Source: Georgenia subflava (lineage in GTDB: Bacteria > Actinomycetota > Actinomycetes > Actinomycetales > Actinomycetaceae). From it: a DNA stretch of 64,000 nucleotides. This document shows positions 1 through 64,000 of this stretch, piece after piece (position 1 is the first letter of the stretch; each line of letters starts with the position of its first letter). The position numbers and the translations under genes are program-made. The notes under the pieces were generated by a model. That model was not told the origin of the DNA and ran no database searches. It was given only the letters and a program-made list of their open reading frames with translations. The DNA is taken from contig NZ_VUKD01000001.1 in NCBI RefSeq assembly GCF_009193155.1, positions 248,001 through 312,000 on the forward strand, written 5' to 3'.

Positions 1-1179
1 GACCTGCGCATGACCGTGTGGACCGCCAACGAGGACCAGCTGGCGCTCTTCGACGAGATCGCCGCGGACTACATCGAGGAGAACCCCGACCTCGTCTCCT
101 CGGTCGAGTTCGAGGTCGTGCCGTTCGCGGACTACACCACCACCCTGACGACCCAGCTCGCCGGCGGGAACACCCCGGACCTGGCCTGGATCTTCGAGTC
201 CAACGCCCCGGAGTTCGTCCAGTCCGGCGCGCTCGCTGACATCAAGCCCGCGCTCGAGGGCGCCGAGGGCTACGAGTACGACGACCTGCTGCCGTCCGCG
301 CTCGAGCTCTGGTCCGCCGAGGACGGGCTGTACGCGTACCCGTTCTCGAACTCCCCGTTCGCGATGTTCGTCAACACCGACCGCATCGCCGAGGCCGGCC
401 AGCCCAACCCCGGTGACCTGGTCGACTCCGACGAGTGGACCTACGACGCCGCGCGCGAGATCTCGGCCGCGACGACCGAGCAGCTCGGCGGCGCCGGCCT
501 CGTCGTGCGTGACTTCGACTACAGCATCTGGAGCAACCTCGCCACCGTCTGGGGCGGCTGGGGCGCCTCCGCCTGGTCGGCGGACGGCACCACCTGCGGC
601 TTCACCGAGCCCGAGATGGTCGAGGCGATGACCTGGTTCCACGACGCGGTGTTCACCGACGGCGCGATCCCCGGACCGGGGACCTCGGCGGACTTCTTCG
701 CCGGGGACGTCACCATGACGATCACCCAGATCTCGCGGGCCTCGTCGCTGGACGGCTCCTTCGAGTGGGACCTGCTCCCGCTGCCGGCCGGCCCCGAGGG
801 TCAGCAGAACGTCATCGGGCAGGCCGGCATCGGCGTGTTCGAGAACGGCGAGAACCCCGACGTCGCCGCCGACTTCCTGGCGCACTTCACCTCGCCGGAG
901 AGCGCCGAGAAGCTCGCCACGTACTTCCCGCCGCCGCGTGAGTCGCTGCTGACCGCCGACGTGCTCGCCACGGCCAACCCGCTGCTGTCCGAGGAGCAGC
1001 TGCAGTCGGTCGTCGTCGAGGGCATCCAGGACGCCACGACGAAGCCGGCGCACGCCAACTTCGCCCAGCTGGAGACCACGATCCGCGGCGAGCTCGACGC
1101 GCTGTGGACCGAGGGCGCGGACGTCGAGGCCGTGCTGAACGACGTGTGCGCCGCGGCCGAGCCGCTGCTGCAGGGCTGA
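1..1179 (+). CDS. Sugar ABC transporter substrate-binding protein, 5' end missing
   Basis: This is the solute-binding component of a carbohydrate ABC importer (family 1 extracellular binding protein). The frame is open from base 1, so the signal peptide and start lie upstream; about 392 residues are visible. Family-typical stretches include VWTANEDQLALFDEIAADY near the start, GNTPDLAWIF in the first lobe and a C-terminal half rich in aromatic residues. The stop overlaps the start of the first permease by one base (TGATG), so the three genes are one operon. It presumably delivers an oligosaccharide released by the secreted proteins encoded downstream; the exact sugar cannot be read from sequence. 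Confidence 0.9.
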   Translation, partial: DLRMTVWTANEDQLALFDEIAADYIEENPDLVSSVEFEVVPFADYTTTLTTQLAGGNTPDLAWIFESNAPEFVQSGALADIKPALEGAEGYEYDDLLPSALELWSAEDGLYAYPFSNSPFAMFVNTDRIAEAGQPNPGDLVDSDEWTYDAAREISAATTEQLGGAGLVVRDFDYSIWSNLATVWGGWGASAWSADGTTCGFTEPEMVEAMTWFHDAVFTDGAIPGPGTSADFFAGDVTMTITQISRASSLDGSFEWDLLPLPAGPEGQQNVIGQAGIGVFENGENPDVAADFLAHFTSPESAEKLATYFPPPRESLLTADVLATANPLLSEEQLQSVVVEGIQDATTKPAHANFAQLETTIRGELDALWTEGADVEAVLNDVCAAAEPLLQG

Positions 1180-2105
1180 TGGCGGTCCTGGCCACCTCCC
1201 CCCGGGCGGGCCGGCGTCAGCGCCGGTCCGCCTGGCGGCGCCGCGACGCCGCGACGGGGTACCTGTTCGTCGCCCCGGCGGTGCTCGGGGCCCTGGCGTT
1301 CGTCATCGCTCCGCTGATCGCGGTGGTCTGGTACAGCCTGCACGAGTGGAACGTCCTGGCGGGCACCTTCACCTTCGAGGGCGCAGCCAACTACGAGCGG
1401 ATGCTCGCCGACGAGGCGCTGCACGACTCGCTGATCGCCAGCGCATGGTTCTCGGTGGGCCTGGTGATCCTCAACATCTCCCTCGCGCTCTTCCTGGCGG
1501 TGCTGCTGAACCAGAAGCTGCCCGGGACCACCGTGTTCCGGGTGGCCTTCTTCTCCCCGGTCGTGGTCTCCCTGGTGGCGTGGACCATCGTCTGGGGCTT
1601 CCTGCTCCAGGTCGACGGCGGCGTCAACTCGTTCCTCGCCGGCCTGGGCATCGACGGGCCGAACTGGCTGCGCAACAACGTCACGGCGATGATCGCGGTG
1701 ATCGTGGTGCAGGTGTTCAAGAACGTCGGCCTGAACATGATCCTGTTCCTCGCCGCCCTGCAGGGCGTGCCCGAGGAGATCCAGGAGGCCGCCCGCATCG
1801 ACGGCGCGTCGGCGTGGCGGCGGTTCTGGGCGATCACCATGCCGATGATCTCCCCCACGATCCTGCTCGTCTCCATCCTCACGGTCGTCGGCTCGCTGGA
1901 GACCTTCGCTCTCATCGACGTCCTCACCCAGGGCGGGCCGGGCAACTCCACCACCGTCCTCGTCTACTTCCTCTACCGCCAGGCGTTCCAGTTCAACGAG
2001 TTCGGCTACGCCAGCGCGATCGCCGTGCTGCTGTTCGTCATCGTCCTCGTCCTGACGCTCCTGCAGTGGCAGACCAGAAAGCGATGGGTCTTCCATGAAG
2101 CCTGA
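1179..2105 (+). CDS. Sugar ABC transporter permease (first subunit)
   Basis: Inner-membrane permease of the binding-protein-dependent sugar importer (MalF/UgpA type), 308 residues. I chose ATG at 1179, which overlaps the binding-protein stop; the frame is open further upstream but that part is arginine-rich and not protein-like. An arginine-rich N-terminus precedes a first membrane helix (GYLFVAPAVLGALAFV), and five more hydrophobic segments follow. The EAA cytoplasmic loop is visible as IQEAARIDGASAWRRFWAI, the contact site for the ATPase. No ATPase gene is in the window; such systems often share an MsiK-type ATPase encoded elsewhere (established for actinobacteria, inferred here). Confidence 0.92.
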   Translation: MAVLATSPRAGRRQRRSAWRRRDAATGYLFVAPAVLGALAFVIAPLIAVVWYSLHEWNVLAGTFTFEGAANYERMLADEALHDSLIASAWFSVGLVILNISLALFLAVLLNQKLPGTTVFRVAFFSPVVVSLVAWTIVWGFLLQVDGGVNSFLAGLGIDGPNWLRNNVTAMIAVIVVQVFKNVGLNMILFLAALQGVPEEIQEAARIDGASAWRRFWAITMPMISPTILLVSILTVVGSLETFALIDVLTQGGPGNSTTVLVYFLYRQAFQFNEFGYASAIAVLLFVIVLVLTLLQWQTRKRWVFHEA

Positions 2106-3054
2106 CCAGCTCGACGCGCCGGGCGAGACCCGTCCCGCGCGTACCGTCCGGGCCGACGGCGCGAGCCGGGCTGCCGCCGGCGGCCCCGCCCCGTCGTCGG
2201 GCACCCGGCGTCGGAAGCCCGTGCGGCCGAAGGTCGTGCGCGGCGCGCTCGTGGTGCTGATGCTCGTGCTCGCGGTGCCGTTCGTCTTCCCCACCTGGTG
2301 GATGGCGACGTCGAGCATGAAGACGACGAGCGAGATCCTGCGGGTGCCGCCGAGCCTGTGGCCGGAGTCGCCGTCGCTCTCCTCGTACACGCAGGTCTTC
2401 GAGCTCCAGCCGTTCGCGCAGCAGTACTTCAACAGCCTCTACATCGCCGCCCTGGTGACGGTGGGGACCATCCTCATCGCCTCGCTGGCCGGCTACGCGT
2501 TCGCGCGGATCCAGTTCCCCGGCGCGAACCTGCTGTTCATCCTCGTGCTGACCGGGCTGCTGATCCCCTCCGAGGTCACCATCGTCCCGCTGTTCCGGAT
2601 GGTGAACTCCCTCGGCCTGATCGATACGCACTGGCCGCTGATCGTCATCCCGATCCTCGGCGCGCCGAGCGTGCTGGCGACGTTCATCATGCGGCAGTTC
2701 TTCATCGCGCTGCCGTACGAGCTGGAGGAGGCCGGCCGGATGGACGGCCTGAGCCGGTGGGGCATCTTCTGGAAGATCGCCTTCCCCCTGGCCCGGCCCG
2801 CGATCGCCGCGGTCGCGATCTTCACGTTCCTGAAGAGCTGGAACATGTACCTCGAGCCGATCGTGTACCTGTCCAGCCAGGAGAACTTCACCCTCCCGCA
2901 GGCTCTGACCCAGTACGTCGACGCCTACGGCGGGCCGATCTGGAACGTCCAGCTCGCCGCGACCACCCTGACCGTGATCCCGGTGCTGGTCGTGTTCATC
3001 TTCGCTCAGCGCCAGTTCATCCAGGGCCTGGCGCAGACCGGGCTGAAGGGGTGA
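2095..3054 (+). CDS. Sugar ABC transporter permease (second subunit)
   Basis: Second permease of the importer (MalG/UgpE type), 319 residues, starting 11 bases before the end of the first permease gene. Residues 1-50 are a polar, proline- and arginine-rich cytoplasmic tail, longer than usual for the family. Six hydrophobic segments follow, from LVVLMLVLAVPFVFPTWWM. The EAA loop reads LEEAGRMDGLSRWGIFWKI. Translational coupling with the neighbours makes a two-permease, one-binding-protein cassette. The N-terminal tail could mean the true start is internal, but no better start with a ribosome site is visible. Confidence 0.92.
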   Translation: MKPDQLDAPGETRPARTVRADGASRAAAGGPAPSSGTRRRKPVRPKVVRGALVVLMLVLAVPFVFPTWWMATSSMKTTSEILRVPPSLWPESPSLSSYTQVFELQPFAQQYFNSLYIAALVTVGTILIASLAGYAFARIQFPGANLLFILVLTGLLIPSEVTIVPLFRMVNSLGLIDTHWPLIVIPILGAPSVLATFIMRQFFIALPYELEEAGRMDGLSRWGIFWKIAFPLARPAIAAVAIFTFLKSWNMYLEPIVYLSSQENFTLPQALTQYVDAYGGPIWNVQLAATTLTVIPVLVVFIFAQRQFIQGLAQTGLKG

Positions 3055-3113
3055 GCCGCGTCCCGCGCCACGAGCTCTGACCCGCCCGCAGTACAGACCC
3101 ACAACGAGGTGAG

Positions 3114-6089
3114 TTGACCGTGCGATCGAAACGAACCGTCCGACGCCGCATCGCGGCCGTCGTAGCGACCCTGACCCTGGCAGTGCCGGCTGTCGCCGCC
3201 ACAGCCGCGACGGCAGCTGCGGACCCGCCCACGGAGATCCCGGCCGGCCGGTCTGTGTACACCACCATGCCGACCGACCCGACGGCGGTGGTGCTCGGCA
3301 GCGCGGAGTTCCCGGTCCACGGCGGCGGCGTCGGCGACGACACCGCCGCGATCCAGGCAGCCATCGACGAGGCGTCGCGCCGGGGTGGGGAGAACTGGCT
3401 CGGCAACATCGTCGGCGGTGCGCGCGGGGTCGAGGTCGGCGACGGCGGCGGGCTCGTGTTCGTCCCCGAGGGCACCTACCGGGTCACCGACCGGATCGAC
3501 GTCCACGCCTCCGTGCGGCTGATCGGGTTCGGGGAGAGCCGGCCGGAGTTCTACGTGCCGCCGTCGACCGTCGCCTTCGCCGGCGATCCAGAGTTCGTCT
3601 TCGCCGCGGTCCGCCGACCGTGGTCGGAGAACGGCACGATCACCTTCGGCAACAACGACACGTTCGGCACTGGCCTGGTCAACGTCGACATCACCGTCGA
3701 CGAGGGCAACCCCGGCGCGGTCGGCGTGCGCTTCGGTGGCGCCCAGATGTTCCTCCTCCAGGACGTCGACATCGACATGGGCGACGGCTACGCCGGCATC
3801 GACCACAACGCCAACCTCATCCAGCGGGTCAACGTCCGCGGCGGGCAGTTCGGCCTGCTGGCCTTCGCGGCCTCGCCGGGCTGGCAGACCACGATCATCG
3901 ACTCGAGCTTCACGGGCCAGGCCGAGTCAGGGATCCGGCTGCACACCGATGCCAAGCTGAGCATCATCCGTACCCGGTTCACCGACCTGCCGCGTGGCAT
4001 CGAGGCCACGCCGGCGCAGACCCAGCGCCTGTACGTCCAGGACTCCCTCTTCGAGGGGATCGACGGCCCGGTGATCACGCTGAACGACAGCGAGTCGGTC
4101 CCGGCGACCGACGAGCCCGACCTCGTACGGGCGCAGAACCAGCTCAACATCGTGAGCACCGGCGTGGTGGACAGCGGCCCCCTGCTGCGCACCCAGCCCA
4201 GCGGCAGCACCTGGACGGTGCCCGAGGACAGCTACCTCGTCAACGATGCGACGCTCGGACTGCGGGTGGCTGATGCCCTCACCGACGGTGAGCAGCGCAC
4301 GGATGCCGTCGTCGTCGACGCCCAGGCGCGACCGGCCCCGGCCATGCGAAGCCTCCTCGCCAGCGACATCCCGCTGCCGCCCGACAGCGGTTCGTGGGTG
4401 AACATCGCCGAGTACGCCGCCGAGCGGGGCGTCACGATCGGCACCGGGACGGAGGATGATCACGCGATCTTCCAGCAGGCTCTCACCGAGCACAACACGG
4501 TGTACGTCCCCATGGGCGAGTACCTGCTCACGGACACGCTCGAGCTCCGTCGGGAGAACAACCTCGTCGCGCTGCATCCACGACAGACCTGGCTGACCAT
4601 CCCCGACGAGTCCGCCGCGTTCGGCGACCCCGAGGCGCCGCGGTCCATCCTGCACACGCCTCACGGCGGGCAGAACTTCGTCGCCGGCCTGGGCCTGGAC
4701 ACCGCCGTCACCAACCCTGGATCCGTCCACGTGCACTGGCAGTCCGGGGCCGAGAGCCATCTGTCCGACATCGCCACACAGTTCGTGAAGTGGGCACCGG
4801 ACGAGACCGCCCCTGGCGATCCGGCACTCGGTGACCCGGGTTACGACTTCCGCGGCGACTACAAGTACAACTTCTGGATCGACGGGGGTGGCGGGTCGTT
4901 CGTCAACCTCTGGGCGGTCGCCGGCTGGGCCGAGAACGGCTTCCTCGTGGAGAACACCTCCGTACCGGGCCGGGTGTACGAGATCTCCGTCGAGCACCAC
5001 CGCCACCGCGAGGTGGTCATGCGCAATGTTCGCGGGTGGGAGCTGCACGCCCTGCAGACCGAGGACCACATCTACGGGTGGGAGTCCCAGGCGGTCGAGC
5101 TCGACGGCGTGCGGGACGTCCTCTTCGGCAACACCGTGTTCTTCCGGGTCGCGACCGTCCTCGGTCCCTACCCCTACGCGGTCGGGGTCACCGACTCCCG
5201 GGACGTCGTGATCCGAGGCACCCGCGGCTACCGTCCCACCAACGTGGCGAACACCCGCTGGGGCGCGACCGTCCGCGACGTCGAGACGGGACGCGAGGTC
5301 CCCGAGCTCGAGGTCGCGTACCTCGGGATCGACGTACCGGGGCGCGACGTGCGTGCCACCGGGATCTCGTTGACCGGTGACGCCTCGCTGAACGTACTTC
5401 CGGACGGGAGCACCACCACCGAGCTCGTGCTGACCAACCACCAGCCAGGGCCGCTGGCGGATGTCGAGGTCACGGTCAGCTCGCCCGACGGGCTGGGGGT
5501 CCGCACCGAGGCCCCCGGCCGGATCGACGGGAAGCAGAGCGTCACGGTCCCGTTGACGGTCGCAGCACCCGCCGACGCCGACCACGGCACCACCCACGAT
5601 CTGTCGGTGAGCGTCTCCTTCGCCCACCGCGGCCGGACGATGACCGTCGAGCGGGGGCTAACCGTTCGGGTCGGCGGTGAGAACCTCGCCGTGGGCGCCG
5701 ACGTCACCGCTTCGTCTGTGCTGTCCAGCAACGTGGCGGCCAACGCCGTGGACGGACAGACCACGGGCGCACGGTGGATCTCCGGAACCGGCGACCCGCT
5801 CCCCACTCTCACCATCGACCTTGGCGAGCCCGCCGACCTGCTCCGCGCCGTGGTGCACAGCGGGGTCACCGGGTCCGACGCGCTCCGAGTACGCAGCTTC
5901 GCCGTCGACGGGCTGACCGACGGCACGTGGCACACGCTCGGGCAGGTCGAGGCGAACGCGGCCAGCCCGGTCGCGGTACCGCTCACCGACGCCCTCGGCG
6001 TCAGCAGCCTGCGTCTCCGTTTCACCGAACCCAGCCCGTCCGACGGACTTGCCCGGGTGTTCGAGGTCCAGATCTTCGGCACCCGCTGA
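3114..6089 (+). CDS. Secreted beta-helix (pectate lyase/GH55-like) protein with NEW3 and F5/8 type C domains
   Basis: Large secreted protein, 991 residues from TTG 3114. A GTG at 3120, six bases after GAGGTGAG, is the better-spaced start and would remove two residues. A twin-arginine-poor Sec signal peptide ending near ATAATAAADPP precedes two right-handed beta-helix modules of the Pectate_lyase_3 type: about residues 55-280 (with FVPEGTYRVTDRI) and 449-720 (with VYVPMGEYLLTDTLEL). About 748-855 resembles a NEW3 domain and 856-991 is a discoidin-like F5/8 type C domain that probably binds carbohydrate. It likely cleaves or processes an extracellular polysaccharide whose products feed the ABC importer upstream. 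The specificity (lyase or glycosidase) is not determinable here. Confidence 0.8.
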   Translation: MTVRSKRTVRRRIAAVVATLTLAVPAVAATAATAAADPPTEIPAGRSVYTTMPTDPTAVVLGSAEFPVHGGGVGDDTAAIQAAIDEASRRGGENWLGNIVGGARGVEVGDGGGLVFVPEGTYRVTDRIDVHASVRLIGFGESRPEFYVPPSTVAFAGDPEFVFAAVRRPWSENGTITFGNNDTFGTGLVNVDITVDEGNPGAVGVRFGGAQMFLLQDVDIDMGDGYAGIDHNANLIQRVNVRGGQFGLLAFAASPGWQTTIIDSSFTGQAESGIRLHTDAKLSIIRTRFTDLPRGIEATPAQTQRLYVQDSLFEGIDGPVITLNDSESVPATDEPDLVRAQNQLNIVSTGVVDSGPLLRTQPSGSTWTVPEDSYLVNDATLGLRVADALTDGEQRTDAVVVDAQARPAPAMRSLLASDIPLPPDSGSWVNIAEYAAERGVTIGTGTEDDHAIFQQALTEHNTVYVPMGEYLLTDTLELRRENNLVALHPRQTWLTIPDESAAFGDPEAPRSILHTPHGGQNFVAGLGLDTAVTNPGSVHVHWQSGAESHLSDIATQFVKWAPDETAPGDPALGDPGYDFRGDYKYNFWIDGGGGSFVNLWAVAGWAENGFLVENTSVPGRVYEISVEHHRHREVVMRNVRGWELHALQTEDHIYGWESQAVELDGVRDVLFGNTVFFRVATVLGPYPYAVGVTDSRDVVIRGTRGYRPTNVANTRWGATVRDVETGREVPELEVAYLGIDVPGRDVRATGISLTGDASLNVLPDGSTTTELVLTNHQPGPLADVEVTVSSPDGLGVRTEAPGRIDGKQSVTVPLTVAAPADADHGTTHDLSVSVSFAHRGRTMTVERGLTVRVGGENLAVGADVTASSVLSSNVAANAVDGQTTGARWISGTGDPLPTLTIDLGEPADLLRAVVHSGVTGSDALRVRSFAVDGLTDGTWHTLGQVEANAASPVAVPLTDALGVSSLRLRFTEPSPSDGLARVFEVQIFGTR

Positions 6090-6136
6090 GCACCCGCGCC
6101 CTCCTGACCGGAAGCTCCCTACCGAAAGGCAAACCG

Positions 6137-8605
6137 ATGCGCACTCTCGGAACCCTCGTCGCAGGCGTCAGCCTGGTGGCGACCACTCTGCTCGGGGCGG
6201 TCCCGGCCGCCGCCGGGCCGGCCGACCAGGCCGGTCCGCCGGACCACGCCGGACCGCCTCGCTCGCTGGGCGAGATCGCCGTCGTCCCGATCGACGACCG
6301 CCCCTTCCCGGCGTCCACACCGATCTCCATCGCCGAGGCGGGCGGCCACACCGCGCTCGCGCCGCCGGTCGGCATGCTCGGGGAGTTCTTCGACTACGGC
6401 GACGCCGACGGCGTCGGTGAGTGGTGGCAGGCCGCAGCGTCCGAGGCGGACGGCTCGGTGGTGGCGGTCTCGATGCTCGCCTACGGCGGCCTGATGGCCT
6501 CCCGGGTGTGTGACACGGACCTCGAGACGGCGCGTGCGCGGCTCGAGGTGCTGGAGGACGTCAAGGCCGCCGACCCGGACCACCCGGTGTACGCGTTCGA
6601 CGTCATCCAGCGGCTGACGATCGCCCCCACGTCGAGCTACCCGGGGATGTACTCCGGCGAGGTGCGCCGCTGGGCCGAGCTGATGGACCGGGTGGAGAAC
6701 CTCGGGCACGAGGACCTGCGCGGCGAGTACGAGGAGGTCGCCGCCTCGATCCCTCAGGAGATCAAGGACGACTACCTCTGTGCGCGGGCTCGCAACCACG
6801 AGATCAACAAGGACATGATCCGCGCGGCCGCAGCCGGCACCGTGGACTACCTGGTCCTCGGTCAGGACGACGCCAGCGAGTTCGGTCCGCACCGCGCCGA
6901 GAAGGAGGCGCTGGCGGCGCTGATCAGCGAGCTCGGGGTGGCGGACCGGGTCAAGATCTACCCCGGCGCCGACACGCTCGGGGCGCTGCTCGTCGCCAAG
7001 CACGTGGTCGAGCGTCTCGACGTCTCCCCCACGGTCGACGTCGAGTGGTCGCGCACGCCGGGCGAGGACTGGGTGGCCCCGTACCAGGACGTCCCCTACG
7101 CGGAGCTGGTCGACGCCTACGTCGGCACGCTGGGAGCCGAGCGCTCCGACGCGCCTGACGCGGACGTTCTGCTGATGGCCAACACCTCCGGCGCCGGTTC
7201 CCTGGAGCCGTTCGTCGACCGCATCCACGAGGCCGTGGCGCGCGGCCGGCTCGTCGCCGTCGGGGACGACGCGGTCGCCGGGATGGTCGACCCCGAGCTG
7301 CGCGACCTGCTCACGCCGCGGATCGACGTGGCCGAGCTGGGGGCCTGGTCGGGCTGGAACGTCGGCATCTCGCTGTCGCAGTCCGTGGTGCGCGCCGCGC
7401 TGACCGAGGCGAGCCGCACCCAGCCGCTGCTGGCAGGTTCGCCGAGCACCCGGGGCGAGCCGGTCCTCGAGGCACGACGTCAGCTGCTGGAGAACGCGGC
7501 CGCGGCCCACCAGGAGCTGCTCTTCCAAGAGCTCGTCCACACCGACCTCTACCGACACCAGGTGCGGGACGAGGTGCGCCGGCTCGCGGTCGACGCCGGC
7601 GACGACCCGCAGCACTTCACCGTCGCCTTCGACGAGGCGAACGAGCTCGCCGTCGAGCAGACCCGCCCGCTGGCGCAGGCCCTGTTCGCCGAGGAGTTCC
7701 AGGGTGTGCCGGTACGGCTCGGCAGCGACGGCCGGACCGAGCACTCCGCGGTGATCACCGACCTCGGCTCGCTCGAGCTGGGTCTGTCCTGGCCGCGGTA
7801 CCAGGAGCTCGACGTCGCTCCGGAGATCGTCCTGGACCGAGCCACCCAGCCGGCCTCGCTCGTCTCCGCGGCGCTGCTGCCCTGGCACCGCGAGATCCGG
7901 CCGGAGGTGTCGCTCGATCTGGCGATGTCCGCCGTGCTGCGCAACGACACCGGCCACGAGGTCGACGTCCGGCTCAGCACCACCGTCCCCGACGGCTGGA
8001 CGCCCGCCGAACCACAGGTCCTGACGCTCGCTCCGTTCGAGGTGCGTGAGGTTCCCGTCCCGGTCACCACGGCGGTGCTCGCGCCGGAGGAGACGCAGAC
8101 CGTGGAGCTGGTGGTCGAGCAGGAGCGCGCCGACGGCGGAGCCGCGGTGGCACCGGCCCGGGCGTCCAGCACCATCACCGCGGTGTGGCGCAACGTCGCT
8201 CTCGCCTCGGCCGGTGCATCGGTAGCGGCTTCCGGGTGGTGGAACCAGTACGCACCCGAGCGGGTGATCGACGGCAACACCGCGAGCACGGCCAGCCGCT
8301 GGATCACCGACGCGGCCGGCGCGCACTGGCTGGAGGTGACCCTCGCCGGGACCGAGCCCGTCGACACCGTGCAGCTGTACCAGTACGGCAACTACGAGCT
8401 GAACGACTACACGATCTCGGCGCTCGTGGACGGCGACTGGCAGGTCGTCGCCGACGTCGTCGGAAACACCGAGACCGCGCCGGTGCACCAGTTCGACGCG
8501 GTCGAGACCACGGCCCTGCGCCTGGACGTGACCGCATCGCGCGACTCCCGGGTGCGGCTGTACGAGATCGAGGCGACCTGCCGCACCAGCACGCTCTGCG
8601 ACTGA
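6137..8605 (+). CDS. Secreted DUF4127 protein with C-terminal F5/8 type C domain
   Basis: 822-residue exported protein of the uncharacterised DUF4127 family. ATG 6137 gives a clean signal peptide (GTLVAGVSLVATTLLGAVPA then AAG). The DUF4127 core runs from about residue 45 to 550, with family-like blocks PIDDRPFPAS, SMLAYGGLMASR, NLGHE, RARNHEIN, GQDDASEFGPHRAE, IYPGAD and WSGWN. About 590-680 is an Ig-like NEW3-type region and 685-822 an F5/8 type C domain (GWWNQYAPERVIDGN), as in the protein encoded just upstream. The shared accessory domains suggest both act on the same extracellular glycan. The catalytic role is unknown; the invariant D, H, N and Q blocks suggest an enzyme rather than a structural protein (inference). 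Confidence 0.82.
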   Translation: MRTLGTLVAGVSLVATTLLGAVPAAAGPADQAGPPDHAGPPRSLGEIAVVPIDDRPFPASTPISIAEAGGHTALAPPVGMLGEFFDYGDADGVGEWWQAAASEADGSVVAVSMLAYGGLMASRVCDTDLETARARLEVLEDVKAADPDHPVYAFDVIQRLTIAPTSSYPGMYSGEVRRWAELMDRVENLGHEDLRGEYEEVAASIPQEIKDDYLCARARNHEINKDMIRAAAAGTVDYLVLGQDDASEFGPHRAEKEALAALISELGVADRVKIYPGADTLGALLVAKHVVERLDVSPTVDVEWSRTPGEDWVAPYQDVPYAELVDAYVGTLGAERSDAPDADVLLMANTSGAGSLEPFVDRIHEAVARGRLVAVGDDAVAGMVDPELRDLLTPRIDVAELGAWSGWNVGISLSQSVVRAALTEASRTQPLLAGSPSTRGEPVLEARRQLLENAAAAHQELLFQELVHTDLYRHQVRDEVRRLAVDAGDDPQHFTVAFDEANELAVEQTRPLAQALFAEEFQGVPVRLGSDGRTEHSAVITDLGSLELGLSWPRYQELDVAPEIVLDRATQPASLVSAALLPWHREIRPEVSLDLAMSAVLRNDTGHEVDVRLSTTVPDGWTPAEPQVLTLAPFEVREVPVPVTTAVLAPEETQTVELVVEQERADGGAAVAPARASSTITAVWRNVALASAGASVAASGWWNQYAPERVIDGNTASTASRWITDAAGAHWLEVTLAGTEPVDTVQLYQYGNYELNDYTISALVDGDWQVVADVVGNTETAPVHQFDAVETTALRLDVTASRDSRVRLYEIEATCRTSTLCD

Positions 8606-8614
8606 GAGGAACAG

Positions 8615-10306
8615 ATGATGAGTAGGAACAGATGGCAGCACCGAGGTCTGGTGCTCACGCTCGGAGTAGCCCTGACCGTCCCGATGTCGGCCGCGACCGC
8701 GGCCCCACCCGCCGCGGACGACGCAGCGGCCGACCTCGTCGTCGTCCCGCTGGACGACCGGCCCGCGAACCTCTACTTCCCGGAGATGACCGCGGCGAGC
8801 GCCGACGTGGCCACCGTGTTCCCGCCGTCGGACCTGATCGGGACGTTCACCACGCCCGGTGACGGTGACGCGATCGGGGACTGGCTGCTGGAGCAGGACG
8901 ACGCCGACGGGTACGTGGTCTCGGCGAGCATGCTCGCCTACGGCGGACTCATCGCGTCGCGCACCGGGGTGGCGGCCACGGAGGAGCAGGCCCGCGAGCG
9001 GGTCGCCGTGCTGCACGAGCTGCGCGAGGACAACCCCGGGACGCCGATCTACGTCTACGACACCATCCAGCGTCTCGCGCTGTCCGCGCTCGGGGAGAAC
9101 GCCGAGCTGTACTACTCCCTCATCCAGCGGTGGGCGATCCTGACCGACCGGGTGAACAACCTCGGCCACGAGCAGCTCCGCGCCGAGCTCGAGGAGGTCC
9201 GCGCCCAGATCCCGGACGAGATCCTCGCCGACTACCTGGCGGCACGGGAGCGCAACCACCAGATCAACCGGCTGCTGATCGAGTGGGCGGCCGACGGCGT
9301 CGTCGACCACCTCGTGCTGGCGCAGGACGACGCGGCCCCGTACGGGCTGCACCGGGCCGAGCGCGAGGAGCTCAAGCAGCTCGTCACCGATCTCGGCGCC
9401 GAGGACACGGTGCAGATCTTCCCGGGCGCGGACGAGGTGGACGCCACCCTCGTCAGCCGGTTCGTGCAGCAGCTGGGCGGCACCGTGCCGACCGTCACGG
9501 TGGAGTACTCGGGCATCGACGGCTCCGCCTGGACGGCGCCGTTCGAGGACACGACCTTCGACCAGAACATCGACCGGCACGTGCTCGCGGCCGGCGGCGC
9601 CGTCGTCGAGGACGACCCGGACATCCACCTGCTGGTGAACACGCCCTCCGCCACCGACGGCGAGCGCGCCGCGGACCTCGACAGGTTCGTGGAGCGGATG
9701 GCCCAGCTCGAGGAGCGGGGCGAGGACGTGATCGTGGTGGACGCCGTCGAGGTCAACCGGGCCGACCACGCGCTGATCGAACGGATGGAGGCCTCGGTCG
9801 ACCTGCCGGGCCTGCTCGCGTACTCGGGCTGGAACACCGCGGGCAACGCCCTCGGTATCGCCACCGGCCACGGGTTCTCCCGGTGGTCCTACCTCGAGAG
9901 CAACGACCGCGGCTCCGGCGTGCCCGCCGCGATCGGGCCGGCCGAGGCGCACACGAGCTACCTGCTCCACCGCCTCGTGCTCGACGACCGGTTCAAGAAC
10001 GACGTCCAGCCCGCCGCGTACGCCGAGGCGCGCTCGCACGGATGGAACGTCTTCGGGCTCACCGAGCCGCAGACGGCGACGATGCAGGCCTACGTGGCGG
10101 ACCGGCTGGGGCCGCTGCTGGAGGACTTCCACGCCGAGCACTTCGCCGGGCACGAGATCACGCTCGCCGAGCGCGGGGCGCGCACGCACACGGCCACGGT
10201 CGGCCCGCTCGCCTCCTACGACATCGCCCTGCCGTGGCCGCGGCTGTTCGAGACCGGGCTCGAGCCCGAGGTCGAGCTGCACGGACACGGTTCGGCGAAC
10301 CGGTAG
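8615..10306 (+). CDS. Secreted DUF4127 protein, paralogue without carbohydrate-binding domain
   Basis: 563-residue second DUF4127 protein, nine bases after the first, with AGAGGA just ahead of ATGATG (start at 8615 or 8618). Its signal peptide ends near SAATAAPPA. It keeps the same ordered blocks as its neighbour: PLDDRPANLY, SMLAYGGLIASR, NLGHE, RERNHQIN, AQDDAAPYGLHRAE, IFPGAD and YSGWN. It ends soon after the core, with no NEW3 or F5/8 type C module. The two differ most in the segment following the DDRP motif, so they may have diverged in substrate. Function is unknown for the family; a role in glycan breakdown is inferred only from the operon. Confidence 0.82.
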   Translation: MMSRNRWQHRGLVLTLGVALTVPMSAATAAPPAADDAAADLVVVPLDDRPANLYFPEMTAASADVATVFPPSDLIGTFTTPGDGDAIGDWLLEQDDADGYVVSASMLAYGGLIASRTGVAATEEQARERVAVLHELREDNPGTPIYVYDTIQRLALSALGENAELYYSLIQRWAILTDRVNNLGHEQLRAELEEVRAQIPDEILADYLAARERNHQINRLLIEWAADGVVDHLVLAQDDAAPYGLHRAEREELKQLVTDLGAEDTVQIFPGADEVDATLVSRFVQQLGGTVPTVTVEYSGIDGSAWTAPFEDTTFDQNIDRHVLAAGGAVVEDDPDIHLLVNTPSATDGERAADLDRFVERMAQLEERGEDVIVVDAVEVNRADHALIERMEASVDLPGLLAYSGWNTAGNALGIATGHGFSRWSYLESNDRGSGVPAAIGPAEAHTSYLLHRLVLDDRFKNDVQPAAYAEARSHGWNVFGLTEPQTATMQAYVADRLGPLLEDFHAEHFAGHEITLAERGARTHTATVGPLASYDIALPWPRLFETGLEPEVELHGHGSANR

Positions 10307-10312
10307 GGCTCC

Positions 10313-10346
10313 GGTCGGTCCGTGCCGGTCCCGGCACGGACCGACC
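10313..10346. terminator. Bidirectional hairpin terminator
   Basis: A perfect 16-bp inverted repeat (arm GGTCGGTCCGTGCCGG) with a two-base loop lies between the converging DUF4127 gene and the LTA-synthase-like gene. There is no T-tract on either strand, as is common in GC-rich actinobacteria. Confidence 0.8.
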
Positions 10347-10391
10347 AGTGGTCGAGGGCAGCTGTCGCAGACGGTGACGTCTCGTGAGAGA

Positions 10392-12356
10392 TCAGCTGTC
10401 CGCGCCGGGCACCTCGAACATCTCCTCGACGGCGTACCGCTCCCCCACCGACAGGTCGTACTGGACCATCCGGTAGTCGGCCAGGAGCTCTGCCGCCCGG
10501 GCCGAGAGATCCTCCTCGAGTACCGGCTTCCCGCCGGGCCCGAGCATCATCTGCGGCTCGAGCGCCGCCACCTCCTGCGAGAGTGCGCCCAGCAGGGCGC
10601 TGTACGGCGTCACCGGCGCGTCGGCCGTCGCCAGCAGCCGGTCGAGGAGGAACGTCGGGCCGAGCGGACCGCCGGTCTCGATCTTCTCGGTCTCGAAGTT
10701 GGCGTAGACGAACCAGGGCGTCTCGTACCGCGCCGTCGCCCCGTTGGCGTTCAGGACCGAGTCCGGCCACGTCGCGGGCAGGTGGTCGCCGTAGACGAGC
10801 ACGATGGTGCGCTCGTCCATCGCCTCGAGCTCACCGACGAGCTCGGCGAGCGCCTCGTCGCTGTGCTCGAGGCCGCGCAGGTACTGCCCCAGCCGCCCCG
10901 CCGCCGCGTCGCTGAACGGGCCCGCGACGCCGATCGGGTCGCTGTAGTTGTCCGTCATGGGCCCGTGGTTCTGCATCGTGACGACGTTGAGCAGCAGCGG
11001 GCGGTCCGAGGCCCGCAGCTCGTCGACGACCTCGCGGAACGTCGAGCTGTCCGAGACGTGCGTGTCGTTGCCGATGCGGTCCGCGTGGCTCATCTGCGGC
11101 AGGAACGTGCTGGCGGCGAACCCGAGCGCGGGGTACACGGCGTCGCGCCGGTAGAAGTTGGCGTGGTACGGGTGCACCGTCGCGGTCGCGCGTCCGGGCT
11201 CGCCGAGCGCGGACACGAACGACGGGAACTCCTCGTACCGGGGCAGCAGCATCTGGAAGGGCGTGTGGAGCTGCGGACCGAAGTTGCGCACGGCCATGCC
11301 GGTCAGGACCTCGAACTCGACGTTGGAGGTGCCGCCGCCGAACCCGGAGCTGAGCATCGTGCCCGACGTCGTCCGGCTCATGAGGTCGCGGGTGAACGGG
11401 ATGGGGTCCCTCGCCAGGTCCACACCCCGCATCCGGGCCGGGTCGGAGAAGCTCTCCGAGAGGACGACGACCACGTTGGTGTCGTCCAGCGCCGACGGGT
11501 CCCGGCTGGCGTTGACCGTCTCGGCGAGGGCGCGGTACTCAGCGGCGAGCTCGGCCATGCGCGCCTCGCCGTAGCCCGCCGGGCGTGCGGGCGGCGGCGC
11601 GGGCAGGTTGTAGAGCAGGCCGCCGATGAACGTGTTCTCGGCGTAGTTCTCCCTCTGGTTCCACGGGGCCCACGTGGCCCCGGCGTCGTCGTAGGCGCCT
11701 CGGAGCACGCTGCCGGGCTGGTTGAAGCTCGACGCCGAGACCAGCACCGCGCCGGCGAGCAGACCGGCCGCGGCGCGCAGCGCGTACCGGTAGCGACGAC
11801 GCGGGCGCGGCGCGGCGGCGGGCCTCAGCCGTCGGACCAGGGCCACGATCGCCCATGCGAGCACCGGTAGGAGGACGACGGCGCCCGCGAGCGCCAGGGC
11901 ACGTCCCGTTCCCACCGACTCGACGAGCAGACCCAGCTGGCCGAGGTAGCCCGCGTCCGAGGGGTACAGCGGCTCACCGCGGATCTGCATCTTCTGGTGG
12001 TCCGCGAACCCGATGACGGCGGCCACGGCGACCGTCGTCGAGACGGCGATCCACAGCCGGCCGGTCAGCGCGAGGAGCAGCACGAGCACGGCCCACACCA
12101 CGAGCGCGCCTAGGGCGAAGAGCTCACGGTTCATCAGGGCCAGTCGCTCGGCCGTCGGCAGCCACGGGTCGTTCAGGGCGTGGGCCCACTCCAGCCCGTA
12201 CGCGACGACGACCGCGACGACCGCCGTGGAGGCCAGGAGAAGGACGGCCCGCCGCACGCTCCTGGCCGGCGATGGACCGCCCGGAGCCTCGACCGGCAGG
12301 ACGGCAGCCTCGCTCGGTGCCGACGGTTCGAGCGTCAGTGCGGTCGTCTCGGGCAT
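10392..12356 (-). CDS. LTA synthase family phosphoglycerol transferase (sulfatase fold)
   Basis: 654-residue membrane enzyme of the LtaS/alkaline phosphatase superfamily, which transfers glycerol-phosphate (or a related group) to a cell-envelope polymer or glycolipid outside the membrane. About five hydrophobic segments occupy residues 34-206, then an extracytoplasmic catalytic domain. The metal and nucleophile sites of LtaS can be picked out: E in VVLSESFSDP, T in GGGTSNVEFEVLTG, and D-H in LVYGDHLPAT. The gene stands alone, convergent with the DUF4127 gene, with 166 bases free upstream. Whether it makes true lipoteichoic acid or modifies another glycan is open. Confidence 0.85.
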   Translation of the reverse strand: MPETTALTLEPSAPSEAAVLPVEAPGGPSPARSVRRAVLLLASTAVVAVVVAYGLEWAHALNDPWLPTAERLALMNRELFALGALVVWAVLVLLLALTGRLWIAVSTTVAVAAVIGFADHQKMQIRGEPLYPSDAGYLGQLGLLVESVGTGRALALAGAVVLLPVLAWAIVALVRRLRPAAAPRPRRRYRYALRAAAGLLAGAVLVSASSFNQPGSVLRGAYDDAGATWAPWNQRENYAENTFIGGLLYNLPAPPPARPAGYGEARMAELAAEYRALAETVNASRDPSALDDTNVVVVLSESFSDPARMRGVDLARDPIPFTRDLMSRTTSGTMLSSGFGGGTSNVEFEVLTGMAVRNFGPQLHTPFQMLLPRYEEFPSFVSALGEPGRATATVHPYHANFYRRDAVYPALGFAASTFLPQMSHADRIGNDTHVSDSSTFREVVDELRASDRPLLLNVVTMQNHGPMTDNYSDPIGVAGPFSDAAAGRLGQYLRGLEHSDEALAELVGELEAMDERTIVLVYGDHLPATWPDSVLNANGATARYETPWFVYANFETEKIETGGPLGPTFLLDRLLATADAPVTPYSALLGALSQEVAALEPQMMLGPGGKPVLEEDLSARAAELLADYRMVQYDLSVGERYAVEEMFEVPGADS

Positions 12357-12522
12357 TCAGGGCCGTTCTGTACGAGAAGGATCCGGCCGCGCGGTCCGTT
12401 CCGCACAGCCGCGATCGGTGAAACCGGGCGGACCTACGTTACCCGAGGTGCCGGCGTGGTCACCGGGAAGAGGCGCGGTCGCGCCGTCATCTGCCGCGCG
12501 CTCGGGTGCCGGCCCGGCAGGG

Positions 12523-13278
12523 TCAGGACCCCAGCCGGTTGATCGTGAACGCGACGAGGAAGCCGGCCGCGGCGATGAGCCCGGTGGCGGAGTGCGCCCT
12601 CTCGAAAGCCTCGGGGATCATCGTGTCGGCGACCATGGTGAGGATGGCGCCGGCGGCCACCGCCGTGATGGCGGCGACCACCTCGGGTGACGCGGCACCG
12701 AGGAGTCCGTAGCCCGCGGCCGCTGCCAGGCCGCTCGCGATCGCGATGGCGCCCCACACCCCGAAGACGTAGCCGGCGCTGCGCCCGGCGTTCTTCATGC
12801 CCACGGCGCTGGAGAGCCCCTCGGGGAGGTTGGAGATGAAGACCGCCGCGACGACCGCGACAGAGACCCCGCCGCCGCCGAGGAGGCTGGCGCCGAGGAC
12901 GACCGACTCCGGGACGCCGTCGAGCAGCGCCCCGACGGCGATGGCGAGGCCGCTGCCGCTCTGGTCCGCCTCGGAGGGCTGCTGCTCCTGCGAACGCTTG
13001 CGGTGGCGCGCGCCGCGGCGCGCGAGGACCGCGTTCGCGAGCATGTAGGCGACCGCGCCGCCGAGGAACCCGAGCAGCGTCGCGATCAGCCCACCGCCGT
13101 CCGCGGCCTCCAGCACGAGGTCGAAGGCGAGCGCCGAGATCAGCACGCCCGCACCGAAGGCCATCACGCTAGCGGTCACCCTGGCGGGGACCCGGACGAA
13201 CCAGCCGACCGACGCACCGACGACGAGTGCAGCGCCGCCGAGCAGGCCCCACCCGCCGGCCTCGAGGACCGCCGTCAC
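12523..13278 (-). CDS. ZIP family metal transporter
   Basis: 251-residue membrane protein of the ZIP family, importing divalent metals such as zinc. The start is taken as GTG 13278 with AGGCGG seven bases ahead; the longer open frame upstream is not protein-like. The signature helices are visible as GALLDGVPESVVLGASLL and SNLPEGLSSAVGM. In the first, the usual histidine (HxxPE) is replaced by aspartate, so metal selectivity may differ. A polar, arginine/glutamine-rich loop follows helix three, as is usual for ZIP. It begins 25 bases after the PRC-barrel gene and probably ends the NRAMP operon, although it could have its own promoter. Confidence 0.85.
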   Translation of the reverse strand: MTAVLEAGGWGLLGGAALVVGASVGWFVRVPARVTASVMAFGAGVLISALAFDLVLEAADGGGLIATLLGFLGGAVAYMLANAVLARRGARHRKRSQEQQPSEADQSGSGLAIAVGALLDGVPESVVLGASLLGGGGVSVAVVAAVFISNLPEGLSSAVGMKNAGRSAGYVFGVWGAIAIASGLAAAAGYGLLGAASPEVVAAITAVAAGAILTMVADTMIPEAFERAHSATGLIAAAGFLVAFTINRLGS

Positions 13279-13303
13279 GGTGCGCCGCCTGTCGAGATCA
13301 TGG

Positions 13304-13633
13304 TCACAGCGCCGCGTCGTACCGTCTGGCCCCGTCGGCGAGTCGCACGCCGTCGGGACCGAGGCCGACCACGTCCGTCCACAGCACCAGGACGGAGCCG
13401 GCATGGCGGCGGCGGAGGAAGACGTTGATCAGGGCCGGTGCGTCGACGTCGTGACGCTCGTACCCCAGGAAGGACCCCCGTCGGTGGGGGCTGACGACCA
13501 GGCCGTAGAGCTCGGCCCGGGCGAGCCGGCCGTCCGGCGGCCCGGCGAGGACGAACCGGACGTCGTTGACGTAGCCGAGCCGCGCGCCGTCGTCGGCGTG
13601 CACCGGCAGCTCGAGGAGCTCAGTCAGGAGCAT
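13304..13633 (-). CDS. Small PRC-barrel domain protein
   Basis: 109-residue soluble protein with a PRC-barrel-like beta-rich fold: LLELPVHADDGARLGYVNDV is the usual opening strand pair, and a second related half follows. PRC barrels are found on magnesium-transporter-associated proteins (MgtE-type) and in ribosome maturation factors (family knowledge). It overlaps the preceding gene by 14 bases and belongs to the NRAMP-like transporter operon. It may sense ions or act as a cytoplasmic partner of the transporter; this is inference from context. Confidence 0.7.
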   Translation of the reverse strand: MLLTELLELPVHADDGARLGYVNDVRFVLAGPPDGRLARAELYGLVVSPHRRGSFLGYERHDVDAPALINVFLRRRHAGSVLVLWTDVVGLGPDGVRLADGARRYDAAL

Positions 13634-14099
13634 GACCTGCCCCCGGGATCCGACCGATCACGTGGTCACGGAACCACCGCTCCTGCCAGGTCGCCTCGAG
13701 GCCCTCGCCGCGCACTGCGAGGCTGACCACGATCCCCACGTCGCGCACGTCGGCCCACCGGATCGCGACCCACCGGCTGCGCGGCGGGCGGCCGCCGAAG
13801 ATGCGCGCCCCCAGCACCGGCCCGGTCAGCAGCGCGGCGATGTGCGGCGGCTCGGTCCGGCCGGCCGGCTCGGCCCCACCGGCCGGCGCCGTCGCCCCAC
13901 CCGCCGCGGTGGCCCTGCCTTGCCACCGCGTCCCCTCGTTGACCTCGATGCCGGCGACGTCGATGTCGTCGACGGTGGTGACCGGTACGCCGTCGACGTC
14001 CAGCACCTGCCGGTCGAGCAGGTGGAGGCGGGCGTCGAGGACCTGCCCGCCGGGGAGCGGGGCGGACGGGAGACGCTCGCCGTCGAGCCCGGCGCTCAT
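13620..14099 (-). CDS. Hypothetical transporter-accessory protein (PRC-barrel-like)
   Basis: 159-residue soluble protein starting at ATG 14099, which overlaps the NRAMP-like gene's stop by three bases. No confident family match. Residues 20-55 (LDARLHLLDRQVLDVDGVPV, then DDIDVAGIE) resemble a PRC-barrel half, and a proline/glycine/alanine-rich linker separates it from a C-terminal part ending WFRDHVIGRIPGAG. The linked smaller PRC-barrel gene downstream suggests that the two proteins work together beside the transporter. I cannot assign a function from sequence alone. Confidence 0.65.
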   Translation of the reverse strand: MSAGLDGERLPSAPLPGGQVLDARLHLLDRQVLDVDGVPVTTVDDIDVAGIEVNEGTRWQGRATAAGGATAPAGGAEPAGRTEPPHIAALLTGPVLGARIFGGRPPRSRWVAIRWADVRDVGIVVSLAVRGEGLEATWQERWFRDHVIGRIPGAGHAPD

Positions 14100-15325
14100 G
14101 CGCCCGCCCCCGTGACGAACATCAGCGGGATCGCGCTCACCGAGGCGAGCAGGATGATGACCAGGTAGACCATGCCGACCCCGTTCAGGACCTTGCCGTT
14201 GACGTGCTCGCCCATGTACTGGGGGTCGTTGGCGACGACGAGGATGGGCAGGTAGGTCAGCGGCAGCGCGACGGCGGAGAACACCACCGAGTACTCGGTC
14301 ACCTTGACCGGGTCCACCCCGGTCATGAGCACCCCGACCCCCACGAGCAGCGAGACGATCACCACGAGGTGGAACCGGGCCGCCTGGGCCGGTCGGCGGA
14401 ACTTTCCCCAGGACCAGCCGAAGAACTGGGCGATGGTGTACCCGCCGGACAGCGCCGTCTCGAGCGCCGCACCGAAGGTGGCGGCGACGATCCCGATGAT
14501 CACGACGGCGAGGGCGAGCTTGCCCCCGGCCAGGGCCACCGGGCCGACCACCTCGGACAGGGAGGTCACCTCGATCCCGAGTGGCAGGAGGACGACGGCG
14601 GCGCACGCGGCGATGGCGATCGACAGGATCCCGCCGAGAGGGAAGCCGACGAGGACGTTGAGGCGCTCCTGCCCGAGGTCCTGCACGGACCACTTCTCCT
14701 CCACGGCGCCGGAGGAGAAGAAGAACACCTCGTACGGCGTCATCGCCGCGCCGAAGAGCGCGATCGCGTAGTACCAGTAGGTCGGCACCGGCTCGGCGGC
14801 GGGCACCGCCGGCTGCAGGGCGTCGCGCGCCAGGGCCGACCAGTCGGGTCCGAGCAGGAACAGCGCGACCGCGAAGACCACGAGGGTGAGCCCGACCAGG
14901 CCGGTGACGTTCTCCAGCACGGAGAACTTCACCCGCCAGACCACCAGCCAGACGGCGAGGGCGGCGACCGGGATCCACAGACGCGGATGGACGTCGCTGG
15001 CGAGCTGGAGGGCAAGCGCGATACCGCCCACCTCGGCGGTCAGCGTGAGCAGGTTGATGAGGAAGGAGGCACCCAGGTTGGCCAGCGCCATCCGGGGGCT
15101 GAGCCGTTCCCGGATGATCTCGAACGTGGCCCGGCCGCTCACCGCGGCCACGCGCCCGGCCATCTCGGCGAAGACGCAGATGCCGACGACGCCGACGACG
15201 ACCACCCACGCCAGCGACAGCCCGAACCGGGAGCCGACGACGGCGTTGGTGACCAGGTCCCCGATGTCGAGGAAGCCCCCGATGGCGGTGAGGACGCCGA
15301 GCGCGACCCCGAGGACGCGCTTCAT
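14096..15325 (-). CDS. NRAMP-related transporter, probable Mg2+ type (NRMT)
   Basis: 409-residue multi-helix transporter of the SLC11/NRAMP superfamily. In canonical Mn/Fe NRAMPs the ion site is built from DPGN in helix 1 and MPH in helix 6. Here the equivalent positions read D20-I-G-D23 (GGFLDIGDLVTNA) and T196-P-Y198 (GAAMTPYEVFFF). As I recall, DIGD-like and TPY motifs mark the NRAMP-related magnesium transporters (NRMT), so a hydrated Mg2+ substrate is more likely than Mn or Fe. It is coupled (4-base overlap) to an upstream lipoprotein gene and to a downstream PRC-barrel-like gene. A divergent Mn transporter remains possible. Confidence 0.82.
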   Translation of the reverse strand: MKRVLGVALGVLTAIGGFLDIGDLVTNAVVGSRFGLSLAWVVVVGVVGICVFAEMAGRVAAVSGRATFEIIRERLSPRMALANLGASFLINLLTLTAEVGGIALALQLASDVHPRLWIPVAALAVWLVVWRVKFSVLENVTGLVGLTLVVFAVALFLLGPDWSALARDALQPAVPAAEPVPTYWYYAIALFGAAMTPYEVFFFSSGAVEEKWSVQDLGQERLNVLVGFPLGGILSIAIAACAAVVLLPLGIEVTSLSEVVGPVALAGGKLALAVVIIGIVAATFGAALETALSGGYTIAQFFGWSWGKFRRPAQAARFHLVVIVSLLVGVGVLMTGVDPVKVTEYSVVFSAVALPLTYLPILVVANDPQYMGEHVNGKVLNGVGMVYLVIILLASVSAIPLMFVTGAGA

Positions 15326-15861
15326 CCGGCCGCCTCCTCGAGGTGGTCGGCCGTGGTGGCGAGCGCGTCCGCCTGGGCGAGCAGGTCGTCGACGAGACCG
15401 TCGCCCTCGTCCCGGGGCACGGCACCGGACACCAGGGCGCGGGCGCGCCCGATCGTCTCGGCCGCCGTCGCGATGGCCTCCGCGACGTCATCACGCCTGG
15501 CGAGCTCGTCCGGGTTCGCGACGACCTGCTGGGTGGCCGCGTCCTCGGCGGTCGAGGCCTCGCGGGCCATGTCGACGAACGTGATGTCCGCGACCGTGGC
15601 GCTCGTGCGTCCCTTGAGGTACAGGTCCAGCCCGAGCGAGGCGCTGGCGGCGGCGGACGCGGCCTGGGCGGCGGCCTGGGACAGGTGCCCGTCCAGGCCG
15701 CCCGGGTTCGCGCACCCGGCCAGCAGCGCGAGGCTCCCCAGCAGATGGACGACGAGCCGTCGTCGGGCCGCGCGGGCCTGCCCGGGCCGCCGGCACGGCC
15801 GGGTCGTTCCCGGCCGCGGGCCTGTCCCGGTCGGGGCCTCCCCAGCTCCAGGGCAACCCAC
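15322..15861 (-). CDS. Putative lipoprotein upstream of NRAMP-related transporter
   Basis: 179 residues from ATG 15861, unrecognised family. A hydrophobic stretch after an arginine cluster ends in the lipobox LLAGC (Cys50), so it is probably an exported lipoprotein. The n-region is long, and an internal start is possible but no good one is visible. The mature part is alanine-rich and helical (many AQAAxA and ATAAET segments), suggesting a coiled coil or helical bundle. It overlaps the transporter start by four bases, so the two are made together. A surface partner for the carrier is a guess. Confidence 0.6.
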   Translation of the reverse strand: MGCPGAGEAPTGTGPRPGTTRPCRRPGQARAARRRLVVHLLGSLALLAGCANPGGLDGHLSQAAAQAASAAASASLGLDLYLKGRTSATVADITFVDMAREASTAEDAATQQVVANPDELARRDDVAEAIATAAETIGRARALVSGAVPRDEGDGLVDDLLAQADALATTADHLEEAAG

Positions 15862-16040
15862 GTCGGACAGTGTCCACCCGGCGGCGGGTGCACGCGCGCC
15901 ACATCCGCTCGGCCCGCCCCGCCGATCGTCCCCGGCCTCTCACCGGAGAAGCTGCATCACGACGTACGTCGGCACCGCACGGAGGCGGCGGGTGCGAAGC
16001 TCTGGTCAGCGCCGGCGGTGGCGAGGTGTCGCCGTCGCCG

Positions 16041-17393
16041 TCATGCCGTCTCGCTGCCCTGCCGTGCCTCCTGGGCGGCGAGCGTGGCCTTGGCGTTCTC
16101 CCGCTCCATGCGCACCGCCTCCCGGGCGTGCCGCTCGGTGGGTCCGTCGAGGACGAAGTGCGGGCGGTGCAGAAGCGAGTAGTGCACCCGCACGTGCCAG
16201 GAGCGCTTGGCCCACACCGCGGCCACGACGGCGACCAGGACCGAGGCGATCGCGCCGACCCCGACGGACCAGCGCGGGCCCCAGGCCTCCGCGATCCAGC
16301 CCACGATCGGCGCGCCGAGGGGCGTGGTCCCGAGGAAGACCATCATGTACAGGCTCATCACGCGCCCGCGCATGGCGGGCTCGGTGGACATCTGCACGGT
16401 GGTGTTGGCCGCCGTCATCATGGTCAGCGAGAACAGCCCGACGGGGATGCACATGACCGCGTACAGCTCGTAGGTGGGCATCACCGCCTGGACGCCCATC
16501 GCGACGCCGAACGCCAGCGCCGCACCGACCACGAGACGGACCCGCGGGTGCTTGCGCCGGGCGGCGAGGAGGGCGCCGGTCAGCGACCCGATCGCCAGGA
16601 TCGAGCCGAGGACGCCGTACTCCCCCGCGCCCTTGCCGAAGGCGTCGGCGGCCATGACGGCGGAGGTGAGCTGGAAGTTCAGGCCGAAGGCCCCGACCAC
16701 GCCGACGACCACCAGGATGATGAGGATGTCGCTGCGCCGTCGCACGTACGCGATGCCCTCGCGCACCTGGCCCTTGCCGCGGGCCGTGTGCGGCATCTCG
16801 TGCAGCTCGCGGGTGCGCATGAGGGTGAGGGAGAAGATCGTCGCGCCGAACGAGACCGCGTTGATGATGAAGATCCAGCCCGGCCCGACGGCGGCGATGA
16901 GCAGGCCGGCCACGCCGGGCCCGATCAGGCGGGCGGCGTTGAACGAGGTGGAGTTCAGCCCGACGGCGTTGGGCAGGTCCCCGGCGGGCACCATCTCCGC
17001 CACGAAGGTCTGGCGCACGGGCGAGTCGACGGCGGCGACGACCCCGAGCAGGAACGCGAAGATGTAGACGTGCCACAGCTCGGCCGCGTCGAGGAGCACG
17101 AGCGCACCCAGCGCGGCGGCCAGCACACCCATCGAGCCCTGGGTCGCGATGAGCAGCTTGCGCCGGTCGAGCCGGTCGGCGAGCAGCCCGGCGTACGGGC
17201 TGAGCAGGAGCATCGGCAGGAACTGCAGGCCGGTGACGATGCCGACGGCGAAGCCCGAGCCGTCGGGCAGGATGGCCAGCACGAGCCAGTCCTGGGCGAC
17301 GCGCTGCATCCACGTGCCGACGTTGGCCACGAGCGCCCCGATGAACCACAGGCGGTAGTTGAAGTACCGCAGCGAGTAGAAGGTACGGCTCAT
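16041..17393 (-). CDS. MFS transporter (MFS_3/EntS-like exporter)
   Basis: 450-residue carrier with about twelve hydrophobic segments, of the MFS_3 (transmembrane secretion effector, EntS-like) branch. The opening SLRYFNYRLWFIGALVANVG and the conserved loop LADRLDRRKLLI are typical. Start ATG 17393 overlaps the stop of the MarR gene (ATGA), and the open frame beyond it is not protein-like. Being co-transcribed with and coupled to a MarR regulator, it probably exports a toxic small molecule or drug that the regulator senses (inference from common MarR-MFS pairs). The cytoplasmic C-terminus after WHVRVHYSLLHRP is polar. Confidence 0.88.
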   Translation of the reverse strand: MSRTFYSLRYFNYRLWFIGALVANVGTWMQRVAQDWLVLAILPDGSGFAVGIVTGLQFLPMLLLSPYAGLLADRLDRRKLLIATQGSMGVLAAALGALVLLDAAELWHVYIFAFLLGVVAAVDSPVRQTFVAEMVPAGDLPNAVGLNSTSFNAARLIGPGVAGLLIAAVGPGWIFIINAVSFGATIFSLTLMRTRELHEMPHTARGKGQVREGIAYVRRRSDILIILVVVGVVGAFGLNFQLTSAVMAADAFGKGAGEYGVLGSILAIGSLTGALLAARRKHPRVRLVVGAALAFGVAMGVQAVMPTYELYAVMCIPVGLFSLTMMTAANTTVQMSTEPAMRGRVMSLYMMVFLGTTPLGAPIVGWIAEAWGPRWSVGVGAIASVLVAVVAAVWAKRSWHVRVHYSLLHRPHFVLDGPTERHAREAVRMERENAKATLAAQEARQGSETA

Positions 17394-17839
17394 TCCTCCA
17401 CCATCCGTCGCAGGATCACGGCCGCCTGGGCGACGACCTCGCGCTCCGCGGGGGTCAGCCGTGCCAGGCCCTTGTTCAGCCACGCGTTGCGCCGGCGCTT
17501 GATCTCCTTGACCAGCTCACGGGCCTCGTCCGTCGCGGCGACGACGACGTGGCGCTTGTCGTCCGGGTTCGCCTGCCGGGTGACCAGGCCGAGCTCCTCG
17601 AGCGCGGCCACGGTGCGCGTCATCGAGGGGCGCTGGACGTGGTCGCGCTCGGCGAGCTCGCCCGGGCTCATCGGGCCCAGGTGCACGAGCGCCGAGATCA
17701 CGGAGTGCTGCGCCTCGGTGACGGAGTAGGCGGACTCGTTCCGCAGCTTGCGGGACAGGCGCAGCACGGCGATGCGCAGGTTGGTCGCGAGATCGGGGCG
17801 GCGCTCGGCGCGGGGCGGGGTCGTGGCAGTCTCAGTCAT
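17390..17839 (-). CDS. MarR family transcriptional regulator
   Basis: 149 residues from ATG 17839. A further in-frame ATG at 17866 lies inside an operator palindrome and is less likely. The winged helix-turn-helix is visible in LGPMSPGELAERDHVQRPSM and the wing in TRQANPDDKRHVVVAATD, which carries the DxR signature of MarR proteins. N- and C-terminal helices form the dimer. It probably represses its own operon with the MFS exporter, through inverted repeats at 17846-17873, and is released by a ligand. The ligand is not predictable. Confidence 0.9.
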   Translation of the reverse strand: MTETATTPPRAERRPDLATNLRIAVLRLSRKLRNESAYSVTEAQHSVISALVHLGPMSPGELAERDHVQRPSMTRTVAALEELGLVTRQANPDDKRHVVVAATDEARELVKEIKRRRNAWLNKGLARLTPAEREVVAQAAVILRRMVEE

Positions 17840-17845
17840 ACGGTC

Positions 17846-17873
17846 GTTAGCATAACTCATTAGCAATGCTAAT
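17846..17873 (-). promoter_or_regulatory. Operator region of the MarR-MFS operon
   Basis: Two palindromes sit just before the MarR start: a perfect 7-1-7 repeat (ATTAGCA-A-TGCTAAT, 17859-17873) and GTTA-GCA-TAAC (17846-17856). The AT-rich patch stands out in GC-rich DNA and lies where a MarR dimer would block transcription of its own gene. Confidence 0.7.
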
Positions 17874-17895
17874 TACTACAGGTAACAGTGTGGCG

Positions 17896-18666
17896 TCAGG
17901 CACCCCCGGCGCCGGACTGCAGGACCTGCACGACGCCGCGCACGAGGGTGCCCGCGGCACCGATCGAGACGACGACGACGGCGGTCCGCCGGGCCGCCGT
18001 CGCCGTGACGTGGCGGGCGACCCGCCCGCCGAGGAGGACCCCGACCGGCACCGTCCCCACGACGACGGCGATCACCGGCCAGGACGGCAGGCCGCCCGGG
18101 CCGGTGGCGCCGAGCGCCCACTTCGACAGGAGCGACATCGACCCCATGGTGAGGAAGATCGGCTGCAGCGTGGCGGCGAAGGAGCGCTGCGCCCACCGGG
18201 TCGCACGGGCGTAGACGAGCATGGCCGGCGCGGCGACGCCGACGGCCGTGTTGAGGAACCCGCCCGCCACCCCCGCGAACAGGCCCGCCGGGGTCGCCGG
18301 GAGGTCCGGCATGTCCCGCACGAGCCCGGAGCCGCCCAGCGCGAGCAGCAGGACCGCCCCGATGATGACCTCGAGCCAGCCCGGCTCGACCGCCCGGACG
18401 ACCAGGGCCGCCGGCACGGACCCGAGGACGACGACCGGGGCGATCCGCACCAGCCGGCCCCGGTCGATGTCGGCGCGCACGGCGATCGTCATCAGCAGCG
18501 CCGAGACCATCGTGGTGATGTTGGTGAGCACCACCCCGGTGACCGGCCCGATCGCCAGCACGAGGGTCGGTGAGACGACCAGCCCGGTCCCCATCCCGCT
18601 CGTGCGTTGCAGCAGGCACCCGAGCAGGACCGCGGCCACGACGACGACGAGCTCGCCGGCCTCCAC
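17896..18666 (-). CDS. TauE/SafE family membrane transporter
   Basis: 256-residue membrane protein of the TauE/SafE (DUF81) family, with about eight hydrophobic segments in two related halves: opening EAGELVVVVAAVLLGCLLQ, and VIAVVVGTVPVGVLLGGRVA in the second half. Members export sulfite, sulfoacetate or other organic anions (family knowledge). The chosen GTG 18666 follows the dehydratase gene's stop by five bases; an ATG at 18711 would overlap it. As last gene of the tartrate-type operon it could release a surplus anion or move a sulfonated analogue. That is inference. Confidence 0.78.
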   Translation of the reverse strand: MEAGELVVVVAAVLLGCLLQRTSGMGTGLVVSPTLVLAIGPVTGVVLTNITTMVSALLMTIAVRADIDRGRLVRIAPVVVLGSVPAALVVRAVEPGWLEVIIGAVLLLALGGSGLVRDMPDLPATPAGLFAGVAGGFLNTAVGVAAPAMLVYARATRWAQRSFAATLQPIFLTMGSMSLLSKWALGATGPGGLPSWPVIAVVVGTVPVGVLLGGRVARHVTATAARRTAVVVVSIGAAGTLVRGVVQVLQSGAGGA

Positions 18667-18671
18667 CGGGC

Positions 18672-19838
18672 TCAGCCGGCCAGGTCGGCCATGAGCCTGT
18701 AGAGGTCGCACTTGCCCTCGAACCCGATGCCGGGCAGGTCGGGCATGGTGATGTACCCGCCGGCGACCTCCACGCCGTCGGGGAACCCCCCGAACGGCTG
18801 GAACAGGTCCGGGTAGGACTCGTTGCCGCCGAGGCCGAGGCCCGCGGCGATGTTCAGCGACATCTGGTGCCCCCCGTGCGGGATGCAGCGCCTCGGCGAC
18901 CAGTCGTGCTCGCGGAGCATGTCGAGCGTGCGCAGGTACTCGACGAGGCCGTAGCTCAGGGCACAGTCGAACTGCAGCCAGTCCTTGTCCCGGCGCAGGC
19001 CGCCGTAGCGGATGAGGTTGCGCGCGTCCTGCATGGAGAACAGGTCCTCGCCGGTGGCCAGGGGCTTGTCGTAGGCCGCCGCGACCTCGGCCTGGAGCTC
19101 GAAGTCGAGCGGGTCGCCGGGCTCCTCGTACCAGAACAGGTCGTACTGGGCGAGCGCGTCGGCGTAGGCCAGCGCGGTGTCGCGGTCGAACCGGCCGTTA
19201 GCGTCGACGGCCAGGCGCTGGCCGGGCTCGAGGACGTCGAGCACGACCTCGATCCGGCGGCGGTCGGCGTCGAGGCCGGCACCGCCGATCTTCTTCTTGA
19301 CCACCGTGTACCCGCGGTCGGTGTAGCTGCGCATCTCGTCCTGCAGCGCGCCGAGGTCCTGGCCCGGGTAGTAGTAGCCGCCGGCGGCGTAGACGAAGAT
19401 CCGCCGGTCCGGCTCGCCGTCGCCGTACCGCTCGGCGAGCAGCTGGAACAGCGGCTTGCCCTCGATCTTGGCGACGGCGTCCCACACGGCCATGTCGATC
19501 GTCCCGACGGCGACCGAGCGCTCGCCGTGCCCGCCGGGCTTCTCGTTGGTCATCATCGCCGCCCACACCGCGGCCGGGTCGATGTTGTCCCCGGTCTCGT
19601 CGAGCAGGCTCGTCGGCTCCGCCTCGAGGACGCGCGGGACGAAGCGCTCGCGCATCATCGTCCCCTGCCCGTAGCGGCCGTTGGAGTTGAAGCCGTACCC
19701 CACGACCGGCCTGCCGTCCCGGACGACGTCGGTGACGACGGCGACGAGGCTGAGCGTCATCTTGGAGAAGTCGATGTAGGCGTTGCGGATCGGGGAGCTG
19801 ATCGGGAAGGTCCGCTCCCGGATGTCGACGATCCTCAT
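18672..19838 (-). CDS. tarD: D-tartrate dehydratase (enolase superfamily)
   Basis: 388-residue enolase-superfamily acid-sugar dehydratase. Expected D-tartrate dehydratase residues are present with a one-residue offset from the Bradyrhizobium enzyme as I recall it: catalytic lysine pair in VVKKKIGG (181-183), metal ligands D212 (VDANG), E238/E239 (WYEEP) and E264 (TGEDL), and H321 (IPHGGH). The length (388) also fits. The reaction would be D-tartrate to oxaloacetate plus water. It overlaps the tartrate dehydrogenase gene by four bases, which supports the assignment. A related dicarboxylic sugar-acid dehydratase cannot be excluded. Confidence 0.82.
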   Translation of the reverse strand: MRIVDIRERTFPISSPIRNAYIDFSKMTLSLVAVVTDVVRDGRPVVGYGFNSNGRYGQGTMMRERFVPRVLEAEPTSLLDETGDNIDPAAVWAAMMTNEKPGGHGERSVAVGTIDMAVWDAVAKIEGKPLFQLLAERYGDGEPDRRIFVYAAGGYYYPGQDLGALQDEMRSYTDRGYTVVKKKIGGAGLDADRRRIEVVLDVLEPGQRLAVDANGRFDRDTALAYADALAQYDLFWYEEPGDPLDFELQAEVAAAYDKPLATGEDLFSMQDARNLIRYGGLRRDKDWLQFDCALSYGLVEYLRTLDMLREHDWSPRRCIPHGGHQMSLNIAAGLGLGGNESYPDLFQPFGGFPDGVEVAGGYITMPDLPGIGFEGKCDLYRLMADLAG

Positions 19839-20911
19839 CGGTCGGCCACCTCTGTCTCCAGGGCGGTCAGCAGCTCGTCGGTGACCTCGCTCGTGGAGGC
19901 CGTCCCGCCCAGGTCGGGCGTGCGGACCCCGGTCTCGGCGAGGACGTGGGAGACGGCACCCATGACCGCGTCGGCGGCGTCGGCATGACCGAGGTGCTCG
20001 AGCATCATCGCCCCGGCCCAGACCTGCCCGAGCGGGTTGGCCCGGCCGGTGCCGGCGATGTCCGGCGCGGAGCCGTGGACCGGCTCGAACATCGAGGGGA
20101 AGTCGCCCTCGGGGTTGAGGTTCGCCGAGGGGGCGATCCCGATGCTGCCGATGATGGCGGCGCCGAGGTCGGTGAGGATGTCGCCGAAGAGGTTCGAGGC
20201 GACGACGACGTCGAACCGGGCGGGGTCGAGCACGAACAGGGCCGCGAGGGCGTCGATGTGGTACTCGCTCGTCTCCACGCCCGGGTGCTCGGAGCCGAGC
20301 TCGCGGAAGATCTCGTCCCAGAACGGCATCGAGTGGATGATGCCGTTGGACTTCGTCGCCGAGGCGAGCCGGCCGGCGCGGCGCCCGGCGAGGTCGAACG
20401 CGTAGCGCATGACCCGCTCGATCCCCCGCCGGGTGAACACCGCCTCCTGGACGGCGAGCTCGTCCGGGGTGCCGCGGTACATCCGCCCGCCGACCTCGGA
20501 GTACTCGCCCTCGTTGTTCTCCCGGACGACGACGAAGTCGATGCCGCCCTCGGGGACCGCGCGCAGCGGGCTGTCGATGCCAGGCAGGAGCGTGACCGGC
20601 CGGAGGTTGACGTACTGCCGGAACGCCCGGCGGATCGGGATGAGCAGGCCCCACAGCGAGACGTGGTCCGGCACCCCCGGGTAGCCGACGGCACCGAGGA
20701 AGATCTGGTCGTGCTCGGCGAGGGTGTCCAGCCCGTTCGCCGGCATCATCCTGCCGGTGCGGGCGTAGTACTCGCACGACCACTCGAGCTCGTTCCACTC
20801 GAGCGTGATGCCGAAGTGGCTGCCGGCCCGCTCGAGGACCTGCTGGGCGGCCGGCACCACCTCGTTGCCGATGCCGTCACCGGGGATCGTGGCGATCCGG
20901 TACCTGTTCAT
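19835..20911 (-). CDS. Tartrate dehydrogenase/decarboxylase family protein (paralogue 1)
   Basis: 358-residue beta-decarboxylating dehydrogenase of the isocitrate/isopropylmalate superfamily, tartrate dehydrogenase subfamily. Family stretches: IATIPGDGIGNEV, PGVPDHVSLWGLLIPIR, VVRENNEGEYSEVGG, TKSNGIIHSMPFWDE, and the metal-site/NAD region VHGSAPDIAGTGRANP. Such enzymes oxidise L- or meso-tartrate or D-malate with NAD+ and metal, sometimes with decarboxylation. It overlaps the D-tartrate dehydratase gene by four bases. A second, clearly related copy (24130-25254) opens the same operon, so the two probably handle different stereoisomers. Confidence 0.87.
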   Translation of the reverse strand: MNRYRIATIPGDGIGNEVVPAAQQVLERAGSHFGITLEWNELEWSCEYYARTGRMMPANGLDTLAEHDQIFLGAVGYPGVPDHVSLWGLLIPIRRAFRQYVNLRPVTLLPGIDSPLRAVPEGGIDFVVVRENNEGEYSEVGGRMYRGTPDELAVQEAVFTRRGIERVMRYAFDLAGRRAGRLASATKSNGIIHSMPFWDEIFRELGSEHPGVETSEYHIDALAALFVLDPARFDVVVASNLFGDILTDLGAAIIGSIGIAPSANLNPEGDFPSMFEPVHGSAPDIAGTGRANPLGQVWAGAMMLEHLGHADAADAVMGAVSHVLAETGVRTPDLGGTASTSEVTDELLTALETEVADR

Positions 20912-20992
20912 GTCGGGTGCGTCTCCTCGGGGAGTCGGTGGGGACGCCGGGGAAGTCCGGCATATCTGTGCTGGAGGTCTGGTCTGGGTCGC

Positions 20993-21460
20993 TCAGAACG
21001 CGAGCTCGGGCAGGCGCACGTACAGCACCTCGGTGAAGATCACGTAGAAGAACGCCACGACGGCGACGGCGATGACGACGTCGAGGAGGAGGCCGCGCAG
21101 GCTCGGCCGCCCGGTGCGCATCAGCACCGCCATGAGGGCGAAGAAGATGACGCCGCCGACCAGGTATCCCAGGTACGGCAGGGCGGCGACCCACGCGGCG
21201 AGGAGGACCACGGCGATCAGGAGCCCGCGCACGGGCATCCGCTCCTCCTCCTCGGTCCCCTGGCCGACCGCCTTGCGGGTCAGCCCGAGGACGAGGAGGA
21301 CCGCTCCGAGGAGGGCGAGCACGATGATGACGGGATCGGGGAACGTCCCGCCGTACTGGGTGGTGTAGCTGCGCTGGACCCAGAAGACGCCGGCGACGGC
21401 GATGGTGAGGGCGCCGACGGCGACGTTGATCTTGTCGGCTGTGGTGGCAGGTGCGGCCAT
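20993..21460 (-). CDS. tctB: Tripartite tricarboxylate transporter small membrane subunit TctB
   Basis: 155-residue protein with four hydrophobic segments and the DUF1468/TctB pattern: VAGVFWVQRSYTTQYGG at the first loop, and an acidic cytoplasmic link (GQGTEEEER) between helices two and three. TctB is the small subunit that pairs with TctA and the periplasmic TctC in secondary, ion-driven uptake of carboxylates. It starts one base after the TctA stop. The operon order is C-A-B here, not the more common C-B-A. Confidence 0.88.
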   Translation of the reverse strand: MAAPATTADKINVAVGALTIAVAGVFWVQRSYTTQYGGTFPDPVIIVLALLGAVLLVLGLTRKAVGQGTEEEERMPVRGLLIAVVLLAAWVAALPYLGYLVGGVIFFALMAVLMRTGRPSLRGLLLDVVIAVAVVAFFYVIFTEVLYVRLPELAF

Positions 21461-21461
21461 G

Positions 21462-23018
21462 TCAGTCCTTCCTCAGGGTCTCGGCGAGGAGCTCCTCGGG
21501 CGTCTTCTCCTCGGAGGTCGAGCGCCGCTGCCGCCACTGCCGCACGAGCGGCCACAGCAGCGAGATCAGCGTCATCGCGATGAGGACGAGGCTGAGCGGC
21601 CGGGTGAAGAAGGTCAGCCACGGCTGCGCCTCGCCCTGCGCCGTGAGCAGGCCCTGGACGAGCCCGGTCTCGGCGATCGAGCCCAGGATGAGGCCGAGCA
21701 CGATAGGCGCCGAGCTGATCCCCGCGAGGGAGAGGAAGTAGGCGAGCACGCCGAGCACGAGCATGATGAAGACGTCCACGACGGAGTTGCGCACCGCGTA
21801 GGCCCCGACGATGGTCAGCACCGTGATGCCCGGCGCGAGGTAGCGGGCCGGCATGGCGACGACGCCGCGCTGGAGGGCGCGCCCGCCGATGAGGCCGACC
21901 GGGACCATCATCACGGCGGAGACGGCCAGGGCGATGATGAACGTGTAGACGAGGTCGCCCGAGGTGCTGAACAGCTCTGCCCCGGGACGCAGCCCGTGCA
22001 GGAGGAGCACCCCGATGATGATGGCGTCCGGCGGGGTGCCGGGGACGCCGATCGTCAGGGTCGGGATCATCCCGCCGCCGACGGTGGCGTTGTTCGCGGA
22101 CTCGGCGGCGACGACGCCGTCGATCTCACCCTTGCCGTAGGTCTCCGGGTGCTTGGAGGAGCGCTTGGCCTCGCTGTAGGCGACGAGGTTCGCGACGCTG
22201 CCGCCGGCGCCCGGCAGGATACCGACGACCGTGCCGATGATGCTCGACCGGATCAGGTTGACCGGCTTGGAGAAGATCTGCCGCACCATCGACCCGAGGC
22301 TCTCGCGGTGCTCGCGCCCGTCGATCAGCTCCGCGTCGCCGCGCCCCTTGCGGGCGACGAGGCGGATGACCTCGGGGATCGTGAACAGGCCGACCATCGC
22401 GGGGACGAGCGGGACGCCGCCCTGCAGCATCGGCTCGCCGAAGGTGAACCGGACCTCGCCGCCGACCGGGGCGATGCCGACGGTGGCGAGCAGCAGACCG
22501 ATGACGCCGCCGATGAGGCCCTTGAGCAGCGAGCCCGACGCCATCGAGATGATGATCGTGAGCCCGAAGATCGCGACCCAGAAGTACTCCTGGGGACCGA
22601 AGCGCAGCGAGAACTCCGCCAGCGGCGGGGCGAGGAAGATCAGGGCGACGACGCCGACGATGCCGCCGACGAGGGAGCCGAACGTGGCACCGACGATGGC
22701 GAGCTCGCTCTTGCCCTTCTTGGTCATCTGGTACCCCTCGAGCGCCGTGGCGACCGACGAGGGGGTACCTGGGGCGTTGACGAGGATGGCGGTGAACGAG
22801 CCGCCGTAGATGGCGCCCATGTAGAAGGCGCCGAGAAGGACGAGGGCCCGGGTGGGGTCCATCACGAAGGTGAACGGGACGAGGAGGGCCAGGCCCATCG
22901 TCGCGCTCAGGCCGGGCATCGCGCCGATGGCCATGCCGGCCGCGGTGCCGACGAGGACGAGCAGGAGCATGGACGGGGCGAGGTTGGCCAGGACGCCGCT
23001 GCCGAGGAGTTCGAACAT
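21462..23018 (-). CDS. tctA: Tripartite tricarboxylate transporter large permease TctA
   Basis: 518-residue large permease of a tripartite tricarboxylate transporter (TctA), with about twelve hydrophobic segments. Family motifs: GAMPGLSATMGLALLVPF, and MGAIYGGSFTAILVNAPGTP, the signature motif near the carboxylate path; a repeat-like counterpart (GILPGAGGSVANLVAY) lies in the second half. The C-terminus is charged. It forms a complex with TctB and TctC. Given the surrounding tartrate-type enzymes, the substrate is probably tartrate or a similar hydroxydicarboxylate. Confidence 0.92.
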   Translation of the reverse strand: MFELLGSGVLANLAPSMLLLVLVGTAAGMAIGAMPGLSATMGLALLVPFTFVMDPTRALVLLGAFYMGAIYGGSFTAILVNAPGTPSSVATALEGYQMTKKGKSELAIVGATFGSLVGGIVGVVALIFLAPPLAEFSLRFGPQEYFWVAIFGLTIIISMASGSLLKGLIGGVIGLLLATVGIAPVGGEVRFTFGEPMLQGGVPLVPAMVGLFTIPEVIRLVARKGRGDAELIDGREHRESLGSMVRQIFSKPVNLIRSSIIGTVVGILPGAGGSVANLVAYSEAKRSSKHPETYGKGEIDGVVAAESANNATVGGGMIPTLTIGVPGTPPDAIIIGVLLLHGLRPGAELFSTSGDLVYTFIIALAVSAVMMVPVGLIGGRALQRGVVAMPARYLAPGITVLTIVGAYAVRNSVVDVFIMLVLGVLAYFLSLAGISSAPIVLGLILGSIAETGLVQGLLTAQGEAQPWLTFFTRPLSLVLIAMTLISLLWPLVRQWRQRRSTSEEKTPEELLAETLRKD

Positions 23019-23086
23019 GGGTGGTTCCCTTCCGCGGTGCCCCGCCCATGCGGGGGCGGGGCACCGTCGTCAGACGAGGGAGGCGG

Positions 23087-24076
23087 TCAGAGCAGGCCGA
23101 GACGCTCGAAGAGGTCCTGGTAGACCTCCTTGCGCTCGGCCGTGAACTCGGTCGCCTCCTCCGGGCCCATGTTCTCCACGACGAACGCCTGCTCCTTGAA
23201 CTGCTCGACGAACTCGGGGTCCTCGTTGATCCCGGCGATCGTCTCGGCCAGCTTGTCGACGATCGCGTCCGGGGTCTCGGGCGGGACGGCCACGCCCCGG
23301 TAGGCGCCGTCGACGAGCTCGATGCCCTGGTCGACGAAGGTCGGGTGGTCCTCCAGGCCCTCCATCGGCTCCTCGGTCGCGATGCCGAGGACACGGATCT
23401 GGTCGCCGAGCTGGCCGATCATCGGGGTGTAGGTCATCAGCGCGTCGACGTGCCCGCCGAGCAGCGCCGGCACGGCGGCACCCGTCCCGGAGAAGGGGGT
23501 GTACGTCGTCTCGATGCCCGCCTCGTCGTTGAGCAGGAGCGTGCCGACGTGGTTGGCGCTGAAGTCGCCGCTGCCGCCGACGGAGATCGCCCCGGGGTTC
23601 TCCTTCGCCGCGGCGATGAAGTCGTCGAGGGTCTCGTACTCGCTGTCGGCGCGGACGGCGAGGATGTTCGGCGTGGACTGGAAGATGTAGACCTGCTTGA
23701 GGTCCTCGGTCTCGTACCCGGCGTCCTCGCGCATCATCGGCTGGAGGATGATGTGGGGCAGGTTGTGCCCCATGATCGTGTAGCCGTCGCCCTCGGTGCG
23801 GGTCAGCTCGGACCAGGCGAGCGCGCCGCCGCCGCCGGGCTGGTAGGAGATCGAGACCTCCGTGCCCAGCGCCTCCTGGAGGGGCTGCTGCTGCAGGCGG
23901 GCGGTGATGTCGGACTCGCCACCGGCGTCGAACGCGACGACGTAGTCGATGGGTCGTTCGGGGTAGCTCGCGGCCGCGTCCTCGGTGGCGCCGCCACCTC
24001 CCCCGCCGGCTCCGCTGCAGGCGGCGAGCATCGCGCCGGCGGCGAGGAGGGGCAGTGCGGTCTTGAAACGCTTCAT
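23087..24076 (-). CDS. tctC: Tripartite tricarboxylate transporter binding lipoprotein TctC
   Basis: 329-residue solute-binding lipoprotein from ATG 24076, with signal peptide and lipobox LAAC followed by a glycine-rich linker. The mature part shows the TctC/Bug pattern: YPERPIDYVVAFDAGGESD at the ligand-binding first strand, and YQPGGGGALAWSELTRTEGDGYT. Bug proteins bind carboxylates through two water-bridged loops. Located first of the three transporter genes and 53 bases after a tartrate dehydrogenase gene, it most likely catches the hydroxydicarboxylate for TctAB. Confidence 0.9.
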   Translation of the reverse strand: MKRFKTALPLLAAGAMLAACSGAGGGGGGATEDAAASYPERPIDYVVAFDAGGESDITARLQQQPLQEALGTEVSISYQPGGGGALAWSELTRTEGDGYTIMGHNLPHIILQPMMREDAGYETEDLKQVYIFQSTPNILAVRADSEYETLDDFIAAAKENPGAISVGGSGDFSANHVGTLLLNDEAGIETTYTPFSGTGAAVPALLGGHVDALMTYTPMIGQLGDQIRVLGIATEEPMEGLEDHPTFVDQGIELVDGAYRGVAVPPETPDAIVDKLAETIAGINEDPEFVEQFKEQAFVVENMGPEEATEFTAERKEVYQDLFERLGLL

Positions 24077-24129
24077 CGGTGATCCTCCATTGGATCGGTC
24101 CTTCGTGCCGGGGTTCTTCAGGGGCGTGC

Positions 24130-25254
24130 CTATCGGGCGGCGTGGACCTCCTCGGGGCGCGAGGAGCTGAGGGTCTCGCCCAGGGCGGCGACGGTCGCGG
24201 CGGTGACGTCCGCCGTCGTGGCGGTGCCGCCGAGGTCCCTGGGCAGGGTGCCGGACGCGGTGACGGCGTCGACGGCCGTGCGCACCGCCTCGGCGGCGGC
24301 GGGCTGCCCGAGGTGGTCGAGCATCAGGGCGCCGCTGAGGATCGCGCCGATCGGGTTGGCGACGCCGGTGCCCGCGATGTCGGGAGCGGACCCGTGCACG
24401 GGCTCGAACATCGACGGGTAGCGCCGCTCCGGGTTGAGGTTGGCGCTCGCCGCGAGGCCGAGGCTGCCGGCGAGCGCGCTGCCGAGGTCGGAGAGGATGT
24501 CGGCGTTGAGGTTCGAGGCGACGACGACCGAGAGGTTCTCGGGGCTGAGGACGAACCGGGCGGCCATGGCGTCGACGAGGACGGACTCGGTCTCGACGTC
24601 GGGGTAGTCGCCGGCGACGCGGCGGAAGACGTCGTCCCACAGCACCATGCCGTACTGCTGGGCGTTGGACTTGGTCACGGACGTGACCTTCTTGGTGGTG
24701 CGGGTGCGCGCCAGGTCGAAGGCGAAGCGCATGATGCGCTCGCAGCCGACCTCGGTGAACAGGGAGGACTGGACCGCCACCTCACCGCCGGTGCGTGCCG
24801 AGAGGTTGCGCCCGCCGAGGCCGGCGTACTCGCCCTCGCTGTTCTCGCGGACCACGACCCAGTCGAGCTCGGTGTCGTCGGCCTTGCGCAGCGGGCTCGT
24901 CACCCCGGGGTGGAACCGCACCGGCCGGACGTTGGCCCACTGGTCGAACCCCTGGCAGATGGCCAGGCGCAGGCCCCACAGGCTGACGTGGTCGGGCACG
25001 CCGGGCCAGCCGACGGCACCGAAGTAGACGGCGTCGAAGCCCTTGAGGACCTCCAGGCCGTCCTCGGGCATCATCCGGCCCGTCTCGCCGTAGTACGCCG
25101 AGCCCCAGGGCAGCTCCTGCCAGTCGAGGGCGAAGGCGCCACCGGTCAGGCGGGCTGCCTCGTCCAGGACGGCCCGGCCCGCGTCGACGACCTCGCGGCC
25201 GACGCCGTCGCCGGGGATGGTCGCGATGCGGAAGGTGGGGACTCGGTCGCTCAT
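24130..25254 (-). CDS. Tartrate dehydrogenase/decarboxylase family protein (paralogue 2)
   Basis: 374 residues from ATG 25254 (the open frame runs further upstream but through the divergent promoter). Second member of the tartrate dehydrogenase subfamily, with the same markers as its paralogue: IATIPGDGVGREV, GWPGVPDHVSLWGLRLAI, VVRENSEGEYAGLGG, TKSNAQQYGMVLWDD and VHGSAPDIAGTGVANP. It is the first gene of the tartrate-type operon, next to the divergent LysR regulator. The two paralogues differ around the substrate-side loops, as in NLSARTGGEV against MYRGTPDEL. Confidence 0.87.
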   Translation of the reverse strand: MSDRVPTFRIATIPGDGVGREVVDAGRAVLDEAARLTGGAFALDWQELPWGSAYYGETGRMMPEDGLEVLKGFDAVYFGAVGWPGVPDHVSLWGLRLAICQGFDQWANVRPVRFHPGVTSPLRKADDTELDWVVVRENSEGEYAGLGGRNLSARTGGEVAVQSSLFTEVGCERIMRFAFDLARTRTTKKVTSVTKSNAQQYGMVLWDDVFRRVAGDYPDVETESVLVDAMAARFVLSPENLSVVVASNLNADILSDLGSALAGSLGLAASANLNPERRYPSMFEPVHGSAPDIAGTGVANPIGAILSGALMLDHLGQPAAAEAVRTAVDAVTASGTLPRDLGGTATTADVTAATVAALGETLSSSRPEEVHAAR

Positions 25255-25341
25255 GTGTGTCTCCGGTTCGTGGGCTGTCGGCCTAGCCGAGTGAACCGGT
25301 GATGCGGGGCGGGTGTCTAAGACCAACCCCTGATGAGACGG

Positions 25342-25356
25342 ATAGGCGGCGCCTAT
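25342..25356. promoter_or_regulatory. LysR-type T-N11-A operator of the tartrate operon
   Basis: A perfect 7-1-7 palindrome, ATAGGCG-G-CGCCTAT, with T and A spaced by eleven bases, lies in the 197-base gap between the divergent LysR and tartrate dehydrogenase genes. A half-site GCCTAT at 25426 sits close to the regulator's start and may be a second contact for autoregulation. Confidence 0.75.
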
Positions 25357-25451
25357 GTGTTGAGGTGGCCGCATCGTCCCCACCTGCGCGTAAGCCCCGG
25401 ACGGACGCTGGATCGGCAGGGTCCGGCCTATCTCCCGTTACCCTGGCCGGC

Positions 25452-26351
25452 ATGGACGTGCGGCACCTGCAGTACTTCCTCGCCGTCGTCGACGAGGGCG
25501 GGGTGCATGCCGCTGCCGAGAAGCTGTTCGTCGCCCAGCCCTCGGTGTCGCAGTCGCTGAGGGCGCTCCAGCGCGACCTCGGCGCGGAGCTGTTCACCCG
25601 CACCGGGAGGCGGCTGCAGCTGACGGCGGCCGGCGAGGCGCTGATCGCGCCCGCCCGTCAGGTGCTGCACTGGATGGACCTCTCCCGCGCGCACGTCGAG
25701 GCGGTCACCGGCCTGCGGACCGGCCGGCTGGTCATCGCCACCATGCCGTCGCAGGCGGTGGACCCGATACCTGCTGTCATCGACACGTTCGTCGGGAAGT
25801 ACCCGATGGTGCAGATCTCGATCCGGGCGGCCGGCACCCCGCAGGACGTGCTGGCCCTGGTCCGCACCGGCGGCGTCGAGCTCGGCGTCATGGCGGTCAC
25901 GGCCATGCCGGACACGTCCGACGTGGTCGTCCATCCCGTGGTGCGGCAGGGGTTCGTCGTCGTCTCCTCACGCGACGCGAACCTGCCGACGCGGGGGCCG
26001 CTGACGTACGACCAGCTCGAGGGGCAGCGGCTCATCATCGGTCAGCCGGGCACCGGGATGCGCCGCGTCGCGGAGCAGGTGATCGCCGCGAACCGGTCGA
26101 CGGTCGCCGTCGTCGAGACCGAGCACCGCGAGGCGATCCTGCCGATGGTCCTCGCCGGGACCGGCGTCGCCATCATGGCCGCGCCGTGGCGCAGCCTCGC
26201 CCGGGAGGCCGGGCTCGTGGTCCACGACCTCACGACCGACGAGCACCTCGAGATCCTGATCGTGCACCGCCACGTCGACCTCTCCCCCGCGGCCCGGGCG
26301 TTCCTCCTGCTGGCCGCGCCGGCCGCCGCGACGCGCCAGCCCACGGCCTGA
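25452..26351 (+). CDS. LysR family regulator of the tartrate-type operon
   Basis: 299 residues from ATG 25452. The N-terminal winged helix-turn-helix is canonical (MDVRHLQYFLAVVDEGG, AEKLFVAQPSVSQSLRAL, GAELFTRTGRRLQLTAAGEA), followed by the substrate-binding-like effector domain from about residue 90. It is transcribed away from the tartrate dehydrogenase/Tct operon, with the T-N11-A box between, and very probably activates that operon in response to a hydroxydicarboxylate. The family and the regulated operon are well supported; the effector is inference. Confidence 0.9.
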   Translation: MDVRHLQYFLAVVDEGGVHAAAEKLFVAQPSVSQSLRALQRDLGAELFTRTGRRLQLTAAGEALIAPARQVLHWMDLSRAHVEAVTGLRTGRLVIATMPSQAVDPIPAVIDTFVGKYPMVQISIRAAGTPQDVLALVRTGGVELGVMAVTAMPDTSDVVVHPVVRQGFVVVSSRDANLPTRGPLTYDQLEGQRLIIGQPGTGMRRVAEQVIAANRSTVAVVETEHREAILPMVLAGTGVAIMAAPWRSLAREAGLVVHDLTTDEHLEILIVHRHVDLSPAARAFLLLAAPAAATRQPTA

Positions 26352-26389
26352 TCGCGACCTACACTTCGGATCGGCTCAGGGAGGTACGG

Positions 26390-27406
26390 ATGACCGTCGT
26401 CGACAACGCCGTGTACGTGGACGGCCGCAGGCACGCCGAGCCGGAGTCCCTGGACCGCACGTTCGACCTCATGGACGAGGTCCACGGGATGGCGTGGATC
26501 GGCCTGTACCGCCCGAGCCGGGCGGAGGTGGACGCGATCGCCGACGAGTTCGACGTCCACCACCTCGCCGTGGAGGACACGGTCTCGGCTCACCAGCGGC
26601 CCAAGTTCGAGCGCTACGGCGACGTCCTGTTCACCGTGCTCAGGCCGGCCCGGTACCTCGAGGACGAGGAGCGGGTCGAGTTCGGCGAGCTGCACGTCCT
26701 CACCGGGAGGAACTTCGTGGTCACCGTCCGGCACGCCGAGTCGCCGGACCTGGCACGGGTCCGACGGCGCACCGAGGCCCAGCCCGAGCTGCTCGCGCTG
26801 GGACCGGAGGCGGTGCTCTACGCGATCCTCGACGAGGTGGTCGACGAGTACGCGCCCGTCGTCGCCGGTCTGCAGAACGACATCGACGAGATCGAGGACG
26901 AGGTCTTCGGCGGCGACCCGGCGGTCTCGCGTCGCATCTACTCGCTCAGCCGGGAGGTCATCGAGTTCGAGCGGGCCACCGAACCGCTCATCGGCATCCT
27001 CGAGCAGCTGCGGGCGGGGTTCGAGGCGCACGAGGTGCCGACCGAGCTGCAGCGGCGGCTGCGGGACGTCGCCGACCACGTCACCCGTGTCGTCGGCCGG
27101 GTCACCGCCCTGCGCGCACTGCTGCAGAACATCCTCACGGTCAACGCCACGCTGGTCGCCCAGCGCCAGAACGAGGAGACGCAGCGTCTCACCCAGGCCT
27201 CGGTGGCCCAGGGCGAGCAGATGAAGCGCATCTCTGCGTGGGCGGCGATCCTGTTCGCGCCGACCGTCGTCAGCTCGGTGTACGGGATGAACTTCGACGT
27301 CATGCCCGAGCTCCACTGGGCGCTGGGCTACCCGTTGGCCGTCATCCTGATGCTCGGCGTGTGCCTGGGCCTGTACACGATCTTCCGGCGCAAGGACTGG
27401 CTCTGA
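26390..27406 (+). CDS. corA: CorA family Mg2+/Co2+ transport protein
   Basis: 338-residue CorA channel-type transporter. ATG 26390 is preceded by AGGGAGG at good distance. The long cytoplasmic domain (residues 1-270) ends in the pore helix region, and the signature YGMN is present near residue 297 (SSVYGMNFDVMPEL), followed by the second membrane helix and the basic tail RRKDWL. It takes up Mg2+ (also Co2+ or Ni2+) as a pentamer. It stands alone between the LysR gene and the MobA gene. Confidence 0.93.
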   Translation: MTVVDNAVYVDGRRHAEPESLDRTFDLMDEVHGMAWIGLYRPSRAEVDAIADEFDVHHLAVEDTVSAHQRPKFERYGDVLFTVLRPARYLEDEERVEFGELHVLTGRNFVVTVRHAESPDLARVRRRTEAQPELLALGPEAVLYAILDEVVDEYAPVVAGLQNDIDEIEDEVFGGDPAVSRRIYSLSREVIEFERATEPLIGILEQLRAGFEAHEVPTELQRRLRDVADHVTRVVGRVTALRALLQNILTVNATLVAQRQNEETQRLTQASVAQGEQMKRISAWAAILFAPTVVSSVYGMNFDVMPELHWALGYPLAVILMLGVCLGLYTIFRRKDWL

Positions 27407-27458
27407 CCCGGATGGCCACGCCGCGCACGGCACTGGTGCCGACGGCGACGTAGGCGGC

Positions 27459-28058
27459 CTACGCCGGAGCCGGGACGTCCATGTCGAGCCCGGTGGCGAG
27501 GTCGCCGCACTCGATGCGCAGCGCGCCGTGCCGGCGCAGGTAGGGGCCGGCGCCGTCGTCGTCGTGGAGAGAGGCGACGAGCGGCTCCAGGTGGCTCTTC
27601 GGCACGACGACGGGGTGTCCCGGCCGACCGTCGAACACGGCGCGCGCCAGGGCGTCGCCCGCGCGGTCGAGCACGCGCACGACCACGTCGGGGCCGATGT
27701 CGGGATAGTCGACGAGGTGGATGACCACCCGCGCGTGCTCCGTGCCCAGCACCTCGAGCCCGTGACGCAGCGAGGCACCGATCCCGCGCTCCCACTCGGG
27801 GCAGTGGATCTCGCTGACGTCGTCCGGCAGCGGTGGCCGGGCGGCTCCCGTGACGACGTGGACGACGTCGCAACCACCCGCACGCAGTGCGCCCACCCCG
27901 TGCTCCAGCCAGCCGGGGACGAGGATCTTGGGCGTGCCGTACCGGCGTCCGGCGCCGGCGGCCAGCAGCAGCCCGGTCGCCGCGTGGGCACGAGACGCTT
28001 CCTCCGGCTCGGAGGCCCGTGGCCCTTCCTCGGGGTCCGAGGACATGGCGCCAGTCAC
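27459..28058 (-). CDS. MobA-like molybdenum-cofactor nucleotidyltransferase
   Basis: 199-residue nucleotidyltransferase of the MobA/MocA type, which attaches CMP or GMP to molybdopterin. The nucleotide-binding opening TGLLLAAGAGRRYGTPK and the acidic metal site HLVDYPDIGP are visible. It is encoded 18 bases after the XdhC-like gene; such pairs mature the Mo-cofactor of xanthine-oxidase-family enzymes (family knowledge). The likely client is the Mo hydroxylase encoded at 39129-44510. Confidence 0.85.
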   Translation of the reverse strand: MTGAMSSDPEEGPRASEPEEASRAHAATGLLLAAGAGRRYGTPKILVPGWLEHGVGALRAGGCDVVHVVTGAARPPLPDDVSEIHCPEWERGIGASLRHGLEVLGTEHARVVIHLVDYPDIGPDVVVRVLDRAGDALARAVFDGRPGHPVVVPKSHLEPLVASLHDDDGAGPYLRRHGALRIECGDLATGLDMDVPAPA

Positions 28059-28076
28059 GGCTCGCTCGCGCGGCCC

Positions 28077-29195
28077 TCAGGCCCCGGCCGGCATGGGCCG
28101 GCGCCGGGACCTCACGTGGTCGCCGTGGATCGGGGTGGCGATCTGCGACAGCGGCAGCCCGCTGCCGCCCCAGCGCGAGGCGATGATCTCGGCGCCGATG
28201 GAGACGGCGGTCTCCTCCGGGGTCCGCCCGCCGAGGTCCAGCCCGATGGGCGAGCGCAGGCGCGCCAGCTGCTCCTCGTCCAGGCCACGCTCCCGCAGCC
28301 GCGCGTTGCGGTCGTCGTGGGTGCGCCGGCTCCCCATCACCCCGATGTAGGCGGCGTCCGTGCGGAGGGCCTCCTCGAGGACCGGGACGTCGAACTTCGG
28401 GTCGTGGGTGAGGACGCAGATCACGGTCCGCGCGTCGACGTCCGTCGCCGCCAGGTAGTCGTGCGGCCAGGCGACGACGACCTCGTCGGCCTCCGGGAAC
28501 CGCGCGGCGGTCGCGAAGACGGACCGGGCGTCGCACACGGTGACGTGGTAGCCGAGGAAGGTGCCGAGCCGCGCCAGCGCGGCGGCGAAGTCGATCGCCC
28601 CGAAGATCAGCATCCGCGGCGGCGGCGCGTAGGACTCCACGAACACGGCCACCTCTTCCTTGCGACCCTCGCCGTCCAGACCGAGGTGGATCATCCGGTT
28701 GCTGCCGTGCTCGAGGAGGCCGAGCGCGTCGGTGACGACGGCGCGGTCCAGCTGCGGGTTCCCGGTCGTGCCGCGTCGCTCGCCGTCGACAACGAGCAGC
28801 TGGGCTCCCGGCTGCGGTCCGCGCACCACAGTCGCCAGAGCCGCCGGTTCCCGGTGCGCGACGGCGTCCGCCAGGTGCTTGACCGGCCCGGTGGGGTCGA
28901 CCCGGTGGACCAGCACCTCGAGCTCTCCCCCGCAGGTGAGACCGACGGCGAACGCGTCGTCGTCGCTCACGCCGTAGTGCGCCAGCTGAGCCTCGCCGGT
29001 GGCGAGGACGTCCTGGCACCGCAGGTACAGGTCCCCCTCGACGCAGCCGCCCGAGACGCTGCCGACCACCTTGCCCGCCACGTCCACGGCCATCGCGGCC
29101 CCCGGCTGGCGTGGCGAGGACCGCCAGGTGCGCACGACGGTGGCCACCGCGTACGGCTCGGCCCAGTCCCGGACCTGCTCGAGGATGTCCTGCAC
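28077..29195 (-). CDS. XdhC/CoxI family molybdenum-enzyme maturation protein
   Basis: 372 residues from GTG 29195, with GGAGGG five bases upstream. N-terminal XdhC/CoxI domain (ATVVRTWRSSPRQPGAAM, GSVSGGCVEGD) and C-terminal Rossmann-type XdhC_C domain (PRMLIFGAIDFAAALARLG, YIGVMGSRRTHDDR). These proteins bind Mo-cofactor and guide its sulfuration and insertion. The usual Gly-rich Rossmann pattern (GAGHVAR) is altered to GAIDFAA, so nucleotide binding may be changed. It forms an operon with the MobA-like gene behind its own sigma-70-like promoter (29298-29326). Confidence 0.88.
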   Translation of the reverse strand: MQDILEQVRDWAEPYAVATVVRTWRSSPRQPGAAMAVDVAGKVVGSVSGGCVEGDLYLRCQDVLATGEAQLAHYGVSDDDAFAVGLTCGGELEVLVHRVDPTGPVKHLADAVAHREPAALATVVRGPQPGAQLLVVDGERRGTTGNPQLDRAVVTDALGLLEHGSNRMIHLGLDGEGRKEEVAVFVESYAPPPRMLIFGAIDFAAALARLGTFLGYHVTVCDARSVFATAARFPEADEVVVAWPHDYLAATDVDARTVICVLTHDPKFDVPVLEEALRTDAAYIGVMGSRRTHDDRNARLRERGLDEEQLARLRSPIGLDLGGRTPEETAVSIGAEIIASRWGGSGLPLSQIATPIHGDHVRSRRRPMPAGA

Positions 29196-29263
29196 GATCG
29201 CCCTCCGTGTCCTGCTGTGGCCTCGGCCGCCTCGGGTCCGGGCCGATCGCCAGCTGCGGTGCA

Positions 29264-29326
29264 ACGATCTGTCATGGATCGTCTGATCTGGACTATGAAC
29301 CTACGGGGCGGCAAGCAGGGTGTCAA
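29264..29326 (-). promoter_or_regulatory. Promoter and inverted repeat upstream of xdhC-mobA
   Basis: On the minus strand TTGACA (29321-29326) is followed after 17 bases by TAGGTT (29298-29303), a good -35/-10 pair. Downstream, ACGATC-N7-GATCGT (29264-29282) is a candidate operator in the 5' leader of the XdhC gene. The -35 lies just past the ubiX stop. Confidence 0.6.
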
Positions 29327-29331
29327 TGAGC

Positions 29332-29937
29332 TCAGCGGTGCCGCGCGCTGACGTCCGCCGCGATCCCCGGCCACCGCTCCGCCAGACCCACCTCGATGTC
29401 GAAGAGGTCCAGCACGCGCCCGACCGTGTGGTCGACGACGTCCTGCACAGACTCGGGGTGCGTGTACAGGGCGGGCACCGGGGGTGCGATGACGGCACCG
29501 AGCTCGCTCAGCTCGCCCATCGTGCGCAGGTGGTTCCGGTGCAGGGGCGTCTCACGCACCATGAGGACGAGGCGCCGGCGCTCCTTGAGCACGACGTCCG
29601 CCGCCCGCGACATCAGCGAGGCTGTCATCCCCGAGGCGATCTCCGACATCGTCTTGACCGAGCAGGGTGCGACGACCATGCCCATCGTGCGGAACGACCC
29701 GCTCGAGATCGTCGCCCCGATGTCGTGGTTGGGGTGGACGACGTCCGCCATCCGTTCCAGGTCGCCGAGCTGCAGCCCGGTCTCCTGCGCGAGGGTCAGT
29801 CGACCCGCCTTGCTGATGACCAGGTGCGTCTCGACGGGCGTGTCCTGCAGCACCTCGAGGATCCGCACGCCGTACGCGGCGCCGGAGGCTCCCGAGATGC
29901 CGACGATCAGCCTCGGCGTCATGTCAGGCAGTTTCAT
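29332..29937 (-). CDS. ubiX: UbiX family flavin prenyltransferase
   Basis: 201 residues. ATG 29937 is chosen because GGGAGGG precedes it, at the cost of a 14-base overlap with the LysR gene. The FMN site is visible in VGISGASGAAYGVR, and the segment SSGSFRTMGMVVAPCSVKTM is typical. UbiX prenylates reduced FMN to make the prFMN cofactor of UbiD decarboxylases. A UbiD gene lies in the same operon, so the pair supplies a working decarboxylase for an unsaturated or aromatic acid. Confidence 0.93.
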   Translation of the reverse strand: MKLPDMTPRLIVGISGASGAAYGVRILEVLQDTPVETHLVISKAGRLTLAQETGLQLGDLERMADVVHPNHDIGATISSGSFRTMGMVVAPCSVKTMSEIASGMTASLMSRAADVVLKERRRLVLMVRETPLHRNHLRTMGELSELGAVIAPPVPALYTHPESVQDVVDHTVGRVLDLFDIEVGLAERWPGIAADVSARHR

Positions 29938-30868
29938 GTTCCCTCCCGGGGTCGGTCTGTGCGGACCCGGCTCCTACGGTGCCGAGCGTCTTGAGTCTGG
30001 TCTCCAGCATGTCGACGAAGGCGGTCTCCGTGCGCGTCGGCGGCCGCGACGGGTCACGGACGCTGACGATGCGCCGCGAGATCCCCGGCGCCGCGAGGGG
30101 GTACGCGACGAGGTCCCCGCCGCCCACCTCCCGGCTGACCTGGCTGACCGGCAGCACCGAGAACCACGGACGTCGACGCAGCAGGTCGACGATGATGCTC
30201 GCGTCGTCTATCTCGATCAGCGGGCGGACGGCCAGGCCGTGCGCCTGCAGCACGTGGTCCACGACCCGTCGCAGCCCGTGCGCCTGCGACGGGACGACGA
30301 GGTCGGTGGTCGCGAGCCGGTGGAGCGGGACGGGCACGACCTCGGGAGCCGGCGCCACCGGGGAGGCCGCAAGCACGAGCTCTTCGTCGACGAGGTCCCG
30401 CGCGACCAGCCCGTCGTGCCGGAACGTCTGGTTGATGACCACGGTGTCGAACTCGCCGGCCCGCAGGCGCGCGACGAGATCGGCGCTGAAGCCGGGGATG
30501 ATCTTCAGCCGCATGCCGGGGTGGGTGTCGACCATCCGCGTGACCGTGTCGATCAGCGCCGAGTCGGTCGCGGAGGCGATGACGCCGACACGCAGGTCGA
30601 CGTTCTCCTCCACGTTCTCCCGCACGGCGCTGCGAGCCCGGAGGAACTGCTCCAGCAGCGGCGCGAACGCCGCGTAGGCACGCTCGCCGGCGCGGGTCGG
30701 GACCATCCCCCGGGCGGTCCGCTCGAAGAGCTCGTGGCCCAGCTCGCTCTCGAGCTTGGCGATCTGGGCCGACAGCGCCGGCTGGACGATGTTCAGGCGC
30801 TGCGCCGCTCGGGTGACGGTGCCCTCGCGGTAGAGGCACACGAAGTAGCTGAGCTGACGGAGCTCCAT
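29924..30868 (-). CDS. LysR family regulator in the ubiD-ubiX operon
   Basis: 314 residues from ATG 30868. N-terminal helix-turn-helix (MELRQLSYFVCLYREG, AAQRLNIVQPALSAQIAKLE, ELFERTARGMVPTRAGE) and C-terminal effector domain. It sits inside the operon between ubiD and ubiX, encoded in the same direction, instead of divergently as is common. It probably controls the symporter-ubiD unit through the inverted repeat at 33849-33869. The inducer is likely the acid that UbiD decarboxylates. Confidence 0.88.
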   Translation of the reverse strand: MELRQLSYFVCLYREGTVTRAAQRLNIVQPALSAQIAKLESELGHELFERTARGMVPTRAGERAYAAFAPLLEQFLRARSAVRENVEENVDLRVGVIASATDSALIDTVTRMVDTHPGMRLKIIPGFSADLVARLRAGEFDTVVINQTFRHDGLVARDLVDEELVLAASPVAPAPEVVPVPLHRLATTDLVVPSQAHGLRRVVDHVLQAHGLAVRPLIEIDDASIIVDLLRRRPWFSVLPVSQVSREVGGGDLVAYPLAAPGISRRIVSVRDPSRPPTRTETAFVDMLETRLKTLGTVGAGSAQTDPGREHETA

Positions 30869-30882
30869 GGTCCGGCCGTGGC

Positions 30883-32328
30883 TCAGACGTCGACGACGGC
30901 AGCGCGCCAGTCGTCCACCGTCTCGTCGACGACGCTGCCGAGGTCGATCTCGTCCTCGCCGGGGACCCGGATCCGGAGGAACTTCATGGGCGGCGCCCCG
31001 ACCGGCACGGTGGCGTCGAGGCCGAGCTTCGCGCCCACCCCGTCCGCCGTCGACGGGTCCAGCTTGGAGCCCTGGGTTGCGCCGACCAGCACGAGGTCCC
31101 GGTCCGCCTGGAACCGGGTGGCGACGGCCCACTCGACCTCCCGCGGGTCGTGGACGTCCACGTCGGTGTCGACGACCGTGACGTGCTTGATGTCGTAGTG
31201 GGTGGCGAGCGCGCCGAGGATGACGTTCTTCGCCTCCCCCGGCCGGGGTGAGTCGACCTGGACGTACAGGTGGTAGCGGCACACGCCTCCCTGCGAGAGG
31301 TGGACGTCCCGGACGCACGGAAAGCTGCGGCGCAGGTGCGACAGGAACGACGCCTCGCGGGGTATGCCGCCGAGCAGCAGGTGCTCGAGCCCGCCGCCGA
31401 CGATGGTGTGGTAGATCGGGTCGGAGCGGTGCGTGACCCGGTCCACCTCGATGACGTGGCGCTCGGCCCGCTCGCCGTAGTACTGCGGGAACTCGCCGAA
31501 CGGGCCTTCCGGCTCACGCCGGTCGGCCAGCAGCCTGCCCTCGATCACGATCTCGGCGTCGGCGGGCACGCGGACGTCGTTGGTCTGGCACTTGACGACC
31601 GGCAGCGGAGCCCCGCGCAGCGCGCCGGAGATCTCCAGCTCGTCCTGCCCGATCGGCACGATCGCCTGGGACGCCATCAGGGTGAGCGGGTCGACGCCGA
31701 TCACGACGGCGATCTCCAGGTCCTCCCCCGCCACCTCGCGCTCGTTGAAGAACTCGAGCGTGTGCCGCGGCAGGAGCAGGGCGCCGAGCCGGTCGGGCCC
31801 GCTCACCTGGAGCCGGTGGATCGAGACGTTCTGGGCGCCGGTGCTGCGCTGCCTGGCGATGAGCAGGCCGGCGGTGATGTAGCTGCCCGAGTCGTGCTCG
31901 TTGTGCGTCGGGATCGGGAGGATGCGTTCGAGGTCGACGTCGGTGTGCACGACCTCCTGGCAGGCTGCGGTGGTCGTCTCCTGCCACGGCACGGGTTCCT
32001 GGCAGGCGGTCTCGAAGGTGGAGATCAGCTGGTTCTCGCTGACCCCGACCGCCTCGGCCATCCACGCCCGTTGCGAGAGCAGGCCGGACACCACCGGCAC
32101 GTCGTGGCCGCCCGGGCGGGGGAAGAGCGACGCGCTCGTGCCGTCCAGCCGGTTGGCCACCCCCGCCACGCCGAACCGCAGGTCGACGTCGGGTCGCGCG
32201 ACGGAGAGGCGCTGCCGTGCCTGGAGGTGGTCGAGCCAGCCCCGGAGGCTGCTGCCCGGCGGCAGGTCTGACGCCTCTCGCACCGTCGTCGAGGACGTGA
32301 TCGGTGAGCTGTCGGTCTGTGCACTCAT
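30883..32328 (-). CDS. UbiD family decarboxylase
   Basis: 481-residue prFMN-dependent decarboxylase. The catalytic arginine and two glutamates of the UbiD family are present: R172 in SIHRLQV, and E274 and E279 in the signature EPEGPFGEF. The metal/cofactor region THNEHDSGSYITAG is also present. It overlaps the symporter gene by four bases and is followed by LysR and UbiX genes. The substrate is presumably an aromatic or heteroaromatic acid imported by the symporter. HmfF (2,5-furandicarboxylate decarboxylase) and phenolic acid decarboxylases belong to this family, and I cannot separate them by eye. Confidence 0.9.
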   Translation of the reverse strand: MSAQTDSSPITSSTTVREASDLPPGSSLRGWLDHLQARQRLSVARPDVDLRFGVAGVANRLDGTSASLFPRPGGHDVPVVSGLLSQRAWMAEAVGVSENQLISTFETACQEPVPWQETTTAACQEVVHTDVDLERILPIPTHNEHDSGSYITAGLLIARQRSTGAQNVSIHRLQVSGPDRLGALLLPRHTLEFFNEREVAGEDLEIAVVIGVDPLTLMASQAIVPIGQDELEISGALRGAPLPVVKCQTNDVRVPADAEIVIEGRLLADRREPEGPFGEFPQYYGERAERHVIEVDRVTHRSDPIYHTIVGGGLEHLLLGGIPREASFLSHLRRSFPCVRDVHLSQGGVCRYHLYVQVDSPRPGEAKNVILGALATHYDIKHVTVVDTDVDVHDPREVEWAVATRFQADRDLVLVGATQGSKLDPSTADGVGAKLGLDATVPVGAPPMKFLRIRVPGEDEIDLGSVVDETVDDWRAAVVDV

Positions 32329-33737
32329 CGGACACCTGCCTTCTCCAGGTCGGGGACGTCGTCCCGGTGGGCGCCTGCACGGCGCGTGAGGTTGCTGACG
32401 GTCATGACCACGATCGGCACCATGATGGCGATGTACGCGTTGTCGATCCCGAGCGGGTCGCCCGCGAGGAACCATCCCACCGTGGCGACGAGCGAGCCGA
32501 TGATGCTCACCAGGGCGCCGGACCGGGTGCCGAAGCGGGGGGCGTAGAACATGAGGAGCACCAGCACCGCCAGGGTGGACCGCAGCGCCTTGCCGAGGAA
32601 CGTCACGGCCAGGACGTCGCTGGCGTACAGCGCCAGGAACATCGGCAGGATGCCGACGACGACGGTGGCGAGCCGGATGAACCGCACGTCCTTGCGCGGG
32701 TTCTCGTCCTTGTTGAAGTAGGGCCGGTAGAAGTCCTTGAGGAGCAGGGTCGAGATCGCCAGGGTGATGGCGCTGATCGTCCCGAAGAGCGCGGCGGCGA
32801 GCCCGGAGATGACGATCCCGGCGGTGACGGCGTTCATGTTGACGACGAGCTCGGGCAGCGCCTGGAGGGAGTCGATCTCGGGGAAGAGCACCCGCGCGCA
32901 CATGCCGGCGATCGCGGCGAAGATGCCGTACGGGACGAGCAGGAGCGCCGAGTAGACGCTCGAGCGGCGTGCCCGGCGCTCGTCCGAGACCGAGGTGATC
33001 GCCTGCACGATGTACTGCGTCGCGAAGGTCGCGCCGGCACCGGCGACGAGCCACGCGCCGATCTGGCCGAGACCGACCCCGACCGGGTCGAAGAACGTGG
33101 CGGGCAGTGCGTCCTGGAGCGCCGAGAACCCGCCGATCCGCTGCATCGGCAGCAGGGCGGCGAGCGCGATCCCGACCAGCATGATCGCGGCGTGGAGGAA
33201 GTTCGTGTAGACGACGGAGCGCATCCCGCCGACGGCCACGTACACCAGTGCCAGCAGCCCGGTGACCACGGTCGCCGTGGTCTTGTCGATCCCGAGCAGG
33301 CTGGTGAACACCGCGCTGCCGCCGGCGAAGACCGCGACGGCGACGGTGGCGAGCGCGGCGATCATGATCACCGACGTCGCGAGGCGGACCCGCTCGCCGT
33401 ACCCGTGCTTGAGGACGGCGGAGATGGTGTTGTGGCCGAGCTTCTTGTACCGGTTCGCCAGGAAGAACGAGAACAGCACGAAGCCGACGCCGAGCGCGAC
33501 GAGGTTCCAGGCGGCGGAGATGCCGTACTCGTACGCCCCCTGGGCCGTCCCCAGGCTCGCGCTCGTCCCGATGAACTCCGACGCCATCAGGATGCCGATG
33601 AGGACCGCGGGGAACGCACGACCGCCGGTGGTGAAGCTCTCGGCGTCCTGCGAGTGCCTCCGCACGGCGAGGCTGATGACAATTGTGGCGGCGATGTAGA
33701 TTCCGGTGACGCCGAGAACAATTGCGGGGAAACTCAT
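32325..33737 (-). CDS. Sodium:solute symporter (SSS) family transporter
   Basis: 470-residue carrier from ATG 33737, with about thirteen hydrophobic segments. Family features: the motif AVLIGILMASEFIGTSASLGTAQ early in the protein; FTTGGRAFP, typical of the helix-one loop; and the sodium-site region around GGMRSVVYTNFLHAAIML. It overlaps ubiD by four bases, so it probably imports the substrate of that decarboxylase together with Na+. The C-terminus is short and charged. Confidence 0.88.
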   Translation of the reverse strand: MSFPAIVLGVTGIYIAATIVISLAVRRHSQDAESFTTGGRAFPAVLIGILMASEFIGTSASLGTAQGAYEYGISAAWNLVALGVGFVLFSFFLANRYKKLGHNTISAVLKHGYGERVRLATSVIMIAALATVAVAVFAGGSAVFTSLLGIDKTTATVVTGLLALVYVAVGGMRSVVYTNFLHAAIMLVGIALAALLPMQRIGGFSALQDALPATFFDPVGVGLGQIGAWLVAGAGATFATQYIVQAITSVSDERRARRSSVYSALLLVPYGIFAAIAGMCARVLFPEIDSLQALPELVVNMNAVTAGIVISGLAAALFGTISAITLAISTLLLKDFYRPYFNKDENPRKDVRFIRLATVVVGILPMFLALYASDVLAVTFLGKALRSTLAVLVLLMFYAPRFGTRSGALVSIIGSLVATVGWFLAGDPLGIDNAYIAIMVPIVVMTVSNLTRRAGAHRDDVPDLEKAGVR

Positions 33738-33848
33738 GTCTCTTCTCCCTCGATCGACCGGCAGGAATCCCTCGTTGGCCCTGCGGCTCCCCCTCGGAAG
33801 GGGCTCCACGAGCCTACGAACCAGGAGTCGTGGCGGTCCAACACGGAT

Positions 33849-33869
33849 TTCTGATACGCGTTATCAGAA
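33849..33869. promoter_or_regulatory. Inverted-repeat operator upstream of the symporter-ubiD operon
   Basis: A perfect 8-5-8 inverted repeat with arms TTCTGATA and TATCAGAA around CGCGT lies in the AT-rich patch of the 190-base gap between the aldehyde dehydrogenase stop and the symporter start. It is probably the site of the operon's LysR protein. Confidence 0.65.
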
Positions 33870-33927
33870 TTCGTGATGGACCGCCGTGGACGATTTTTCC
33901 GGGAGGCCAGGGAATTCTTTCGTGCGC

Positions 33928-35298
33928 CTACAGCGAGAAGTGCACGTGCTTGACCTCGGTGAACTGCTCGACCCCCTCGAAGCCGCGCGTGCGACCGAGC
34001 CCGGACATCCGGAACCCGCCCGACGGCGCCTCCGCGTAGGAGCGGTTGTACCCGTTGACCCAGACCGTGCCGGCCTTGACGCCGCGGGCCACCGCGAGGG
34101 CACGGCCGAGGTCCCGGCTCCACACCGAGGACGCGAGGCCGAACGGGGTGGCGTTGACCAGGTCGAGCGCGGCCGGCTCGTCGCGGTAGGACTCGACCGT
34201 CAGCACGGGGCCGAAGATGTCGTCCTGGACGATCGCCGAGGTCGGGTCGACGTCCGTCACGAGGGCGGGCGAGAGGAAGTACCCCTCCGTGCCCTCGGGC
34301 CGCAGACGCTCGCCGCCGACGACGACCGTGGCGTCGCGCCGCGCGAGGTCGACGTACGAGGTGACCTTGTCGAACGCGTCGGCCGATATCAGGGGCCCGA
34401 GGTCCGACCCGGGGTCGTGCGGGTCGCCGGCGCGCAGGCCACCGACGAGCGCGGACAGCCGCGAGCGCGCCTCGGCCAGCTGGTCCTGGTGCACGAGGAC
34501 GCGTGTGCACGCCATGCACATCTGTCCGGCGGTCGTGACCGAGGCGCGTGCCGCGAGGCCGAGGGCCTGGTCCAGGTCACCGTCGGGCAGGACGAGCATC
34601 GAGGCCTTGCCGCCGAGCTCGAGCAGCGGCCGGGTCATGGTCTCGGCGGCGTCGCGCATCACGGCCTGGCCCGCGGCCGTCGACCCGGTGATGGCGACCG
34701 CCGCGGTCCCGGGGTGACGCACGAGCGCGGAACCGACCTCGGCCCCGCCGGCCAGGCACTGCAGGACGTCCTCGCCCACGCCGGACTCGTGCCCGAGGCG
34801 GATCACCCGCTCGGTCACGCGATGAGTCTGCGGGCTGGGCTTCACCAAGGCGGTGACACCGGCGGCGAACGCCGGGGCGAGGTCGCGCAGCAGCAGGAGC
34901 ACGGGCCAGTTCCACGGCGTGATAAACACCGTGGGGCCGACCGGCTCGCGCACGAGGTGCGACTCGCTGCCGTCCCACAAGGTCCCGGCGCGCCCCAGCG
35001 GCAGCCGGCACAGGCCGGCGTTGAACCGCAGCGCGTCGATGCTCCCGGCGATCTCGGCCCTGGCCTCGCCGACGATCTTCCCGGTCTCGCGGACCAGCTG
35101 CTCGACCAGGTCGTCCTGCTCCGCCTCGATGCGGTCGGCCCAGGCGAGCATCACCGCCGCGCGGCGCTTGTGGTCCCGCGGCCACGGGCCGCCGGCGGCC
35201 CCGACCGAGGCGGTGACGGCGGCCTCGATCTCGGCCGCGGTCGCGTCGGCCGGGATCTCCACCTCGGTCTGGCTGAGCGGGAGCAGCAGGGTGCTCAT
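33928..35298 (-). CDS. Aldehyde dehydrogenase family protein
   Basis: 456 residues from ATG 35298, overlapping the SDR stop by four bases. NAD(P)-dependent aldehyde dehydrogenase fold with FITPWNWPVLLLL, general base E227 in LELGGK and catalytic C261 in GQMCMACTR. The C-terminal signature SGGFRMSGLGRTRG is present. It presumably oxidises the aldehyde form of the pathway acid (in the furan reading, furfural or HMF). It ends the minus-strand operon begun by the Mo hydroxylase large subunit. Confidence 0.9.
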   Translation of the reverse strand: MSTLLLPLSQTEVEIPADATAAEIEAAVTASVGAAGGPWPRDHKRRAAVMLAWADRIEAEQDDLVEQLVRETGKIVGEARAEIAGSIDALRFNAGLCRLPLGRAGTLWDGSESHLVREPVGPTVFITPWNWPVLLLLRDLAPAFAAGVTALVKPSPQTHRVTERVIRLGHESGVGEDVLQCLAGGAEVGSALVRHPGTAAVAITGSTAAGQAVMRDAAETMTRPLLELGGKASMLVLPDGDLDQALGLAARASVTTAGQMCMACTRVLVHQDQLAEARSRLSALVGGLRAGDPHDPGSDLGPLISADAFDKVTSYVDLARRDATVVVGGERLRPEGTEGYFLSPALVTDVDPTSAIVQDDIFGPVLTVESYRDEPAALDLVNATPFGLASSVWSRDLGRALAVARGVKAGTVWVNGYNRSYAEAPSGGFRMSGLGRTRGFEGVEQFTEVKHVHFSL

Positions 35299-36068
35299 GC
35301 GAAGACCCCACCGCCGTCGACGATCACCGTCTGGCCGGAGACGAACCCGGAGTCGGGGCCCGCGAGCCACATGACGGCGCTGACGAGGTCGTCGGGCAGC
35401 ATGGCGCGCTGGATCGACCTGGTGGCGGCGACGCGCTCCATGTACTCGTCGGTGTTGACGGCGCGCGAGCCGGTGTCGTCGACGAGGCCGGGCGAGACGG
35501 CGTTGACCGTGGTGCCGGCGGCGCCGAGCTCGCGTGCCGCGGACCTGGTCAGCCCCTCGACGGCGGCCTTGGAGGCGACGTAGTGGGCGAAGCCGGCCGC
35601 ACCGTTCCGGGTCACGACCGAGGCGACGTTGACGATGCGTCCTCCGCCGCCGTCGGCGAGCGCCGGGGCGGCGGCGCGGATCGCCTGCCAGGTGCCGACG
35701 ACGTTCACGCGCAGCACCCGCTCCCAGTCCTGCTCGGTGAGCTCCGTGAGCGGGCGCTTCGGCCCGAGGCCGTGGTAGATCGCGGCGTTGTTCACCAGCG
35801 CGTCCAGGCGGCCGAACGTGTCCGTCGCCGTGCGCACGGCCTTGGCCATGTCGCCGGCGGCCGTGATGTCGGCGGGCACGAACACCGCCCGGCCGGCGCC
35901 GAGCGTGTTGGCCTCGGCGACGGCGGACTCCGCCGTGTCGGTCGTGTTCTCGAGGTCGGTGGCCACGACCTGCGCACCGGCCTTGACGAACTGGTGGAGG
36001 TAGGTACGGCCGATGTCTCCGGCGACCCCGGTGAGCAGGACCGAACGGCCCTCGTAGGTGTTGCGCAT
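35295..36068 (-). CDS. Short-chain dehydrogenase/reductase
   Basis: 257-residue SDR. The cofactor motif reads TGVAGDIGR (TGxxxGxG), followed by NNAA and the active-site Y-x-x-x-K in HYVASKAAVEG; the closing VDGGG is typical. D in VVATDLEN after strand two suggests NAD(H) preference. In the operon it sits before the aldehyde dehydrogenase, so together they could take an alcohol to aldehyde to acid. The substrate is not readable. Confidence 0.9.
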   Translation of the reverse strand: MRNTYEGRSVLLTGVAGDIGRTYLHQFVKAGAQVVATDLENTTDTAESAVAEANTLGAGRAVFVPADITAAGDMAKAVRTATDTFGRLDALVNNAAIYHGLGPKRPLTELTEQDWERVLRVNVVGTWQAIRAAAPALADGGGGRIVNVASVVTRNGAAGFAHYVASKAAVEGLTRSAARELGAAGTTVNAVSPGLVDDTGSRAVNTDEYMERVAATRSIQRAMLPDDLVSAVMWLAGPDSGFVSGQTVIVDGGGVFA

Positions 36069-36109
36069 GGCGTTGTCTCCTTGCTGGTCGGCTGAAAGGG
36101 GAGAGCGGG

Positions 36110-37450
36110 TCAGCCCCGCTCGATGGCTCCGCGGGTCTCCGGGCTCCGTACCACCGCGATGATGAAGACGAGGACGGCGCCGGCGACGAAGATCATGAGC
36201 CGGCTCGGGATGTCCTCCGTCGTCGGGCTCAGCAGCGTGACGAAGGTCGGCAGCAGACCACCGAGCATGAAGCCGGTGTTCCACGACACCGCGGTGCCGC
36301 GCGAGCGGATCTCGGTCGGGTACCGCTCGTTGAGGAAGATCATCACCGGCGCGTAGGCCGCGTTGGCGAGGGTCGCGAGCAGGCAGCACAGGAGCACGAT
36401 GGTCACCGTGGCGCCGGGGTCCGTCCGGGCGATGACCAGAAGGATGACCGGCAGGGCCACCAGGTTCACGGCACCGATCACCAGCATCGTCCGGCGCCGC
36501 CCCAGCCGCTCGCTCAGGTGACCGGCCCCCGTGGCCGCGACGACCACGATGAGGCTGGCCACGAGCAGCACCCATCCGCGCACGTCCTCGTCGACGGGGG
36601 TGACGACGTCGAGGTAGGTCGGCAGGAACCCGGAGGTGAGGTAGTACTGCGCACCGGCGCCTGCCGCGACGGCGATGTTGAGGATCGTGATCCGGCCGTA
36701 CCGGCCGGTGACGAGGTCCTTGAAGCTCAGCGGCTTCGTGGTCTGCCTGCCGGAGGCCTTCTCCGCCTTCGCCGCGAGCCAGACCGGCGACTCCTCCACC
36801 TTGCGGAGGACGAAGAGGCTCAGCACGGCACCGAGCAGGCCCGTGAAGAACATGTAGCGCCAACCGGTCTCGGTGAAGGCGTCGCCGGGGAAGATCGCGC
36901 TGATGATGATGAACGCGACGCTCGCCATGGCCGCGCCGAGCCCGGCGCCGCCGCCGCCGATGAGACCGGACATCATGCCGCGGTAGCGGGGCGGGACGCT
37001 CTCGGTGCCGAGGGTGTGGGTGACGGCGGTGACCCCGCCGACGAAGATGCCCTGGACCACGCGCAGCGCGAGGAACAGGATCGGCGCGAGCATGCCGGCT
37101 GCCGCGTACGAGGGGACGAGGCCCATCGCTGCCGTGGACAGACCGACGCCCGCCAGCACCACGACCATGATCCGCTTGCGGCCGACCTTGTCGGCGAACC
37201 CGCCGAAGATGGCCGCCCCGCCGGGCCGCATGACGATGCTGACGGCGAACGAGACGAAGACCAGCGCGAGGCTGAGGGTCTCGCTCTCCACGGGGAAGAT
37301 CTGGTGGCCGACCGGGCCGGCCACGTACAGCAGGATGAAGAGGTCGAACAGGTCGAACGCCCACCCCATGACCGACGCGAACGCCGCGGCGAGCGGACTC
37401 CGCCCGGTTCCGGTGGTGCTCTGCGTCGACCCGGCTGTCTTGTTGTTCAT
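36110..37450 (-). CDS. MFS transporter, aromatic/organic acid:H+ symporter type
   Basis: 446 residues from ATG 37450, with AAAGGTGG seven bases ahead; an in-frame ATG 21 bases upstream lacks a site. Twelve hydrophobic segments, with the sugar/organic-acid MFS signature ADKVGRKRIMV after helix two and RYPTEIRSRGTAVS late. The region VMGWAFDLFDLFILLYV near the start is typical of the aromatic acid/sialate (AAHS) group. It probably imports the acid activated by the ligase encoded next. A 6-12-6 repeat (ATTGAA/TTCAAT, 37449-37472) brackets its ribosome site and may be incidental. Confidence 0.88.
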   Translation of the reverse strand: MNNKTAGSTQSTTGTGRSPLAAAFASVMGWAFDLFDLFILLYVAGPVGHQIFPVESETLSLALVFVSFAVSIVMRPGGAAIFGGFADKVGRKRIMVVVLAGVGLSTAAMGLVPSYAAAGMLAPILFLALRVVQGIFVGGVTAVTHTLGTESVPPRYRGMMSGLIGGGGAGLGAAMASVAFIIISAIFPGDAFTETGWRYMFFTGLLGAVLSLFVLRKVEESPVWLAAKAEKASGRQTTKPLSFKDLVTGRYGRITILNIAVAAGAGAQYYLTSGFLPTYLDVVTPVDEDVRGWVLLVASLIVVVAATGAGHLSERLGRRRTMLVIGAVNLVALPVILLVIARTDPGATVTIVLLCCLLATLANAAYAPVMIFLNERYPTEIRSRGTAVSWNTGFMLGGLLPTFVTLLSPTTEDIPSRLMIFVAGAVLVFIIAVVRSPETRGAIERG

Positions 37451-37514
37451 TGAATCCACCTTTGGTTTCAATCGGTACGAGTGCCGTCGTGGGTTGCGTC
37501 CTCCGCCGGACGCG

Positions 37515-39125
37515 TCAGGGGCGGGCGACGGACTCCCCGGTCGGGGCGGCCGGCCGGCCCGGGGCGCCCGCGTCGTCCTTGGTCGCGCGCAGCGTGTAGT
37601 CGCCGGCGATGAGCTTGCGGCGCAGGATCTTCCCCACCGGGCTCTTCGGGATCGCGGAGATGACGAGCACCTTCTTCGGGCGCTTGTACTGCGAGAGCGG
37701 TGCCTCGTTGCGGGTCCACTCCTGCAGTCGCCGGGCGAGCTCGGTGGGGTCCTCGTCGTCGCGGGCCGGCACGACGAAGGCGGTGACGGCCTGGCCCCAC
37801 TTCTCGTCCTTGAGCCCCACGACCGCCACCTCGGCGACGTCGGGGTGGCGCGAGAGCACGTCCTCGACCTCGATGGGGTGGACGTTCTCGCCGCCGGTGA
37901 TGATCATGTCGTCGACGCGACCGTCGACCCACAGGTCGCCGTCCTCGTCGAGGTGTCCGAGGTCCCCGGTGTGGTACCAGCGGCCCCGGATGGCCTTGGC
38001 GTCGGCGTCGGGCCGGTTCCAGTAGCCCTGGAACGCCTCGTCGGAGTCGAGGGAGGCGACGATCTCCCCCACGACCCCGCGGGGCAGGGGGTCGTGCGCG
38101 GCGTCGGGGTCCGGACTGACGACCCGCAGCCGCGAGTAGAGGCCCGGCCGGCCGGCGCTGCCCGGCTTGCGGGACGCACGTTCCTCGATGGCGAAGGTGT
38201 AGACCTCGCTCGAGCCGTAGTGGTTGACGAAGACGTCGGGACGGATCTCCTGCTCGAGCTGCTCGCACAGCGTGGACGTCATCGCCGCCCCGGCGAAGGC
38301 GAGCTTGCGGACCGTGGGGCCCACGCGGTCGAGCTGCCCGGTCGCCGCCAGCGCCCAGAACGCCGTCGGGACGAGATAGAGGGCGGTGACGCCCTCGGAC
38401 TCGATCAGCTCGACGGCCTGCTCGGCGTTGTACACGGGCATCTCGACGAACTTGCCGCCGACGATGACCATCGACAGCAGCGAGCGCAGGCCCATGGTGT
38501 GATACATCGGCATGGCGCCGAGGGTCGCCTCGCCGTAGCCGTACTGGCACTGCATCACGTGCGCGGCCGACGCCGCGAACTCGTTGCGCTGGCTGCGCGG
38601 CACCCCCTTGGGCTTCGCCGTCGTGCCGGAGGTGTAGAGCATGACGCTCGGGTCGGACTCGGCCACCTCGACGCCGGGCGCCGTGGGGTCGGCCGCGGCC
38701 ACCACGGTCTCGAAGTCCTGCGCCCCGTCGAGAGGCCGGCTGCCGGCGTGCAGCAGGGTCGGCCGCACCGGCGCCATCATGAGCGCCTCCTGGGCCACGC
38801 CCCGCGCCAGGTCGTCGCTGACGACCACTGTCGGCTCGGCGTTGTCGAGGCAGTAGGCGAGCTCCGGCCCCGACAGGCGGATGTTCAGCGGGGTCGACAT
38901 GACCCCGAGCTTCTGCAGGGCCAGGTGCGTCGAGGCCATCACCTCGGAGTTGGACAGGAACGTCGCCACCCGGTCGCCGGGGCGCACGCCCAGCGCCAGC
39001 ATCGCGTTGGCGATGCGGTTGGTGCGCTCGTCCCACTGCGCGTACGTCATCCGGCGTGAGCCCGCGAACGCGGGCCGCTCCGGGAACCGCTCGGCCGTCC
39101 AGGCGAGCGTGCGTCCGATCTCCAT
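37515..39125 (-). CDS. Aryl/acyl-CoA ligase (AMP-binding)
   Basis: 536-residue adenylate-forming ligase. The ATP P-loop is MLYTSGTTAKPKG (about residue 165), the adenine motif VNHYGSSEVY (about 311) and the hinge-side motif YHTGDLGHLDEDGDLWVDGR (about 390); the catalytic lysine is in SPVGKILRRKL near the C-terminus. The whole resembles aryl-CoA ligases of the benzoate/4-chlorobenzoate type. It activates an aromatic or heteroaromatic acid with ATP and CoA, matching a CoA-dependent pathway in this operon. It is encoded four bases after the 2Fe-2S subunit gene; in the hmf reading it would be furoyl-CoA synthetase. Confidence 0.87.
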   Translation of the reverse strand: MEIGRTLAWTAERFPERPAFAGSRRMTYAQWDERTNRIANAMLALGVRPGDRVATFLSNSEVMASTHLALQKLGVMSTPLNIRLSGPELAYCLDNAEPTVVVSDDLARGVAQEALMMAPVRPTLLHAGSRPLDGAQDFETVVAAADPTAPGVEVAESDPSVMLYTSGTTAKPKGVPRSQRNEFAASAAHVMQCQYGYGEATLGAMPMYHTMGLRSLLSMVIVGGKFVEMPVYNAEQAVELIESEGVTALYLVPTAFWALAATGQLDRVGPTVRKLAFAGAAMTSTLCEQLEQEIRPDVFVNHYGSSEVYTFAIEERASRKPGSAGRPGLYSRLRVVSPDPDAAHDPLPRGVVGEIVASLDSDEAFQGYWNRPDADAKAIRGRWYHTGDLGHLDEDGDLWVDGRVDDMIITGGENVHPIEVEDVLSRHPDVAEVAVVGLKDEKWGQAVTAFVVPARDDEDPTELARRLQEWTRNEAPLSQYKRPKKVLVISAIPKSPVGKILRRKLIAGDYTLRATKDDAGAPGRPAAPTGESVARP

Positions 39126-39128
39126 CGA

Positions 39129-40382
39129 TCAGTTCCTCCTCGTGAGGCGTTGCAGGGTGGCGCGGGCGCGGGAGGCGGCGAGCTGGGTCGCCATGGCGAT
39201 GGCGCTCGGTGGCGCGACCGAGGTGGGCTCCTCGCCGCGGGCGGTGGCGTCGAGCGCCGTCGTGAACTGCTTGAACATGTCCCGGCTGACGTCACCGGCG
39301 AGCGACCGCCCGAACTGGGCGATGCGGCCGGTCATGTGCAGGCCGGCCTGCGCGTGGATGACGCTGCCGGACCCCTGCGGCTCGACGCTCAGGAGCACGT
39401 CGGCCTGCACGCTGCCGCCACCGGCGTCCTGGGCCTGCGCCAGCGCACGGATGGTGCGCGTGGCCGGGTCGCGCTCGACCACGTGGATGTCGCCGACGAA
39501 GGCGAGCTTGACCGGACCGAGGGCGACCCTGATCCGGCCCTTGTACCGGTCGTCGCCGAAGTCCGCCATGAGCTCCGCGCCGGGCAGGCACCGGGCGAGA
39601 CGCTCCGTGTCGTCCATGACGTCCCAGACGGCGTCGGCACCGGCGGCCACGTCGTCGTCGACCTCGATGGCGACGGTCGGCTCGGTCTGCGGCATCCGGA
39701 TCTCGGCGACCCCCTGCTCCGCGTCCGCGACCGTCTCGCCGCCGGCGCTGGCCCGGCCCCCGACGCTCGCGCGCGGGAGCAGTGCCGCGCTGGCGCAGTT
39801 GCGCGGTGGCGGGACGCCGTCCGGGTTGGCCTCGGCGACCTCGGCGACGGCGTCCATGATGTTGCGGTACCCGGTGCACCGGCACAGGACGCCCGACATC
39901 TTCTCGGGGAGCTCCTCGGCGGCCACCCCGGGCTCGTGGTCGAGCAGGTCGTAGGCGCTCATGAGCATGCCCGGGGTGCAGAAGCCGCACTGGAGGGCGT
40001 GGTGGCGGCCGAACGACTCCTGCAGCGGGTGCAGGTCGTCGGCCTTGCCGAGGCCCTCGACCGTCATGATCTCGGATCCCTCGAGCTGGCACGCGAGCAG
40101 GAGGCAGGCCCGGGCGGCGTCGCCGTCGACCATCACGGTGCACATGCCGCACACGCCGTGCTCGCACCCGATGTGGGTGCCGGTGAGGCCCAGGTGGTCG
40201 CGCAGCGCGTCGGAGAGGGTGACGCGGGGGGCGACGTCCACGCTGGCGGGGCGTCCGTTGACGGTGAACGAGACCGTGACGGTCTCCTCGGCGCCGACGC
40301 GGACGGTGGTGTCCTCGGCCGGGGCGGCGTCGCGCCCGGTCAGGCGCCCGAGGCCGGTGGTCAGGGTGCGCAGTGCGGTCAT
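39129..40382 (-). CDS. 2Fe-2S subunit of Mo hydroxylase fused to CoxG (SRPBCC) domain
   Basis: 417 residues. Residues 36-180 are the xanthine-oxidase-type iron-sulfur subunit: ligands C73, C78, C81 and C93 form the first cluster, and C132, C135, C167 and C169 the second (QCGFCTPGM, CRCTGYRNI). After a 50-residue alanine/glycine linker, residues 235-390 are a CoxG-like SRPBCC domain (MDDTERLARCLPGAELMADF, then the ending TALDATARG). Free CoxG proteins are, as I recall, implicated in docking CO dehydrogenase to the membrane quinone pool. Here fusion to the electron-exit subunit would hold the quinone side close to the clusters. Overlaps the FAD subunit gene by four bases. Confidence 0.88.
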   Translation of the reverse strand: MTALRTLTTGLGRLTGRDAAPAEDTTVRVGAEETVTVSFTVNGRPASVDVAPRVTLSDALRDHLGLTGTHIGCEHGVCGMCTVMVDGDAARACLLLACQLEGSEIMTVEGLGKADDLHPLQESFGRHHALQCGFCTPGMLMSAYDLLDHEPGVAAEELPEKMSGVLCRCTGYRNIMDAVAEVAEANPDGVPPPRNCASAALLPRASVGGRASAGGETVADAEQGVAEIRMPQTEPTVAIEVDDDVAAGADAVWDVMDDTERLARCLPGAELMADFGDDRYKGRIRVALGPVKLAFVGDIHVVERDPATRTIRALAQAQDAGGGSVQADVLLSVEPQGSGSVIHAQAGLHMTGRIAQFGRSLAGDVSRDMFKQFTTALDATARGEEPTSVAPPSAIAMATQLAASRARATLQRLTRRN

Positions 40383-41281
40383 CGTGCGGTTCTCCCCAGG
40401 CTCGATCGGTAGGCGCGGGCCAGCTCGCGGGTGCCGAGGGCCCGGACGAGGCGACGGCGGTAGGCGGGTGAGGCGTGGCTGTCGCCGCCGGTGGTGACGA
40501 CGTCCTCGGCCATCGCGGCGACGGCGTCGCCGAGCTCGCGGGCCAGCGCGTCGGGGTCGTGCCCGGCGCGGTCGACCGCGCCCTGCAGCTCCTCGCGCAG
40601 GTCCCGGCGCCGTGGCCGGTCGGAGACGCCGAACGTCGCGACGGCGGCCTCCTCGACGGCCCCGCCGCGCGAGCGGACCCGCACCGCGACGCCGGCGAGG
40701 GCGAAGTCGCCGTGCCGCCGGGCGATCTCGGCGAAGCCGAACCCCTCCCCCTCCCGGGGCAGCGGCATGCGCACGGAGGTGACGACCTCGGTAGGCCCGA
40801 GGGTGGTCGTCATGGCGCCGGAGAAGAACTCCTCGGCGCTGATCTGGCGGCGTCCCTGCGGCCCGGCGACGTCGAGCGTCGCGCCGAGGCAGCGGGCGAC
40901 GGCGGGCAGCTCGGCGGAGGGGTCGGCGTGGGCGAGGGAGCCGCACACGGTGCCGCGGCTGCGGATCTCGCGGTGCCCGATCCACGGCAGCGCCTGGCTG
41001 AGCAGCGGGACGGCCCCGCGGTGGTCGCGCTCGACGCGGCGCTGGCGCACGGCGGCGCCGACCCGCAGGTGGCCGTCGACGACGCCGACCTGCTTGAGCT
41101 CGTCCACCTGCGTGATGTCCACCAGGGTGGCGGGACGCCCGAGCCGCATGGCGAGGACGGGCACCAGCGACTGCCCGCCGGCGATGACCTTGCCGCCGCC
41201 GTCCTCGTCCGCGCGGACGAGCTCGGCGACGACGTCCCCGAGCCTCGTCGGGCGGACGTACGAGAAGGGAGCGGCCTTCAT
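40379..41281 (-). CDS. FAD-binding medium subunit of Mo hydroxylase (CoxM type)
   Basis: 300-residue flavoprotein subunit of a xanthine-oxidase-family hydroxylase. FAD motifs VIAGGQSLVPVLAMRLGRP (about 34-52) and GSLAHADPSAELP (about 113-125) are clear, and a CODH_FAD-C-type end follows. It lacks the cysteine-rich loop that carries a 4Fe-4S cluster in 4-hydroxybenzoyl-CoA reductase, so the enzyme is more likely an oxidative hydroxylase. It ends four bases inside the 2Fe-2S subunit gene and starts one base after the enoyl-CoA hydratase stop. Confidence 0.9.
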   Translation of the reverse strand: MKAAPFSYVRPTRLGDVVAELVRADEDGGGKVIAGGQSLVPVLAMRLGRPATLVDITQVDELKQVGVVDGHLRVGAAVRQRRVERDHRGAVPLLSQALPWIGHREIRSRGTVCGSLAHADPSAELPAVARCLGATLDVAGPQGRRQISAEEFFSGAMTTTLGPTEVVTSVRMPLPREGEGFGFAEIARRHGDFALAGVAVRVRSRGGAVEEAAVATFGVSDRPRRRDLREELQGAVDRAGHDPDALARELGDAVAAMAEDVVTTGGDSHASPAYRRRLVRALGTRELARAYRSSLGRTAR

Positions 41282-41282
41282 G

Positions 41283-42062
41283 TCAGCGTCCCGTGAACTT
41301 CGGGGCGCGCTTCTCGCCGAACGCGGCGACGCCCTCGGCGAAGTCGTGGGTGGCCCGGAGCATGGCGTAGGACTTGCGCTCGAGCTCGACGCCGGAGGCG
41401 AGCGGGGCGTCGACGCCGCGGTCGAGCACCTCCTTGGCGGTGCGCAGCGCGACGGGCGAGTAGCCGAGCAGGGCGCTCACGACGCGCTCGACCTCGCGCT
41501 CGAGGCCCTCGCCGTCCTCGGACACCGAGGCGAGCAGGCCCCAGTCGAGCGCCTGCTGCGCCTTGATGCGCTCGGCGGTCAGCACGTGGTACTTGGCGCG
41601 GGAGAGACCGATGAGGCGGGCCAGACGCTGGGTGCCGCCGCTGCCGGGCATCATGCCGAGCCGCATCTCCGGCAGCGCGAACTCCGAGCGGGCGGTGGCC
41701 AGCCGGATGTCGGTGGCGAGGGCGAGCTCGAAGCCGACGCCGAAGCAGTAGCCGTCGACCGCGGTGATGACGGGCTTGGGCGAGCGCGCCGCGGCGGTGA
41801 CGTCCTGGCCGAGGTCGGTGAGGTCGTAGGGCTCGACCTCCATGAACCCGGCGATGTCGCCGCCGGAGGTGAAGTGCTCGCCCTCGCCGCGGATGACGAC
41901 GACGGCGACCTTCTTGTCCGCGTCGATCTCGGCGAACCGCTCGGCCATGAGCGCGCGCGTCTCCATCGTGATGATGTTGAAGCGGCCGTGGTCGAGGGTC
42001 AGGTTGGCGACGCGACCGTCGTGGCTGCGCTCGAGCCGGATGTCTCCACCGGTCAGGGGCAT
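41283..42062 (-). CDS. Enoyl-CoA hydratase/isomerase family protein
   Basis: 259-residue crotonase-fold enzyme. The oxyanion hole (FTSGGDIAGF; YCFGVGFELA) and both hydratase glutamates are present: E112 in GFELAL and E132 in LPEMRLGMMPGSGG. Both being kept favours a true hydratase over a dehalogenase or a thioesterase. It lies between the Mo hydroxylase large and FAD subunit genes, so it acts on the hydroxylated CoA thioester. I recall crotonase-family members in hmf furoate clusters; the exact substrate is inferred. Confidence 0.88.
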   Translation of the reverse strand: MPLTGGDIRLERSHDGRVANLTLDHGRFNIITMETRALMAERFAEIDADKKVAVVVIRGEGEHFTSGGDIAGFMEVEPYDLTDLGQDVTAAARSPKPVITAVDGYCFGVGFELALATDIRLATARSEFALPEMRLGMMPGSGGTQRLARLIGLSRAKYHVLTAERIKAQQALDWGLLASVSEDGEGLEREVERVVSALLGYSPVALRTAKEVLDRGVDAPLASGVELERKSYAMLRATHDFAEGVAAFGEKRAPKFTGR

Positions 42063-42080
42063 GGTTGCTCGTTTCTCTCG

Positions 42081-44510
42081 TTATCGGCTGCTGGTCGACA
42101 GCAGGTCGTGGATGACGTTGCCGTGCAGCGGCAGGGAGGTGATCTCGACGTCGTGGGCGGACAGGGCGTCGGCGACGGCGTTGGCGACGGCGACGGGGAA
42201 GCTCATGCTGCTGCCCTCGCCCGAGCCCTTGGCGCCGAGCCGCGTGAGCGGGGACGGCGTGACCAGGCGCTCGCCGGCCAGGGGGAAGTCGGACTCGGCC
42301 GACGTCGGCACGAGGTAGTCCATGAACGTCGACGTCGGCTGGCCGGCGTCCGTGTAGGCCATCTCCTCGTAGAGCGCACCGCCGAGGCCGTGCACCATGG
42401 CGCCGTGGACCTGGCCCTCGATGAGCAGCGGGTTGAGGACGGTGCCGGCGTCGTGGACAGCGTTGACCTTCTCGATGGCGATCTCGTAGGTGTCGGGGTC
42501 GATCCGCACCTGGACGAGCTCGGCCACGAAGCCGTAGCACAGGGAGGAGTTGACCTGGTCGGTCCGCGAGGGCGCGGTCGCCTGGGGCGGGGTGAAGGCG
42601 GCCTCGGCGTACAGGGCGGCGTCGACGCCGTCGGGCAGCGAGCCCGGGTCCCAGTGCACGAGACCGGCGGCGTGCCGGAACTTCACGGACCGCTCCGGCT
42701 CGGCCGCCACGCGGACGGTGCCGTCGGCCAGCTCGAGCTCGGCCGGGTCGGCGGAGAGCAGCACGCCCGCGGCGATCTTGATGGTCCGGGCGATGCGGTC
42801 GGTCGCCTCGACGATGGCGGAGGTGAGCAGCGGGGAGAACCGGGAGGAGTAGCTGCCGGAGGTCACGGTCCACGGGGTGGTGGAGGTGTCCATGTCGACC
42901 TTGGGCGAGACCATCTCCAGCGGGAGCCCGAGCTGGTCCGCGACGACCTGCCGGGCGACCGTCGCGTGCCCCTGCCCCTGCGGCACCGTGCCGAGGAGGA
43001 CGGAGACGATCCCGTACGGGTCGACGGTGACGCGCACGTGCTCGGTCGAGCCGGACTTGTCCCGCCCCGGGGGGCGCTGCTCCTTGGGGGTGGCGAGGCC
43101 GACGTAGCCGATGTTCGTGGCCGACGGCTCGACGATGACGGCGATGCCGGAGCCGACGAGCTCGCCGCGCGCCCGGGCGGCCGCCTGCTCCGCCCGAAGG
43201 GCCTGGTAGCCGCTGGACTCGACGAGCATGGCGACGGCCTTCTCGTAGTCGCCCGAGTCGTAGATCCCGCCGGTGGGGGTCGCGTAGGGGAAGGAGCCCG
43301 AGGGGACGAGGTTGCGCCGGCGCAGCTCGACGGGGTCGACGTCGACGGTGCGGGCGACCTTGTCCATGAGGCGTTCGAGGCCGAAGTAGAGCTGCTGCCC
43401 GCCGAAGCCTCGGTTGAGCCCCGTGGGTGCCTTGTTCGTGACGACGGCGCGCGAGCGCAGGCGCACGGCGTCGATCCGGTACGCGCCGGTGATGTTGCCG
43501 AAGCAGCGGTAGAGGGTCGCGGGCTCCGGCGGACGCAGGTAGGCGCCGACGTTCTCCATGAAGTCGACGTCGAGCGCCTGCACGATGCCCTCGCCGTCCA
43601 CCGCGGCGGTGAAGCGCATGATGCGGTCCGAGCCGGCCGAGCTGGCGAGCAGGTGCTCGATCCGGTCCTCGGTCCATCGCACGGGACGGCCGGCGTGCTT
43701 GGAGGCGAGCGCGAGAAGGGCGATGTAGGGGTAGATCCCGGCCTTGATGCCGAAGCTGCCGCCGATGTCCTGCGGCACGATCAGCCGGAGCTGTGCCGGG
43801 GTGATCCCCAGCGCGCCGGTGAGCACCGGCACCATCGAGAACGGGCCGTGGAAGTTCGAGTACGCGGTCACGTGCGGCCCGTCGGCCTCGTCGCGCCACT
43901 CGGCGACCACGGAGAAGCACTCCATCGGCGTGGAGGAGTAGCGCGGGAAGCTGTACTCGCCGGTCACGACGTGCGCGGCCTGCTCGAACGCGGCGTCGAC
44001 CTCGCCGAAGTCGAAGAGCCGGTCGCTGGCGATGTTGCTCTCGGCGGTGTCGTGCAGGCGCGGCGCGTCGGGCTCCATGGCCAGCTTCGTGTCGACGACG
44101 GCGGGCAGCAGCTCGTAGTCCACCTGGACGAGCTCGGCCGCGTCCTCCGCGGTGTAGCGGTCGGTGGCCACGACGACGGCCACCGGCTCGCCGACGAACC
44201 GCACCTTGTCGGTGCCCGTCGGGTAGTAGGGCATCGGCGCACGCAGCGAGAGAGGGAAGGGCTTCAGGGTCTCAAGGACCTCCTCCGGCCCGATCACGGC
44301 CGCGACGCCGGGATGGGCACGGGCCCGCTCGAGGTCCACGCCGCGGATCCGGGCGTGCGGGTGCGGGCTGCGGACGACGGCCGCGACGAGGGTGCCCGGC
44401 AGCGGGTCGAGGTCGTCGAGGAAGCGGCCGCGACCGGTCAGCAGCGGGGCGTCCTCGATCCGTGCGAGCGACTGCCCGACGAACCGCTTCTCGTTCGTGC
44501 TCGCGTCCAT
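42081..44510 (-). CDS. Molybdopterin-binding large subunit of Mo hydroxylase (CoxL/HmfA type)
   Basis: 809 residues from ATG 44510, with GGAGGG five bases ahead. Aldehyde oxidase/xanthine dehydrogenase large subunit: N-terminal domain opens FVGQSLARIEDAPLLTGRG, Mo-cofactor motifs QDIGGSFGIK and NRGFGGQQLYFGLER, and the catalytic glutamate in GAKGSGEGSS near the end. The form I CO dehydrogenase loop (AYxCSFR) is absent, so it is not a CO oxidiser. It probably adds hydroxyl from water to a heteroaromatic or aromatic CoA ester. First gene of the operon; divergent from the PadR gene. Confidence 0.9.
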   Translation of the reverse strand: MDASTNEKRFVGQSLARIEDAPLLTGRGRFLDDLDPLPGTLVAAVVRSPHPHARIRGVDLERARAHPGVAAVIGPEEVLETLKPFPLSLRAPMPYYPTGTDKVRFVGEPVAVVVATDRYTAEDAAELVQVDYELLPAVVDTKLAMEPDAPRLHDTAESNIASDRLFDFGEVDAAFEQAAHVVTGEYSFPRYSSTPMECFSVVAEWRDEADGPHVTAYSNFHGPFSMVPVLTGALGITPAQLRLIVPQDIGGSFGIKAGIYPYIALLALASKHAGRPVRWTEDRIEHLLASSAGSDRIMRFTAAVDGEGIVQALDVDFMENVGAYLRPPEPATLYRCFGNITGAYRIDAVRLRSRAVVTNKAPTGLNRGFGGQQLYFGLERLMDKVARTVDVDPVELRRRNLVPSGSFPYATPTGGIYDSGDYEKAVAMLVESSGYQALRAEQAAARARGELVGSGIAVIVEPSATNIGYVGLATPKEQRPPGRDKSGSTEHVRVTVDPYGIVSVLLGTVPQGQGHATVARQVVADQLGLPLEMVSPKVDMDTSTTPWTVTSGSYSSRFSPLLTSAIVEATDRIARTIKIAAGVLLSADPAELELADGTVRVAAEPERSVKFRHAAGLVHWDPGSLPDGVDAALYAEAAFTPPQATAPSRTDQVNSSLCYGFVAELVQVRIDPDTYEIAIEKVNAVHDAGTVLNPLLIEGQVHGAMVHGLGGALYEEMAYTDAGQPTSTFMDYLVPTSAESDFPLAGERLVTPSPLTRLGAKGSGEGSSMSFPVAVANAVADALSAHDVEITSLPLHGNVIHDLLSTSSR

Positions 44511-44541
44511 GCGACCCTCCCCCTTGACGTACGACACGCAC

Positions 44542-44583
44542 CGTCTGAATCAGACGTTCTGGTACGGATGGTGACCGTACGGT
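44542..44583. promoter_or_regulatory. Divergent operator between Mo hydroxylase operon and padR
   Basis: The 85-base gap between the two start codons holds a perfect 7-1-7 repeat CGTCTGA-A-TCAGACG (44542-44556) and a 10-bp palindrome ACCGTACGGT (44574-44583), which partly repeats GTACGG at 44562. These are good candidate sites for PadR, covering both promoters. Confidence 0.7.
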
Positions 44584-44595
44584 AGCGTCGTGGTC

Positions 44596-45156
44596 ATGTC
44601 AACGGCACGACTGACGACGACGTCCTACGTCGTCCTCGGACTCATCGGTCTGCGCGGACCGTCCACCTCCTACGACCTCAAGCGCGCTGTGGGACGGTCG
44701 GTCGGCTTCTTCTGGTCCTTCCCGCACGCGCAGCTCTACTCCGAGCCGCGCCGGCTCGCGGGCATGGGCCTGCTCGACGTCACCACCGAGGACGAGGGAC
44801 GGCGCCGGCAGACCTTCTCGCTGACCGAGCGGGGCAGCCAGGCGCTGCGGCGGTGGCTCGCCGAGCCGGTGACCGAGCCGATGCAGGTGCGTGACATCGC
44901 CGAGCTGAAGCTCTTCTTCGGCGAGCTCGCCTCCGGCGACGACATGCTCACGCTGGCTCGCGAGCAGGTGCGCCAGCACACCGAGCGCATCCGGGTCTAC
45001 GAGGACATGGACGAGCGGTTCGCCGGGGTCGACAGGCTTGCCCCGCGGCTCGTGCCGCTCCGGCTCGGGCTCCGGCTGGAGCACGCCGCCCTGGACTTCT
45101 GGACCGAGCTCGTCGACGAGCTCGGCGACTCCGAACGGGCCGAAGAGGCCTCGTGA
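44596..45156 (+). CDS. PadR family transcriptional regulator
   Basis: 186 residues from ATG 44596 (a GTG six bases upstream is an alternative). PadR winged helix-turn-helix: VVLGLIGLRGPSTSYDLKR, then the wing RRQTFSLTERGSQALRRWL. The C-terminal VirR-like dimer helices contain ELKLFFGELASGDDML and an AREQVRQHTERI coiled segment. It is divergent from the Mo hydroxylase operon with palindromes between, so it is the likely local repressor, relieved by the aromatic/heteroaromatic acid or CoA ester. Its stop overlaps the alpha/beta hydrolase start. Confidence 0.9.
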   Translation: MSTARLTTTSYVVLGLIGLRGPSTSYDLKRAVGRSVGFFWSFPHAQLYSEPRRLAGMGLLDVTTEDEGRRRQTFSLTERGSQALRRWLAEPVTEPMQVRDIAELKLFFGELASGDDMLTLAREQVRQHTERIRVYEDMDERFAGVDRLAPRLVPLRLGLRLEHAALDFWTELVDELGDSERAEEAS

Positions 45157-45944
45157 CCGGGGACCTGCACGTCTCCGTCGAGGGCACCGGCCCGCGTGTG
45201 CTGCTGCTGCACTGCGACGCCGCGACCGCCCGCTCCGGGTGGCGACGGCAGCGCGAGCTCGCCGAGCGCTGGACCCTCGTCGCCCCCGATCGCCCCGGCT
45301 ACGGTGCGAGCCCGGCGACACGCGTCGACTTCGACACCGAGCCGGCCGCCCACCGGCCCCTGCTCGAGGACGGTGCGCACCTGGTCGGGCACTCCTACGG
45401 CGGCGTGGTCGCACTGCTCCTCGCGACGGCGGCCCCGCAGCTGATCCGCTCGCTCACCGTCGTCGAGCCGCCCGCGTTCGGACTGTCGGACGCGCCCGAG
45501 GTGGCGGCCACGCGTGCGGAGCTCCAGGAGCTCTGGGACGAGGGGCTGGACGACCCGTTCGTCTTCTACGACCGCTTCAGCCGGTCGATCGGCGAGCGGC
45601 CGTGGCCGCGCCCGCCGCTGCCTGCGAGCCTGGAGCGCGGGGTCCGCGCACTGATGGGCGAGCACGTGCCGTGGGAGGCCCGCCCCGACCTCGAGGCACT
45701 GGCCGCCGCACCGTTCCCCGTGCTCGTCGTCTCGGGCGGCCACAAGGCGGCGTTCGAGACGGTGTGCGACACGATCGCCCGCCGAGCCGAGGCCGAGCGC
45801 GCCGTCGTCCCGGGTCAGCGGCACATGGTTCCGCAGGTCGGGGCGCCCTTCAACGAGCTGGTGGAGGCGTTCTGGCGGCGGGCCGAGGACCGGTCAGGTC
45901 AGACCGGACGAGCGGCGGAGTGGGCTCGGGAGAGCTCGAGGTAG
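45153..45944 (+). CDS. Alpha/beta hydrolase coupled to PadR
   Basis: 263 residues from GTG 45153 (GTGA overlap with padR). Alpha/beta hydrolase fold with nucleophile elbow GHSYGGVVAL, acid from ALAAAPFPVLVVSGGHK and catalytic histidine near GQRHMVPQ. The oxyanion loop LLLHCDAATARSG lacks the usual HGxP, so the oxyanion site is changed. Because it is translationally coupled to the regulator of the CoA pathway, it may hydrolyse a lactone or thioester intermediate; this is inference. Its last 46 bases overlap the convergent carbonic anhydrase gene. Confidence 0.83.
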   Translation: MTGDLHVSVEGTGPRVLLLHCDAATARSGWRRQRELAERWTLVAPDRPGYGASPATRVDFDTEPAAHRPLLEDGAHLVGHSYGGVVALLLATAAPQLIRSLTVVEPPAFGLSDAPEVAATRAELQELWDEGLDDPFVFYDRFSRSIGERPWPRPPLPASLERGVRALMGEHVPWEARPDLEALAAAPFPVLVVSGGHKAAFETVCDTIARRAEAERAVVPGQRHMVPQVGAPFNELVEAFWRRAEDRSGQTGRAAEWARESSR

Positions 45945-46450
45945 ACGTCGGCGTTGCGCCGGATCGCCGCCACCTCGTCGTCGGTGGTCTGACGGCGCAC
46001 CTTGCCCGGCACACCCGCCACGAGCGACCGCTCGGGAATCTCCGTGCCCTCCAGCACCACGGCACCCGCGGCGATCAGGCTGCCGCGGCCGATCCGTGCA
46101 CCGTTGAGCACGACGGCGCCCATGCCGACGAGGACGTCGTCTTCGATCTCGCAGCCGTGCAGGACCGCGTTGTGGCCGATCGAGACTCCCGCGCCGACGC
46201 GCACCGGGTGCTCCAGCCCGACGTGGACGCTGGCGTTGTCCTGGACGTTGCTGCGCTCCCCGATGACGATCTCGTGGCCGCCGCAGTCGGCCCGGAGGGT
46301 GGCGCCGTACCAGACGCTGACGCGCTCCCCAGCGTGCACGTTCCCCACTACGGTCGCCCCCTGCGCCACGAAAGTACCCGCCGGGAGCCGGGGTTCGAGA
46401 CCACCCGGCAGGGCGAGCAGCGTGGGACCGGTGACGGGCGAGACGTTCAT
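45899..46450 (-). CDS. Gamma-carbonic anhydrase/hexapeptide-repeat protein
   Basis: 183 residues from ATG 46450 with AGGAGG just upstream. Left-handed beta-helix of hexapeptide repeats, with three zinc ligands in place: H76 (SVHVG), H93 and H98 (IGHNAVLHGC), as in gamma-carbonic anhydrase/PaaY proteins. It may hydrate CO2 or, as PaaY does, hydrolyse dead-end CoA thioesters; the second would fit the neighbouring CoA pathway. The gene ends tail-to-tail inside the hydrolase gene (46 bases). Confidence 0.87.
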   Translation of the reverse strand: MNVSPVTGPTLLALPGGLEPRLPAGTFVAQGATVVGNVHAGERVSVWYGATLRADCGGHEIVIGERSNVQDNASVHVGLEHPVRVGAGVSIGHNAVLHGCEIEDDVLVGMGAVVLNGARIGRGSLIAAGAVVLEGTEIPERSLVAGVPGKVRRQTTDDEVAAIRRNADVYLELSRAHSAARPV

Positions 46451-46556
46451 AGGACCTCCTCGGTGAGCGGACAGCGGGCCCCATCTAACCATCCGAATCG
46501 GACTGTCCACCCTCCCCCGCTGCGGACCGGCCCGCTCCAGCCTGGGCGAAAACACC

Positions 46557-46973
46557 TCAGCCAGCTGGTGGGCCGGGGCGCTCGCCTCTAGTTCGACCAG
46601 CTGTCCGGCCGCCCGAGCGCCGTGGCTCTGGACCTGGCAACAGCACGCGCATCAGCCCCTCGTCGACAAGACGCATGCGGTCGAACGGAAGAACCGCGAC
46701 AAAGCCGAGCAGATCGGCTTTGTCCAGGGTGACGATCTGCGTGACGTTCACGACGGAGTCTCTTGGCAGCCCCGAGCTCGTGGATGGGAGGAAGACATTG
46801 CCGGGCCAGTCGGCCAGTGCAACGTTGGACGTCACCACCGCAACGACGACTGTGCCGATGCGCGACCGCGAATAGTCGTCGGACTGGATCACGAGCACAG
46901 GCCTACGCTTGGCCGGGCGACTTCCCTGCACCGGCCCGAGATCTGCCCAGTAGAGCTCCCCGCGGGTGATCAC
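46557..46973 (-). CDS. mazF: MazF/PemK family mRNA interferase toxin
   Basis: 138 residues. MazF fold: RGELYWADLGPVQGSRPAKRRPVL opens the barrel (shown in part), with VIQSDDYSRS and SGLPRDSVVNVTQIVTLDKADL carrying the family's RNA-cleavage residues. The last 25 residues are a proline/arginine/glycine tail unlike the core. It overlaps the antitoxin gene by four bases in the antitoxin-toxin order. It probably cleaves single-stranded RNA at a short motif when released. Confidence 0.88.
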   Translation of the reverse strand: MITRGELYWADLGPVQGSRPAKRRPVLVIQSDDYSRSRIGTVVVAVVTSNVALADWPGNVFLPSTSSGLPRDSVVNVTQIVTLDKADLLGFVAVLPFDRMRLVDEGLMRVLLPGPEPRRSGGRTAGRTRGERPGPPAG

Positions 46974-47221
46974 CAGTCTTCTTCGCCGTCGCTCTCGAGC
47001 GCAGCGCGGGACCGCGACACCACAAGCTCGGTCAACTCGTCGTCGTGTCCGGTGCGTTCGATCGCCGCATCGAGCATGCTCGTGACGGAGGTGCGGTCGA
47101 GCGACTCCACGAACGCATCCACGGCACGGGCGTACAGCTCCGAGCGCGTGATCCCCAACCGCTTCGCGGCACGCTCGGCACGCTCGAAAGTCTCGTCCGG
47201 CAGGGAGATGGCCGTCTTCAT
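46970..47221 (-). CDS. Ribbon-helix-helix antitoxin of MazF
   Basis: 83 residues from ATG 47221. Ribbon-helix-helix domain at the N-terminus (KTAISLPDETFERAERAAKR, GITRSELYARAV) for DNA binding, and an acidic C-terminal tail (ESDGEEDW) that would wrap the toxin. An in-frame GTG at 47362 opens a longer frame, but that frame runs through the operator palindrome. It neutralises MazF and represses the pair by binding the palindrome at 47230-47246. Confidence 0.85.
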   Translation of the reverse strand: MKTAISLPDETFERAERAAKRLGITRSELYARAVDAFVESLDRTSVTSMLDAAIERTGHDDELTELVVSRSRAALESDGEEDW

Positions 47222-47229
47222 GCCAGCGA

Positions 47230-47246
47230 GTATAACTTGGTTATAC
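47230..47246 (-). promoter_or_regulatory. Autoregulatory operator of the mazF antitoxin pair
   Basis: A perfect 7-3-7 palindrome, GTATAAC-TTG-GTTATAC, lies eight bases before the antitoxin start and overlaps a -10-like TATACT on the minus strand. It is the expected RHH dimer site. Confidence 0.8.
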
Positions 47247-47691
47247 CCAACGTCCCCGAGCCCCATGGCGCTGATGATCGCGCTGCCGCTCAGCCGCGCC
47301 GCGGCTCCTCGTGCTATCAGGTCGTCCACGGCTTCATCAGGCGGAATCTGCTGGGTCCTCACTGCTCTGCAACCTCCGACGGCTCGCGGTACTGGGCGAA
47401 GAAGCCGGCGGCGGCGAGGTCGGCGTCACCAAGCGCCGGGGTCGGCACGGTCCGCGCTGACGACACCGTCGGGCCTCCTCGCTCGCCCCGACCCGCTGTC
47501 GCGACGTGACGGCAACCGTAGGAGCGGAGCCGGCAACGCCGCCGCGCCCATCCCCAGGACCGGAGTGGGCCGCGGCGATCCACAGGAGCACGTCACCACC
47601 GCGGCTCTCCGGACGACCTTGCACCCCCTCGATCACACCTTGGTCTTCTGTGACTTCGGGCACGGGGATCGCCTGCGCGAGACGAGGACCA
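47247..47691. other. Non-coding gap with possible gene remnants
   Basis: About 445 bases between the antitoxin operator and the permease terminator. On the minus strand, two short open frames join by a GTGA overlap at 47359-47362. One ends LGDADLAAAGFFAQYREPSE; the other runs RTQQIPPDEAVDDLIARGAA and resembles the tail of Phd-type antitoxins. Neither has a proper start or length. I read this as debris of an earlier insertion, not as working genes. Confidence 0.4.
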
Positions 47692-47731
47692 GGAAGGGTC
47701 CCCACCCGCCACAGCGGGTGAGGACCCTTCC
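47692..47731. terminator. Hairpin terminator after the purine permease gene
   Basis: A 10-bp outer stem (GGAAGGGTCC/GGACCCTTCC), one mismatched pair, and a 7-bp inner stem (CACCCGC/GCGGGTG) with a four-base loop lie 20 bases past the permease stop. No T-tract follows on either strand. Confidence 0.8.
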
Positions 47732-47750
47732 GTCACACGGGTCGGCCGGC

Positions 47751-49223
47751 TCAGATACCGAGCGCCGCCTGGATCGGCCCGAGGGCGAAGTAGACGACGA
47801 ACAGCGCCGCCACCACCCACATGAGCCAGTGCACCTGCTTGGCCCCGCCCTTGCGGGCTGCGGAGAGGATGACGTAGGCGATGAAGCCGGCACCGATCCC
47901 CACGGTGATGGAGTAGGCGAACGGCATGAGGATGATCGTCAGGAACGCCGGGATGGCGATGACGGCGTCGCGCCACGGGATCTCCGTGACCTGCATCATC
48001 ATCAGGAAGCCGACGATGACCAGGGCCGGCGTCGCCGCCTCGTAGGGCACGAAGGCGGCGAGCGGCGAGAGGAACATCGCCAGCAGGAAGGCGATGCCGG
48101 TGACCACCGAGGCCAGACCGGTGCGGGCGCCGTCGCCGACGCCGGTGGCGGACTCGATGTAGCTCGTGTTGGACGAGACGCCGGCGGCGCCACCGGCCGC
48201 GGCGGCGATGGAGTCGACCGCCAGGATGCGGCGGGTGTGGGGCGGGTTGCCCTCGTCGTCGAGCAGCTTCGCCTCGGCGCCGATGGCGACCATCGTCCCC
48301 ATCGTGTCGAAGAAGTCGGCGAGCATGACCGAGAAGATGAGCAGGACCGCGGCGATCCAGCCGATCTTCTCGAAGGCGCCGAAGAGCGAGATCTGCCCGA
48401 TGGTGCCGAAGTCCGGCAGGTTGACCGGGGAGCCGTCGAGGGCCGGGATGGTGAGCTGCCAGCCGCCGGGGTTGTCCTCGCCTGCCAGTCCCAGGCCGGC
48501 GACGAGCTCGACGATCGCCGCCAGGACGGCGGCGACGACGATCCCGATGAGGATGGCGCCGCGGACCTTCTTGACCATGAGGAACGCGATCGTGAACAGC
48601 CCGATGATGAACACCAGTGCCGGCCAGCCGGCCAGAGAGCCGTCGATACCCAGCTGGAGCGGGGTGCCGCCGGGACGCACGATGCCGGCGTTGACAAGGC
48701 CGACGAGCGCGATGAACAGACCGATGCCGACCGAGATGGCGACCTTCAGCGCGTAGGGCACGGCCTTGAAGACGGCCTCGCGCAGACCGGTGAGGACCAG
48801 CACGAGGATCACGATGCCCTCGAGGACGATGAGCCCCATGGCGTCGGCCCACGTCATGCCCGGCAGGCCGACGATGGTGAACGCGAGCAGCGCGTTGATG
48901 CCCATGCCGGCGGCGAGCGCGAGCGGGAAGTTCGCCGCGGCTCCCATGAGGATGGACATCAGCCCGGCGACCAGGGCGGTCGCGGCCGCGATGGCCGGCA
49001 GGTTCGCACCGTCGGTGCCGCCGCCGAGGAAGGCGCCGGTGGAGTCCGGGGTCGAGAGGATCAGGGGGTTGACCACCAGGATGTACGACATCGCGAAGAA
49101 CGTGACGATGCCGCCGCGGACCTCACGGCCGACGGTCGAGCCACGCTCGGTGATGTGGAACGTCCTGTCCAGCCAACCCGTCTGCTGGGCTCTGGGGGGC
49201 GCACTCGGCGCATGAGTACTCAC
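47751..49223 (-). CDS. AzgA-type (NCS2) adenine/guanine/hypoxanthine permease
   Basis: 490 residues from GTG 49223. ATG 49334 would add 37 polar residues and overlap the next promoter, and neither start has a clear ribosome site, so the message may be leaderless. Typical AzgA/GhxP sequence: TAGMGINALLAF-like AAGMGINALLAF, FFDTMGTMVAIG, SSNTSYIESATGVG and GAAANFPLALAAG. These motifs form the purine and proton sites. It imports purine bases by proton symport. It stands alone with its own terminator. Confidence 0.88.
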   Translation of the reverse strand: MSTHAPSAPPRAQQTGWLDRTFHITERGSTVGREVRGGIVTFFAMSYILVVNPLILSTPDSTGAFLGGGTDGANLPAIAAATALVAGLMSILMGAAANFPLALAAGMGINALLAFTIVGLPGMTWADAMGLIVLEGIVILVLVLTGLREAVFKAVPYALKVAISVGIGLFIALVGLVNAGIVRPGGTPLQLGIDGSLAGWPALVFIIGLFTIAFLMVKKVRGAILIGIVVAAVLAAIVELVAGLGLAGEDNPGGWQLTIPALDGSPVNLPDFGTIGQISLFGAFEKIGWIAAVLLIFSVMLADFFDTMGTMVAIGAEAKLLDDEGNPPHTRRILAVDSIAAAAGGAAGVSSNTSYIESATGVGDGARTGLASVVTGIAFLLAMFLSPLAAFVPYEAATPALVIVGFLMMMQVTEIPWRDAVIAIPAFLTIILMPFAYSITVGIGAGFIAYVILSAARKGGAKQVHWLMWVVAALFVVYFALGPIQAALGI

Positions 49224-49349
49224 AAGGGCGGATGATTGCAGATTGCCCGGTCCCGGTGGCGCATTTGACCGACCTGTGGCATGAGCGCCGTGCGTGGTGG
49301 GGATGGCACCTCTCGCCTTGTCAGACGGCCGCATCCGCGATGAAGCCCG

Positions 49350-49388
49350 TTGACAGCGGCGTACACCAACGACATACTCCCGGTATAC
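49350..49388 (+). promoter_or_regulatory. Promoter and candidate GntR site before the TRAP operon
   Basis: TTGACA (49350-49355), 17 bases, CATACT (49373-49378), then ATG at 49424. An imperfect repeat, GTACACC (49361) and GGTATAC (49382), flanks the -10, so the operon's GntR/FCD protein could bind there. Confidence 0.55.
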
Positions 49389-49423
49389 ATCCCGTATCCC
49401 TCGAAGATGAGATCGGTGATCCT

Positions 49424-51427
49424 ATGGCTCGACTAGCCGAATACCGCCAGTTCCTTACGCCGATTGCCGTGATAGCCATCGGCTGGTCCCTGTTCCAGCT
49501 CTACGCCGCCGCCCAGGGCGCTCCGCACGCGATGCTCTTCCGTCCGCTCCACGTGGTGCTCGGGATGGCTCTTGTATTCGCGATCTATCCTGCGCGGAAG
49601 AGCTACCGCAGACGCGTCGACTCCGCCTCGGAGGAAGAGCTTGAGGACGCCCCCGTCGGAAGCCCTGCCCCCCGGTGGCTCACCGGCATGGACGTAGTTC
49701 TCGTGGCGCTCTCGCTCGCTATCGGCGCGTACTACGTACTGAACTCAACTCGCATCTCCGAACGAGTCACCTTCCTGGACGAGGTGACGGTGACGGACCA
49801 GATTGTCGGGCTCTTGCTCATCGTCCTCGTCCTCGAGGCGTGCCGCCGTATCGTCGGACTCAGCCTCTCGATCGTGGCCGTCGTCTTCCTCGCCTACCAG
49901 CTCTGGGGCGACCAGCTCGGCGGCCTGCTGCGCCACCGTGGACTGAGCTTCGACCGGTTCATTGACTTGCAGGCCCTTTCTCCGCAGGGGCTCTTCGGTG
50001 TCCCGGTCGGTGTCTCCGCCGAGTACGTCTTCTACTTCATCCTGTTCGCGGCCTTCCTCGAGGCATCTGGCGGCGGCAAGCTGTTCATTGATCTCGCACT
50101 GGCCGTCACCGGGCGTGCACGAGGTGGCCCGGCCAAGGCAGCGATGGTCGCGTCGGCGCTCATGGGATCAATCAACGGCTCCGCGGTCGCAAACGTCGTC
50201 GGCACCGGCGTATTCACGATCCCGCTCATGAAGCGCACCGGCTACCGACCGCGGTTCGCTGCCGCGGTCGAGGCGATGGCCTCCACCGGCGGCCAAGTCC
50301 TCCCGCCAGTGATGGGCGCTGGCGCATTCATCATGGCGCAGATGATCGGGTGGGACTACCGAGCTGTCGCGCTGGCCGCCCTTGTGCCTGCCCTGCTCTA
50401 CTTTGTCGCCGGGTACTTCATGGTGCACAAGGAGGCGCAGCGCGCCGACCTCAGGCCCGTCGCGCCCGAAGAGCGAACGAGCATGCGCGAGGTCGTCGGC
50501 CGCCTGCACCTGCTCATCCCTCTCGCCTACCTCGTCTACATGATCCTTGCCGGCCGGTCCCTCATGACTGCGGCCTTCCAGGCTCTCGTTGTCGCTGTGG
50601 TGGTCAGCTTCCTCCGGCGCGCCACGTGGCTGACGCCGGCAGCCATCCTGAAGGCGCTGCAGGTCGGCGCACAGCGTTCGGTAAATGTCGCTCTGCCGAC
50701 GGCAGTCGCCGGGGTCATCGTCGGCGTCGTCATCCAGACCAATCTGGGTCTGCGGTTCACCGAGCTCGTCCTCGCCTTGTCCGGCGGGCTCCTGGTTCCG
50801 GCCCTGGTCATCACGATGATCGGTGCAATCGTGCTCGGACTGGGCATGCCGACGACGTCGGCCTACATCATGGGGGCCGTCCTACTCACTCCCCCGCTCA
50901 TCGAGCTCGGCGTCCCAGCGATCGCCGCACACCTGTTCATCTTCTACTTCGCCTGCATGTCCATGCTGACGCCACCGGTCGCTCTTGCTGCTTTCGCCGC
51001 AGCGGGGATCGCCGGCAGTCCCCTGCACCAGACGGGACTCACGGCGTTCAGGATCAGTCTCGCTGCTTACCTCATCCCGTTCGCCTTCGTGCTCTCCCCC
51101 GCTCTCCTTCTACAGGAGGGGCTGCTAGCGGCACTGTGGACAGGCACGACGGCCCTGCTCGGTACATACGCTTTGGCCGCAGCCGTCATCGGCTTCCAAA
51201 GCCGCTCGCTGAAACTTTGGGAGCGCACGTCGTACTTCGCCGTGGCATTGCTTCTCGTCTATCCGGGGGTCGTCAGCGCAGTTGGTGTTGCCGCACTCGC
51301 CGCCCTTGTCCTTACAGCCAAAGTCCGCGGGGACAGCGGGCGGACCGGCGGCCCAGACCTGACCAGCCAGACCCCACCACCAGTCGCCCAACCGCTCAAC
51401 GCGACCTCGGGCAGCAAGGAGCTGTGA
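49424..51427 (+). CDS. TRAP transporter fused 4TM/12TM permease (TAXI type)
   Basis: 667 residues from ATG 49424. Fused small and large TRAP permease: an N-terminal four-helix part (residues about 1-180, with the acidic linker ASEEELEDAPVG) and a DctM-like part from about 190. Key TRAP motifs: ASGGGKLFIDLALAVTG, ANVVGTGVFTIPLMKRTGY, and GLGMPTTSAYIMGAVLLTPP near the C-terminus. TAXI-type systems use a TAXI binding protein, here encoded at 55153. It imports an organic acid with Na+. First gene of the accessory operon; codon use looks less GC-extreme than in surrounding genes. Confidence 0.9.
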   Translation: MARLAEYRQFLTPIAVIAIGWSLFQLYAAAQGAPHAMLFRPLHVVLGMALVFAIYPARKSYRRRVDSASEEELEDAPVGSPAPRWLTGMDVVLVALSLAIGAYYVLNSTRISERVTFLDEVTVTDQIVGLLLIVLVLEACRRIVGLSLSIVAVVFLAYQLWGDQLGGLLRHRGLSFDRFIDLQALSPQGLFGVPVGVSAEYVFYFILFAAFLEASGGGKLFIDLALAVTGRARGGPAKAAMVASALMGSINGSAVANVVGTGVFTIPLMKRTGYRPRFAAAVEAMASTGGQVLPPVMGAGAFIMAQMIGWDYRAVALAALVPALLYFVAGYFMVHKEAQRADLRPVAPEERTSMREVVGRLHLLIPLAYLVYMILAGRSLMTAAFQALVVAVVVSFLRRATWLTPAAILKALQVGAQRSVNVALPTAVAGVIVGVVIQTNLGLRFTELVLALSGGLLVPALVITMIGAIVLGLGMPTTSAYIMGAVLLTPPLIELGVPAIAAHLFIFYFACMSMLTPPVALAAFAAAGIAGSPLHQTGLTAFRISLAAYLIPFAFVLSPALLLQEGLLAALWTGTTALLGTYALAAAVIGFQSRSLKLWERTSYFAVALLLVYPGVVSAVGVAALAALVLTAKVRGDSGRTGGPDLTSQTPPPVAQPLNATSGSKEL

Positions 51428-51429
51428 AC

Positions 51430-52620
51430 ATGACTATCGATTTCTCGAAGCCAGAAGTGGTTGTAGCCGGAGCTGGACCCGTCGGCATGACGACGGCCCT
51501 CATGCTCGCACGCAGTGGAGTGAGCGTCACCGTGCTGGAGGCGGGACCTGACCTGAGCACTGAGTCGCGAGCCTCGACGTTCCACCCGCCGACTCTCGAG
51601 ATGCTCGACGAGCTCGGGCTGGCTGACGACCTGCGGGCACAGGGCATAGACGTTCCGGCATTCCAGCACCGCGACCGCAAGGAGGGACTGATCGCCGAGT
51701 TCGATCTCGGCACACTGGCCGAGGAGACTCGGTTCCCGTTTCGAGTGCAATGCGAGCAGAGCAAGCTGACCCGGATCATCCTCGAGAAGTTGCGCGACCT
51801 CGACAACGTCGATGTGCGCTTCGACGCAACGGTGTCCGACGTGCGCCAAGATGCGGATTCCGTGACCGTCTCTCTCGCCGACGGACGCACCGTCACGAGT
51901 ACCTACCTCGTCGGTGCCGACGGCGCCAGCAGCGCCGTCCGACGTTCGCTGGGTGTCGGGTTCGAAGGTGAGACCTATCCCGAGCGCTACCTGGTCATCT
52001 CGACGACCGAGGACATCAAGGCATGGATGCCTGACATCTCCTACGTCAACTACATCTCCGACCCGAGCGAGTGGGTCGTGCTCCTTCGCACCCCGCAGCA
52101 CTGGCGGGCCATGTTCCCCGTCCGCGAGGGGATGAGTGACGACGACGCGCTTCGCCCTGACAACGTCCAGCGGCTCATGCGCACCATCGGTGAGCGACCC
52201 GGAGGTTGGCCGATCCTCCACACGACCCTCTACCGCGTCCATCAACGGGTCGCCGACTCCTACCGCGTGGGCCGGGTCTTCCTCGCGGGGGATGCCGCAC
52301 ACATCAACAACCCGCTCGGCGGGCTGGGTATGAACAGCGGCATTCACGATGCCTACCTCCTTGCTGACCTTCTGGTACGCCACATCCAGGGACGGATCGA
52401 TGACGCCGGCCTTGACGAGTACGACTCACGGCGTCGCGACGTGAGCAGGCGATACGTCGCGGTCGAGACGGACAAGAACTGGCGCCGGATCCGCGAGCGG
52501 GACGAGGCGCAGCGTCAGCATCACTTCGCGGAACTGCGGGAGATCGCGGCCGACCCGATTACGCACCACGAACACGTCCGCAAGACGTGCATGGTCGCCG
52601 AGCTGGCAGGTGCGCGGTGA
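51430..52620 (+). CDS. FAD-dependent monooxygenase (group A, PHBH-like)
   Basis: 396 residues from ATG 51430, two bases after the permease stop. Rossmann GAGPVG (14-19), the DG motif GADGASSAVR (about 160) and the GD motif RVFLAGDAAHINNPLGGLGMN (in part, about 280) mark a flavoprotein hydroxylase of the 4-hydroxybenzoate hydroxylase class. It uses NAD(P)H and O2 to hydroxylate an activated aromatic or N-heteroaromatic ring; some members (MHPCO) also open the ring. In this operon it probably performs the first step on the imported substrate. Confidence 0.9.
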   Translation: MTIDFSKPEVVVAGAGPVGMTTALMLARSGVSVTVLEAGPDLSTESRASTFHPPTLEMLDELGLADDLRAQGIDVPAFQHRDRKEGLIAEFDLGTLAEETRFPFRVQCEQSKLTRIILEKLRDLDNVDVRFDATVSDVRQDADSVTVSLADGRTVTSTYLVGADGASSAVRRSLGVGFEGETYPERYLVISTTEDIKAWMPDISYVNYISDPSEWVVLLRTPQHWRAMFPVREGMSDDDALRPDNVQRLMRTIGERPGGWPILHTTLYRVHQRVADSYRVGRVFLAGDAAHINNPLGGLGMNSGIHDAYLLADLLVRHIQGRIDDAGLDEYDSRRRDVSRRYVAVETDKNWRRIRERDEAQRQHHFAELREIAADPITHHEHVRKTCMVAELAGAR

Positions 52621-52650
52621 CGTCACCGAACCATGGAGGGGGATCTGGCC

Positions 52651-53268
52651 ATGGGTGTTAGGAGCGATACCTACGAGTGGCTCAAGGGCCATATCGCCAC
52701 ACTGCCGCGAGACAAGGGGACCTTCCTCACCGAGACCGAGGTTGCGCAAGCCGCCGGTGCCTCACGCACGCCGGTCCGCGAGGCACTCATGCGGCTCGAG
52801 TCTGAGGGGCTCATCGAGCGCATCCCGCGCCGGGGTGCGTACGTGCCACCCCTGCCCGACTCCGAGATCCGGGCTGTGATGGAGGCCCGTCAGATGATCG
52901 AGGTCTGGACGGTCGAACAGCTGCTCAGCCGTGGAGCGGACTTCGACCTCGCGGAGGTCGAGAGCCTCCTGGTCCGACAGACTGAGAACTGGTCTGACCC
53001 GGTTACCTTCATCGAACTCGACCGTGACTTCCACTCGCATCTCGTCGCAGCATCCGGCAACGCCGTCGTCAACCAGTTCTACTCCGAGCTGCGAGACCGA
53101 CAACTCCGGATGGGCGTCTACGCCGTCACCGGTGCCGAGCACCGAGCCACCAAGGTGGTCGAGGAACACCGAAGGATTGTCGATGCGATCCGAGCCCGCG
53201 ACGTCGCGGCCGCGCGGAAAGCGACAACAGAACACCTGCTCAACACGCTGGAGGCGATGCTCCGATGA
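52651..53268 (+). CDS. GntR family regulator with FCD domain
   Basis: 205 residues from ATG 52651, with GGAGGGGG spaced about eight bases upstream (ATG 52633 is possible but has no site). Winged helix-turn-helix with FLTETEVAQAAGASRTPVREALMRL, then an FCD effector domain from about residue 70 containing the metal/acid ligands D and H of ELDRDFHSHLV and EEHRRIVDAI. It probably responds to the imported acid and controls the TRAP operon. It overlaps the amidase gene by four bases. Confidence 0.9.
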   Translation: MGVRSDTYEWLKGHIATLPRDKGTFLTETEVAQAAGASRTPVREALMRLESEGLIERIPRRGAYVPPLPDSEIRAVMEARQMIEVWTVEQLLSRGADFDLAEVESLLVRQTENWSDPVTFIELDRDFHSHLVAASGNAVVNQFYSELRDRQLRMGVYAVTGAEHRATKVVEEHRRIVDAIRARDVAAARKATTEHLLNTLEAMLR

Positions 53269-54098
53269 CGCAACCACAAGACTCAGGCCCAATGCGGATC
53301 GGGCTGGTACAGGTCGCCAGCCCGGACGGTGAGTCCCCAAAGGACCGCCGTGCCCGGGTCGCCGACATGATCCGCTCAGCCGAGCCGTGCGACCTCTATG
53401 TCTTGCCGGAGCTGTGGGCCGCCGGCTACTTCTCGTTCGACGAATACATCGCCCGGGCGGAGCCACTGGATGGACCGACCGTCAGAACGCTCGCCGGTGT
53501 TGCTGCCGAGCGGGATGCCTTTCTCCACGTCGGGAGCCTCCTCGAGGACCGAGACCAGGGGCGCGTGAGGAACACGGCCGTCCTCCTCGACCGTAGCGGC
53601 ACACCGGTGTCCAAGTACTCCAAGATCCACGTCTTCGGATACCAATCCGCCGAGTCGCAGCTGCTCGAGCCCGGTGACAAGGTCGAGGTCACACCGACCG
53701 AATACGGCACAGTGGCATCGACGACGTGCTACGACCTGCGGTTCCCGGGGCTCTGGCAGCTCCTGTCCGAGCTCGGCACCGAGATCGCCGTCGTGCCGGC
53801 GGCGTGGCCGGCCGCACGCCTGGCGCACTGGAAGCTCTTCACATCCGCGCGCGCCGTCGAGCACCAGATGTTCGTCATCGCATGCAACGCGGCTGGGACT
53901 CAGCACGGCACGTTGCTCGGCGGTCACAGCCGGGTCGTCGATCCCTGGGGTGAGGTCGTCCTCGAGCTCGGCGCCGACGAGGAGGTCGGAATCTGCGAGA
54001 TCGATCCCGGTCAGGTTTCCGTCGTCAGGCGCGAGTTCCCCGTTCTCGCCGACCGACTGCCGTCGTACCAGATGTCACAGCAGAAGGAGAACGTATGA
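53265..54098 (+). CDS. Carbon-nitrogen hydrolase (nitrilase superfamily amidase)
   Basis: 277 residues. The E-K-C triad of the nitrilase superfamily is visible: E49 in LYVLPELW, K120 in KYSKIHVFGY and C155 in TTCYDLRFPGLW. The glutamate/histidine-rich FGYQSAESQLLEPG loop suggests an amide or carbamoyl substrate rather than a nitrile. It cleaves a C-N bond of an intermediate, giving ammonia. It overlaps the gntR stop and the DUF2848 start by four bases each, so the enzymes are co-translated. Confidence 0.88.
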   Translation: MTQPQDSGPMRIGLVQVASPDGESPKDRRARVADMIRSAEPCDLYVLPELWAAGYFSFDEYIARAEPLDGPTVRTLAGVAAERDAFLHVGSLLEDRDQGRVRNTAVLLDRSGTPVSKYSKIHVFGYQSAESQLLEPGDKVEVTPTEYGTVASTTCYDLRFPGLWQLLSELGTEIAVVPAAWPAARLAHWKLFTSARAVEHQMFVIACNAAGTQHGTLLGGHSRVVDPWGEVVLELGADEEVGICEIDPGQVSVVRREFPVLADRLPSYQMSQQKENV

Positions 54099-54766
54099 AG
54101 CTCGTCGAACTCGACCTCGATACGGTGCGACGCACCCGCGTTGTGGTCGCTGGCTACACCGGTCGGGATGAGGCGCAGGTGCGCCACCACATCGAGGAAC
54201 TCGCCCGCATCGGGGTCGCGCCGCCGGCGAACGTTCCTGAGTTCTATCCCATGCCCGATGGAGCGCTCACCTTCGGTACTGACGTCGACGTAGACGGCGA
54301 CCGAACTTCGGGCGAGGTTGAACCGGTTCTCGTCCGGCTTGGCGGCAAGCTCCATCTCGCGCTCGGGTCGGACCACACCGATCGTGCCCGTGAGGCGGCG
54401 GAAGGCGTGGCTGTGTCGAAGGCCTGCTGCCCCAAACCGCTCGCCCGATACGCACTCGCATGCGACGCAGCGGAGCTCGACGCCGTCTGGGACGGTATCG
54501 AGCTGTCTGGTCTGATCGACGGGGATCCCTACCAAGAGGGCGTAGCCGCGGCCCTCCGTCCCCTGACCCAGATCCTCGCGGCGCTCGACGACCGAGACGG
54601 TACGGCAGGCGAAGACCTTGTGCTTTATGGCGGCACGGTTCCGCTCATCGGCGGTGACTTCCGCTACGGCGACGCTTGGAACTTCTCACTCACCGTGGCG
54701 GAGCACCGCCTCACCCTCGACTACCGCACCCGCGTGCGTGCGACCGAAGGAGCGACGCATGGCTAA
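54095..54766 (+). CDS. DUF2848 family protein
   Basis: 223-residue member of the DUF2848 family. Conserved blocks seen are AGYTGRDEAQVRHHIEELA, TSGEVEPVL, LGSDHTDR and SKACCPKPLAR. The family has a fumarylacetoacetate-hydrolase-like fold and is uncharacterised to my knowledge. It could hydrolyse a C-C or C-N bond in a ring-opened product. Genes for a nitrilase-family enzyme and a cupin overlap it on both sides (4 and 8 bases). Function is unknown. Confidence 0.8.
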   Translation: MKLVELDLDTVRRTRVVVAGYTGRDEAQVRHHIEELARIGVAPPANVPEFYPMPDGALTFGTDVDVDGDRTSGEVEPVLVRLGGKLHLALGSDHTDRAREAAEGVAVSKACCPKPLARYALACDAAELDAVWDGIELSGLIDGDPYQEGVAAALRPLTQILAALDDRDGTAGEDLVLYGGTVPLIGGDFRYGDAWNFSLTVAEHRLTLDYRTRVRATEGATHG

Positions 54767-55151
54767 GGAAGAACTGGAGTTCTTTCCGACCGACACGGTG
54801 AAGTGGACAGCCTGCGAAGGAGCCGTCCCAGAGCTCACCGAGCGAGTTCTCACGTCCACCGGCAAGCCTGGCGTGGTCTCACGGATCCTTAGGTTCGCCC
54901 CCGGGACGGACACCAGTCCCAATGGCGCTCTGCGCCACGACTTCTGGGAGGAGGTCTACATCCTCGAGGGGTCCATGACTGACCTCCGTCTCGGGAAGAC
55001 CTTTACCGCCGGCGACTTCGCGTGCCGGCCCCCCGGCATGGAACACGGCCCTTGGACGACCGACGAGGGATGCCTCACGTTCGAGGTCCGCTACGACAGT
55101 CCGACCGCACCGCAGACGGGCAGTACGCACAACCCAGAGGAGAACAACTGA
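54759..55151 (+). CDS. Cupin domain protein
   Basis: 130 residues from ATG 54759, which overlaps the DUF2848 stop by eight bases. Single cupin barrel with the metal-binding motif H-x-x-x-E-E-x-Y in RHDFWEEVYILEG and the second histidine in PPGMEHGPW (ChrR/dioxygenase-like). It may be a small metal-dependent dioxygenase, an isomerase or a sensor. The tight coupling to catabolic enzymes favours an enzymatic role, but this is inference. Confidence 0.82.
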   Translation: MAKEELEFFPTDTVKWTACEGAVPELTERVLTSTGKPGVVSRILRFAPGTDTSPNGALRHDFWEEVYILEGSMTDLRLGKTFTAGDFACRPPGMEHGPWTTDEGCLTFEVRYDSPTAPQTGSTHNPEENN

Positions 55152-55152
55152 C

Positions 55153-56199
55153 ATGGCTTTGACCAGGACAATGAAGTCGATGGCCGTCGCGACGATCGCG
55201 ACAATGAGCCTCGCACTCGCAGCGTGCAGCGGGTCGAACGCCGATGGCGGCGACAGCGATACGGACGCCACCGGCTCTGGACCCACGGACCTGACGTTCG
55301 CCTCCCTGGACCAGGGCTCTGCCTGGTACAACTACGCCGTCAGCATGGGGCAGACCATCGAGCCCGAACTCGGCGAGGGCTCCGTGGTCGAGGTTCTGAC
55401 CTACGCGGGATCCATCGGAAACCCCGAGCTGGTCTCGACCGGTGAGGCGGACCTCGCCACCTCCTTCAGCGCAGTCACGTCGTGGGCGGTCAACGGCGAG
55501 GAGGGCACGCCGTTCGAGGGCAAGCAGATGGACAACATCCGGGTGCTCGTCAGCGGTCTTGACCAGTACTTCTTCGGGCCGATCACGACAGCGGGTTCAG
55601 GCGTCGAGTCATTGCGCGACGCTATCGAGGGCGAGAAGGGACTCGACCTGGTCAGCCAGCCGCGCGCGTCGCTGGGAGACGCAGGAACCCAGCTGGTCCT
55701 GCGTGCCTACGGCACCTCGGTCGAGGACATCGAGTCGTGGGGCGGGAGCTTCGACCCCACCAGCACCGACGTCGCGACGAATGCGATCCGCGACGGCAAC
55801 GCCGATCTGTGGATCCAGGCGATCACAGCGGGCCACCCCAATATCACCGAGCTCGCCGAGACGGCCGACATCCGGATCCTTGACATCGACGATGAGGCAG
55901 TGGCGGAGCTGGAGTCACTCGGGCTCGAGCCCGCGACGCTGCCCGGTGGCACGTTCCGGGGTCAGGACGACGACGTTCAGTTGCTCGGTTTCACGACAAC
56001 ACTCATCGCGTCCGAGGACATGCCGGAGGATGTGGCGTATGCGATCACCAAGGCTGTCGTGGAGAGCGCCGACCAACTCAAGAGCGCCAACGCAAGCATG
56101 AGTGCGTTCGACCCGGAGGCGGCCTGGCAGACAAAGGGCGGTGTGGAGCTGCACCCGGGCGCTGAGAAGTACTTCACTGAGGCCGGTCTGATGGACTGA
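55153..56199 (+). CDS. TAXI family TRAP transporter solute-binding lipoprotein
   Basis: 348 residues; lipobox LAAC after a short signal peptide. TAXI pattern: LTFASLDQGSAWYNYAVSMGQ and VLTYAGSIGNPELVSTGEADL, followed by the two-lobe body. TAXI proteins bind organic acids and feed the fused TRAP permease (encoded at 49424). It lies at the far end of the catabolic genes, six genes from its permease, an arrangement that supports one operon. A strong hairpin follows. Confidence 0.9.
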   Translation: MALTRTMKSMAVATIATMSLALAACSGSNADGGDSDTDATGSGPTDLTFASLDQGSAWYNYAVSMGQTIEPELGEGSVVEVLTYAGSIGNPELVSTGEADLATSFSAVTSWAVNGEEGTPFEGKQMDNIRVLVSGLDQYFFGPITTAGSGVESLRDAIEGEKGLDLVSQPRASLGDAGTQLVLRAYGTSVEDIESWGGSFDPTSTDVATNAIRDGNADLWIQAITAGHPNITELAETADIRILDIDDEAVAELESLGLEPATLPGGTFRGQDDDVQLLGFTTTLIASEDMPEDVAYAITKAVVESADQLKSANASMSAFDPEAAWQTKGGVELHPGAEKYFTEAGLMD

Positions 56200-56214
56200 C
56201 TCAGTGAGTCGCGC

Positions 56215-56244
56215 GGCCCCGGGTGCATACCGGCACCCGGGGCC
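56215..56244. terminator. Hairpin terminator after the TAXI gene
   Basis: A perfect 12-bp stem (GGCCCCGGGTGC/GCACCCGGGGCC) with a six-base loop starts 15 bases after the TAXI stop. The MFS gene downstream therefore probably has its own promoter or is read through. Confidence 0.82.
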
Positions 56245-56271
56245 ATTGCACGAGATGAGAAGGGAGCGACG

Positions 56272-57417
56272 ATGGGGCACAAGAATGCCGTTGTGGCTGC
56301 ATATGCGACAACTGCCCTCGGTGTCTCGGGCGTCTCGTTGCTCGCTCCCGTACTGCCTGAGCTAGCCGCCAGATATGGCGTTGATGTCGAGGCGATGGCG
56401 CTGTTCCAGACCGCCGTCATGGTTCCGGGAATCCTCACAGCGGCTCTCGCCGGCGCATTGGCTCCGCGGGTCGGCCTCGCCCCGGTGCTCCGTTCCGCAC
56501 TCCTCATCTACGGCTTCGGCGGCATCAGCCTCCTCGTGGTGGATAGCTACCCGCTCGCGCTTCTCCTCCGTCTGGTGCAAGGGGTCGGTGGCGGTGGCCT
56601 GGTCGCGATGTCCTTCCTTCTCATCGCTAGGGCGGGTCCGGGCCAACGGTTGGCCGCCACGGGTCGCAACGCAGCTGTCATTAGCACGATGATGCTGCTG
56701 CAACCTCTGCTCGGATCAAGCCTCGGAGCGATCAGCCCGGTTGCACCCTGTGCCTTCTACGGCCTGGCGATAGTGGCCGCAATGGTCGTCCCCGGACTTG
56801 CGTCCGCTCAGACAGCGCCGCCGGTGCAGCATTACCGGCGCTCCACCCGGATTCCTGGACAGGTCATGTGGGTGCTGATCATGACGGTAGTCCTCAACAT
56901 CTTGCTCTTCGGGTGGTTATTACTGCTGACACCGCTCGTGCTGGACGCTGCCGGGGTCGGCATCAGTGCCCGTGGCTGGACCCTAGCGCTCCAGTCCGGG
57001 CTGGCCACGGTGGTGACTTTGGCCGTTGCACGGTGGCGAGAGGCAGGACGGTTCCGGCTCTTGCTCATCAGTGGCTGGGCCATCGGCGCTTCGATACTGC
57101 TTGGTTCATCGCTCGGACCTTCAGAACTCACGATCCCCCTCCTCATCGCTGCAGGGACGTTCTACGGCGCGGTCAATCCAACACTCGTCTCGTCGCTCTC
57201 TGGTGCAGAGGGCGGCAGGTGGCTCGGGTGGTGGCAAAGCTCTGCGCGTCTCGGCCAGGTGATCGGGCCTGTACTTGCGGGCACCCTGTACGCCGACATC
57301 GGTGGCGGACCGACGCTGGCGATCGGCGGCGTCCTGGCAGCCCTCGTTCTTGCGGTGGCCATCCTCTACAGGCGCCCGCACCATGCTTCTACAAGGCCGA
57401 TGACGCTGGGAAACTGA
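56272..57417 (+). CDS. MFS transporter
   Basis: 381 residues with about eleven or twelve hydrophobic segments; GAEGGRWLGWWQSSARLGQV late in the protein is typical of drug-exporter-like MFS members. No specific subfamily is recognised. The gene follows the TRAP-TAXI operon in the same direction, behind a hairpin. It could export a toxic intermediate or import a related substrate. Codon use resembles the operon before it. Confidence 0.85.
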   Translation: MGHKNAVVAAYATTALGVSGVSLLAPVLPELAARYGVDVEAMALFQTAVMVPGILTAALAGALAPRVGLAPVLRSALLIYGFGGISLLVVDSYPLALLLRLVQGVGGGGLVAMSFLLIARAGPGQRLAATGRNAAVISTMMLLQPLLGSSLGAISPVAPCAFYGLAIVAAMVVPGLASAQTAPPVQHYRRSTRIPGQVMWVLIMTVVLNILLFGWLLLLTPLVLDAAGVGISARGWTLALQSGLATVVTLAVARWREAGRFRLLLISGWAIGASILLGSSLGPSELTIPLLIAAGTFYGAVNPTLVSSLSGAEGGRWLGWWQSSARLGQVIGPVLAGTLYADIGGGPTLAIGGVLAALVLAVAILYRRPHHASTRPMTLGN

Positions 57418-57486
57418 CAACTCCCCCAGATTTCAGGTACGTAACTCAGCACTACGTGAATCATCGGTCCGGATAGCATCACCGGC

Positions 57487-57735
57487 ATGCCCGACGTCGA
57501 TCTCTTCGAGCACGAACCGGACCTGCCTCCGGCGAAGGTCAATGCCATCACCCTGATGGTGACGGGCACCGTGATCTGGATGGTCGCCACCGTGGTCGTC
57601 GCTGTCCTGGGGCTGATCAACTACCTGCCGGACGACCTGCTCGAGGTGTGCTTCGCCGGCCTCGGTCTCGGCCTTGTCGGCATCGGCTGGGGCTACGTGC
57701 ACGAGTACCGGGCGCGCCGTCGGCGGGTTGCCTGA
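57487..57735 (+). CDS. DUF2530 small membrane protein
   Basis: 82 residues. Two hydrophobic segments (LMVTGTVIWMVATVVVAVLG and VCFAGLGLGLVGIGWGYV) flanked by an acidic, proline-rich N-terminus (EHEPDLPPAKVNAI) and an arginine-rich C-terminus (RARRRR). This matches DUF2530, a small actinobacterial membrane protein of unknown function. It is probably a housekeeping gene bordering the accessory island. Confidence 0.8.
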   Translation: MPDVDLFEHEPDLPPAKVNAITLMVTGTVIWMVATVVVAVLGLINYLPDDLLEVCFAGLGLGLVGIGWGYVHEYRARRRRVA

Positions 57736-57775
57736 CGTCGAGCCTCAGGGCAGAGCGAGGCACTCTGGCCATCGC

Positions 57776-57825
57776 GACGGCCCTGTCCGTACTCAGGCCG
57801 GACGGCCCTGCCCGTACTCAGGCTG
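57776..57825. repeat. Two tandem 25-bp repeats
   Basis: Two adjacent 25-base copies (57776-57800 and 57801-57825) differ at two positions. The second copy covers the stop of the minus-strand small gene at 57818, so duplication may have altered or extended its end. Confidence 0.75.
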
Positions 57826-58033
57826 AGTGACGCTCCGCCTTGGAGAGCCTGACGATCCAGTCCGGAGTCTTCCGGCGCAGCCGCTTGTCGACGGTCACCT
57901 GCAGTTTAGCGGCCGACACCTCGCGAGGTGTGACAACGACCTGGCGGACGTTGTTGCCTACGCCGTCGCCGGCTTCCCGCCGGGGCTCAGGCCCTGTCTC
58001 CACGGACATGCCGTCCACCTCCTTCGTCTCCAT
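57818..58033 (-). CDS. Small hypothetical protein
   Basis: 71 residues from ATG 58033, with AGAGGA just upstream. Not recognised. A charged, glycine-rich N-terminus (METKEVDG, EPRREAGDG) is followed by a well-formed helical part, VTPREVSAAKLQVTVDKRLR, ending TPDWIVRLSKAE. The amphipathic helices and codon bias make it look translated. It sits downstream of the response-regulator gene and ends in the 25-bp repeat. Function unknown. Confidence 0.55.
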   Translation of the reverse strand: METKEVDGMSVETGPEPRREAGDGVGNNVRQVVVTPREVSAAKLQVTVDKRLRRKTPDWIVRLSKAERHSA

Positions 58034-58169
58034 TGTCGTCCTCTGCCGCAAGGTGAAGATTGCGACCAGTGCTGCGAAACGGCGACCACGGCGGTGCCCG
58101 CAGGGGCCAAAGCCCTGACCCATTCCACCCATTCGGGAAGGTTCACGACAACCATCGTGCACCAGCAGG

Positions 58170-58846
58170 TCAGAGCTGCGCCTGCCTGCTCGCGTACCTC
58201 CGCTCGGGCCGTCCCACCTCGCCGTACCTCAGCCGCACCTCGGCCCGGCCGGTCTCGGTGAGGTGCTCGAGGTAGCGCCGGGCGCTGACCCGGGAGACCC
58301 GGCGAGCTCGGCGGCCTCGGCGGCCGAGAGGTCGGTCCCGGCATCGTCGAGCACCTGCCCGACGAGGCGGAGGGTCTCCGCACTCAGTCCCTTAGGGAGC
58401 GCGGCGGAGACGAGCTTCGGCGCGGAGAACAACCGGTCCACCTCGGTCTGCTCCGGCGTCGCCCCCGGCGGCACGGCGCGCAGGGTCTGCCGGTAGTGCT
58501 GGAGCCGGTCGTTGAGGTCGGCGAACGTGAACGGCTTCATCAGGTACTGCACCGCTCCCCCACGCACGGCCCGGCGCACCGTCTCCGCCTCCCGGGCGGC
58601 GGTGACGACGATGACGTCCATCTCCGGTGCCGCGGCGCGCATGTCGGCGAGGATCTCGAGCCCGGAGGCCCCGGGCAGGAAGACGTCGAGGAGCACGAGG
58701 TCCGGCTGCAGCCGCCGGGCCTCGTCGACGGCCGTGGACGCGTCGTGCGCGACCCCGACGACCTCGAAGCCCTCGCACCGGCGCACGAACCCCTCGTGGA
58801 TCTTCGCCACCATGTAGTCGTCGTCGACGACGAGCACCCGGATCAC
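58170..58846 (-). pseudogene. CitB/DcuR-type response regulator with frameshift in output domain
   Basis: Starts at GTG 58846, four bases inside the kinase gene. The receiver domain is intact: D8-D9-D10, phosphoacceptor D54 (LLDVFLPG) and K104 (LMKPF). The DNA-binding end is broken. After residue 183 (AAELAG, near 58297) the frame continues as unrelated GSPGSAPGAT and stops at 58229. Read one base over, the expected helix-turn-helix appears (VSRVSARRYLEHL, then TGRAEVRLRYGEVGRPERRY) and runs to a stop at 58170. One G appears to be missing. As sequenced the 205-residue product would lack half of its DNA-binding helix; an error or a real lesion are both possible. Confidence 0.85.
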
Positions 58847-60438
58847 CTCGCCACCTCCGCGGGCGTCTTCGGCAGCTTGGCCGTGAACACGGCACCTCCG
58901 GCATCGTCGTCGTTGCGCACGGTGACCTCGCCACCGCGCCTGCGGCACACGAGCCGGACGAGCGCCAGACCGTATCCGCGTCCACCGGCGCGGGCGGACC
59001 TCTTGGTCGTGTACCCGCTCCGGAACAGCCGCTCGACCGCGGGGACGTCGACGCCCGGGCCGGTGTCGTGCACCTGCACCGTCACGGCCTCCTCGTCCTC
59101 CGTGAGCGTGACCTCGACCCGCGGGTCCGCGCCGCCGGCGACCGCGTCCAGCGCGTTGTCGATCAGGTTGCCGACCACGGTCACGAGGTCGCGGGAGAGC
59201 TCGTCGTCCACGCGGGAGACGCTGGAGGCCTCGTCGACGACGAGGCGCGCCCCGCGCTCGGCGGCCAGGGAGTCCTTGGCGATGAGCAGCGCGGCGACCG
59301 GGAGGTCGGAGATCCGCTCGGTGACCTGCAGGTACAGGCTGTCGCGGTGGTTGCTGACGCCCTCGACGAACCGGACGACCTCCTCGTACTCCTCGAGCTG
59401 CAGCAGCCCGGAGATGGTGTGCAGCTGGTTGCTGAACTCGTGCGTCTGCGCGCGCAGCGTGCCGGTCGTGCGGCGCGAGCTGTCCAGCGCCCGCTCCATC
59501 GCCTGCATCTCGGTCTGGTCGCGCATGGTCGTCACGGAGCCGATGACCGACCCGTGGGAACGGACCGGCATCCTGTTGAGGACGAGCAGCCGCGCGCCGA
59601 CCACGACGAGACGGTCCGGCGCCGCGGCGTCCTCGGTGAGGGCCTCGAGCAGCTCCGGGTCGCAGGTCACCTCGGGCAGCGGCCGGCCGACGGTGTCCGG
59701 CGGCAGACCGAGCAGGCGCCGCGCCGCGTCGTTGAGCAGGGTGACCCGACCGGCGGTGTCGAGGGCGATGACGCCCTCGCGGATCCCGTGGAGCAGCGCC
59801 TCACGGTGCTCGACGAGCCCGGCGATCTCGGTGGGCTCCAGGCCGAGCGTCTGTCGCTTGATCCGGCGCGAGAGCATCGTCGAGCCGACGACGCCGACGC
59901 TCGTCGCCAGCCCGACGTAGACCAGCAGGCCCGGCCCCGCGGCGCCGAGCCGCTCGCTCAGCGAGGGCAGGAGCCGGCCGATCCGAGCCGTTCCGATGAC
60001 CTGGCCCTCGTCGTCGAGCACGGGGACCTCGGCGACGGCGGCACCGTGGACCGAGCCCGCCCAGGACCGCCCCTGGGTGTCACCCGGGCCGTCGTCCGAC
60101 AGCTCGGTGCCCACCGCGGCCGGGTCGGAGGAGGTGACGACGGTGCGGTCGGGGTGCATGAGGGTCACGGTCGTCGCACCGGAGACGGTGCGGACGGTCT
60201 CGCCCACGGCCGCCAGCGGCGAGCTCCCGCCGGGCACGGCGGTCGGCAGGAGCGCCCGCACGGTGGGGTTGGCCGCCAGGGTCTCCGCCGCGGACAGCGA
60301 CCGGCGGCTCTCCGCGCGGGCCAGCCGCTCCCCGGTCTCGGAGAAGGAGAGCCCGCCGACGACGACCACGACGAGGAGGACGACGAGGAGCTGGAGGAGC
60401 AGCAGCTGGCCGGCAACGGTCATCCGTCTCCTGCGCAC
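58843..60438 (-). CDS. CitA/DcuS-type sensor histidine kinase
   Basis: 531 residues from GTG 60438, preceded by AAGGAGG; ATG 60423 is the alternative. First membrane helix (LLLLQLLVVLLVVVVVGG), extracytoplasmic Cache-type sensor (about 35-175), second helix (LVYVGLATSVGVVG), then a PAS domain (about 215-320). The phosphorylation site is in the family motif THEFSNQLHTI, and the ATP-binding domain has NLIDNALDA and DTGPGV. Such kinases sense citrate or C4-dicarboxylates. It is divergent from a second TctCBA operon, which it likely regulates through the response regulator encoded next. Confidence 0.9.
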   Translation of the reverse strand: MRRRRMTVAGQLLLLQLLVVLLVVVVVGGLSFSETGERLARAESRRSLSAAETLAANPTVRALLPTAVPGGSSPLAAVGETVRTVSGATTVTLMHPDRTVVTSSDPAAVGTELSDDGPGDTQGRSWAGSVHGAAVAEVPVLDDEGQVIGTARIGRLLPSLSERLGAAGPGLLVYVGLATSVGVVGSTMLSRRIKRQTLGLEPTEIAGLVEHREALLHGIREGVIALDTAGRVTLLNDAARRLLGLPPDTVGRPLPEVTCDPELLEALTEDAAAPDRLVVVGARLLVLNRMPVRSHGSVIGSVTTMRDQTEMQAMERALDSSRRTTGTLRAQTHEFSNQLHTISGLLQLEEYEEVVRFVEGVSNHRDSLYLQVTERISDLPVAALLIAKDSLAAERGARLVVDEASSVSRVDDELSRDLVTVVGNLIDNALDAVAGGADPRVEVTLTEDEEAVTVQVHDTGPGVDVPAVERLFRSGYTTKRSARAGGRGYGLALVRLVCRRRGGEVTVRNDDDAGGAVFTAKLPKTPAEVAR

Positions 60439-60593
60439 ACCGCCTCCTTCGTCGTCGAGCCTCTCGCCGGCCTTCGTCTGCCATCGGGCGTCGGGCCGTC
60501 GCCGAGCATCCGTCGCCCGGGCGTCGGGCCGTCGTCGGACCGCGGGTGTCATGCTCCCACCGCCGGGCCGCTGATGGGGGCCGGCTCCGCGTG

Positions 60594-60647
60594 ACCACAA
60601 CGACCGCAACGTCCGCAGCGAACTCAACGACCGCTGCGACCGCAACG
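60594..60647. repeat. Six 9-bp tandem repeats between kinase and tctC
   Basis: Six head-to-tail 9-base units match ACCGCAACG with up to four changes: ACCACAACG, ACCGCAACG, TCCGCAGCG, AACTCAACG, ACCGCTGCG, ACCGCAACG. They lie in the 293-base gap between the divergent kinase and tctC genes and could be a response-regulator binding array; the rest of the gap shows no clear feature. Confidence 0.7.
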
Positions 60648-60731
60648 GATCTCGGCGTCGCGAGCGCCGCCAGGATGGACGCGTCCGGTTCCGCGACCAT
60701 GTTCGCCAACCCTCGAGGAAGAGGTCAGACG

Positions 60732-61757
60732 ATGCGACCCACCCGCCGTTTCCATCTCCCCGCCGCGTTCTTCGGCGTCGCCCTGGCGCTGACCGCCTGC
60801 GGCGTCACCGGCTCCGACGCCGGCACGGACGCCACGGCGGCCGACCCGGGCACCAGTGCCGAGGCCGAGCCGCTCGCCGACAAGCGCATCATGGTGCCCA
60901 ACTCCGCCGGTGGCGGGTACGACCAGACCGCCCGCACGGCGGCGCAGGTGATGGAGGCCAACGAGCTCTCCACCGGCCTGGAGGTGTTCAACCTCGAGGG
61001 TGCCGGCGGCACCGTCGGCCTGGCCCGCACCGTCTCCGAGGCCGGCAACGGCGACCTCGCCATGCTCATGGGCCTCGGCGTCGTCGGCGCCTCGTACACC
61101 AACGAGTCCGAGGCCACGCTCACCGAGACGACGCCGCTCGCGAAGCTCATCGAGGAGCCCGGCGCGATCATGGTGCCGGCCGACTCCCCGTACGAGACCA
61201 TCGACGACCTCGTCGAGGCGTGGACGGCCGACCCGGGCGGACTCAGCGTCGGCGGCGGGTCGAACCCGGGCGGGCCCGACCACCTGCTGCCCATGCAGCT
61301 CGCCCAGGCGGTGGGCATCGACCCCACCACCGTCAACTTCGTCACCTACGACGGCGGCGGCGACCTGCTCCCGGCGATCCTCGGCTCCAAGCTCGACTTC
61401 GCCACCTCCGGCGCCGGCGAGTTCAAGGACCAGATCGAGACCGGCGAGATCCGCGTCCTCGCGGTCTCCTCCGAGGAGCCGGTCGAGGGTGTCGACGCGC
61501 CCACGCTCACCGAGTCCGGGATCGACCTCGTCTTCACGAACTGGCGCGGGCTCGTCGCCCCGCCGGACATCGAGGACGCCGACCGCGACGCCTGGATCGC
61601 CGCGCTCGAGGCGATGCACGCCACCGAGGACTGGCAGGAGGCGCTGGAGACGAACGGCTGGACCGACGCCTTCATCACCGGCGACGAGTACGCCGAGTTC
61701 CTCACCGAGCAGGACGAGCGCGTGGCGAACGTCCTCGAGGAGCTCGGGCTGGCATGA
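60732..61757 (+). CDS. tctC: Tripartite tricarboxylate transporter binding lipoprotein TctC (second system)
   Basis: 341 residues from ATG 60732. Signal peptide with lipobox LTAC (ALALTACGVTG), then an acidic-rich linker and a TctC/Bug domain: IMVPNSAGGGYDQTARTAAQ at the ligand-binding loop and FNLEGAGGTVGLARTVSEAG. It starts the second tct operon, with the order C-B-A that is usual. The ligand is probably a di- or tricarboxylate sensed by the divergent kinase. Confidence 0.9.
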   Translation: MRPTRRFHLPAAFFGVALALTACGVTGSDAGTDATAADPGTSAEAEPLADKRIMVPNSAGGGYDQTARTAAQVMEANELSTGLEVFNLEGAGGTVGLARTVSEAGNGDLAMLMGLGVVGASYTNESEATLTETTPLAKLIEEPGAIMVPADSPYETIDDLVEAWTADPGGLSVGGGSNPGGPDHLLPMQLAQAVGIDPTTVNFVTYDGGGDLLPAILGSKLDFATSGAGEFKDQIETGEIRVLAVSSEEPVEGVDAPTLTESGIDLVFTNWRGLVAPPDIEDADRDAWIAALEAMHATEDWQEALETNGWTDAFITGDEYAEFLTEQDERVANVLEELGLA

Positions 61758-62260
61758 GCACGCAGGCCACCGTCGCCCGCCCCGGGCGCTCCGAGCTGGG
61801 CGTCGCCGCCCTGCTCGGGGCGCTCGGCGCGCTCATCCTCATCGACGCGATCGGCCTGCAAGCCCCGTACTCCCAGGCCGACCCGCTCGGCCCTCGCGCG
61901 ATGCCGTTCATCGTCTCCGGGCTGCTGCTCGTGTGCGCGGTGGTCCTCGCCGTCGACGTCCTGCGGGGCGGGCGCGGCGAGGCCGAGGGCGGCGAGGACG
62001 TCGACCTCACCCAGCCCACCGACTGGCGCACGGTCGTGCCGCTCGTCGCGGTCTTCGCCGCCAACATCGTCCTGGTCGACACCCTGGGCTGGGTCCTCTC
62101 CGGCGCCCTGCTGTTCTACGGCTCGGTCATCGCCCTGGGCTCGCGCCACTACGTGCGCGACCTGATCATCTCCGTGGCCATCGCGCTCGCGAGCTTCTAC
62201 GGGTTCTACCTCGGCCTGGGCATCCTCCTGCCGGCCGGTCTCCTCGAGGGGGTGCTGTAG
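61754..62260 (+). CDS. tctB: Tripartite tricarboxylate transporter small subunit TctB (second system)
   Basis: 168 residues from ATG 61754, overlapping the tctC stop by four bases. Four hydrophobic segments with the TctB/DUF1468 pattern, including ADPLGPRAMPFIVSGLLLV and an acidic, glycine-rich loop (GEAEGGEDVD). Partner of TctA and TctC in the same operon. Confidence 0.88.
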   Translation: MSTQATVARPGRSELGVAALLGALGALILIDAIGLQAPYSQADPLGPRAMPFIVSGLLLVCAVVLAVDVLRGGRGEAEGGEDVDLTQPTDWRTVVPLVAVFAANIVLVDTLGWVLSGALLFYGSVIALGSRHYVRDLIISVAIALASFYGFYLGLGILLPAGLLEGVL

Positions 62261-63889
62261 TTGGACGTCCTGAACTCCCTCGCGGAGGGTTTCGCCACCG
62301 CCGCGACGCCGATCAACCTCATGTACGCCGTCATCGGGGTGCTCCTCGGCACCGCCGTCGGCGTCCTGCCCGGGCTCGGCCCGGCCATGACGATCGCCTT
62401 GCTGCTGCCGGTCGCGTTCGCCCTGGAGCCCACCAGCGCGCTGATCATGTTCGCCGGCATCTACTACGGCGGCATGTACGGCGGCTCGACGACGTCGATC
62501 CTGCTCAACACCCCGGGCGAGTCCTCGACGGTCGTCACCGCGATCGAGGGCCACAAGATGGCCAAGGCGGGCCGGGCCGCCCAGGCGCTGGCGACGGCGG
62601 CCATCGGGTCGTTCATCGCCGGCACGATCGGCACCACGCTCCTGGCGTTCTTCGCCCCGGCCCTCGTGCGCTTCGCCGTGGAGCTCGGCGCACCGAGCTA
62701 CCTGGCGATCATGATGCTCGCGCTCATCGCCGTCACCGCCGTGCTGGGCGCCTCGAGAGTGCGCGGGTTCGCAGCGCTGGCCCTCGGCCTGGCGATCGGC
62801 CTCATCGGGCTCGACCCGGTCACCGGCCAGCGGCGACTCACGGGCGGCGAGCCCCAGCTGGCCGACGGCATCGACATCGTCGTCATCGCCGTGGCGATCT
62901 TCGCCATCGGGGAGGCGCTGTGGGTGGCGGCGCACCTGCGCCGGTCCTCCGCCGCGGTCATCCCCGTGGGTCGGCCGTGGATGAGCCGGAAGGACTGGGG
63001 CCGGTCCTGGAAGCCGTGGCTGCGCGGGACCGCCTTCGGGTTCCCGTTCGGCGCCCTGCCCGCGGGCGGCGCCGAGATCCCGACGTTCCTCTCCTACGTC
63101 ACCGAGAAGCGGCTGACGAAGCATCCGGAGGAGTTCGGCCACGGCGCCATCGAGGGCGTCGCCGGGCCGGAGGCGGCGAACAACGCCTCCGCCGCCGGCA
63201 CCATGGTGCCGATGCTGGCGCTCGGCCTGCCCGTCAACGCCACGGCCGCCGTCATGCTCGCCGCGTTCATCCAGTTCGGCTTCCAGCCCGGACCGCTGCT
63301 GTTCGAGCGCGAGCCGGAGCTCATCTGGGGCCTCATCGCCTCGCTGTTCATCGGCAACACGCTGCTGCTCGTCCTCAACCTGCCGCTGGCGCCGGCGTGG
63401 GCGAAGCTGCTGCAGATCCCGCGGCCGTACCTGTACTCGGGCATCATCTTCTTCGCCGCGCTCGGGGCCTACTCGGTCAACCTCCAGTGGTTCGACCTCG
63501 CGCTGCTGCTCGTCTTCGGGCTGCTGGGTCTGCTCATGCGCCGGTTCGGGCTACCCGTGCTGCCACTCATCGTCGGGGTCATCATCGGACCGCTCGCCGA
63601 GCGCCAGCTGCGCCGGGCGCTGCAGCTCTCCTCGGGGGACGTCTCCGGGCTGTGGAACGAGCCGATCGCCGTCGTCATCTACGTCATCATCGCGCTCATC
63701 CTCATCTGGCCGTTCATCGCCAAGGGCATCGCCCGGGTGCGCGGGACGTCCTCCCCCGGCCTGTTCGCCGGGGCCACGACGGGCACCGTGCCCACCAGCC
63801 CGGACGAGGCCGGACCCGCCGGCCCGGCGGAGCCAAGCAGCACCGGCCCGGCCGACGTCGGAGCCACCACACGGAAGGAGCAGGAGTGA
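62261..63889 (+). CDS. tctA: Tripartite tricarboxylate transporter large permease TctA (second system)
   Basis: 542 residues from TTG 62261, directly after the tctB stop. Signature segments: [38 protein letters not shown] and a second-half counterpart in [19 protein letters not shown]. The last 45 residues are a polar, proline/glycine/threonine-rich tail after the final helix. It carries the substrate of the second Tct system. It overlaps the universal stress gene by four bases. Confidence 0.92.
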
Positions 63890-64000
63890 CCATCGTCGTC
63901 GGGTACATCCCCACCCCGGAGGGCCGGGCCGCGCTCGATCACGCGGTCGCGGCCGCCCACAAGGACGACGTGCTTCTCGTCGTCGTCAACTCCTCGCGCG
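63886..64000 (+). CDS. Universal stress protein family, 3' end missing
   Basis: Starts at GTG 63886 (GTGA overlap with tctA) and is open to the window edge; 38 residues are visible. The opening [20 protein letters not shown], followed by [10 protein letters not shown], is the usual first strand and helix of UspA proteins. Usp genes are often the last gene of actinobacterial tct operons (as I recall). The nucleotide-binding end lies outside the window. Confidence 0.8.

Follow-up and report, generated by a model that had tools for sequence, protein, structure and literature searches.

In the furoate/HMF (hmf) pathway, to which the UbiD decarboxylase HmfF belongs, a heteroaromatic acid is hydroxylated next to the heteroatom and opened to a 2-oxoglutarate derivative. 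HmfF is mentioned in the available part of PMC7976604. The group D (HpaB-type) monooxygenases include, in the available part of PMC6165268, the Rhodococcus pyrrole-2-carboxylate monooxygenase (EC 1.14.13.130, Becker 1997 entry). The operon described here lies in a window of 64,000 nucleotides of Georgenia subflava DNA. Tentatively, with confidence short of an even chance, it is read as a probably acquired catabolic operon that has its own repressor-type regulator and acts on a small N-heteroaromatic acid; a carboxylate of the five-membered pyrrole type is the likeliest candidate. It suggests a first function for the DUF2848 family, which is named in none of the literature searched and has no described activity there.

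Layout and probable acquisition of the operon

The preliminary description of the locus as an operon-like run is borne out, since all of the genes that it named are present and co-directional (Table 1). From the fused TRAP permease through FMO, GntR/FCD, NIT, DUF2848, and CUP to the TAXI protein, the gaps range from -8 to +30 bp. The consecutive gaps from the TRAP gene to the MFS gene are 2, 30, -4, -4, -8, 1, and 72 bp, and the 30 bp between FMO and GntR depends on the start chosen. The spacing or overlap of 2–8 bases claimed earlier for nearly all junctions fails at FMO-GntR and TAXI-MFS. All eight frames are open. The fused permease and the TAXI solute-binding protein both score above their NCBIfam cut-offs and make up a TRAP-TAXI transporter. 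The 72-bp gap after the TAXI gene contains a perfect 12-bp hairpin, and the MFS gene may therefore form a unit of its own. The RNA fold of this gap (56200-56271) has an energy of -39.1 kcal/mol (z -4.8), and the hairpin is a possible end of the main transcript; it is not among the results of the terminator scan.

Table 1. Features of the operon and its surroundings (positions within the window).
Feature	Position	Strand	Evidence
Probably acquired segment	49249..58190	.	unmatched; flanks align to congeneric genome at 85% and 79% (blastn vs L141)
Sigma-70-like promoter TTGACA-17-CATACT, in front of TRAP gene	49350..49378	+	10/12 matches
GTATAC palindrome, candidate operator for the operon's own GntR	49383..49388	.	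only copy in 64 kb
Fused TRAP transporter permease	49424..51427	+	TIGR02123 613.7 bits (cut-off 320.65), 4e-184; PF06808
Group A FAD monooxygenase (FMO)	51430..52620	+	PF01494 2e-68; GxGxxG, DG, GD motifs present
GntR/FCD regulator	52651..53268	+	PF07729, PF00392
Nitrilase-superfamily amidase (NIT), Nit2/omega-amidase-like	53265..54098	+	PF00795 4e-47; E49-K120-C155 intact
DUF2848 protein, candidate FAH-superfamily enzyme	54095..54766	+	PF11010 160.3 bits (cut-off 23.4), 6e-47
Small cupin (CUP; Cupin_7)	54759..55151	+	PF12973 7e-11
TAXI-type solute-binding protein	55153..56199	+	TIGR02122 164.5 bits (cut-off 84.35), 3e-48; PF16868
Perfect 12-bp hairpin, no T tract, 3' of TAXI gene	56215..56244	+	RNA fold
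MFS transporter	56272..57417	+	PF07690 7e-21; operon membership uncertain

The segment was probably acquired horizontally, as judged from its composition and distribution. The mean GC3 is 0.79 for the eight operon genes vs. 0.92 for eight flanking genes picked by the analyst, and GC is ~0.64–0.67 across 49–58 kb vs. 0.67–0.75 on either side. Across the family, PF11010 (DUF2848) occurs in 3 of 213 genomes, own genome counted, and the eight further genomes of the genus all lack it. The earlier remark that codon use differs from the flanks, suggesting acquisition, agrees with these values. The insertion locus is a variable spot. A clean empty insertion site was considered and rejected, since the congeneric flanks are present but enclose 13 kb of other genes in G401.

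Conserved core and candidate operator

Genes within 8 kb of DUF2848 were compared in the 80 loci that match the window's DUF2848 with the best scores, which are not a random sample. NIT was present in 42 of these loci and CUP in 49. In 36, NIT and CUP occurred together with an HpaB-type monooxygenase and a flavin reductase, and 31 of the 36 had the co-directional order NIT-DUF2848-HpaB-CUP-flavin reductase. The hydroxylase near DUF2848 varied within the best 80 loci: HpaB was found in 39 and FMO in 4, three of the latter with NIT and CUP and one with an AS amidase and CUP, all without HpaB. A molybdenum hydroxylase stands close beside DUF2848 in four loci (L096, L099, L105, and L110). UbiD occurs in 5 of the best 80 loci; it accompanies DUF2848 in L072 and, with the molybdenum hydroxylase and a CoA ligase, in L110. 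The top PDB matches of the L072 UbiD are 6h6v/6h6x, which we take to be the furan-dicarboxylate decarboxylase HmfF. In the 13 class loci with DUF2848, the hydroxylases searched for were seen only in L027 (HpaB), L030 (an FMO fragment), and L023, where the molybdenum hydroxylase genes lie some kilobases from DUF2848.

In the window, the genes for the CN-hydrolase, PF11010, and Cupin_7 proteins are adjacent and co-directional, and FMO is the ring hydroxylase beside them. The order FMO-GntR-NIT-DUF2848-CUP was found again, at 52–71% identity, in a different genus of the same family. Apart from its transporter, the set is shared by many actinobacteria as well as by certain Bacillota and Proteobacteria. 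From this gene content, NIT-DUF2848-CUP appears to form a core that receives its substrate from different, interchangeable ring hydroxylases, with DUF2848, as proposed earlier, as its constant and uncharacterised member. TRAP-TAXI is a local addition outside the conserved core, because TAXI was near DUF2848 in none of the best 80 loci and the fused TRAP permease in two (8 kb). The gene set expected in other genomes was thus recovered without its transporter. HpaB is the hydroxylase in most of the best 80 loci having one, and the window's FMO may act on another substrate. A general DUF2848-HpaB fusion, suspected from long open frames, was discarded, as the two are in frame without a stop in just 1 of 32 cases (L063).

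The sequence TTGACA-17-CATACT is the sole promoter-like match in 49200-57900, where shuffled sequence gives a mean of 0.7. The operon has both its own GntR/FCD gene and a GTATAC palindrome upstream of its first gene. In all 19 loci whose GntR is at least 45% identical, GTATAC lies at most 330 bp ahead of the operon's first gene, with 21 sites observed vs. 0.45 expected for a motif that was discovered on the same loci. It is missing from 8 of 23 NIT loci whose GntR is more distant, so the palindrome is not common to all clusters. In the window, GntR would bind at GTATAC and repress the promoter until the acid or a product is bound.

Enzymes, proposed pathway, and alternatives

None of the genes of the set has a close characterised relative among the PDB sequences searched, and in particular no close match of FMO or NIT to an unrelated characterised enzyme turned up there. 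The best match of FMO is PnpA (6e-64, 219.8 bits, 357 residues), a nitrophenol monooxygenase, followed by HspB (2.5e-49). NIT keeps the triad that had been called intact, namely E49 (LPELW), K120 (YSKIH), and C155 (TTCYD). Its best PDB match is 2w1v (nitrilase homolog 2, Nit2; 2e-33, 119 bits over 256 residues), with YLR351C also matched, and its top NCBIfam model is deaminated-glutathione amidase at 116.8 bits, below the cut-off of 355. Both PnpA and Nit2 are distant. In DUF2848, GEVEP, GSDHTDR, and Lys109 are conserved over 70 sequences. The metal motif of the FAH superfamily is E-x-E plus a following D. The DUF2848 profile matched PF01557 proteins over 142 columns with P 0.0016, but with an hhalign probability of just 16%; seven control families gave P 0.06–0.61. 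In this weak match, GEVEP and GSDHTD were aligned with GELAV and NDVTA, and FAH-family PDB matches were also weak (E 0.057 or worse). There is weak evidence here that DUF2848 may be an FAH-superfamily member. In CUP, His60, Glu64, Glu65, and His96 are invariant (36 sequences). Classical cupin motif 1 has two His, and CUP has one at this place in the analyst's reading of the alignment.

The genomic context points to a five-membered N-heteroaromatic substrate of pyrrole type over a pyridine or an aromatic amide, the second of the two substrate types suggested earlier. A pyridine is less likely but conceivable. The acid would be imported via TAXI and the fused TRAP permease, perhaps also by MFS. 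FMO would hydroxylate the ring carbon adjoining the nitrogen, and the resulting hydroxypyrrole would tautomerise to an unsaturated lactam. DUF2848, acting as an FAH-like enzyme that depends on a metal, would hydrate and open the lactam, and CUP may be a helper in ring opening (tautomerase or hydratase). With pyrrole-2-carboxylate as the substrate, ring opening would give 2-oxoglutaramate. The omega-amidase-like NIT would then produce ammonia and 2-oxoglutarate or an analogue. The scheme first proposed, in which a catabolic operon serves to take up an acid, hydroxylate its ring, and cleave a C-N bond, remains likely; the substrate, each reaction, the part played by CUP, and the action of GntR at the promoter are what we infer. 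In the Rhodococcus loci L041 and L057, HpaB and the reductase have sizes of 53.3 and 18.8 kDa. Sizes near these were reportedly given in the 1997 study of pyrrole-2-carboxylate monooxygenase.

A broader proposal is more doubtful. DUF2848 would be the lactam-hydrating ring opener of aerobic pyrrole-acid catabolism. The NIT-DUF2848-CUP core would supply genes of the pathway that follows pyrrole-2-carboxylate monooxygenase and would be fed by three unrelated hydroxylases (group A FMO, HpaB with its reductase, and molybdenum hydroxylase). Sister FMOs beside bilin-reductase-like genes would mark a wider, undescribed bacterial linear-tetrapyrrole route. The core may supply genes for EC 1.14.13.130, an EC number mentioned in a single paper of the literature searched. 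The recurrent neighbourhood, the candidate operator, and the specific proposed reaction now attached to DUF2848 make it directly testable.

The relatives of FMO lend independent support to the pyrrole-type reading and also bear on one alternative. They were found in 26 of 394 sampled genomes, including all 14 with a red-chlorophyll-catabolite (RCC) reductase (Fisher 5e-19, with shared ancestry ignored and the 14 genomes representing four families), and in six genomes the two genes lie within ~6 kb. This association suggests where bacterial tetrapyrrole breakdown should be sought. FMO relatives often occur without DUF2848: only the own genome and G131 of the 26 are on the PF11010 list, which comes from a 296-genome sample that does not include all 26. 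In L205, L206, L209, and L212, FMO relatives share a stretch with PF06405 RCC/bilin-reductase-like genes and a CN-hydrolase, and the group of a further protein in some such stretches has phytochromobilin synthase as its best PDB profile match (E 0.03). The operon might then serve bilin-derived pyrrolinones or maleimides (e.g., hematinic-acid-like fragments), with FMO oxidising a pyrrolic ring in a piece of a tetrapyrrole and the resulting amide being opened by NIT. However, neither DUF2848 nor this cupin was seen in the four stretches, and RCC reductase is absent from the own genome, which tells against the pyrrole-type reading as well. The bilin reading is considered unlikely.

It is similarly improbable that the operon encodes a 4-hydroxypyridine-like route, in which FMO would form a dihydroxypyridine, the cupin would be the ring-cleaving dioxygenase, NIT would remove formamide or ammonia, and DUF2848 would catalyse a last FAH-type C-C hydrolysis. 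In the available part of PMC7356986, the Arthrobacter IN13 pathway involves a monooxygenase and a deformylase besides an enzyme that opens the ring and the FAH-family KpiD, and a FadR-family regulator stands in the gene table. FMO has HspB, a 6-hydroxy-3-succinoylpyridine 3-monooxygenase, in second place among its PDB matches. Nevertheless, in the analyst's reading cupin motif 1 has one His instead of the two of the classical motif, and the HmfF-like UbiD of L072 and the RCC-reductase association are left unexplained. An aromatic amide or an anthranilate-type benzene acid, the alternative named at the outset, would suit the nitrophenol monooxygenase PnpA as the top match of FMO. Group D also includes 2-aminobenzoate 3-monooxygenase (available part of PMC6165268, Table 1). 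This substrate is nonetheless quite improbable, as the operon proteins match no classical ring-cleaving dioxygenase family in Pfam or NCBIfam, unless the cupin is one, and the omega-amidase-like NIT suits a ring nitrogen more than a side-chain amide. That the rest of the set recurs without the transporter genes might be expected of chance neighbours or a decayed remnant, but the eight open frames mostly overlap or nearly touch and the gene order and candidate operator are kept across genera, which makes such an origin scarcely credible.

Some described routes were set aside. The hydrolases known for the pyridoxine, nicotinate, and maleamate routes are missing among the operon proteins. A cupin, an amidase, and a nitrilase are unmentioned in the main text on the skatole cluster (PMC13101512). 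No cluster of HpaB, nitrilase, cupin, and GntR is described in the literature searched, and the available parts of the nicotine/ketoglutaramate literature name no cluster with this gene set.

Comparison with described systems

The pyrrole-type reading has its nearest counterpart in the Rhodococcus pyrrole-2-carboxylate monooxygenase, presented in the available source as a group D oxygenase with a flavin reductase. Such a pair follows NIT and DUF2848 in Rhodococcus and Arthrobacter relatives of the operon, whereas the window has a single-component group A FMO (PF01494). The likeness of these pairs to the 1997 enzyme is one of enzyme class. The kpi cluster of Arthrobacter IN13, in the available part of PMC7356986, shares a monooxygenase, a C-N hydrolase, and a FadR/GntR-type regulator with the operon, and its FAH-type protein would have a counterpart in DUF2848 if the weak FAH match holds. 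The alpha/beta hydrolase (pfam00561), the Amidohydro_1 ring opener (pfam01979), and the pfam01557 protein of kpi were not matched by any operon protein; a CN-hydrolase, a cupin, and PF11010 are found in the operon instead. The actinobacterial RCC-reductase/FMO clusters (L205, L206, and L209) have an FMO 52–54% identical to that of the window and a CN-hydrolase in the stretch, but two aldehyde dehydrogenases and bilin-reductase-like proteins replace DUF2848 and the cupin. The hmf pathway has the same five-membered-ring logic, and DUF2848 occurs with UbiD in L072 and L110. In contrast, the operon of the window is without UbiD, molybdenum hydroxylase, and CoA ligase, and nitrogen in place of oxygen would require the amidase.

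The operon and a candidate operator

The operon claimed in the preliminary description was confirmed as eight co-directional genes, separated in order by gaps of 2, 30, -4, -4, -8, 1 and 72 bp. The nitrilase-superfamily CN-hydrolase (NIT) retains E49, K120 and C155, and the group A FAD monooxygenase (FMO) retains its three flavin motifs. Downstream of the TAXI gene lies a perfect 12-bp hairpin that lacks a T tract (-39.1 kcal/mol, z -4.8). For this reason, the MFS gene may be transcribed separately.

Coordinates of the features discussed (window positions unless another locus is named)
Feature	Position	Remarks
Small genes resembling PemK/MazF-type toxin and antitoxin	46557-47362, minus strand	two, overlapping; seen by eye
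Stretch without match in G401, a comparison genome	49249-58190	
Promoter-like TTGACA-17-CATACT	49350-49378	sole such match in 49200-57900; by itself no evidence, since shuffles average 0.7 matches
GTATAC	49383	sole copy in the 64-kb window, just past the -10 box
Operon	49424-57417	fused TRAP permease, FMO, GntR/FCD regulator, NIT, DUF2848, small cupin (CUP), TAXI solute-binding protein, MFS transporter
23-bp repeat, two copies (96% alike)	57776-57823	25 bp spacing; 3' of the MFS gene
Response regulator and sensor kinase	58229-63889	adjoin genes resembling a tripartite tricarboxylate transporter; seen by eye
Second NIT-DUF2848-CUP set, own genome (G000)	G000:C3 about 331.9-340 kb (L004:11910-19711)	
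DUF2848 and HpaB in one open frame, Jiangella muralis	L063, about 10001-12097	

All 19 loci with a GntR at least 45% identical to that of the window have the hexamer GTATAC no more than 330 bp before the first gene, as counted on the same 19 loci in which it was spotted. Any other palindromic hexamer is found in at most 10 of the 19. The upstream copies account for 21 of the 27 present in 371,721 bp, vs 0.45 expected from density. With more distant GntR proteins the occurrence is patchy, and 8 of 23 NIT loci have no copy. In L142, a locus in the same family as the window but in a different genus, the only copy lies upstream of FMO. We take GTATAC to be a candidate binding site of the GntR regulator.

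A conserved core and its hydroxylases

A scan of genome contigs yielded at least 554 confirmed DUF2848 relatives, and the best 80 were used for neighbourhood counts within 8 kb. Among these best 80, NIT was found in 42 loci, CUP in 49, an HpaB-type (group D) oxygenase in 39, a flavin reductase in 37 and GntR in 37. An AS-family amidase (13/80), FMO (4/80) and the fused TRAP permease (2/80) were rarer, TAXI was found in none of the 80, and 10 loci had none of seven markers (NIT, AS amidase, CUP, HpaB, reductase, FMO, hydro-lyase). NIT, CUP, HpaB and reductase occurred jointly in 36 of the 80 loci; 31 of these 36 share the co-directional order NIT-DUF2848-HpaB-CUP-reductase, and in 15 GntR lies immediately 5' of NIT in the same orientation. 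Where HpaB directly follows DUF2848 (32 loci), the two share a single uninterrupted open frame in one case (L063); L027 is listed beside L063 for this observation.

The four FMO-bearing loci of the 80 lack HpaB. Three of them (L039, L051, L059) carry NIT and CUP, and one from Roseomonas (L114) carries CUP and an AS amidase. L142 reproduces the window order FMO-GntR-NIT-DUF2848-CUP, with identities of 70, 61, 59, 52 and 71%. In the class sample, PF11010 (DUF2848) was present in 14 of 296 genomes, own included. Nine of 13 neighbourhoods from this sample had NIT nearby, nine had GntR and four had CUP. A hydroxylase of the kinds searched was found in only three: L027 (HpaB), L030 (an FMO fragment) and L023, whose Mo-hydroxylase genes lie some kilobases away. 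Therefore, some copies of the core have no evident hydroxylase alongside. NIT-DUF2848-CUP appears to be a conserved core fed by exchangeable hydroxylases, and the window set is a variant of this catabolic operon family. No description of the gene set was found in the open-licence papers searched, mostly at listing level.

Mo-hydroxylase genes adjoin DUF2848 in L110, L105 and L099, a different way of feeding the core; UbiD, Amidohydro_2 or PaaK-like ligase genes are present in some of these loci. Several alphaproteobacterial loci (L033, L034, L074, L100 and others) pair DUF2848 with a "putative hydro-lyase" gene. They include a TRAP transporter in L033 and L034, an AS amidase in L034, L074 and L100, and a hydantoinase B/oxoprolinase in L033.

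The DUF2848 protein on its own gave no PDB sequence match at E 1. An 11-sequence profile gave 12 matches at E up to 10, and three of the best four were FAH-family-like chains (3v77, 1wzo and 1nkq, the last presumably a family member; E 0.057-0.43). When 70 DUF2848 sequences were compared by hhalign with a profile of 23 PF01557 proteins from related genomes, the alignment covered 142 columns at P 0.0016 and a probability of 16%, vs P 0.06-0.61 for seven control families. This alignment places GEVEP on the E-x-E and GSDHTD on the ND of FAH proteins, positions that we take to be their metal site. E74, E76, D93 and K109 are invariant in the 70 sequences. These comparisons are suggestive, not proof, of a relationship between DUF2848 and the FAH family.

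Probable acquisition and the second set

GC is about 0.64-0.67 across 49-58 kb vs 0.67-0.75 on both sides, and mean GC3 is 0.79 in the operon vs 0.92 in eight hand-chosen flanking genes. None of the 8 other congeneric genomes has PF11010, which family-wide was found in 3 of 213 genomes (own genome counted). Of the flanking genes, the permease is present in 9/9 genomes within the genus and the sensor kinase has a strong match in 6/9 (own counted in both); the kinase region has strong matches in 5/8 congeners. G401 has other genes at the equivalent place, and thus the place is variable. The operon was likely acquired horizontally, as had been proposed; its loss in the relatives is the less likely explanation.

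The own genome carries a further NIT-DUF2848-CUP set (63, 49 and 70% identical) about 36 kb downstream; on the opposite strand, about 5 kb from it, lies an FMO paralogue (42-43%). This second set has a MarR gene in place of GntR, and GTATAC is absent there. NMT1-like proteins and genes resembling CoA transferases and thiolases are also nearby.

The candidate substrate

Four contextual lines, none conclusive, point to a five-membered N-heteroaromatic acid. The first joins the oxygenase and the amidase. Group D includes the pyrrole-2-carboxylate monooxygenase of Rhodococcus (EC 1.14.13.130; PMC6165268), and the HpaB-bearing loci include Rhodococcus and Arthrobacter. As for the amidase, the pyrrole-2-carboxylate pathway ends in 2-oxoglutarate via 2-oxoglutaramate and would need an omega-amidase; among PDB entries NIT is closest to Nit2 and to YLR351C of yeast, and its top NCBIfam score is to the deaminated-glutathione amidase model, below the cut-off of that model. 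The fourth line is the hydro-lyase family NF003969 (presumably DUF1445), found in 17 of the best 80 of at least 554 DUF2848 loci, which acts on 5-oxoproline, also a five-membered lactam.

The third line ties the FMO relatives to pyrroles by context. Of 394 class genomes, 26 had an FMO relative (E 1e-60 or better) and 14 had RCC reductase (PF06405), all 14 being among the 26 (Fisher 5e-19, kinship ignored, 4 families). The two genes are about 2-6 kb apart in six genomes (G524, G532, G593, G241, G574, G055) and on separate contigs or at a greater distance in the other eight. In the FMO tree, in which several forks are weakly supported, L142 is closest to the window, followed by RCC-reductase-adjacent rows. 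The stretches from four of the six genomes (L205, L206, L209, L212) also carry aldehyde dehydrogenases and a CN-hydrolase. A further, bilin-reductase-like protein is present in L205, L206 and L209; it belongs to a group that has phytochromobilin synthase as its best PDB profile match (E 0.03). These stretches possibly encode bacterial linear-tetrapyrrole catabolism.

The second line comes from the same best 80 loci, of which 5 have a UbiD decarboxylase and 4 have a Mo-hydroxylase close to DUF2848. The UbiD of one locus (L072) best matches 6h6v/6h6x, which we take to be HmfF, and carries a His at the position of chain residue 296. In HmfF, H297 is described as key to furan specificity (PMC7976604). 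The aligned His is taken to be this H297; the likeness speaks for a ring of five members rather than for nitrogen in it.

The preliminary reading of a ring-oxidising, amide-cleaving pathway is partly supported, as a likely catabolic operon, and the ring is tentative. DUF2848 is often missing where FMO relatives occur (G000 and G131 alone score in both the 296-genome PF11010 and the 394-genome FMO samples), and most hydroxylase loci of the 80 use HpaB, so the ring attacked by the window FMO could be another one. A pyrrole-type substrate is our best guess, held with somewhat less than even confidence. A possible alternative is breakdown of a pyridine by a route patterned after the Arthrobacter IN13 kpi cluster (PMC7356986).
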